This document shows positions 1-23,844 of a DNA stretch of 23,844 nucleotides, in pieces (within the stretch, counting starts at the first letter, position 1; every line of letters starts with the position of its first letter). The position numbers were made by a program, and so were the translations under genes. This DNA comes from a virus. The stretch is from IMG/VR virus record IMGVR_UViG_3300020053_000552, positions 1 to 23,844 of that record; one strand, 5' to 3'. The notes beneath the pieces were generated by a model. The model was not told where the DNA came from and made no database searches. It worked only from the letters and a program-made list of their open reading frames with translations.

Positions 1-1398
1 ATTTAACAGCATAGGGCATCCTGTTTCTTCATACCAACGTTCTAACAGTTTTCTAAAGCCCACGCTTTGATTTGCAGAAACTGTCTGTACCCGAGAGGTG
101 CCGTCCCCGTGGACGATTGCAGGTAGTCCAGGATCTGTGCAAGTTGCAGTGTATTGCATAAAGGGGCTGACATATCCGTCGAAATAGGTAGACGCATGTT
201 CCTCCAATACTGCTGGTGCAAATGGTCTAAACTTCTGTCTTTGCTTAATGGTGTTAACTCTATCTTTGATATCGGTTCCGCGGGGGTCTGCAAGGAGGGA
301 GCGATTACCAAAGGCTCTGGGTCCAAACTCAGCACGGCCGCTGGCAACACCACAAATACCAGTAGTAAGCAACTCATGTAATACTTCTTCAACTGGATAT
401 TCTCCTTCTATGTTGTACCCTGTGTACATATGTGGCATAGGCATGTGTTGTTTTTTGTGTGCTAGTACACACCCTATAGCACTGCCTGCATCACCCGGGT
501 TGGGCATTATATACATATCGTTCCAATCGCTCTTGATGCTGCCATTGGCACTACAGTTTAGCGCACACCCTCCCATCAATACTAGGTTACCCGATGGAGA
601 TTTCCACCTAGCCCAGTTGCTGATATACTTGAGTAGGTACGAATAAACCGCTTGGGTAGCAGCAGCTATGTCAAACATATCCTGTTCAGTGGTAAGGTCT
701 GGTCTCCACCAGCTACACCCTCGGTGCAAGTTGTGCTTGAGCTTAATAGTAGGCTTGTTGAAAAACATCTGTTTGAAGCTATCGTGGTCAATAGGGTGAA
801 AAAATTCGTGTAGTATTTCGTTGAAGAACCTTAGGGGGTCTCCATACGCTGCCATACCCATGAGGATGTATTCGTCTTCCTGTGGCTTTAGTCCCAGTCT
901 TTGTGTGAACGCTGAGTACCATAGTCCCACGGAGTGTGGATACGTTTGTCTATAGATACGTTTGAGTCCTGTTTCTTTGTCAGCGTTCCAGATAGTGAGT
1001 GTATCAAACTCTCCAATACTGTCAATACAAACAACAGTGGCTTCTGTAAAAGGACTAGTATAAAACCCGGCAGCAGCATGGGCAAGGTGATGATCAGTAT
1101 ACCGAATAGGAGCATGTATCCCATAAGATCCAAGGTAACGACTAATATTGTTTTCACCCAACCGAAGTCCTTGACCTGCTCTAAACTGTCTAAGAGTTTT
1201 GAGACCAGGTCTCTCGTACCAAATAACTTCATTAGGCTCTCCCCATTGTCTTGCATAGTTAACTATCTCTTTATTGAGATGTGCATCGTTCTTAACACCA
1301 CTAAAGCGTTCACTGTGACTAGCAAACTCTAACCCGTCATCTGTAAACACTGCTAGTGCTGCGTCATGACTATTAGCACTGATACCCCAAGTAATCAT
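1..1398 (-). CDS. Carbamoyltransferase, NodU/TobZ family (C-terminus cut by window edge)
   Basis: An open frame of 466 codons starts at ATG 1398 and runs off the window without a stop. It is read as one continuous protein beginning MITWGISANSHDAAL. Family landmarks appear in order: an N-terminal Kae1/ASKHA-like domain with DHHLAHAA near residues 100-107, GGCALNCSANG and PNPGDAGSAIG in the middle, and EFGPRAFGNRSLLADPR in the C-terminal YrdC-like part. Known members transfer a carbamoyl group from carbamoyl phosphate, through carbamoyl-adenylate, to a hydroxyl on a sugar or antibiotic. Full-length members have roughly 550-600 residues, so about the last 100 are missing here. The start overlaps the nucleosidase stop as ATGA, which implies translational coupling. 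The acceptor is unknown; a phage- or host-made sugar is plausible given the glycan genes elsewhere in the window. Family call is firm, substrate is not. Confidence 0.93.
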   Translation of the reverse strand, partial: MITWGISANSHDAALAVFTDDGLEFASHSERFSGVKNDAHLNKEIVNYARQWGEPNEVIWYERPGLKTLRQFRAGQGLRLGENNISRYLGSYGIHAPIRYTDHHLAHAAAGFYTSPFTEATVVCIDSIGEFDTLTIWNADKETGLKRIYRQTYPHSVGLWYSAFTQRLGLKPQEDEYILMGMAAYGDPLRFFNEILHEFFHPIDHDSFKQMFFNKPTIKLKHNLHRGCSWWRPDLTTEQDMFDIAAATQAVYSYLLKYISNWARWKSPSGNLVLMGGCALNCSANGSIKSDWNDMYIMPNPGDAGSAIGCVLAHKKQHMPMPHMYTGYNIEGEYPVEEVLHELLTTGICGVASGRAEFGPRAFGNRSLLADPRGTDIKDRVNTIKQRQKFRPFAPAVLEEHASTYFDGYVSPFMQYTATCTDPGLPAIVHGDGTSRVQTVSANQSVGFRKLLERWYEETGCPMLLN

Positions 1399-1961
1399 AG
1401 TAGCTGCAATACCTCTTGTACGCCATTGGCTACATTCTTTTGCCAAGTATCTGCTTGGTGTGGTGTGCCTACATAATCAGTTATATATTTATAACAAGTA
1501 AACTGTACATTCATACGTTTGCATACAAGTGCAATAGCATAGGCTTCCATATCAACTACATCTATTTTATTGTCCAACAACCAACGTCCGAGTTCATGTA
1601 CAAACTGATCTCCTGTTCCTAGTGTTAGACTAGGAGTCATATCGGGCGAAAAATCCAAGTACGGCAAGCCTGCTTCAAACGGAGTAACACCTCTTGGTGC
1701 TTGTGGTTCGGCATTCATATCACGCTGTACAAACTTGGTAATACGGTGTATGCCTTTTAACTCCGCTTGACAGCTTCCAACTGTGCCATAGTTGTATACT
1801 TCAGGATGAAATCCTAAACTGTGTGCTTCTGCAATAGCTTGTGTGGCTGCAAATGCTGCATTTACTTTGCCTACACCTGTGTACACTACTTTGTAATCGT
1901 TGGGTGCAAGTTTGTAAGGCAGTTCTGCTTCAAGTGCTACTAATAATATACGATATCTCAT
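1395..1961 (-). CDS. MTA/SAH nucleosidase-like nucleoside phosphorylase family protein
   Basis: A 188-residue protein of the PNP/UDP phosphorylase fold. TGVGKVNAA near residue 28 matches the family GxGxxNAA turn. NYGTVGSC near residue 57 matches the GTAG-like phosphate/ribose strand. VVDMEAYAIA near residue 135 matches the VDMEgaAia ribose-binding motif, and the downstream ITDYVG matches the SD catalytic-Asp segment. Bacterial MtnN is about 230 residues, so this is a compact version. The family hydrolyses 5'-methylthioadenosine or S-adenosylhomocysteine, by-products of SAM chemistry; this fits a phage with several methyltransferase-like genes, but the substrate cannot be read from the sequence. 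It starts inside the stop of the 40-residue gene and ends inside the start of the carbamoyltransferase, both as ATGA. Confidence 0.8.
   Translation of the reverse strand: MRYRILLVALEAELPYKLAPNDYKVVYTGVGKVNAAFAATQAIAEAHSLGFHPEVYNYGTVGSCQAELKGIHRITKFVQRDMNAEPQAPRGVTPFEAGLPYLDFSPDMTPSLTLGTGDQFVHELGRWLLDNKIDVVDMEAYAIALVCKRMNVQFTCYKYITDYVGTPHQADTWQKNVANGVQEVLQLL
1486..1493 (-). promoter_or_regulatory. Exact T4-type late promoter motif TATAAATA inside the nucleosidase gene
   Basis: The minus strand reads TATAAATA, identical to the T4 late promoter core. It lies 88 bases upstream of the carbamoyltransferase ATG and is spelled by the Tyr-Lys-Tyr codons before the ITDY motif. It could drive late expression of the carbamoyltransferase. 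An 8-base AT-rich motif can also arise by chance in such a genome. Confidence 0.25.
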
Positions 1962-2080
1962 TTGTAAATAAACGGGTCCTTCTTGCGTAGTTCTTTCAAA
2001 CGTTTTCTAAAACGTATTTCTTCTTTGATACGTGTGTAAGGCCATATGATAATGTCCCGAATCCTTTTTAGGTAAACCAT
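1958..2080 (-). CDS. Small basic conserved phage protein, 40 residues
   Basis: A short gene between primase and the nucleosidase, starting at ATG 2080 and ending at TGA 1958. The product begins MVYLKRIRDIIIWPYTRIKE and ends KKDPFIYK. About a third of residues are Lys or Arg, and the centre looks like a charged helix. Its start overlaps the primase 3' end by 13 bases and its stop overlaps the nucleosidase start as ATGA, so it fills the gap with no spare bases. That tiling is the main evidence that it is real. From memory, similar small basic proteins ending DPFIY occur in other marine T4-like phages. Function unknown; the charge would suit nucleic-acid or protein contact. Confidence 0.7.
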   Translation of the reverse strand: MVYLKRIRDIIIWPYTRIKEEIRFRKRLKELRKKDPFIYK

Positions 2081-3048
2081 TTTTTTGCTCTCAATCTAAT
2101 CTTTAATGTGCTGCTTTCGGCAGCACTGGCAATACTGTATAATGTATATAGTCTTCCATAACGTTGTACAGCATCGCCAATGTCGTTTATGTCCATATCC
2201 CAGTTAGGCAAACTTACTTGCCATCCTAGTTCAATAGCTTGTTCAACTAGTTTGCTGCCTGCTTTATCTCGATCAGGAACTACAATAACATCTTTATTTA
2301 ATCTATTAATCAGCAATGCTTGTGCATCATTGATTTCACTGCCGCCTAATGCACACCCGTCAACGTGTAGTGCATCCACTTGTCCTTCACAAACAATAGC
2401 AAACACTTTGTTGTAGCCTTGTTCGTCTAATCCATAAACAAATCCAGGCTGTACTTCCATAAGATACTTGGGCTTCTTGTCTGCTGCGATAGTTCTAGCA
2501 GTCCATCCTACAATACGTTTTTCATAGTAGAATGGAATAATAAGTCTATCACGATATGCTAGACTAGGGCTCCAATAGTAATCAGTATCATCTAAGTTTA
2601 GATTACGTGTAGCCATATATTCAAGTATAGCCATACTAAACTTGTTAAACTCTGTAATGTCTGCAATCTTAACTGCGTCTGGCGGCAATGGTACAGTTTC
2701 AAATGTAGGCAGCTCTATCTTACGCTCTGCTACTTCAACGCCTTCGTTTATACGCATCACATCAAACGTTAGCTTCGTTATTGTATCATCACTACAACCA
2801 AGCCATTGTAGTAGCTTACGTAGCTTGTGCGACACCGGTCTGCCTGGTTGCCAGCTTGCTTTGTATCCACAGTTAAAGCAGTGATAGCTAACAGTATCGC
2901 CTTCAGAGATAAGTCCGCCACGCCCACGTTTGTCTGCACTATCGCCATTGTGATGACAGCAAGGTGCATTGAAGCTGGTCCAACCACTAGGTGTAGTTTT
3001 ACGCTTTCCAGGCAAGTGTGCTGTGATTGTGTCGGATACAATACTCAT
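2068..3048 (-). CDS. 61: T4 gp61-type DNA primase
   Basis: A 326-residue DnaG-superfamily primase. The N-terminal zinc-binding region carries Cys30, Cys31, His33 and, 24 residues on, HCFNC (Cys57, Cys60). The TOPRIM-like core follows: an acidic strand at IVCEGQVDALHVDG near residue 220 and VIVVPDRDKAG near residue 257 match the metal-binding Glu and DxD of this fold. In T4, gp61 works with helicase gp41 to lay RNA primers for lagging-strand synthesis; gp41 is not in this window. Length is close to T4 gp61 (about 340). The upstream gap is only 34 bases and holds a consensus sigma70-like promoter. No Shine-Dalgarno precedes ATG 3048, and the predicted RNA start falls at or next to this ATG. Confidence 0.92.
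   Translation of the reverse strand: MSIVSDTITAHLPGKRKTTPSGWTSFNAPCCHHNGDSADKRGRGGLISEGDTVSYHCFNCGYKASWQPGRPVSHKLRKLLQWLGCSDDTITKLTFDVMRINEGVEVAERKIELPTFETVPLPPDAVKIADITEFNKFSMAILEYMATRNLNLDDTDYYWSPSLAYRDRLIIPFYYEKRIVGWTARTIAADKKPKYLMEVQPGFVYGLDEQGYNKVFAIVCEGQVDALHVDGCALGGSEINDAQALLINRLNKDVIVVPDRDKAGSKLVEQAIELGWQVSLPNWDMDINDIGDAVQRYGRLYTLYSIASAAESSTLKIRLRAKKWFT
2108..2126 (-). other. GC-rich hairpin in the 3' end of the primase gene
   Basis: Seven-base perfect arms (GTGCTGC and GCAGCAC) flank a five-base loop, CGAAA on the minus strand. It sits 28 bases upstream of the start of the 40-residue gene. No U-tract follows, so it is not a standard terminator. It could affect translation or processing of the downstream RNA, or simply reflect the Ala-Ala-Glu-Ser-Ser coding. 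Confidence 0.3.
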
Positions 3049-3054
3049 ACTATT

Positions 3055-3082
3055 ATTATAGCATCAGTATCCAGATTGTCAA
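3055..3082 (-). promoter_or_regulatory. Consensus sigma70-type promoter for primase and downstream genes
   Basis: On the minus strand a perfect TTGACA (3077-3082) and a perfect TATAAT (3055-3060) are separated by 16 bases. They lie in the 34-base gap between the structural gene and primase. T4-like phages use host sigma70 for early genes, so an early promoter here is expected. The -10 box ends 6 bases before the primase ATG, which places the RNA start at about position 3048. Confidence 0.75.
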
Positions 3083-4072
3083 TCAGTTTCTAACAAGTAT
3101 TTTTGATATCTTATCTGTTGGATCTGTTTCGGTATAAAAACGCAAGTGACTAAACACACCGTTGAAGTTTACAGGAGTTGGTTCTGTTTCAGTTCCGTCT
3201 AGTGTTACTGTAGTAATATTTGCCCATGTTGTATTCAATGTTACTTGATTTTCCAATGTACCCTGTACTACAATATCTCCAGCAAACTCATTTGTGTATA
3301 ATGCTGCTGTATGCAATGCAATGTTGCCATTAAGTCCTGGCTGTGCATCCAAACTTTCAGTACTCCAATCAGTTGGTGATTTTTGATCGCTTACAAAACC
3401 AGTTATGCTGTAAGTATCTAATGGGCCTGGAAATGCAAACCCATCGATAAACATAGTTCCTTTTGCTTCAAAATGTGCTTCGCTGTATGTTAGTGTTTTG
3501 GCGCCTGTAGTATCTACAAGATAGATTGCATATTTGGTATACTGTTGTTTTAGATTTAATAAATCGTTTTCAGTTACATTTACAGTAAATACGCCTTTTT
3601 GTGTATTTGTTTGAAATGTAATACTAGTACCAGCTGGAACAGCAGCAGAAGAACTTTTGTTTAGTGTTACTGTATTTCCTGCTATTGCACTTACTAAAGT
3701 ATTACGTTTGATATACGTTCCTGTAACAGTTTGACCAACTGCAATGCCACTTGTACTACTAAATTCAAGTGTTGTATCTGCTGCACTTTCAGCTGCGGTT
3801 GTAGTTTTAGATACTACATCATCTAATACGGTTCCATCATGTTCAACAACTAGGTTATTATTTTCATCAAACATCATAAACTTGGGGGTGTATCCTTGTA
3901 GGCTAACTGGTTTTTGATCATGATTTTTAACTTCAAAATGTAGTAAGTTGTCTATACCTCGATAAACGTTTAGGGTTTTTTGATACACTGGTCTATACTC
4001 CGTTATGAATCCTGCCAGATTGGCAACGATGGTAACTTGGTTCTTTGCTAAATATCTATAAGTTTTCTGCAT
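3083..4072 (-). CDS. Putative virion structural protein (tail, fibre or baseplate type)
   Basis: A 329-residue protein rich in Thr, Ser, Val and Asn and poor in Cys, with a beta-strand-rich appearance. The first 70 residues (around VYRGIDNLLHFEVKNHDQKP, then FMMFDENNNLVV) resemble the N-terminal domain found in phage baseplate and adhesion proteins. Residues from about 105 (GIAVGQTVTGTYI, then NTVTLN and TSITF) match a beta motif common in marine phage structural proteins. The last 100 residues contain further Thr/Asn-rich strands. ATG 4072 has an AAAGGT ribosome site five bases upstream, and a near match to the T4 late promoter lies 24 bases upstream of the start. No catalytic motif is visible. 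A structural role is likely; the exact virion part is not known. Confidence 0.65.
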   Translation of the reverse strand: MQKTYRYLAKNQVTIVANLAGFITEYRPVYQKTLNVYRGIDNLLHFEVKNHDQKPVSLQGYTPKFMMFDENNNLVVEHDGTVLDDVVSKTTTAAESAADTTLEFSSTSGIAVGQTVTGTYIKRNTLVSAIAGNTVTLNKSSSAAVPAGTSITFQTNTQKGVFTVNVTENDLLNLKQQYTKYAIYLVDTTGAKTLTYSEAHFEAKGTMFIDGFAFPGPLDTYSITGFVSDQKSPTDWSTESLDAQPGLNGNIALHTAALYTNEFAGDIVVQGTLENQVTLNTTWANITTVTLDGTETEPTPVNFNGVFSHLRFYTETDPTDKISKILVRN

Positions 4073-4095
4073 CGGCGGGACCTTTTTTATATAAG

Positions 4096-4103
4096 TATTT
4101 ATG
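4096..4103 (-). promoter_or_regulatory. T4-late-promoter-like motif CATAAATA upstream of the structural gene
   Basis: Seven of eight bases match TATAAATA on the minus strand. The site lies in the 33-base gap between divergent genes, 24 bases before ATG 4072, a normal distance for a late promoter with a short leader. A structural gene would be expected to be late. Confidence 0.4.
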
Positions 4104-4105
4104 GT

Positions 4106-4477
4106 ATGTTATTAAAAGATATAGAACAAAAATTTCCTTTTCTAAGTGTAGTAGCATACGGCGGCAATGAATATGTAGGAATCATTGTTAATCAAGATGT
4201 AACAGTAACAACTATGTATCTATACACCAAACTTAAAACGTCTGCACATAAAGAGCTATTAATCGAACTTGGTGAAATATGGTGGTGGGAGTCGAATAGG
4301 ATGATTCCTATTAATATTTTCTTACGTAAAGAAATACAAGATATTAGCTATAGTTTAATGACCATGAATACCAAAGATGTTAAGGTTATTGTTGGCCCGT
4401 GTGTTAATCTAAACAATCTAACTATAAAACGTATTAAACGCAAAAGCGTTCAAGTTATGCGGAAGCCTGCTCGTTAA
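4106..4477 (+). CDS. Conserved marine phage protein of unknown function, 123 residues
   Basis: A plus-strand gene set among minus-strand neighbours. The product starts MLLKDIEQKFPFLSVVAYGG and contains GEIWWWESNRMIPINIFL near residue 77. It ends in a very basic tail (KRIKRKSVQVMRKPAR). The first half reads as alternating beta strands. From memory, proteins with this WWWESNR segment recur in T4-like cyanophages and pelagiphages, but I know of no assigned function. A basic C-terminus would fit RNA, DNA or protein binding. The 5' end is 33 bases from the divergent structural gene. The 3' end overlaps the convergent DnaE-like gene by 23 bases, so antisense overlap or transcript collision is possible. 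Confidence 0.8.
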   Translation: MLLKDIEQKFPFLSVVAYGGNEYVGIIVNQDVTVTTMYLYTKLKTSAHKELLIELGEIWWWESNRMIPINIFLRKEIQDISYSLMTMNTKDVKVIVGPCVNLNNLTIKRIKRKSVQVMRKPAR

Positions 4478-5027
4478 GTTGTTCGCATACTAAATTCATA
4501 TGCACAACACACGCCGCAGCATAACTAACAGCATGTGCTTTCTTAAAGAAGTAACTTCCGTCAGTGGGTGCGACCCACACACTTTCTAATATCGTTGTCC
4601 AAGTTTCGTTGACAAGATGGCGTTTGGCAGGCCGAATCATCGCTAACACTGCTGCTAATTGTTCTACGCTTTGTGGCTTTGTTTTGCGTAGGATTTCCCC
4701 ATGTCCGGAGATATGAAAGATAAGATTTGTGAAATCGTCGTGTTGTAAAAGACTCCATTCGGGTTCCTTGTTCATTAGTGTTGTTAAATGATCTTCGTCT
4801 TTGATATTGTTGTAAATGTTTACATTCAAAAAGTCAAGTTTGAAATAGCCTCTATCTTCTGCTGTCTTGTAATCAATAGTACTCAAGTTATCAATAGGAT
4901 TATGCGGACACTCGGTTACATACACACCAGTGTTGTGCTTCTTTCCTGTATCAAGTTTTGCCACACGGTGTTGTATCTTAGATAAGATAACACTGCGATC
5001 AGCAAAGTCGATGTCAATATCCGGCAT
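4455..5027 (-). CDS. Miniature DnaE-like protein (DNA polymerase III alpha palm/fingers remnant)
   Basis: A 190-residue protein that follows the order of motifs in bacterial DnaE at a fraction of its length (DnaE is about 1,160 residues). MPDIDIDFADR at residues 1-11 matches the PDxDxDF palm motif with two catalytic Asp. FKLDFLNV (Asp65) matches KFDFLGL with the third catalytic Asp. SVEQLAAVLAMIRPAKR matches the IALFRPGP segment, and YFFKKAHAVSYAA (159-171) matches GYGFNKSHSAAYA. The PHP, tau-binding and OB domains are absent, as is most of the fingers. T4-like phages replicate with a family B polymerase, so this is unlikely to be the replicase. It might be a small nucleotidyltransferase or a non-catalytic partner. 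It shares a TAATG junction with the upstream nucleotidyltransferase. The relationship is convincing; the activity is unknown. Confidence 0.7.
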   Translation of the reverse strand: MPDIDIDFADRSVILSKIQHRVAKLDTGKKHNTGVYVTECPHNPIDNLSTIDYKTAEDRGYFKLDFLNVNIYNNIKDEDHLTTLMNKEPEWSLLQHDDFTNLIFHISGHGEILRKTKPQSVEQLAAVLAMIRPAKRHLVNETWTTILESVWVAPTDGSYFFKKAHAVSYAAACVVHMNLVCEQLNEQASA

Positions 5028-5416
5028 TAGAGTTTACCTTCTTCTCTCATTTGTTTTCTTATTTTAGTAGCACTAATATCGTGTATGTCTTTGCCCAAGT
5101 CATGTTCGGTAAATGAATATCCTACACTGCGTCCATAACTAATATCTACAATGTTTGGTACTTTTGCTATTTCGTATTCTTTGTGCAATGTATATCCAAC
5201 TTGTTTTAATCCTGTAATAATATTGTTTCTAACTACATAGTAATCAAATGGATTGTCATCTTGGCCAGGTCCTGCATCCTCACCTTGAACATCTCTGCAC
5301 ATAATAATAACTTGACCAGTTTTTTCCATTGCACGTTTGAATAGTTCAGTGTGACCATCGTGCCAGGGTTGCCATCGTCCTAGCATTTGTGTGGTTGGCT
5401 TCTTCCAATCAAACAT
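5027..5416 (-). CDS. HIGH-superfamily nucleotidyltransferase (cytidylyltransferase-like)
   Basis: A 129-residue protein with both signatures of the HxGH nucleotidyltransferase fold: GRWQPWHDGH at residues 13-22 (HDGH in place of HxGH) and ISATKIR at 114-120 (the ISxTxxR nucleotide-binding motif). The family includes NMN, pantetheine-phosphate and sugar/alcohol-phosphate nucleotidyltransferases. The GRxQPxHxGH form resembles NMN adenylyltransferase-like proteins, but the length and middle region do not settle the substrate. The gene starts inside the end of the APS-kinase-like gene (8-base overlap) and abuts the DnaE-like gene. The close pairing with a small-molecule kinase suggests consecutive steps: phosphorylation, then activation with a nucleotide. 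Confidence 0.8.
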   Translation of the reverse strand: MFDWKKPTTQMLGRWQPWHDGHTELFKRAMEKTGQVIIMCRDVQGEDAGPGQDDNPFDYYVVRNNIITGLKQVGYTLHKEYEIAKVPNIVDISYGRSVGYSFTEHDLGKDIHDISATKIRKQMREEGKL

Positions 5417-5840
5417 TTTTCTCTCTCCATTGCTGATATCTTTTTACAGCAAGCATTAATGTATTATGAGTATCTGTAAACCATTCACTAACACGATAGT
5501 CTACAACATCCGGTGTTTCGAATATTGCATTTGTATCTTCGTAACGGCCTTCTTTGATAGTATCCATCCACACAGTAAAGTCTGCATCAAACTTTTTACG
5601 AGTTTCTTCAGTAGGACACACAAAGTCACATACAGCAACCCTTCCAGCAGATACAACGCCATCTGCAATCATACTCATACGAAATGCCTGGCGTTCTCTA
5701 CCTTCTTTGCTAAAATCCCAGTCTTTGTATTTTTCTCTAACAACATCTGCATTGATATGTACGCCGCCGATTAGTTCTGCAAATGGTTTTGCCAATGTTG
5801 ATTTACCACTGCCTGGTAATCCAAATATTAATATTTTCAT
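5409..5840 (-). CDS. Adenylylsulfate-kinase-like P-loop kinase
   Basis: A 143-residue P-loop kinase with Walker A GLPGSGKST at residues 7-15. INADVVREKYKDWDFSKEGR near residues 29-48 matches the APS kinase DGDxxR...lgFsxexR region, and YEDTNAIFETPD near residue 98 resembles the C-terminal YEPP-type segment of CysC. Bacterial CysC is about 200 residues, so this is short. CysC phosphorylates adenylylsulfate to PAPS. Phage homologues may instead phosphorylate another small molecule, and the overlapping nucleotidyltransferase supports a sugar or cofactor pathway over sulfate assimilation. The start overlaps the zinc-finger gene stop as ATGA. Confidence 0.75.
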   Translation of the reverse strand: MKILIFGLPGSGKSTLAKPFAELIGGVHINADVVREKYKDWDFSKEGRERQAFRMSMIADGVVSAGRVAVCDFVCPTEETRKKFDADFTVWMDTIKEGRYEDTNAIFETPDVVDYRVSEWFTDTHNTLMLAVKRYQQWREKNV

Positions 5841-6517
5841 AACTTAGCTTCTTTCACAACCTGTCTTACTAGATCAACATCATTTGGGTTGCGTTTAAAT
5901 CTCATTGCCCAGTGTCCTGGCTCTAGTACTGTACCTAACATAGTTAACTGTTCGTCATTAAAGTTATTTAGTGCAGCTTTGCCTGTTTTACAATTTAGTA
6001 CCAGCCATGGAGATATTTTTCCATCTCTAATATCCCAAGTAATTCTATTTGTACTTGCGTGTTCAAAGTAATGATTGTACAAACTACTATTTTCTTTTGC
6101 CCAGTTTACCATAGTATCAATACTACGTTCGAGAGCAGTTTGGACGCCTTCTTTGCGAATAAGTTCGTTGGCGTATTTTTCATACATTTCTTCTCTACAC
6201 CAATGATCAAGTTTTACATTACTAGTAACAACATAGTCAATGTACTTGTCAGGATACAGCGGTCTTACGTTGTTAACAAAACTTCCAAACTTAACAAATG
6301 CATTGTAGAAACTACTTTTAACAAACTCGTCATAGCTTTTTTCTTTTTTATTACCTGCACTTAACTTGTAAAATCTTTGAAATGCGTAAAATCCAATAGT
6401 TACTCGCTTTTCATCTTTTTGTAGCCAACGTCTTTTAGGCTCACACATATGGGCAATAAGAGTACTTTCTTTTGAATAACTTTTATTACAATATTCACAT
6501 GTATATTTAGATGTCAA
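5837..6517 (-). CDS. Zinc-finger phage protein, possible gp59-like helicase loader
   Basis: A 226-residue protein when started at TTG 6517. The frame stays open to ATG 6598, giving 253 residues, but that start lies deep inside the upstream gene and lacks a ribosome site. The TTG follows GGATACGAAAAAG and overlaps the upstream stop by only 11 bases. The N-terminus carries a C2HC zinc finger: Cys7, Cys10, His23, Cys25. The rest is helical and charged, with AFVKFGSFVNNVRPLYPDKY, DHWCREEMYEKYA and ISPWLVLN segments. From memory it resembles a conserved protein of marine T4-like phages. The helical pattern and the end region loosely recall T4 gp59, the gp41 helicase loader, but this comparison by eye is weak. 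It lies directly downstream of the probable gp62. Confidence 0.72.
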   Translation of the reverse strand: MTSKYTCEYCNKSYSKESTLIAHMCEPKRRWLQKDEKRVTIGFYAFQRFYKLSAGNKKEKSYDEFVKSSFYNAFVKFGSFVNNVRPLYPDKYIDYVVTSNVKLDHWCREEMYEKYANELIRKEGVQTALERSIDTMVNWAKENSSLYNHYFEHASTNRITWDIRDGKISPWLVLNCKTGKAALNNFNDEQLTMLGTVLEPGHWAMRFKRNPNDVDLVRQVVKEAKL

Positions 6518-6977
6518 CTTTTTCGTATCCGTGATCGTTTGCAAGTTGCTTGATTTCTTTTTTTGTAGATATTCTAGCAAGTGTTTCAACCTCATCAAGT
6601 TTCATATTAGGATATATTTGCGATAATAGTTTTACTTCTTTACTACTATCGTCTTTCTTTTTCTTGAGTCCTATCCAAGGATGGAACTGTTGTTTTCCTG
6701 TATTACCTGCTACACACAACAACTGCCATTGCAGTTTGATATGATTGGTGCCACCTAGTACATTCCAGTTTTTGTTGTAGTATTCGTTGACTTTGAACAC
6801 TGCTAGTGCAGTTTTTTCATAGTTACCTTTAACACTACTAATATATCGATTGAGATTCCACAGGTCGCCTTTGATATCTTTTCTGCCAACATCACTAGCA
6901 GCATCGTATAACTCTTTCATGTTGTTATCGATTGCTGGTATTAATACTTTAAACAAGTCCAGTTCTTTATTTGGCAT
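6507..6977 (-). CDS. 62: Probable clamp-loader small subunit, gp62-like
   Basis: A 156-residue protein starting at ATG 6977 (MPNKELDLFKVLIPAIDNN). The frame extends 17 codons further upstream through the 56-residue gene, but those codons read as Lys/Arg/Gln-rich shadow and were excluded. The order of features matches T4 gp62: a hydrophobic helix with KLQWQLLCVAGNTGKQQFHPW near residue 81, comparable to gp62 HFNYLMAAVPRGKRYGKW, then VKLLSQIYPNMKLDEVETLA near residue 117, comparable to IIKLLAKRYQVNTNDAI. In T4, one gp62 joins four gp44 subunits to load the gp45 clamp. Neither gp44 nor gp45 is in the window, which weakens the call. T4 gp62 is 187 residues. Confidence 0.55.
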   Translation of the reverse strand: MPNKELDLFKVLIPAIDNNMKELYDAASDVGRKDIKGDLWNLNRYISSVKGNYEKTALAVFKVNEYYNKNWNVLGGTNHIKLQWQLLCVAGNTGKQQFHPWIGLKKKKDDSSKEVKLLSQIYPNMKLDEVETLARISTKKEIKQLANDHGYEKVDI

Positions 6978-7137
6978 CCGCTGGTTTCTTTTCTGCTGGT
7001 TTCTTTTTCTTGCCCCAAGTGTATACAATATCGTCTTGTTCAGTTTTTGCTCCAGGAGGGCATACTTCTACTTTGTTTCCCTTGGATAACCATTCATCTA
7101 TTGCTGCTTGATCGCTTTTAGTTATTTCGTATCTCAT
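6967..7137 (-). CDS. Small conserved phage protein, 56 residues
   Basis: A short gene starting at ATG 7137 and ending at TAA 6967, filling the space between kdsB and the gp62-like gene. The product begins MRYEITKSDQAAIDEWLSKG, continues VEVCPPGAKTEQDDIVYTWG, and ends in a Lys/Ala/Pro-rich basic tail. Its start overlaps the kdsB 3' end by 20 bases and its stop overlaps the next start by 11 bases, which supports it as a coupled real gene. From memory, similar short proteins of the form tKsDq..IdeWlakGn with a lysine-rich end occur in other marine T4-like phages. No function is known. Confidence 0.72.
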   Translation of the reverse strand: MRYEITKSDQAAIDEWLSKGNKVEVCPPGAKTEQDDIVYTWGKKKKPAEKKPADAK

Positions 7138-7798
7138 TTTTAATGTGCCAATCTTTTAGATCTTGGGGTGAATTTATTTCAATGCCATCAAACTCAACTT
7201 CAACAACACCAATCCTAATACTATTTTGTATCCAACGCAGTTGCTCAAGTTGTTCTAATGTTTCTTCTGTATACTTGGTGCTTGCATTGTACATTGCCTT
7301 TACTTCTCTGTTGTATCCGTAAATACCTAAGTGATGATCTCCGTATGGCAAACTAGCTCTTAAGAACCAATGTGCCCTACCTCTATTATGTATCATTTTA
7401 ACACAGTTTGGATCACTTCGCAAGTTAAAATCCATTGTAGTATATGCAGTTGCTACATCGCTGCGTTGTAGTTCTGCTTCAACTGCACGAATGATATCTT
7501 CTGTAATATCAGGCATGTCGCCTTGTACATTTATGTAACGATCGTATTCTAATACTTTGTCGATTACTTGCATACAACGTTCGGTGCCGTTTTCCGCTTC
7601 TGTGGTCCAAAGACATTTAGTTGCACCAAGATAATTATATACCGTTTGATCGTCGGTTAGCACATATGTGTCTAATCCTGTAGCAGCACATTTGTTGTAA
7701 ATGTGTTCTATCATAGGCACACCGTTTAACGGTGCCATAACCTTGCCAGGAAATCTTGTACTAGCGTATCTAGCAGGTATTAATATTGCTGTGGTCAT
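7118..7798 (-). CDS. kdsB: 3-deoxy-manno-octulosonate cytidylyltransferase (CMP-Kdo synthetase)
   Basis: A 226-residue GT-A-like nucleotidyltransferase starting at ATG 7798, which overlaps the kdsA stop as ATGA. A TTG 12 bases upstream is also in frame but less likely. ILIPARYASTRFPGKVMAPL at residues 5-24 is the CTP-binding signature of KdsB. Further landmarks are VLTDDQ, TEAENGTERC (family form sxsGTeR), YINVQGDMPDI (VNvQGDEPxi) with metal-binding Asp, and HLGIYGYNREV (HiGiYaYrr). Bacterial KdsB is about 245-250 residues. It joins CTP and Kdo to make CMP-Kdo, the donor for Kdo transferases. Being coupled to kdsA confirms a Kdo pathway rather than another CMP-sugar. GDMPDI replaces GDEPLI, so one active-site Glu is Met here. 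Confidence 0.92.
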   Translation of the reverse strand: MTTAILIPARYASTRFPGKVMAPLNGVPMIEHIYNKCAATGLDTYVLTDDQTVYNYLGATKCLWTTEAENGTERCMQVIDKVLEYDRYINVQGDMPDITEDIIRAVEAELQRSDVATAYTTMDFNLRSDPNCVKMIHNRGRAHWFLRASLPYGDHHLGIYGYNREVKAMYNASTKYTEETLEQLEQLRWIQNSIRIGVVEVEFDGIEINSPQDLKDWHIKNEIRNN

Positions 7799-8586
7799 AG
7801 CCAACTCCATCCTCTAGCAGCATCGCTGATTACTTTAATCTGCTTTACTGTATCTTCAAAGTCTTCTAGTCGTAACATATTAGGACCGTCACTAGGCGCA
7901 TTGTCTGGGTCGGCATGTACTTCTAAGAAGAAGTTGCTAATGCCCATAGCAGCGGCAGCACGAGCAAGACCTGGGACGTAATCACGATTACCGCCAGACG
8001 ATTCACCGGCCCCTCCAGGTTTTTGTACTGAGTGCGTTGCGTCAAATACGATCGGAACGCTAAAGTTATCAAGCATGTACTGCATACCATTAAAATCGAC
8101 CACAAGATTGTTATATCCAAAGCTAGTTCCTCTTTCTGTTATCCATACTTCTTTAGCACCTTCTGTTTTTGAAAGGATACCTTTTACGTCCCACGGTGCA
8201 AGAAACTGTCCTTTTTTGATATTTACAACTTTGTCTGTAGCACAGGCTGCTTGTATTAGATCAGTTTGTCTACATAAGAATGCAGGAATCTGTAGTACAT
8301 CGATTGCATCATCAAACTCGTCTCTAATAGTATGCACTTGGCGCACATCGTGTACATCTGTGAGAGTTTTTACTCCAAGTGTTTTTTTGATTTCACGAAA
8401 GTCAAACAGTGTTGCGTACAGTCCTTGTCCGCGTTCGCCGTTTGCACTTGTACGGTTAGCTTTGTCGTAACTAGCCTTGAAGATATATTCTATGCCGTAC
8501 TTGTCGCATACACGCTTGCATTCTTTAGCAATCTCTGCTGATTGTGCTAGTGTCTCGTGCTGGCATGGTCCTGCGATAATTCTCAT
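7795..8586 (-). CDS. kdsA: 3-deoxy-8-phosphooctulonate synthase (Kdo-8-phosphate synthase)
   Basis: A 263-residue TIM-barrel enzyme condensing phosphoenolpyruvate with arabinose 5-phosphate to Kdo 8-phosphate. Diagnostic segments in order are AGPCQHE (Cys8), FKASYDKANRTS, TDVHDV, IPAFLCRQTDL, KKGQFLAPWDVKG, ERGTSFGYNNLV, FDATHSVQKPGG, and LEVHADPDNAPSDGPNML. Cys in AGPC, His in ATHS, Glu in LEVH and Asp in SDGP match the four metal ligands of the metal-dependent class (Aquifex type). The E. coli metal-free class has Asn at the Cys position. Length is close to the family norm (about 265-285). It is coupled by ATGA overlaps to both neighbours. KdsD and KdsC are not in the window, so host enzymes or other phage genes must supply arabinose 5-phosphate and remove the phosphate. 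Confidence 0.96.
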   Translation of the reverse strand: MRIIAGPCQHETLAQSAEIAKECKRVCDKYGIEYIFKASYDKANRTSANGERGQGLYATLFDFREIKKTLGVKTLTDVHDVRQVHTIRDEFDDAIDVLQIPAFLCRQTDLIQAACATDKVVNIKKGQFLAPWDVKGILSKTEGAKEVWITERGTSFGYNNLVVDFNGMQYMLDNFSVPIVFDATHSVQKPGGAGESSGGNRDYVPGLARAAAAMGISNFFLEVHADPDNAPSDGPNMLRLEDFEDTVKQIKVISDAARGWSWL

Positions 8587-8858
8587 ACTTGATCCTTATT
8601 ACTATCCTTAACAGTATAGTACATTACAAGCAATCTGTCAAGTTGTTTCTTTAATGCAGGATTAGAATCAGCTGTAAGATGCATATCTTGCCATTCACTC
8701 CAACTAAACATATCTCCAGTTGCTCTACTAACAGCATCTGGGTCGCCGCCAACTATCCATCTTGCTATTTCATTGAGTGGAGGATCTCTATAGCGGGCAT
8801 ACAAAACACCGTTTGCCCGCTCATAGATTAACGCTTGTCCCGGAATCAACTTAGCCAA
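8583..8858 (-). CDS. Conserved phage protein of unknown function, 91 residues
   Basis: The product begins MAKLIPGQALIYERANGVLY and reads as a soluble small protein with a charged C-terminus (TVKDSNKDQV). The start is a TTG at 8858, two bases after the membrane-protein stop, with GGA about nine bases upstream. The stop overlaps the kdsA start as ATGA. From memory, a family beginning MAKLIPG with IYERxxGVxYAR occurs in marine T4-like phages. I do not know its function. No Cys cluster, membrane segment or catalytic motif is visible. Confidence 0.72.
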   Translation of the reverse strand: MAKLIPGQALIYERANGVLYARYRDPPLNEIARWIVGGDPDAVSRATGDMFSWSEWQDMHLTADSNPALKKQLDRLLVMYYTVKDSNKDQV

Positions 8859-8860
8859 GA

Positions 8861-9109
8861 TTACTTGTCCATTAACTCTGCTTTGCGCTTCTCGATAGCT
8901 GCAAGGCGTTGAGCTTCTGCTTCAATGTCAGCAGAATCTTTTTCTGATTTTGCTGTTCCGTCGCGACCCATAACTACCAAAATGATTGCTGTGATCAACG
9001 GTGAGATGAGTAGTGCAACTACAAACCAAAGCCATCCATTGCGTCCCCAGTTGTTAGCCCAATAGCCTACTAGTGCTGAAAACACTACTGCCATTAAAAT
9101 AATATCCAT
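8861..9109 (-). CDS. Small membrane protein, 82 residues, two predicted membrane segments
   Basis: Residues about 2-19 and 26-47 are hydrophobic and joined by a short NNWGRNG turn. The remainder is a soluble, charged helical tail (KSEKDSADIEAEAQRLAAIEK within it) likely to form a coiled coil. The second segment, LWFVVALLISPLITAIILVV, resembles small bacterial and phage inner-membrane proteins of unknown role. The ribosome site is AAAGGAAAGAAG directly upstream of ATG 9109, within the end of the cupin gene. It might act at the host inner membrane, for example on superinfection or envelope state, but nothing in the sequence proves this. Confidence 0.7.
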   Translation of the reverse strand: MDIILMAVVFSALVGYWANNWGRNGWLWFVVALLISPLITAIILVVMGRDGTAKSEKDSADIEAEAQRLAAIEKRKAELMDK

Positions 9110-9110
9110 T

Positions 9111-9473
9111 TTACTTCTTTCCTTTTACTTCGGTGCCGCTAGTACGACGAACAATGTCATCGTGATTAAATTCAGCCCAGTACAGTTCAAAAGCGACACC
9201 GTCTTCTAGTCCTTCGAACTGATGAATTTTACCGGGCTTGACTTGTGTAAAGTCGCCTGCGTTTAGAATAGTTTCATCAACTAAGCCTTGATCATCTTGC
9301 CACACACGAACAATCATCTGTCCTGACTCTACATAAAAGCCATTCCATTTAAATCTATGTTCGTGCTCCGAACATTTGTAACCTTTGTTGAATTCAATAC
9401 GATGAAACTCTAGTACACCGTTTGCATGGATCAACTCTGTGTTGCCCCAAATCTTTCCTGCTTTTATTCCCAT
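9111..9473 (-). CDS. Single-domain cupin protein
   Basis: A 120-residue beta-barrel protein with both cupin motifs. Motif 1 covers KGYKCSEHEHRFKWNGFYVESG (about residues 30-51), with His37, His39 and a Glu as candidate metal ligands. Motif 2 is PGKIHQFEGLEDG (about residues 81-93), with His85 as the last ligand. Small cupins of this type act as sugar-phosphate isomerases, epimerases or dioxygenases. The pattern HxH...E...H suggests bound metal and activity. The start shares a TAATG junction with the upstream oxygenase-like gene. A second, different cupin domain is fused to the nucleotidyltransferase at 17502-18266. Substrate unknown. Confidence 0.82.
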   Translation of the reverse strand: MGIKAGKIWGNTELIHANGVLEFHRIEFNKGYKCSEHEHRFKWNGFYVESGQMIVRVWQDDQGLVDETILNAGDFTQVKPGKIHQFEGLEDGVAFELYWAEFNHDDIVRRTSGTEVKGKK

Positions 9474-10072
9474 TATGCTATATACTCCTTTAATATTTCT
9501 ATTGCCTCGTGCCAGCTAACATATTGTTCTGTTTCAATATCCCAAACTGGTTGAAAGCATACTGTCCATCGTGGCTGGTTTCCTGGATTAAGTGTACCAT
9601 GCAATACACCTGTATTTACAATACTAGGTTTATTTGTATTAGCTCTATGCAATACTGTACAATCTTTTGGTGATGCTGTTAATACTGTAATTTCATCATT
9701 GTATATTATGCTTTCGTCGCCTTTTGTATTTACACCAGGCTTAACTGTATATTCAAAAGTTTTATCTGCTTTGTACCATATTATTTCGCCATCTTCAGGT
9801 CCCCACGTTTGATTTATCTTTACAAATTCAGTTTCGTAATGATAAAAGTCTGTATGTATTGGTACCTTGCCGCCGTTTGGCGGAGTATAAAAACATTCAA
9901 TCATCAACAACTTCATATCAAACTGTGCTAAGAAATCTACCATATTTTGATCGTAGTGATTGGGCAAATGCTGTTGCATTACAGTTTTTTGATTAGTATC
10001 AAATAGATCTGGTTTTTTAATTTCAAAAGGAAGATCTATATATCTATGATATCTGTTATAAAAGTTTTCCAA
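9473..10072 (-). CDS. 2OG-Fe(II) oxygenase-like protein
   Basis: A 199-residue protein with the iron facial-triad pattern of 2-oxoglutarate oxygenases: PIHTDF with His73 and Asp75, then LHGTLN with His158, and RWTVCFQP with Arg168 as the likely 2-oxoglutarate anchor. Spacing between the first and last His (85 residues) suits the family. Start is TTG 10072, overlapping the upstream gene by 17 bases; the next in-frame ATG lies past residue 30. Marine T4-like phages often carry several such oxygenases, whose substrates (protein, nucleic acid or small molecules) are mostly unknown. Its coupling to a metal-type cupin may mean the two act together. Confidence 0.68.
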   Translation of the reverse strand: MENFYNRYHRYIDLPFEIKKPDLFDTNQKTVMQQHLPNHYDQNMVDFLAQFDMKLLMIECFYTPPNGGKVPIHTDFYHYETEFVKINQTWGPEDGEIIWYKADKTFEYTVKPGVNTKGDESIIYNDEITVLTASPKDCTVLHRANTNKPSIVNTGVLHGTLNPGNQPRWTVCFQPVWDIETEQYVSWHEAIEILKEYIA

Positions 10073-10562
10073 AATCTATTATCTCACACTGTCTACTTAT
10101 ATCCTTAACAAAAAATGCACATAGAGGATTTTCTCCTTCTGTAATCGGAACACTTAAAAGTTGTCCGTTTTTCATTTTAGGAAAATACCATTTAACATCG
10201 TTATAGAAATTTACTATCTCAATGCTACCAAATCCTGGCTGAAAACTAGTTAGTGGATTGAACAAAAAAGATTCAAATCCACGTTCATTTAAACTTGTAA
10301 TCGGCAATACTTCTAAATCACTGCCGGCTTCACTACATCCAACAGCAATACACCAATCCAATGGCATAGTAACTTGATGTCCATTAATTTCTATAACTGC
10401 TGCCGGACTATTAAAACTTTCTAAAAAGATTAATGGTACATAAAAGAAATCAGGATCTTGTGGACTACTGTTATCTAACACACTAAATCGCATAGTGTCG
10501 TCTACTTCTTCTGGCAAACTATTTAAGTTAAAACTTTTATTTTCTAATGTAAGTATATTCAT
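10056..10562 (-). CDS. Conserved T4-like marine phage protein of unknown function, 168 residues
   Basis: The product begins MNILTLENKSFNLNSLPEEV, and its most distinctive parts are FFYVPLIFLESFNSPAAVIE near residue 39, VTMPLDWCIAVG near residue 64, and FNPLTSFQPGFGSIEI near residue 100. It ends with CAFFVKDISRQCEIIDFGKLL. The sequence reads as a compact beta-rich soluble domain with no catalytic motif I recognise. From memory, close relatives sit beside uvsW in other marine T4-like phages, with PLTS and VKDISR segments well kept, but without known function. It overlaps the uvsW stop as ATGA and the oxygenase-like gene by 17 bases. Confidence 0.8.
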   Translation of the reverse strand: MNILTLENKSFNLNSLPEEVDDTMRFSVLDNSSPQDPDFFYVPLIFLESFNSPAAVIEINGHQVTMPLDWCIAVGCSEAGSDLEVLPITSLNERGFESFLFNPLTSFQPGFGSIEIVNFYNDVKWYFPKMKNGQLLSVPITEGENPLCAFFVKDISRQCEIIDFGKLL

Positions 10563-12031
10563 TTATTCCAATCTACTTTCTCAATTGTGAATGGATACTC
10601 TGCTTCTTTGTAAAACTTTTTACGCTGAGTTAGATGTCGCTTCGCAAACTTACACGTACTTGTAAGATCCCATATTTGTACGAAGTCTTTATCTTTTGCC
10701 TTTCTTACGCCTCTACCAATACTTTGTATAACACGCACGAAAGACTTACCAGGCTCAAGGAGAACAAGATTAAAAATACGTGGAATGTTAAGGCCGACGG
10801 CGGCGACTCCATACGTTGCGATAATGACTTCATTAGTTCCTTCGCGAATCGTGTCATATGTTTCCTTTCTGTCTTTGTTCTTAACAGCGCCGCTTATAAA
10901 TGTGCTGCCTGGTATCAGTTCTGCTAGTGCTTCACCTGCACTAATTCTATCTACTAGTATAAGTGTATTGCCTGAGTCTTTTACTGTATTTAATAGTTTG
11001 CCTATATATTCTAAACGTGCTGTATTTGTTGTTAAATATTTTAATTCTTCTTGGTAGCCTGCATGTGCTACTGTATCTATTAGTTGTACTACATTAACAT
11101 GACATTGTGATAATACACCTTTGTCTTGTAATTCTTTTGCACTAATATTGCCAATCACTGGACCAAGACTAGCGTGAATACTTTCGAACTCAAACTTCTC
11201 TTTAGGCACCGTGCCAGTTAGTCCCCAACGTATGGGTGCATTACGTAGGTTGCGAGTAAGCAAGTTCTTAAGAACTTCTGCTTTGGCTTGGTGTACTTCG
11301 TCGACAATAATAGTGCTTACACCTTCTAAGAATTCGGCCAGTGATAACACTGCGCTTCCGTCCTTATGCTTCTTGTCTAGAATATTCAAACTCTGCCAAG
11401 TGCATATAGTGTGAGTCTTACCTAAGTTCTTCCTGTCTCCGAAGTACACCCCTACATCGAGACCGCAGTTAATATAGTCCTCTTCTGTTTGTTCTACTAA
11501 GCTCTTGTTAGGAACAATCACAAGACTTCTACCATACGGCTCAGTTATGTGTGACAGCGTTGCTGTAGTAATAGTTTTACCTGCACCAGTAGCAATCTGT
11601 TGCAAGCTCTGTGGATTGTTTAAAAAGTTGTTGATTGCCTCAACTTGATAATCTCGAAGAATAATGTCTTCGCCTTCTGCAGGATGACCTTCCGGCCATT
11701 GTACGCCTTGGTCTGCCCAATAACTTTCTGTTACTGGAGTAAAGTTTAACTGTATTGGATGTCGTCTGTCTTCAATGTCTACAATCTGTACACGATTTTT
11801 AGAGAGCACTTCTTGTACAACATCAAGATGATTAACATAACCAGTGCCGCCAATACCAAAAAAAGCAACCTTGCCGTCCCAACGTCCGAGTTTGTATTGT
11901 GGCATGTGTTTTGCATATGGTACTTCAAACTTTAGTGCATTAGACAGTTTGCGTCTAACGTCTACATCAAGTCCTTCTATCTTAATGTTTACTTCATCTT
12001 CGATTATCAGTTTACAACTTGCCACTGGCAT
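10559..12031 (-). CDS. uvsW: UvsW-type recombination DNA/RNA-DNA helicase
   Basis: A 490-residue superfamily 2 helicase from ATG 12031. An in-frame TTG nine bases further upstream has a better-spaced TAGGT ribosome site, so it may be the real start. The N-terminal 100 residues form the UvsW substrate-binding domain (YKLGRWDGKVAFF). RecA-like domain 1 carries the Q-motif region LRDYQ, Walker A ATGAGKT, DEVH as motif II, and GLTGTVP as motif III. Domain 2 carries ATYGVAAVGLNIP (motif V) and QSIGRGVRK (motif VI). In T4, UvsW branch-migrates recombination intermediates and removes R-loops, ending origin-dependent replication. Length matches T4 UvsW (about 500). Its start overlaps the 389-residue gene, and its stop is coupled to the next gene. 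Confidence 0.95.
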   Translation of the reverse strand: MPVASCKLIIEDEVNIKIEGLDVDVRRKLSNALKFEVPYAKHMPQYKLGRWDGKVAFFGIGGTGYVNHLDVVQEVLSKNRVQIVDIEDRRHPIQLNFTPVTESYWADQGVQWPEGHPAEGEDIILRDYQVEAINNFLNNPQSLQQIATGAGKTITTATLSHITEPYGRSLVIVPNKSLVEQTEEDYINCGLDVGVYFGDRKNLGKTHTICTWQSLNILDKKHKDGSAVLSLAEFLEGVSTIIVDEVHQAKAEVLKNLLTRNLRNAPIRWGLTGTVPKEKFEFESIHASLGPVIGNISAKELQDKGVLSQCHVNVVQLIDTVAHAGYQEELKYLTTNTARLEYIGKLLNTVKDSGNTLILVDRISAGEALAELIPGSTFISGAVKNKDRKETYDTIREGTNEVIIATYGVAAVGLNIPRIFNLVLLEPGKSFVRVIQSIGRGVRKAKDKDFVQIWDLTSTCKFAKRHLTQRKKFYKEAEYPFTIEKVDWNK

Positions 12032-13181
12032 AACTCCCAAAAAGACCTACATGATTATCATTATATATAATGCAGTCGCAGTTTATATCTACATAATACT
12101 TTACATTACTACGTGAGCGTATGCTAGATTTACTTAAACAACAAATAGGTAAAAAACTAGAACTCAATAAAGTCTTAGGTAGTTTGTTCTTTTTAATATA
12201 TACTATTTTTGTGTTGTTGTCAACCCAATTATTTAACTTTTGATTTTTTACATATGCATTTAACTCTAAGTTTTTTGTATCACTTGAATCTACTCTAAAC
12301 ATAACCGATTGCAAACTACTATCAACATATGGTAAAAATGCTTGATGAGCTTCAATAAGTTGTTGATGACAATCATCTTCATCAACTGTAACAATCAACG
12401 GAAACCGATTGAGTACATTAATACTATTTGCAATATCACTCATTGTCCATGTTTGAGGGTCTGCTGGTACAGACGAACTTGTTCTATAAGCAATCATTTC
12501 AGTTAAGTCTAGAGAATCAATGTTATCATTTGAATAGCCGTATCTTAATGAACGATCAGCTTGTTGTAAAGGTGTTAGACTTTTTATGTATTCGCGTTCT
12601 GTTGTATCCATTCTGTTTAATACATTTTCAAATGACGAACTATACTTTGATTTATCATCTAATATATTTTTAACTTTGTTAACATATTCAACTATTATTT
12701 CATCAGTTTTAAAACTACGTTCTTCTAATGCGCTGAGTATTTTAAACGCATTAGTTGGTGTTAGTTTATAAAAGTGTTCGTGCGATCCGCGAACATGAAA
12801 ATATTCTCGATTTGGTATATTTAAACTTTGTATTTTTACTATATCTTTTTTATTAAACGGAAATCTCACCTTGATCCATGTAGAATCTTTCGACGATGGT
12901 TTGAACCGTGGTCGACCAGGAATACTTTCTCCATCAATAATAATAATATATTTTTCTCTATTAACAGATCTCAACGGCATACGTGTTGGTAAATCTTCTA
13001 TAGAAATATTATCCAACTCTGATTCAAATGGTTTTAGCTTTTCTAAAACCAATGCATATTGTCTATCAGTTAATGCAACATCTTTTTGTGTTTGTTGACA
13101 TATACTTTCTAAAATAGCACGAGCAGGCGTTTCTATGTTAACTTCGTATAATAGTTTATGGAGTACATTTTCTAAGTTCAT
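12012..13181 (-). CDS. Large conserved phage protein of unknown function, 389 residues
   Basis: I do not recognise a characterised family. The N-terminal 60 residues look helical (DRQYALVLEKLKPFE), followed by NREKYIIIIDGESIPGRPRF near residue 75 and EYFHVRGSHEHFYKLTPTNA near residue 123. A central charged segment leads to a region around LIVTVDEDDCHQQLIEAHQA near residue 261. The last 90 residues contain IVYIKKNKLPK and end VKYYVDINCDCIIYNDNHV plus a short tail. It sits just upstream of uvsW, overlapping its start by 20 bases, so a role in replication or recombination is a reasonable guess. The strand pattern near the end recalls part of a P-loop or nuclease fold, but no Walker motif is present. 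The gene is more AT-rich than uvsW. Confidence 0.75.
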   Translation of the reverse strand: MNLENVLHKLLYEVNIETPARAILESICQQTQKDVALTDRQYALVLEKLKPFESELDNISIEDLPTRMPLRSVNREKYIIIIDGESIPGRPRFKPSSKDSTWIKVRFPFNKKDIVKIQSLNIPNREYFHVRGSHEHFYKLTPTNAFKILSALEERSFKTDEIIVEYVNKVKNILDDKSKYSSSFENVLNRMDTTEREYIKSLTPLQQADRSLRYGYSNDNIDSLDLTEMIAYRTSSSVPADPQTWTMSDIANSINVLNRFPLIVTVDEDDCHQQLIEAHQAFLPYVDSSLQSVMFRVDSSDTKNLELNAYVKNQKLNNWVDNNTKIVYIKKNKLPKTLLSSSFLPICCLSKSSIRSRSNVKYYVDINCDCIIYNDNHVGLFGSYASGKL

Positions 13182-13198
13182 ACAAACAATATAACATA

Positions 13199-14044
13199 TT
13201 ACAACCTACTAGTCAAGTTTTTCAGTGACAATCCTTGAGATATTTCATCAAGAGTATATTCGGTGTGAGCATAATCATTTAGCCATTGCTTACGGTTTGG
13301 CCTCCTTGGATGTTCTATATTTTTAAAATCAGTGTTTGAAACATCATACGCAAGACTGCTTGGCCCAGAAAATACTGGTATGCCAGCTAGTATAGCCAAT
13401 GGCCCGGGATTACTACTCCAACTTACAACAGCGTGAACTTTGTTAAATGATAGATTATAATCATCATACGTATTCAATAGTTTTTGAGGCTGATCTCTAT
13501 AAACATTTTTATACTGTCTTTCAATGTCCGGCAACGGGCATCTTGGATGTGGTCGAAAAACTATAGGCATATCAGTATATGTTTGTATTTCATCTATAGT
13601 ATTCATCACCCAGTTACTCATACGTGGCATGCCTTGCCACTGTAGGCTTTTATCATGTTGCCCGCATATTAGTATATACTCGCCGTTGTCTCGCCACGGC
13701 TTTAGAGATAGACCGAGTAGACAACAGCGATCACTGTTATTACTATTAGGCCCAAAGTAAGCATCTCTATTGATGCCATTTAGTCCCACCTTCCATGTTG
13801 TTCCTCGATTGATTCCACCCACTTCCAATACGATTGTTGGTTTGCCGGTCTGTTGATTTTCATTCCAAATACGTGCGTTAGGAGCCATCCTACCGTGAAA
13901 TAATACACTCCATATAACATCAATGCCATTATTACTAGCATTATCGCTACAAGTGTGCCCAAGTGCATTAGCACCTTGTCTAAAAGCATCGAAAACAGGG
14001 GTTGAATTTTGTGCGCCATATTGTGTCCATAAATTAAAGTTCAT
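13199..14044 (-). CDS. GT-B-like glycosyltransferase, possible CMP-sugar (Kdo) transferase, copy A
   Basis: A 281-residue protein starting at ATG 14044, with AGGA nine bases upstream. A TTG ten codons earlier is in frame but unlikely. The C-terminal half carries IVFRPHPRC (His166-Pro167) and AVVSWSSNPGPLAILAGIPV (Ser residues 208-211). These match the HP and Ser motifs known in sialyl- and beta-Kdo-transferases of GT-B fold, such as polysialyltransferases and KpsC/KpsS. The N-terminal half is a weaker Rossmann-like domain. Two related proteins (14891-15820 and 15807-16619) share the layout, including the ending IEHPRRPNRKQWLND. With KdsA and KdsB encoded in this window, CMP-Kdo is a sensible donor, but this is inference. 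Family members are often larger. Confidence 0.65.
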   Translation of the reverse strand: MNFNLWTQYGAQNSTPVFDAFRQGANALGHTCSDNASNNGIDVIWSVLFHGRMAPNARIWNENQQTGKPTIVLEVGGINRGTTWKVGLNGINRDAYFGPNSNNSDRCCLLGLSLKPWRDNGEYILICGQHDKSLQWQGMPRMSNWVMNTIDEIQTYTDMPIVFRPHPRCPLPDIERQYKNVYRDQPQKLLNTYDDYNLSFNKVHAVVSWSSNPGPLAILAGIPVFSGPSSLAYDVSNTDFKNIEHPRRPNRKQWLNDYAHTEYTLDEISQGLSLKNLTSRL

Positions 14045-14073
14045 TGTTAAATATCCTAGTACACTATTTAACA
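14045..14073. repeat. Inverted repeat in the divergent gap between two glycosyltransferase genes
   Basis: Perfect 8-base arms, TGTTAAAT (14045-14052) and ATTTAACA (14066-14073), flank a 13-base centre. The repeat fills most of the 40 bases between minus-strand ATG 14044 and plus-strand GTG 14085. It could be an operator for both genes or an RNA hairpin hiding a ribosome site, since the minus-strand AGGA lies inside its centre. Confidence 0.4.
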
Positions 14074-14084
14074 AGGATTAGCCC

Positions 14085-14903
14085 GTGACAACAATTTCTT
14101 TTGTATCAACTTTCCACAAGCCTGTATTAGATTTATACGGGCAACGCTTTGTTGACAGTTTTAGTAAAAACATTGATCAACAAATAAAACTTTATCTGTA
14201 TGCAGAAGACTGTGTTCCTGTTACAGATGATCCACGTATACACATTATGGATCATCATGCAACACTTCCAAAACTAGTTGCATTTAAAAACAAATGGAAA
14301 GATGTGCCTAAAGCAAATGGAAAATGTCCATGGCCTGAAAGGCGTCCAAGAGATCATCATAAAGAGTTTAAATGGAATGCAATACGATTTGCCAACAAAG
14401 TATATGCAGTATTTGATGCTGCACAACGTTGCGATACAGATTGGCTTGTTTGGCTAGATGCTGATACGTATGTACACTCGCCTGCATTATTAATGGACTT
14501 GCAAAAGTTTACACCCAAACGTGCTTGGATGAGTTATTTAGGCAGAGGAAAGAAGTGGCCCGAGTGCGGGTTTTACGGGCTAAATCTTAAAACAGATGCA
14601 GCACAAGAGTTTTTAGCAGAGTTTGAACGTGTGTACCAAGATGCTGAAAATGGAATATTCCAAATGGAAGAATGGCATGATAGTTATGTATTTGAAGAAG
14701 TAAGAAAAAAGATACAACACAAACATAGCCGAGTGCCGTTTTTTAACATAAGCGGTGATTTAATAAACGGCGAAGGACACCCAATGATTAACAGTGATTT
14801 AGGAAAATATTTTGATCACTTGAAAGGCGACAGAAAAGAAGTTGGGAAAAGCAACAAACCAAAAGACTTGAAAGTTAAACGCACTGAAAGTTATTGGCAG
14901 TAG
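14085..14903 (+). CDS. GT-A glycosyltransferase with DxD motif (plus-strand copy)
   Basis: A 272-residue protein starting at GTG 14085, with AAGGA seven bases upstream. WLVWLDADTYVHSP around residue 125 contains the DAD metal and nucleotide-sugar motif. SYLGRGKKWPECGFYGLN near residue 146, HDSYVF near residue 194, and the final GHPMIN...LGKYFDHLKGDRK segment are shared with the protein at 20501-21253, so the two are paralogues. Such phage GT-A proteins probably move a nucleotide-activated sugar onto a glycan or protein; donor and acceptor are unknown. It is one of only two plus-strand genes in the window and overlaps the convergent gene at its 3' end by 13 bases. Basic C-terminal tail (NKPKDLKVKRTESYWQ). 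Confidence 0.8.
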   Translation: MTTISFVSTFHKPVLDLYGQRFVDSFSKNIDQQIKLYLYAEDCVPVTDDPRIHIMDHHATLPKLVAFKNKWKDVPKANGKCPWPERRPRDHHKEFKWNAIRFANKVYAVFDAAQRCDTDWLVWLDADTYVHSPALLMDLQKFTPKRAWMSYLGRGKKWPECGFYGLNLKTDAAQEFLAEFERVYQDAENGIFQMEEWHDSYVFEEVRKKIQHKHSRVPFFNISGDLINGEGHPMINSDLGKYFDHLKGDRKEVGKSNKPKDLKVKRTESYWQ

Positions 14904-15820
14904 TTGCGCATATGCCGCCAACAAGTTCCATTGCGCAGTTCATCAAATTTCCAGTGGAACATACTAATACGTTGTAGCCATGCTTCTCTGTCAAACTCTT
15001 TTGGGCTTTCTAATCTGTGGAAATCATCATGCGAAACATCACTACACTGACTGTTTGTACTATCGGTTATAAATGAGTGATACCCTTGTATAATAGGACC
15101 TACTACGCTACTACTGTTATGGTTAACCACTGCCCATGCTTTGTGCATGTCTTGTTCCAGCGGTGTGCCAAACTCACTTATTCGTACGCCTCTTATTTTT
15201 GCCAGTCGAGAAGTACGATGATTTAAATATTGATGTGCCGCTTTGTCGCCTGGGTGTGCTCTAACAACAATGGGCCTGTCGCTGTGTTTTCGAATACGAT
15301 TAATAGTTTGTATTGCCCATTCTTGCACATCTAGCCCTTTCATGCTCCAACCACCGTTGCGTTGCATCATTAGAACAATAAACTTTCCTTTTTTAATAGT
15401 AGGTTGTAACTGTATGCCAGTGTCTCTACTAATAATATTCCATCTATTAGGATCAACGTGTGCATCGCAATATTCGCCAGTTGTAGGGAATATTCCATTA
15501 AAACTATATCGTAGATAGCCATGCGGATTAAGTTTATTAGCATATAAAAAAAGATTAGCATCGGCGCAGCAAACATGTTTATTTGTTTTAGCTTGATGAT
15601 TAATAATGTCGTCTCTTAACTTTAAATGAGGAGTAGTTTTTTTATCATATACCCATCCTTGTATAACTCCAACATCAGAGTTTACTAAGTGTTCTCCATC
15701 ATGTAGTATACCGGTATCGCCTGCTGCATTAACACCTTGTACAAAATGTTTTAATAACAATGTCTTTTGTTCATTGCTGTTTGCTCTTGGAACACTTTTA
15801 AGATAACTAACTACTTTCAT
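14891..15820 (-). CDS. GT-B-like glycosyltransferase, possible CMP-sugar (Kdo) transferase, copy B
   Basis: A 309-residue relative of the gene at 13199-14044. Shared landmarks are a W....TI.RIRKHSDRPIV block, VRAHPG with His189-Pro190, and AVVNHNSSSVVGPIIQGYHS with Ser residues 236-238. After these come DVSHDDFHRLESP and a conserved REAWLQR near the end; copy A has DVSNTDFKNIEHP followed by RKQWLND. HP and Ser motifs are those of CMP-sugar-using GT-B enzymes. Compared with copy A it has a different N-terminal half (LVNSDVGVIQGWVYDKKT), which in GT-B enzymes binds the acceptor, so the acceptor probably differs. The start overlaps the upstream relative by 14 bases. Kdo as the transferred sugar is inferred from kdsA and kdsB in the window. 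Confidence 0.65.
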   Translation of the reverse strand: MKVVSYLKSVPRANSNEQKTLLLKHFVQGVNAAGDTGILHDGEHLVNSDVGVIQGWVYDKKTTPHLKLRDDIINHQAKTNKHVCCADANLFLYANKLNPHGYLRYSFNGIFPTTGEYCDAHVDPNRWNIISRDTGIQLQPTIKKGKFIVLMMQRNGGWSMKGLDVQEWAIQTINRIRKHSDRPIVVRAHPGDKAAHQYLNHRTSRLAKIRGVRISEFGTPLEQDMHKAWAVVNHNSSSVVGPIIQGYHSFITDSTNSQCSDVSHDDFHRLESPKEFDREAWLQRISMFHWKFDELRNGTCWRHMRNYCQ

Positions 15821-16619
15821 TTAGTATTTCCCAGGCAATGCCTGTACGCATTTCTTTGGCTGTAAACTGACAATAACTTAGATGTGCAGCAAATGCAGTC
15901 ATGTCGACAGGGTTAGGTATATACAAATCATTTATCTGAGATATTTCAGTATTACAAAACATTGTTGCTGAATTTTGTGCTAATGCTATTGCAGGAACAC
16001 CGTAAAGTAATGCTTCAGTGGCCGCAATGCTATTATAAGTAACTACGCAATATGCATCCTCCATAGCCTGCTGAATAGTATTTGTACTAGTTCGATCGGT
16101 ACGTGAAGGTTTTAGTCTAACTTCAATATCCATTGATGTATATTTTTTAATCTCTGCTATAGTTTCTTGCATCCATGTATCCAAGTTATATCCATTAAAT
16201 ACCATAACTTTTTCACTTGGTGGAACTATTAATATTTTTGATCCAGGGCGATGATTTCTATATCTCCATTTTAATAGACCGAGTCTATCGTGGTCTCTAG
16301 GAATACAAGGTCCAAGATTTTGCATAGCGTTTTTTGTAATTCGATGATAATCTTTTTTGACACCAGCTTGTATATATCCAGTATCAATAGTATAAAAATC
16401 AATATTATGTTGCTGACAGTACCTAATAGCTTTACGACTAGTGCCGCCTATGCCTCTACAAACTAATGGATTGGTAGTGCCTTTCTTAGCGTCCCATTCG
16501 CCAAGTTTGCCACCGCATCCAATAATAAATGATTCAAGATAAGGATCGTATTCAACACCTTTTTTTGATAAATCAAAATCTTCTGTATCTGGTGCTATTG
16601 CTTGTACTTTTCTGCCCAT
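15807..16619 (-). CDS. GT-B-like protein, copy C, with altered HP motif
   Basis: A 270-residue third relative, starting at ATG 16619 with AAGGA seven bases upstream. The block VRLKPSR places Lys170-Pro171 where the other two copies have His-Pro. VVTYNSIAATEALLYGVPAI (Ser197) supplies the Ser motif and the helix that closes the donor site in GT-B enzymes. The N-terminal half includes FIIGCGGKLGEWD and a NIDFYTIDTGYIQ strand. Loss of the HP histidine, thought to contact CMP in this superfamily, suggests a different donor or reduced activity. The same frame is open for 53 more codons upstream, reaching the A9 run in the GT8-like gene, so a longer fused form is possible. The ending is coupled to copy B. 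Confidence 0.62.
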   Translation of the reverse strand: MGRKVQAIAPDTEDFDLSKKGVEYDPYLESFIIGCGGKLGEWDAKKGTTNPLVCRGIGGTSRKAIRYCQQHNIDFYTIDTGYIQAGVKKDYHRITKNAMQNLGPCIPRDHDRLGLLKWRYRNHRPGSKILIVPPSEKVMVFNGYNLDTWMQETIAEIKKYTSMDIEVRLKPSRTDRTSTNTIQQAMEDAYCVVTYNSIAATEALLYGVPAIALAQNSATMFCNTEISQINDLYIPNPVDMTAFAAHLSYCQFTAKEMRTGIAWEILNESS

Positions 16620-16785
16620 ATTATTTTCCTTAACTTCTTTTAATATTTTATCCGGCTGGTATACTACTCTGTCAGGATCAACTATATCCTGTACTGTTGC
16701 ATTAAAATAATCAATAAGATATTTTGGATAATCTAAGTCGTCTATTTTTCTATCTCTAAATCTTAAATCACCGATCTTTTTTTTT
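16620..16785 (-). other. Stop-free -1 frame from an A9 run joining the GT8-like gene to GT-B copy C
   Basis: The minus strand has nine consecutive A (16785-16777) near the end of the GT8-like gene. In that gene's frame a stop follows four codons after the run. A -1 shift on AAA AAA instead enters a frame with 53 sense codons (starting KIGDLRFRDRKIDDLDYPKY, ending LKEVKENN). That frame continues without a stop into ATG 16619 of copy C. It has no ATG, GTG or TTG of its own and reads like real protein. The predicted fusion would have about 570 residues. Confidence 0.6.
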
Positions 16786-17518
16786 GACTTTCGATTATTT
16801 CTTCATGCATACGACTTTTTGCATTATACCATTCACTTGCATATTCGCAAGATTCATATTGTTTAAACCAAGGGCCACCTTCTGTGTAGTGTAAAAACTT
16901 TGGAGATCCATCCTCTGGTTCTTTGTACCATCCTACTAACCAGTTCCATTCGTGACTTAGTTCTCCAATTTCTGTATCGTCTAGCCAACTAAATCTATGA
17001 AAGTATGCTCCAGTTTTATGTACATTGTTTACTTGTTCGGCTGTTATACTTGCATTGCTAGGATGCCCACAGTTAATAAGCATCATACTACTCCAGTTTT
17101 TACGTGGATATATATGCTGAACTTGTCCGTCCATTTTTACAGTTTCTTTTGGAGTGTAATCATGTTGAGCGCACATCACAGCATATTTGTCATCAACTTG
17201 GTCAAACAATAGTTTAACATCTTCGAGAGCAACAAAGTCACAGTCAATAAACAATGCCCAACCTTTATACTCGGTTAAATGCGGAATAAGAAATCTTGTA
17301 AATGTAAATTCTGTACTTGCTAACGCATCTACTGGTCTAGTATATACTTTATGCTTACGAAGTTCTTTTTGCTTCAATGGTATAACTTCAACAGGAACAC
17401 TAGCAAGTTGTTCAATACTGCTTTTACACACTTGGTATGCAATATCTTCTCTGCTATCCCAACCTACAAATATTTTTAATGGTTCAATAGGTTGATCTAT
17501 TTTAATCTCTTCGCTCAA
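16763..17518 (-). CDS. GT8-like GT-A glycosyltransferase
   Basis: A 251-residue protein opening with a 14-residue leader, then KIFVGWDSREDIAYQVCKSS, typical of a GT8-like phage/bacterial family. ALFIDCDFVALED around residue 92 contains the DxD motif for metal and nucleotide-sugar. NWSSMMLINCGHPSN and FSWLDDTEIGELSHEWNWLVGW follow, and the late KFLHYTEGGPWF resembles the GT8 HxxGxxKPW segment that binds the diphosphate. The donor is unknown, likely a UDP- or GDP-sugar. The start lies 17 bases inside the nucleotidyltransferase-cupin gene. The last four residues (RSVI) follow an A9 run, and the true C-terminus may continue in the -1 frame into GT-B copy C. Confidence 0.82.
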   Translation of the reverse strand: MSEEIKIDQPIEPLKIFVGWDSREDIAYQVCKSSIEQLASVPVEVIPLKQKELRKHKVYTRPVDALASTEFTFTRFLIPHLTEYKGWALFIDCDFVALEDVKLLFDQVDDKYAVMCAQHDYTPKETVKMDGQVQHIYPRKNWSSMMLINCGHPSNASITAEQVNNVHKTGAYFHRFSWLDDTEIGELSHEWNWLVGWYKEPEDGSPKFLHYTEGGPWFKQYESCEYASEWYNAKSRMHEEIIESQKKRSVI

Positions 17519-18266
17519 TATCTTTCTCCGTTAATTCGTTACCTAACCATACTTCTATTACACGAACTGTCTTTTCGTCATTGTTAACTGCTTTATGCCA
17601 GCAAAGTGCAGGTATATCTAAACTGTGACCTTGGCCAACAACATATGTGTGCTTTTCTTCGCCGTCATACTGTAGTGTAATCTCTACATTACCTTCAACT
17701 ACATGCCAATGTTCCGAACGTGTAAAATGCCGTTGGTCGCTTAATGCTTTACCTGCATCAAACTCTAGTTGTTTTACTTGCCAGCCATCGCCCTTGTCTA
17801 GCACAGTGTATCTGCCCCAAGCACGTTCTGTAGTAGGTTGGCTCCATTCTTTTAGTATCCAACTGCTACTGTTTTTCTTGTCCTCACCGCCAACACCAAA
17901 TACAAATTCTACATCAGGATGATTGCCGTATGTTGCTTGTTCTGGTATGCTACCATCAACTCTATCGCCTCCGTTGGCGACAATCAACTTGCCTCTGTGT
18001 GTGGCAAGCAAATAACCAATAGCTTGTGTTGTGCCGCCTGTGTCGTCGTCTTTAACAAGTATAACTTCATCAACACAAGCAAGTTCTTTTACTATTGCAG
18101 CACGTTCGTGAAAAGGCATAAACGGCCTGCCTTTTTTATTCACAAGCCATGTATCGCTGTTTAATCCTACAACTAGTTTATCGCCCAACTGTTTTGCTGC
18201 TTTAAAATATTCAATATGACCGCTGTGAAGTGGGTCGAACCCGCCTGTAACTAATACTGTTTTCAT
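17502..18266 (-). CDS. Nucleotidyltransferase-cupin fusion (heptose/glycerol-phosphate type + sugar isomerase-like cupin)
   Basis: A 254-residue two-domain protein. Residues about 1-135 form a HxGH nucleotidyltransferase: TGGFDPLHSGHIEYFKAAK at 7-25, VVGLNSDTWLVNKKGRPFMP at 32-51, and an ERAAIV helix after it. This arrangement matches the adenylyltransferase half of HldE/RfaE and glycerol-3-phosphate cytidylyltransferases. Residues about 143-250 form a cupin like the C-terminal domain of ManC/type II mannose-6-phosphate isomerase: RAWGRYTVLDKGDGWQVKQL, then SEHWHVVEGNVEITL and IPALCWHKAVNN. The fusion would activate a sugar- or polyol-phosphate and perhaps isomerise or bind its precursor. HldE normally joins a kinase, not a cupin, so this pairing is unusual. 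It leads into the GT8-like gene by a 17-base overlap. Confidence 0.85.
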   Translation of the reverse strand: MKTVLVTGGFDPLHSGHIEYFKAAKQLGDKLVVGLNSDTWLVNKKGRPFMPFHERAAIVKELACVDEVILVKDDDTGGTTQAIGYLLATHRGKLIVANGGDRVDGSIPEQATYGNHPDVEFVFGVGGEDKKNSSSWILKEWSQPTTERAWGRYTVLDKGDGWQVKQLEFDAGKALSDQRHFTRSEHWHVVEGNVEITLQYDGEEKHTYVVGQGHSLDIPALCWHKAVNNDEKTVRVIEVWLGNELTEKDIERRD

Positions 18267-18274
18267 AATAGTAC

Positions 18275-18850
18275 TTATATGATAGTTTTATTCTGTTCTA
18301 AAAAAGTGGCATATGTTATTTGTTCGTAGTTAATATTTTTATTTACAAACCACGTTTCGTATATTTTTTCAGGTTCGTCATTTATGAATACTTGATCAAC
18401 TGCAACTTTGTATCCATTGCTAACCATAAACTCTTTTGCAAGTAGATTATATTTGCTGCCTTCTTGATACTCATCGTGTTCAAATGTTATACAGTCAAAT
18501 GTAACGCCTTGACTTATTACTCGTTGTAATGCTCGAAATGTATTTGCAGCAGGTTCGATATCACAGCTCAAATATCCTACATGCATATTCATATTATTTT
18601 CTTGTATTGCTTTTTGATAATCAAAAGTTAGTGCATTTTCAAAATAACATTTATTGTTTCTAGATTCTGCTTGCCAATCTGGTAAGTGTTTTTGTGAAAG
18701 CTCAATACTAAAACCTTGAAAGTTGTTGTTTTCTAACTCGTATGTGTTGTTAAACTTTACAGGTTTTTTGGCGCCGATTTCGATATAAGATTTTGTAGTG
18801 CATATGTTTAATGCAAATAAATCTTGACATGATTGAGAATAGGATTTCAT
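18275..18850 (-). CDS. FkbM-like methyltransferase-fold protein
   Basis: A 191-residue protein beginning MKSYSQSCQDLFALNIC. TTKSYIEIGAKKPVKFNNTY near residue 18 matches the FkbM-type opening (fiEiGa.dp...nNTy). GFSIEL follows as the second SAM-fold strand, and MHVGYLSCDIEPAANTFRAL near residue 89 and DCITFEHDEY near residue 118 match the later strands with acidic residues. The usual GxGxG loop is replaced by EIGAKKP, so SAM binding is not certain. FkbM proteins O-methylate sugars or other small molecules. The start shares TAATG with the UDP-sugar dehydrogenase, which places it in a sugar-modifying operon. The nucleosidase near the left end could clear the SAM by-product. Confidence 0.68.
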   Translation of the reverse strand: MKSYSQSCQDLFALNICTTKSYIEIGAKKPVKFNNTYELENNNFQGFSIELSQKHLPDWQAESRNNKCYFENALTFDYQKAIQENNMNMHVGYLSCDIEPAANTFRALQRVISQGVTFDCITFEHDEYQEGSKYNLLAKEFMVSNGYKVAVDQVFINDEPEKIYETWFVNKNINYEQITYATFLEQNKTII

Positions 18851-19644
18851 TAACTTCTCATTCCATTGAATACTGTTTTCTTAAACTTTTCATTATCAGT
18901 ATGCACACTGTTAATCAGTTCAAAGTCTAAGTTTAGTTGCTTTAATAAAGATGCTATTGCTTGTGTATCTTTAGGCAAGCACATACCACCATACCCTCTA
19001 AGATTGGGATTTACATCTAAATACATATCAGTAGCTTTGCCCGTTTTGATATAGGCATTTTTAATCGTAGTATAATCGCAATCTAACTTTTCACAAATTT
19101 CGTACATAACATTTGCAAATGTGACACGCAAAGCAGCGTACACATTGTTATAATATTTTAAAACTTCTGCTTCATTAGGCGTTAGGTGTTCTGTGTGTTC
19201 TGGTAACTCGCCGTGTGCTTTTACAAGTTTACGATACACCCAAATATCATGTGTGCCAATTGCAAGCAACTTATGATTGTTAATAAAATCTTCTGCTGCA
19301 CAACGTTCACGTAAAAACTCTGGCACAAAACATATAGTAAGATTTCTATATGTATCTATCATGCGTTGTGTAAATCCTGGAACAACTGTACTACGTATTG
19401 CAATAATACCTTTGTAAGAATAAAGATTGAGTTCTTTTATTACTGATTCTAATATACTTGTATCACAACTTCCATCAGCAGCTTGAGGAGTAGGCACACA
19501 TAGAAATGCTATTTCGGCATCCAAGACTTCGTTGATTGTTGTGTCAAGTTTTGTATCATGTGTAACTAGGTCATGTCCTAGCATACTAAACCCTGAATAA
19601 TTGGCACTGCCTACCGCGCCCATACCTATAATACCTATCTTCAT
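18850..19644 (-). CDS. UDP-glucose/GDP-mannose dehydrogenase family protein, lacking the C-terminal domain
   Basis: A 264-residue protein with a Rossmann GIIGMGAVGSANYSGF at residues 4-19 for NAD. FLCVPTP (48-53), IRSTVVPG (83-90) and FVPEFLRER (106-114) are the classic nucleotide-sugar dehydrogenase segments. GYGGMCLPKDTQA at 218-230 contains catalytic Cys222. Full-length enzymes have 390-450 residues with a third domain that binds the nucleotide-sugar; here the protein stops shortly after the Cys motif. From general knowledge, short versions of this family occur in other T4-like marine phages, so this is probably not a recent truncation. It would oxidise a UDP- or GDP-sugar to the uronic acid if still active. 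ATGA overlap joins it to the epimerase gene. Confidence 0.85.
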   Translation of the reverse strand: MKIGIIGMGAVGSANYSGFSMLGHDLVTHDTKLDTTINEVLDAEIAFLCVPTPQAADGSCDTSILESVIKELNLYSYKGIIAIRSTVVPGFTQRMIDTYRNLTICFVPEFLRERCAAEDFINNHKLLAIGTHDIWVYRKLVKAHGELPEHTEHLTPNEAEVLKYYNNVYAALRVTFANVMYEICEKLDCDYTTIKNAYIKTGKATDMYLDVNPNLRGYGGMCLPKDTQAIASLLKQLNLDFELINSVHTDNEKFKKTVFNGMRS

Positions 19645-20504
19645 AATAAACTTTCCACTGTCTTTCTCAAACCGTCTTGCAAAGGTGTATAATCATCAAA
19701 CTCTGTTAGCGTTCTAACAAGTGTTGTATCTGGGCAACGGCGTTTTGCACTACCAACAGGTCCAGGGCGTACTTCAAGTTTATCTGGATTGATACCCATT
19801 ATGCCCATTATTAGTTTGGCTACTAGCTTTATTTTAACTTCGTATTGACTGCCAACGTTTACAGTTTTGTTGCTGTGATTGCGCACAAGTATATCTGTCA
19901 TTTTTACAGCATCGTCTACATAACAGAAGCTACGGGTATCATCGCCTTTGATATAATATTCTCCTGCTTTACAACGTTCTACAAACTCGTTGATAAAATG
20001 ATCTATCTGTCCTGGTCCATACACGTTAAAGTAGCGTATGATAAGATATTCCAATCCACTGTTTGCTACTAGGTTTTCGCCAAGAGCTTTCGGAATACTA
20101 TAACTCCATCTTGGATTCGTAATGTCGTTAAACACAACTGGTACTTGCTCATCAGTTGGCACAGGGTAATAACCTTCATCTATTGCTCCGTTAAATATTT
20201 CACATGTACTTGCAAACACAAACTTGGTGTTTGTATCTCTATAACGTTCGATTAAGTTTATTGTAGGCAATGTATTATTAATCAATACATCAGTAGGCTG
20301 TTCATAAAATAGTCGAGTACCATTAGTTGCTGCAAGATGTACTACAACATCACAATCAGGCATTGAACTAGTTACACCAGAATACCTTAGGTTTTTAATA
20401 TTTCCGTCTTTTTGATCATATGGAAATACTTCGCCAGTATCTTTTACATAGTTATAATAATGACTACCAATAAATCCTTTATGTCCTGTTAATACTATTT
20501 TCAT
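19641..20504 (-). CDS. NAD-dependent sugar epimerase/dehydratase (extended SDR)
   Basis: A 287-residue extended short-chain dehydrogenase. GHKGFIG at residues 7-13 is the NAD-binding GxxGxxG. VVHLAATNGTRLFYEQP at 54-70 is the typical (V)HLAA strand and helix. The catalytic set is Ser99/Thr100 (FASTCEIF), Tyr135 and Lys139 (YSIPK). RYFNVYGPGQ near residue 168 is the substrate-binding segment, and RSFCYVDDAV follows. Family members interconvert nucleotide sugars, for example UDP-glucose/galactose or GDP-mannose derivatives; the exact one is unclear. It overlaps both neighbours as ATGA, between a GT-A gene and the UDP-sugar dehydrogenase, so these three probably supply and use a modified sugar. 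Confidence 0.9.
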   Translation of the reverse strand: MKIVLTGHKGFIGSHYYNYVKDTGEVFPYDQKDGNIKNLRYSGVTSSMPDCDVVVHLAATNGTRLFYEQPTDVLINNTLPTINLIERYRDTNTKFVFASTCEIFNGAIDEGYYPVPTDEQVPVVFNDITNPRWSYSIPKALGENLVANSGLEYLIIRYFNVYGPGQIDHFINEFVERCKAGEYYIKGDDTRSFCYVDDAVKMTDILVRNHSNKTVNVGSQYEVKIKLVAKLIMGIMGINPDKLEVRPGPVGSAKRRCPDTTLVRTLTEFDDYTPLQDGLRKTVESLL

Positions 20505-21253
20505 TTCTTTTTCTTTGTTGCTTTAATAAAATAAACATCGCGTTGTTCTTTTCGTGTGCCTTTGTAATGACACATGTGATTTTTAAATGCTGAATCAAAG
20601 TGTCCTTTGCTAATACCTTTTGGACTAATACTCTGACCAACAATCTTGTTTTCTTTTTCTAGCTTTTCTAAGCAAGCATCAAATACATGACAATCTAACT
20701 GTGCAGGTAGATTGTATATTTCATCTGTATCATAATACCATTCCCATAAGTCAAAAAACTCAGCACTATTAGAACAGTCTAAGTTAAAACTTAACCAACC
20801 TGTTTCTGTGTATTTTCCGTCGCGGCCAAGATAGCTTACAAACTTATCATTGTCTAAGAAGCTACGCAAGTACTCTTCGTTAATAGGTGCAAGTATTTCG
20901 GTGTCAGCATCGAGCCAAATAAGTCTGTCAGTTTTAACTTTTCGACTAGCATCAATAATACAATAACTTTTGTAACTAAATCTTACAGCATCAGTATAAA
21001 ACCCTTTGGTACCTTCTTTAACAGGTCTTCCACTATTGCGCTTTTTAAAACGTTTAAGTCCTTTAGATTCCTTTGAAAGAATATAGTTTTTCCATTTCTC
21101 AGTATCGTCAAATAAAGGTGTGTCAGTGTATACTAACACATTAACATTTTCATCTAAATATTTTTCCAAACTATTCATAAAATACTTGGCATATATTTCA
21201 TAATGCTGATCGCCAAATGTTGTAACGATTGTTGTTTTTACATTACCATCCAA
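20501..21253 (-). CDS. GT-A glycosyltransferase with DxD motif (minus-strand paralogue)
   Basis: A 250-residue paralogue of the plus-strand protein at 14085-14903. Common features are an N-terminal IVTTFGDQHYEIYAKYFMNS strand and helix, RLIWLDADTEI around residue 115 with DAD, KFVSYLGRDGKYTETGWLSF near residue 136, and the closing CHYKGTRKEQRDVY. It has a longer Lys/Arg-rich loop near residues 60-80 than the other copy and a poly-Lys end. The start is TTG 21253, overlapping the FkbM methyltransferase by 11 bases, because the frame has no ATG before residue 26. Donor and acceptor unknown. The gene precedes the epimerase directly. Confidence 0.8.
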   Translation of the reverse strand: MDGNVKTTIVTTFGDQHYEIYAKYFMNSLEKYLDENVNVLVYTDTPLFDDTEKWKNYILSKESKGLKRFKKRNSGRPVKEGTKGFYTDAVRFSYKSYCIIDASRKVKTDRLIWLDADTEILAPINEEYLRSFLDNDKFVSYLGRDGKYTETGWLSFNLDCSNSAEFFDLWEWYYDTDEIYNLPAQLDCHVFDACLEKLEKENKIVGQSISPKGISKGHFDSAFKNHMCHYKGTRKEQRDVYFIKATKKKK

Positions 21254-21863
21254 AAATATAATCCTTTCTTACATTTGTTATTTCACGAGCACCAAACGAT
21301 TTTAAAAATAGACCAGCACATTCGTCAGTATCAGCTTGTTGTTCGCATACAATAATAGGTTTGTATTTTAGTATTGTATCCATTGCACCCTTGAGTACTT
21401 CAAGTTCGTGTCGCTCGCAGTCTATCTTTAATAGGCCAAACTTAGGAAGATTCAAATCGTCTAGTCGTTTGATATTAATACTACCTTGTCCTATATTGCT
21501 TACAAAACTTCCGCCAGTGTTTTCAGGATCGTATACCATTTCAACTAAATCGTTTACGTTTCCTAATGCATGTTTATGTATGTCTACGTTTAATCCTGCT
21601 ACATTACTTTCTAAACAACTATACACTTGTTCAAGTGGCTCAAATGCTATTACACGTTTAAATCTTTCAGTAAGAGGTTTTGCCCATAATCCGACATTGG
21701 CTCCGATATCAATAGCAATATCAAAGTCTCTTACATATTTGTATGCTTCATCTCTTACATCATCTTGATATTGTGCAGGGCCGCCATTGTTAATACGTTT
21801 GGTAATCAATCTTTCAAAATGATTATCAGTATCAGGCATCCAATAGTTGTATACTTGTTTCAT
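21243..21863 (-). CDS. FkbM-family methyltransferase
   Basis: A 206-residue SAM-dependent methyltransferase with the standard series of strands. AIDIGANVGLWAKPL around residue 51 carries the SAM loop. RVIAFEPLEQVYSCLESNV near residue 70 has the acidic end of strand 2. FGLLKIDCERHELEVLKGA near residue 141 has the FkbM signature of strand 4 and the following helix, and KPIIVCEQQ is strand 5. FkbM enzymes O-methylate hydroxyls of natural products and glycans. It sits between the UvsY-like gene and a glycosyltransferase, overlapping the former as ATGA, so methylation of the phage-made sugar is plausible. It keeps a complete SAM site, unlike the related gene at 18275-18850. Confidence 0.9.
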   Translation of the reverse strand: MKQVYNYWMPDTDNHFERLITKRINNGGPAQYQDDVRDEAYKYVRDFDIAIDIGANVGLWAKPLTERFKRVIAFEPLEQVYSCLESNVAGLNVDIHKHALGNVNDLVEMVYDPENTGGSFVSNIGQGSINIKRLDDLNLPKFGLLKIDCERHELEVLKGAMDTILKYKPIIVCEQQADTDECAGLFLKSFGAREITNVRKDYIFGW

Positions 21864-22315
21864 AATGTTGCATCTTCCATGCCTGCTACTCGTAACTTAA
21901 CTACATTTGTAATCTGCCATTGCTTTTGATCAAGTGCTTTAAGTACACCTAACCACTTGTTACGTAGCAATGCAAACTCGTTAATAATCTTTTCGTAGTC
22001 GCATACATCTGTTTCGCCATCGACATATTTTTCTACATCACGACTACTTAATGCACGTTGATAGTTTTCTAGATACTTCTTAAAAAACGAGCTACGCAAC
22101 TTGCGTAACTCGATATTTAAATATTCAAGAATAGCTTCAATCTCTTGAAGTTGATTGAACCGGTGTTCAACAATACCTGGCATCTCGGCAGCAGCACGTT
22201 CTACATTGCCTTTAAGTTTCACTTCAGAACGAGCTGTTACCAACTCGTTCTCAAAGTGTTGTATTGCGTTAGGTATTTCCGATATGTCTCGACTAACTTG
22301 ACTATACCATCCCAT
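21860..22315 (-). CDS. uvsY: UvsY-like recombination mediator
   Basis: A 151-residue, mostly helical protein. The middle (RFNQLQEIEAILEYLNIELR, then a KKYLENYQRALSSRD stretch) is highly charged and coiled-coil-like. The C-terminal region ending LDQKQWQITNVVKLRVAGME compares by eye with the T4 UvsY end (ALDAIKSRGFAIKHIQDMRAFEAGK). T4 UvsY is 137 residues and loads UvsX on gp32-coated single strands. Placement two genes downstream of uvsX supports the role. I recall proteins of this type annotated as UvsY in marine T4-like phages. A different small T4-like protein in this slot cannot be excluded. Start shares TAATG with the acidic gene. Confidence 0.65.
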   Translation of the reverse strand: MGWYSQVSRDISEIPNAIQHFENELVTARSEVKLKGNVERAAAEMPGIVEHRFNQLQEIEAILEYLNIELRKLRSSFFKKYLENYQRALSSRDVEKYVDGETDVCDYEKIINEFALLRNKWLGVLKALDQKQWQITNVVKLRVAGMEDATL

Positions 22316-22542
22316 TATTCATCCCATTCATCTTCATCATCTTCGCTCTGATCTAGTTCTAAATAATATTGAATAGCAGTATCAAGTCTTTTACTATTAC
22401 CCATCATATCCTGTAACTGAACTTCGGACATTCCATAGTCAGCCAACATATCGACATAGCGTTCTGCTGCCATTTCAACATGTTTTTTATCTAGATATTC
22501 TTTAAACAAGTTCCACAAATCGGCTGCTATTTCTTCGTTCAT
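22315..22542 (-). CDS. Small acidic conserved phage protein, 75 residues
   Basis: The product begins MNEEIAADLWNLFKEYLDKK and ends QSEDDEDEWDE, so the tail is very acidic. The body has helical character, with hydrophobic residues at regular spacing (AAERYVDMLADYGMSEVQLQ). It lies between uvsX (six bases away) and the UvsY-like gene (1-base overlap), and is probably co-expressed with both. Acidic tails on small recombination proteins sometimes mimic DNA or contact a single-strand-binding protein, but function here is unknown. Confidence 0.75.
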   Translation of the reverse strand: MNEEIAADLWNLFKEYLDKKHVEMAAERYVDMLADYGMSEVQLQDMMGNSKRLDTAIQYYLELDQSEDDEDEWDE

Positions 22543-22548
22543 ATTACA

Positions 22549-23673
22549 TTATTCCTCAACTAAGTTATCTTCGGTATTTACCAATTCAGCATCTTGAGCA
22601 GCCAGTTCTGCTTCTTCTGCTGCTCTAGCTGCGTCAGCTGCTAGTTTTGCAACTTGTGCTTCTTTAGCTGGTAAGTCTGCCATAACTTTGTCAAGTAGAT
22701 CTCCTGTCCAACGTTTGCGGAATTCTAGAATAGGTTCACCAGTACTCATAACATATTCGTACCGATTGCCTTTCTTTTCTAGCAATCCTTTTGCGTCCAT
22801 CAAGTCAAACATGCCCGAATACGGATCCATGCCTGTTTCATATGGAATCTCAACTTGTACACTTTCAAACGGTTTGTTGTAACGTGTTTTCATTACTTTA
22901 CACGCTGCACGAATACCATGTACTTGTGATGTTTTGTTGCCGTCTGCGTCTACTTTAAGTTTAAGTTTCTTCATAGCAACAACCATAGAGCTTGCATACA
23001 CAAAGCCCGAACCACCTGAGATCTTGTCATCTGGATCAAACATATCCTGTGATGCATAAGTGTGGTTAGTAACAACCATACCTACATTATATGAACCAAA
23101 CATATTCACACAGTTAGTTACAAGTGCCTTTAGTGCCTTTGCCTTACGACCAAAGTCACCTTTCATATCACCCTTTTGGAACTGGTCCATTTCAGTTGGT
23201 GACATAAGCATACCAAGTGAGTCAACTACAAACAATACTTTAGGACGATCTTCTTCCGCCATTGCTTTGTAGTCTTCCATAAACGTACTAACTGTTTTAG
23301 CAACATCATCAATCATTGCCATGTTAAGTTTAAGAAGCTTGCTTTCGTCTGTGTCTACTTTTAGTGCTTGTAGCCATGTTTCGTCAAGTGCGTTTTCACT
23401 GTCAATCAGTACAACAAAAATGCCTTGCTGCTGTGCGTACTTAACAATGTTACCACTTACAATGTACGACTTGCCTGCGCCAGATTCGCCTGCGAACACT
23501 GACACTTTACCTAGAGGAATACCTTTTTGAAAGTCTCCACTTAGTAAGTAGTTGAGTGCAAAGTTGCCTGTACTAATCCAATCAGTTGGATCGTTAAAGC
23601 CTGCACTCATACCCGTAATAGATTTTGTCAACGAATTACGAAACTTCGTTGGATCGAATGACTTATTTGCCAT
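22549..23673 (-). CDS. uvsX: UvsX RecA-like recombinase
   Basis: A 374-residue RecA/Rad51-family protein. Walker A GESGAGKS at residues 62-69 and Walker B VLFVVDSLGMLMSP near residue 147 bind ATP. ISGGSGFVYASSMVVAMKKL near residue 218 contains the L2-like loop that contacts DNA, followed by RAACKVMKTRYNKPFESV. The last 40 residues form a flexible, Ala/Glu-rich acidic tail (AAEEAELAAQDAELVN). UvsX forms filaments for strand exchange in phage recombination-dependent replication. T4 UvsX has about 390 residues. The gene has the best ribosome site in the window (AGGAG, six bases from ATG) and follows a strong terminator. It is therefore likely to have its own promoter or to depend on readthrough. 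Confidence 0.96.
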   Translation of the reverse strand: MANKSFDPTKFRNSLTKSITGMSAGFNDPTDWISTGNFALNYLLSGDFQKGIPLGKVSVFAGESGAGKSYIVSGNIVKYAQQQGIFVVLIDSENALDETWLQALKVDTDESKLLKLNMAMIDDVAKTVSTFMEDYKAMAEEDRPKVLFVVDSLGMLMSPTEMDQFQKGDMKGDFGRKAKALKALVTNCVNMFGSYNVGMVVTNHTYASQDMFDPDDKISGGSGFVYASSMVVAMKKLKLKVDADGNKTSQVHGIRAACKVMKTRYNKPFESVQVEIPYETGMDPYSGMFDLMDAKGLLEKKGNRYEYVMSTGEPILEFRKRWTGDLLDKVMADLPAKEAQVAKLAADAARAAEEAELAAQDAELVNTEDNLVEE

Positions 23674-23679
23674 GTATAT

Positions 23680-23684
23680 CTCCT
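23680..23684 (-). promoter_or_regulatory. Strong ribosome binding site of uvsX
   Basis: AGGAG on the minus strand with spacing ATATAC to ATG 23673. It is close to the ideal match and far better than most genes here, which rely on overlaps or weak sites. It implies high, independent translation of UvsX. Confidence 0.8.
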
Positions 23685-23700
23685 ATTAAATGAATGAAGT

Positions 23701-23733
23701 AAAAGGGTTGCTGTGTAATAAAGCAACCCTTTT
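23701..23733 (-). terminator. Intrinsic terminator between the gene entering at 23844 and uvsX
   Basis: A perfect 12-base stem, AAAAGGGTTGCT and AGCAACCCTTTT, with a nine-base loop (23713-23721), placed nine bases after the upstream stop codon. The U-run is formed by the end of the 3' arm. Because the arms begin with A-runs it would also work on the plus strand, although no plus-strand gene enters it. Confidence 0.85.
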
Positions 23734-23742
23734 TAGTTGCTA

Positions 23743-23844
23743 TTAACCTTGACGTGAACGGATCATTGCAAGGATGTCTTGCGCTCCGCCAGCTGCTGGT
23801 TCTGCTGCTGGTTCTGCTGCTGGTGTAGCAGGTTCTTGCCATCC
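23743..23844 (-). CDS. C-terminus of an unidentified protein (5' part outside the window)
   Basis: Thirty-three codons plus TAA at 23743 are visible. They read WQEPATPAAEPAAEPAAGG after the first Gly, then end AQDILAMIRSRQG. The first part is a flexible Pro-Ala-Glu linker; the last 13 residues look like a short amphipathic helix, the kind of tethered end used to contact a partner protein. Many T4-like replication proteins (single-strand binding protein, polymerase) carry such ends. Its place directly upstream of uvsX would fit a replication or recombination gene. The identity cannot be decided from this fragment. Confidence 0.75.
   Translation of the reverse strand, partial: GWQEPATPAAEPAAEPAAGGAQDILAMIRSRQG
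23792..23824 (-). repeat. 12-base tandem repeat encoding a Pro-Ala-Ala-Glu linker
   Basis: Two exact copies of the 12-base unit GCTGCTGGTTCT (plus-strand reading) are followed by nine more matching bases. In the minus-strand gene they encode repeated Glu-Pro-Ala-Ala. The unit length is a multiple of three, so copy number can vary without breaking the frame. Confidence 0.75.

Follow-up and report, generated by a model that had tools for sequence, protein, structure and literature searches.

The stretch of DNA analyzed here, which we call the window, is the 23,844-base record of a marine virus that infects bacteria, and positions refer to it unless another record is named. Recognizable genes for UvsX-like and UvsY-like proteins, a UvsW-like helicase (UvsW being our own reading of a DNA-helicase family), a primase and virion proteins identify the virus as a T4-like phage. 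The DNA primase gene (2068..3048, minus strand) encodes a TOPRIM-type protein of 326 aa (PHROG 47, E 9.8e-38; Pfam Toprim_2 above the cut-off) and follows, on the same strand, a gene for a virion structural protein (3083..4072; PHROG 14467, head and packaging, E 1.6e-14), from which it is separated by 34 nt (3049-3082). Read directly on the minus strand from 3082 to 3046, the gap and start codon have the layout TTGACA-16-TATAAT-6-ATG. The -35 hexamer TTGACA (3077..3082) abuts the stop codon TGA of the structural gene (3085-3083); it is followed by a 16-nt spacer with TG before the -10, as in extended -10 promoters (3061..3076), the -10 hexamer TATAAT (3055..3060), the 6-nt discriminator AATAGT with T at -1 (3049..3054) and the primase ATG (3048-3046). 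A sequence-only reading had noted a perfect promoter of this kind in the 34-base gap, with a -10 box ending six bases before the ATG at 3048 and no Shine-Dalgarno (SD) sequence, and direct inspection of the strand bears out both points. Elsewhere in the window, translations at 1-1446, 7118-8586 and 13199-21863 read as sugar-, KDO- and glycosyltransferase-like genes.

The site agrees with a sigma70-type promoter at 12 of 12 hexamer positions, and its spacer of 16 lies within the allowed range of 15-18. The exact arrangement TTGACA-N15..18-TATAAT occurs once in the 23,844 bases, in the primase gap, where chance would give 0.03 per window; it was present in 3 of 100 dinucleotide shuffles. Looser promoter-like sites in window 1-20000 are not above chance (62 against a shuffle mean of 66.0). 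Thus, the hexamer pair by itself is modest evidence, and it is the exactness, position and conservation of the site that bear the argument. No SD precedes the primase ATG of the window, and the sole alternative in-frame start among codons 2-60 is a TTG at codon 12, which is also without an SD.

Comparison of the gap among relatives had been proposed as a check on the sequence-only reading. We took the best 80 of at least 599 primase relatives (protein identity 55-90%) and compared all 80 upstream regions, which together with the window, and after removal of duplicates, gave 66 distinct loci. Allowing at most 3 mismatches and a distance of 4-8 nt from the -10 to the best in-frame ATG or GTG candidate, we find a promoter before the ATG in 66 of 66 of these loci, one of which (L012) counts a displaced ATG that an insert has cut off from the primase. 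Among the matches listed, the distance from the -10 to the ATG is nearly fixed, at 6 nt in 61 of 66 (5 in 2, 7 in 2 and 4 in 1); spacers of 17, 16 and 15 nt occur in 55, 10 and 1 loci, respectively; the -35 is TTGACA or TTGACT in 65; the -10 is TATAAT in 50; and the start codon is ATG in every one. As background, 41 of 5,318 internal ATGs satisfy the same limits on distance and mismatches, as do 29 of the 817 ATGs that come first in long ORFs. Merging loci that are at least 80% alike around the start leaves 38 groups, of which 33 have the 6-nt distance and 37 a pyrimidine at -1. In the 55 listed loci with a 17-nt spacer, the mean information per base is 1.84 bits in the -35 and 1.76 bits in the -10, against a nearly random 0.38 bits in the first 14 spacer positions, and therefore the conservation of the site does not merely reflect DNA similarity. 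TG precedes the -10 in 16 of these 55. We also considered a T4-type late or middle promoter and set it aside given the frequency of TATAAT and the presence of TTGAC at -35 in 65 of the 66 listed loci.

In L012, an insert (L012:5786-6001) parts the promoter and about 14 first codons from the primase, such that the old ATG, next to the promoter, and the new primase ATG are separated by 215 nt. At the new ATG the sequence MSIVSD is restored with other codons, and GAGG precedes it with five bases between. The tail of the insert is weakly similar to HNH endonucleases (PHROG 2081, E 0.0036), and a Pfam search of the insert returned no match. We considered whether L012 is the sole exception to the layout and rejected this, as the promoter and first ATG are kept and the insert follows them.

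To place the primase site among other promoters, we counted near-consensus promoters in front of ORFs that begin with ATG and span 60 codons or more in six long relatives (G001-G004, G006 and G007; 98-358 kb). The distance from the -10 to the ATG is 0-4 nt in 4 cases, 5-7 nt in 19, 8-17 nt in 5, 18-40 nt in 63 and 41-59 nt in 11, and the thin range of 8-17 nt is what would be expected if a start is either leaderless or leaves room for an SD. At exactly 6 nt there are 15 sites among 217 promoters, against 0 among 117 sites with reversed hexamers. When the window is added to the six relatives, an SD match of at least 4 nt precedes 62 of 70 leadered starts versus 5 of 20 short-distance starts, and the latter rate is close to the background of 18-23% at internal ATGs of the six relatives. 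Between positions 12258 and 22955 of G001 (L083 and L084), fifteen near-consensus promoters on one strand precede small ORFs with leaders that are nearly the same (AAGAACATAGGGCAAAC and similar), an arrangement resembling a repeated promoter cassette.

The base before the primase ATG is a pyrimidine in 65 of the 66 distinct loci among the matches listed, and before leadered ATGs of the six long relatives in 29 of 69. Of the leadered promoters of these relatives, 70% have a pyrimidine at offset 6 from the -10 and about 79% have a purine at offset 7. After the repeated G001 cassette (15 copies) is dropped, 54 distinct leadered promoters remain, of which 32 have a pyrimidine-purine step at offsets 6/7 and 29 have one at offsets 8/9; since the two are about equally common, the initiator statistic does not single out one base. 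It is compatible with transcription from the A of the ATG without proving it, and the conserved -1 pyrimidine appears to be the better sign of such a start. With a start at offset 9, which is the G of the ATG, the RNA would lose its AUG. The distance and the -1 pyrimidine thus predict a transcription start at the A of the primase ATG (3048, minus strand), and the initiator pattern of the leadered promoters allows offset 7 or 9.

From the aligned sequences, we consider it highly probable that primase synthesis uses a leaderless mRNA whose first bases are the AUG of the gene. The host RNA polymerase and its main sigma factor would recognize TTGACA and TATAAT in the 34-nt gap, RNA synthesis would begin at the A of the primase ATG, and the mRNA would have the AUG as its 5′ end, with neither leader nor SD. 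This 5′-terminal AUG would then be bound by 70S ribosomes and initiator tRNA in the leaderless mode. With a promoter of its own, the primase would not depend on the structural gene that precedes it. The primase transcript may be early or middle in timing, the word early being prompted solely by the promoter type. One idea is that the phage gains independence from SD competition. RegB (PF10715) and RegA (PF01818), which were sought as a reason for SD avoidance, had no match in 10 records, nor in any control genome, and this search therefore has no bearing on SD avoidance.

The sequence-only reading had set beside the leaderless mRNA an alternative in which readthrough transcripts supply the primase and the promoter acts chiefly for the genes that follow. 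Such transcripts would come from the upstream structural gene, which does lie on the same strand, 34 nt away, and none of the 19 terminator-like sites found in a search of the window falls inside the gap. However, readthrough leaves the fixed distance, the -1 pyrimidine and the missing SD unexplained. In particular, the longest anti-SD match before the primase start is shorter than 4 nt in 63 of 66 distinct loci among the matches listed, versus the large majority of leadered starts that have such a match, and the L012 primase, which stands behind other DNA, has the GAGG before its ATG. We regard readthrough as a very unlikely source of the primase. A further alternative is that transcription begins 1-3 nt away from the A, which would produce an ultra-short leader or, if the displacement is downstream, an RNA without the full AUG. 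A start at position -2 is conceivable given that G is found there in 48% of the listed loci, distances of 4, 5 and 7 nt do occur, and the leadered step at 8/9 is about as frequent as that at 6/7, with the TG of the ATG fitting 8/9. Nevertheless, the base conserved in nearly all listed loci is the pyrimidine at -1, while -2 carries 0.27 bits, and a beginning on the G of the start codon would not account for that pyrimidine; a displaced start is in our view unlikely.

The sequence-only reading had also raised a conserved downstream start with a ribosome site, in which case the true start codon would lie behind that site and the annotated ATG would be part of a short leader. Among 65 listed loci, no such start is conserved, as 2 starts with an SD match of at least 4 nt were found within 45 codons. 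Furthermore, the second residue is serine in 62 of 66 listed primase loci, encoded by AGT or AGC, and the first codons look like protein under selection, so that this possibility seems to us close to negligible. The leaderless mRNA suggested by the sequence-only reading is therefore supported by the near-fixed 6-nt distance and by the lack of a conserved SD-bearing downstream start.

A second promoter in the window, TTGACT-17-TATATT-GTTTGT (13182..13216, minus strand, read directly), precedes the ATG at 13181 of a gene of 389 aa (12012..13181, minus strand) that lies before the UvsW-like helicase. This gene is conserved, has no assigned function and is predicted to be leaderless. The -35 lies within the upstream ORF, which ends at 13199, and thus part of its conservation may stem from coding. 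Among relatives of this gene (36 aligned, 32-75% identity to the window protein; L265, cut before or near the start, was left out), the layout is present in 48 of 53 distinct loci. All 48 have a pyrimidine at -1 and a 17-nt spacer, and the distance is 5 nt in 15, 6 nt in 32 and 7 nt in 1. SD matches of at least 4 nt occur in 14 of the 51 rows with the layout, which is about background, and L259, one of the five loci without it, has a 4-nt SD match. A 73-kb contig (G010) encodes the protein of the second gene at 100% identity and contains both window promoter sites letter for letter, plus a third before a gene of 166 aa that to us reads like a nucleotide kinase; a look-alike of the 166-aa gene in G007 likewise has a 6-nt site. 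For the second gene itself, Pfam gave no family above the cut-off, and a search of PDB folds with its model (pLDDT 88.9) gave no match at E<=0.001, the model having only a weak, partial resemblance to helicases. Its viral matches at E<=0.001 number four, and no function is named for any of them.

Other families present a more varied picture. Short-distance promoters are found in 26 of 75 distinct helicase loci and 13 of 47 distinct exonuclease loci, and both families are thus mixed. Under a stricter rule, SD matches precede 11 of 26 helicase genes with a short-distance promoter versus 23 of 45 without, and 1 of 10 exonuclease genes with one versus 21 of 34 without. Given that the rates are alike in the helicase and unlike in the exonuclease, an SD contrast exists, of these two, in the exonuclease only (L220 and L238 in the helicase family and L413 and L431 in the exonuclease family, cut before or near the start, were left out). 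In L182, L185, L188, L192 and L196, a promoter-like TTGAC...TGGTATAAT is located about 60 nt before position 1500, which we read as lying inside the 3′ coding end of the upstream gene and as followed by a short leader, an SD-like string and the helicase. In the family of PolIII-alpha fragments the layout fits 49 of 49 distinct loci, but we read the -35 as lying in upstream coding sequence and the -10 (TAAAAT or TAAACT) as holding a stop codon, and 20 of 48 have an SD match; we therefore do not count this family as strong support. Small separate genes like DNA-polymerase pieces are found at window 4455-5027 (minus strand; PHROG 11778) and at L095:4543-5061 (minus strand; PF07733, PolIII alpha), and these phages may have a split polymerase.

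We tentatively raise the possibility, which we hold to be rather doubtful, of a leaderless regulon in which replication and nucleotide genes are expressed from RNAs with a 5′ AUG and most other promoter-proximal genes are leadered with an SD. Such a regulon might comprise, in almost every locus examined, the primase and the gene preceding UvsW and, in some loci, the replicative helicase, a PD-(D/E)XK nuclease, the kinase-like gene and the PolIII-alpha fragment. If it exists, it could be translated when SD-led initiation is restricted by ribosome modification or host shut-off, which would add a translational switch between classes of genes to the timing set by promoters.

Among cultured relatives, 14 of 82 matching records were examined. 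The primase of PA5oct has TTGACA-17-TATAAT-6-GTG, this GTG being the second (record position 145890), and the annotation uses the earlier GTG; a site also stands 7 nt before the PA5oct exonuclease start annotated at 158242. In RAS14 the arrangement is TTGACG-18-TACAAT-7-ATG, with the ATG being the annotated start, and in XacN1 it is TATAAT-6-ATG, in frame and upstream of the annotated start, with a gap (CGGAGA) that is SD-like but too near the ATG to act as an SD. SCTP-2 has a weak possible site. A -10-like box and a leader with an SD-like string, at 24-32 nt, precede the primase in 121Q, RaK2, GAP32, CBB, Munch, XaC1 and Atu_ph07; in Vibrio 2.275.O the -10-like box is 55 nt upstream and is likewise followed by a leader and an SD-like string. 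The 10-nt gap of Phosso holds an SD-like AAGGA without a promoter, and the primase gap of S-N03 contains neither a promoter nor an SD-like string. Cultured phages are thus split between an abutting promoter and a leader with an SD-like string, and the primase gene occurs in two states.

Genome-wide, XacN1 (310 of 385 kb) repeats the split of promoter distances found in the six long relatives, with 9 promoters at 5-7 nt, all of them at 6 or 7, along with 1 at 8-17 nt and 38 at 18-40 nt. SD matches precede 0 of the 9 versus 29 of the 38, and C stands before the ATG in 8 of the 9. In an annotated 50-kb stretch of this genome, 4 of 5 pattern sites coincide with annotated CDS starts. PA5oct (260 of 287 kb) has ATG sites in numbers too few to tell, 3 at 0-4 nt, 1 at 5-7, 0 at 8-17 and 10 at 18-40, and shows no clear two-class pattern; one of its sites, at 216247, is not in the reading frame of the gene annotated at 216266. 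The matches to the pattern at 5-7 nt, found in 8 of the 14 cultured records, are partly due to chance. For PA5oct and XacN1, the annotated primase start codons differ from those predicted here, and these two phages and RAS14, being cultured, make a leaderless primase testable.

A leaderless start is a known but uncommon way to begin protein synthesis, and leaderless mRNAs are often seen as oddities in bacteria that use SD sequences. In the temperate phage lambda, the repressor gene cI is transcribed from PRM, where a sigma70 promoter places +1 on the A of the AUG and no SD is present; the gene considered here belongs to replication, and its layout recurs across many phages. In the literature, lambda cI is named as a leaderless mRNA, and such mRNAs are described as mostly binding 70S ribosomes directly, with a different dependence on IF2, IF3 and initiator tRNA (PMC9031893). 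According to a published criterion, a gene is most probably leaderless if a -10-like signal stands about 10 bp before its start, and Xanthomonadales are named among the gamma-proteobacteria with such genes (PMC3160421), which agrees with XacN1. The primase site resembles these TA-led bacterial genes in the position of its -10 box, about 10-12 bp before the start (TATAAT at -12 to -7 from the ATG), and in the lack of an SD, and it differs from the TA-led genes of bacterial and archaeal genomes in its near-consensus -35 and in being conserved at one orthologous phage gene (PMC3160421).

Among phages, the Thermus phage phiYS40 is reported to have leaderless middle and late mRNAs (PMC3594737). The likeness is that phage genes are carried on leaderless mRNAs; in phiYS40 these are most middle and late transcripts, whereas here they would be a subset of genes with near-consensus TTGACA and TATAAT, beside leadered genes that usually have an SD. 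In the giant phage AR9, whose transcription starts were mapped, phage transcripts are called 'often leaderless', but AR9's own leaders are 26-491 nt long and it has its own RNA polymerases (PMC5312081). Among the papers listed in full-text searches on leaderless mRNAs and on PA5oct, the primase arrangement is absent from the titles and abstract openings, and a 2026 jumbo-phage review contains neither words beginning with 'leader' nor 'untranslated'. Jumbo phages of the RaK2/121Q/GAP32 type have the same order, that is, a structural or hypothetical gene, a gap with a -10-like box, primase and helicase, but differ in that the -10 of 121Q, RaK2, GAP32, CBB, Munch and XaC1 lies farther upstream, as noted above, and the leader contains AAGG or GAGG. 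These relatives with a leader at the same gene offer a natural comparison of two start modes, in a wide phage group across which one replication gene seems leaderless beside leadered genes of the same genomes. Given that leaderless phage mRNAs and the sign of a -10 at the start were already known, the primase represents a new and well conserved instance.

Follow-up and report, generated by a model that had tools for sequence, protein, structure and literature searches.

A conserved A9 slippery site in a bifunctional phage glycosyltransferase gene, most likely a site of host RNA polymerase slippage

Results

A glycosyltransferase gene divided between two reading frames

The window, i.e., the whole 23,844-nucleotide stretch of viral DNA analysed here, carries on its minus strand a gene composed of a GT8-like glycosyltransferase, a linker and a GT-B-like domain, with a change of frame at a run of nine A (Table 1). 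A preliminary description had placed these nine A at 16785-16777 and the TAA of the GT8 frame four codons further on, which is exact: read from the sequence, the junction is GAA AGT CAA AAA AAA AGA TCG GTG ATT TAA. The start-less -1 frame of 53 codons, said to run into the GT-B open reading frame, was confirmed as well. Its peptide begins at 16778 (KIGDLRFRDRK...KEVKENN) without any ATG, GTG or TTG, and the frame stays open through the ATG at 16619 down to the stop at 15807. A shift at the run would join 247 and 323 residues, so that the fusion, estimated before at about 570 residues, has a computed length of exactly 570. The run is the sole homopolymer of at least 8 nt in the window. The base composition of the window predicts approximately one T9 by chance; an A9 alone is thus unremarkable and acquires meaning only through its place and its conservation.

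Table 1. Parts of the two-frame glycosyltransferase gene and their positions in the window
Feature	Positions	Strand	Remarks
Slippery run A9	16777..16785	minus	Zero-frame phase CAA AAA AAA AGA; conserved in L002-L009
Zero-frame TAA, four codons past the run; would give GT8 alone	16763..16765	minus	Present throughout the clade
GT8 (GT-A fold) glycosyltransferase frame, 251 aa, TTG start, DCD (DxD) motif, C-terminal end QKKRSVI-stop	16763..17518	minus	
Helical linker, 53 codons, -1 frame, no start codon	16620..16778	minus	Purifying selection (dN/dS ~0.2); helices in the model of a natural fusion
AAGGA, Shine-Dalgarno-like, ahead of the internal start of the second domain	16627..16631	minus	
GT-B domain, 270 aa from the internal ATG at 16619	15807..16619	minus	Fold nearest to the retaining beta-Kdo transferases KpsC/WbbB/KrkA
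Entire two-frame gene; predicted 570-aa fusion if a shift occurs at the run	15807..17518	minus	

Identity of the two enzyme halves and genome context

The GT8 half of the window matched Pfam family PF01501 with 25.1 bits (cut-off 24.3), and its DCD motif was invariant in all 14 aligned sequences. A sequence comparison with solved structures gave no match. The structure modelled for L039, a natural fusion (mean pLDDT 82.9), contains two folded domains with helices between them; the fold of its GT8 half matched UGGT, LgtC and a GT8 structure. For the model of the window GT-B domain (pLDDT 84.8, pTM 0.81), the 16 best PDB fold matches were all to KpsC, KrkA and WbbB, with TM-scores of about 0.31-0.45 and 10-15% identity to these beta-Kdo transferases. 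The nucleophile motif QXXXD, which is invariant in the retaining beta-Kdo transferases of GT99, GT107 and GT140 (PMC10148158, PMC12887879), had no conserved copy in 20 aligned GT-B sequences. As this motif is missing, the GT-B half was not firmly assigned as a Kdo transferase, and we offer a Kdo donor, suggested by the modelled fold, as a lead and not as an assignment.

Proteins of the DAHP-synthase family and a cytidylyltransferase are encoded elsewhere in the window; on the minus strand, positions 7118-7810 and 7795-8586 hold a CMP-Kdo-synthetase-like and a Kdo-8-phosphate-synthase-like gene. Their finer naming as a putative Kdo-8-phosphate synthase and CMP-Kdo synthetase follows from sequence and gene neighbourhood. 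The presence of both in one phage suggests that it may make its own CMP-Kdo. Genes for UvsX-like and helicase proteins of T4 type are also present. Two further minus-strand frames (13199-14074 and 14891-15820) have no Pfam match and look GT-B-like by eye, with RPHPR and RAHPGD motifs.

An alignment-based scan of cellular genome contigs returned no relative of the GT-B half, which was found only in phages; on this ground we rejected a cellular origin. The GT8 half alone occurs on plasmids of Alphaproteobacteria, too.

The closest relatives of the window gene

Eight other IMG/VR contigs carry the window gene, and in all of them the A9, the stop and the -1 junction are as in the window. Together they span three lineages, with 82-100% identity to the window in the GT-B domain. 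Two contigs match at 100% over both halves (L002, L003) and a third at 100% up to its cut-off in the linker (L004). L005 and L006 share 96% in the GT8 half, with 82% in the GT-B half for L006, while L007-L009 share 85% in GT8 and 91% in GT-B. A DNA search anchored upstream of the run, to which run length is invisible, recovered the same eight contigs only. Between the lineages of this clade, dN is 0.08-0.15 and dS 0.40-0.74 for the linker in its -1 reading (dN/dS ~0.2). Purifying selection thus acts in that frame and, as the linker of the window has no start of its own, implies translation through the junction.

Reading frames across the family

Individual IMG/VR scans yielded between 345 and 569 relatives. 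We collected 337 loci from viral contigs, mainly by five scans at the protein level and one anchored DNA search, which reduced to 127 distinct genes and 97 clusters at 95%. Aligning homologues had been proposed as a check for a continuous fusion, and such a fusion turned out to be the usual arrangement: 73 of the 97 distinct genes contain GT8, linker and GT-B in one open reading frame, typically of about 550-590 aa. Another 17 clusters are out of frame with a run at the exact point of the frame change, A9 in 13 and A10 in 4 of them (for instance L033, L081, L118, L129, L131, L145, L185, L202 and L106). A -1 shift is required in all 17 of these, and a +1 shift at a run in none. Six clusters forming one clade (e.g., L234, L319) have separate genes, the second start overlapping the first stop, with neither linker nor run. 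The one remaining gene, L224, out of frame but with no run, was omitted from the tree. Gene callers split this bifunctional GT8-GT-B enzyme in many phages, and two glycosyltransferases that are annotated apart may be one bifunctional enzyme.

The shifted genes occupy five separate positions in the tree, and L020, which at 95% fell into one cluster with the near-identical L017, represents a sixth. Six origins in one direction have a chance probability of p ~0.03 (two-sided), and the one-sided -1 direction by itself is suggestive. Within a clade whose members need the shift, L126 has a 95-base deletion (gene position ~715) that removes the run together with the linker and restores one frame; this deletion could be real or an assembly product.

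Conservation of the A-tract

Runs of at least nine A are concentrated in the linkers: 49 were found in 27 kb of linker, 0 in the remaining 136 kb of gene sequence and 1 in 448 kb of flanks. This single flank A9 (L300, position 3521) is situated early in the gene that follows the GT-B domain; the protein of this gene resembles that of window positions 14891-15820, where the run is absent. The longest run per linker was A6 in 11 cases, A7 in 12, A8 in 3, A9 in 17, A10 in 27 and A11 in 5. The base before the run was C in 48 of the 49 and the base after it T in 32 of the 49.

In-frame genes account for 32 of the 49 runs. In 25 of these 32 (78%), both other frames are closed within three codons after the run, compared with 32 of 629 (5%) among the shorter A-runs in other parts of the genes. 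With stops so near in both other frames, slippage in an in-frame gene would terminate the protein directly after GT8. The codon phase of the run differs among the genes (QKKNL, QKKKL, SKKKL, PKKKL and KKKIS represent all three phases), and there are two main sites for it, one about 10 and the other about 29-39 codons upstream of the linker's IDP motif; it is thus the nucleotides and not the residues that are kept. Where the peptide permits a choice, the codons are all-A in 18 of 19 (QKK) and 19 of 21 (KKK) cases, where codon usage would predict ~50%. The corresponding p of ~5e-5 each ignores relatedness and is strong evidence, though not an exact value. The 97 genes are related to one another, so that none of these counts is fully independent, and a lysine-rich linker in AT-rich genomes could explain some of the conservation of the run, though the codon choice departs from usage.

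With the tract present in about half of the 97 distinct genes and the frame changed several times around it, what this widespread family of phage enzymes conserves is the slippery tract and not the reading frame. Genes bearing the run should produce both GT8 alone and the fusion. As 41 of the 97 relatives are in frame and lack a run, and six more, a clade of their own, have separate genes, the mixture of products is not essential to all members.

An internal start for the GT-B domain

Of 43 genes with an ATG at the GT-B start, 30 carry a Shine-Dalgarno-like sequence ahead of it, compared with 129 of 956 (13%) other internal ATGs. This supports the earlier suggestion that AAGGA and the ATG at 16619 give the second domain alone, and GT-B alone is a likely third product in the window and many relatives.

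Discussion

We propose, with a probability of roughly 70%, that this bifunctional phage glycosyltransferase gene has a conserved A9 slippery site at which most likely the host RNA polymerase slips, and that the resulting mixture of products is kept. The polymerase would stutter on the run and add an A to part of the messages. In the window clade, A9 messages would by default yield GT8 alone (251 aa) and A10 messages the 570-aa fusion, to which the internal Shine-Dalgarno-like sequence and ATG could add GT-B alone as a third product. In many relatives, which have A10-A11 and are in frame, the fusion would be the default and slippage would lead to GT8 alone. Selection would then act on the mixture of products rather than on the frame.

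The preliminary description had left the choice between ribosome and polymerase open. Slippage as such is supported by the junction, the linker and the family, and the polymerase is in our judgement the likelier agent. A shift of the ribosome by -1, with two tRNA-Lys slipping on A_AAA_AAA, is the principal alternative, and we consider it unlikely. The RNA would remain unchanged, and since every A9 run holds an in-phase A_AAA_AAA, the product would be an identical protein of 570 aa. Every shifted gene has the heptamer in phase (in the window as CAA AAA AAA AGA), the direction is always -1, and ribosomes of E. coli are known to slide on A-runs (PMC4363877). However, an A7 would be enough for the ribosome, yet run lengths skip from A7 to at least A9 with few A8, and A_AAA_AAA is weaker than A_AAA_AAG in E. 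coli (PMC5009743). A search for stimulatory elements likewise argues against the ribosome: no downstream RNA structure was found (mean z of -0.07 in the 17 shifted genes), and an upstream Shine-Dalgarno-like sequence accompanies just 6 of the 49 runs. A weak hairpin 3' of the run in the window (z -0.68) was rejected as a stimulator, as the window clade has no compensatory change in it and L006 folds worse than its shuffles. Some known frameshift sites need no stimulator.

Several observations favour the polymerase instead, though none amounts to proof. The threshold lies at nine A, where seven would suffice for a ribosome, and nine A is the length for which efficient slippage of the bacterial polymerase is reported (PMC1088944; PMC5009743). 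Every shifted gene needs an insertion, and insertions predominate in homopolymers: in Buchnera, 151 of 157 insertions were located within homopolymers vs 16 of 57 deletions (PMC5574713). The lack of downstream structure and the rarity of upstream Shine-Dalgarno-like sequences point the same way, and a mixture of messages readily explains why the run is kept in in-frame genes. While run, junction, linker selection, family-wide enrichment and placement of the stops are properties of the sequences themselves, we infer from them that the polymerase probably slips in place of the ribosome, and likewise the product ratio and its use.

Phase variation, with the run length changing in the phage DNA and the fusion being switched on or off between individual phages, appears very improbable. 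Its best case is the otherwise near-identical pair of L017, in frame with A11, and L020, shifted with A10, but this is the sole difference in run length within clusters of at least 95% identity. The shifted alleles have moreover remained stable through deep divergence, their linker conserved, and they are all on one side, where slippage of DNA should give both. The two loci of that pair (both at position 4800) come from different samples and may represent natural run-length variation or a consensus error.

About as improbable as phase variation, or slightly more so, are two separate genes, in which the GT8 stop is followed by initiation at the internal ATG of GT-B and the linker is a relic. 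The internal start does have its Shine-Dalgarno-like sequence, in one clade (L234, L319 and others) the genes are truly separate, and they are so in Pelagibacter phage Mosig and Caulobacter phages as well; among cultured phages only distant relatives were found, with separate genes. However, purifying selection acts in the -1 frame on the start-less linker, whose homologue is found in the continuous fusions, and the true separate-gene loci have neither linker nor run. Among the 97 clusters, separate homologues without a linker, named beforehand as a finding that would speak against recoding, form that one clade of six, and in the shifted clade of the window the linker is conserved. The earlier caution that a missing A would look the same was taken up, too: homopolymers are prone to error, but a base lost from the assembly can be dismissed for practical purposes, as A9 recurs in nine independent contigs from several samples and three diverged lineages and 14 other distinct shifted genes have the same pattern.

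Polymerase slippage on a retained tract may serve a further purpose. We give about even odds to a standing dosage device, in which an A9-A11 tract together with local stops would hold the ratio of free GT8 to fusion while the default frame flips freely, tuning the modification of host or phage surface glycans. In bacteria, the uses of polymerase slippage known so far are mostly in single genes or insertion sequences. A phage gene family in which the tract is kept and the frame flipped makes the question of whether selection acts on frame or mixture directly testable between sister genes. No earlier report of a phage glycosyltransferase with slippage was found in the literature searched, whose coverage leaves out most subscription journals. 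The mechanism is of a known kind, whereas the family, its extent and the repeated frame flips are new as far as this search shows.

The nearest glycosyltransferase case is a Helicobacter fucosyltransferase gene with a ribosomal frameshift. As regards sequence and fold, the GT8 half of the enzyme described here resembles GT8/GT24 enzymes such as LgtC and the catalytic domain of UGGT in its PF01501 match, DxD motif and fold, but differs in being fused to a GT-B domain. The best fold matches of the GT-B half are KpsC (GT107), WbbB (GT99) and KrkA (GT140), and the window has Kdo-synthesis-like genes, but the TM-scores (only ~0.31-0.45), the identity (10-15%) and the non-conserved QXXXD set it apart. 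With regard to slippage, the transposases of insertion sequences use 9A/9T tracts (PMC1088944) and share with the present gene an A-run that fuses two frames, in a transposase there and a glycosyltransferase here. In dnaX of Thermus thermophilus, transcriptional slippage occurs on an A9 (PMC1088944); there as here the run is at the slippage threshold and a mixture of full-length and truncated protein results, predicted in our case. The default reading of dnaX is in frame, as it is in many relatives of the window gene, whereas the window gene itself needs a shift to be read through. The closest parallel in opposite use among homologues is found in tssM1 of Citrobacter rodentium, where slippage on an A11 leads to the long form, and tssM3 of Yersinia pseudotuberculosis, which is in frame and where slippage leads to the short form (PMC4256274). 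These genes, too, have an A-run close to a premature stop and two length variants, and they lack stimulatory RNA elements. In contrast, the system described here is a phage enzyme with two catalytic domains, known from its sequences, in which the tract is present in about half of 97 genes and the frame has changed several times.
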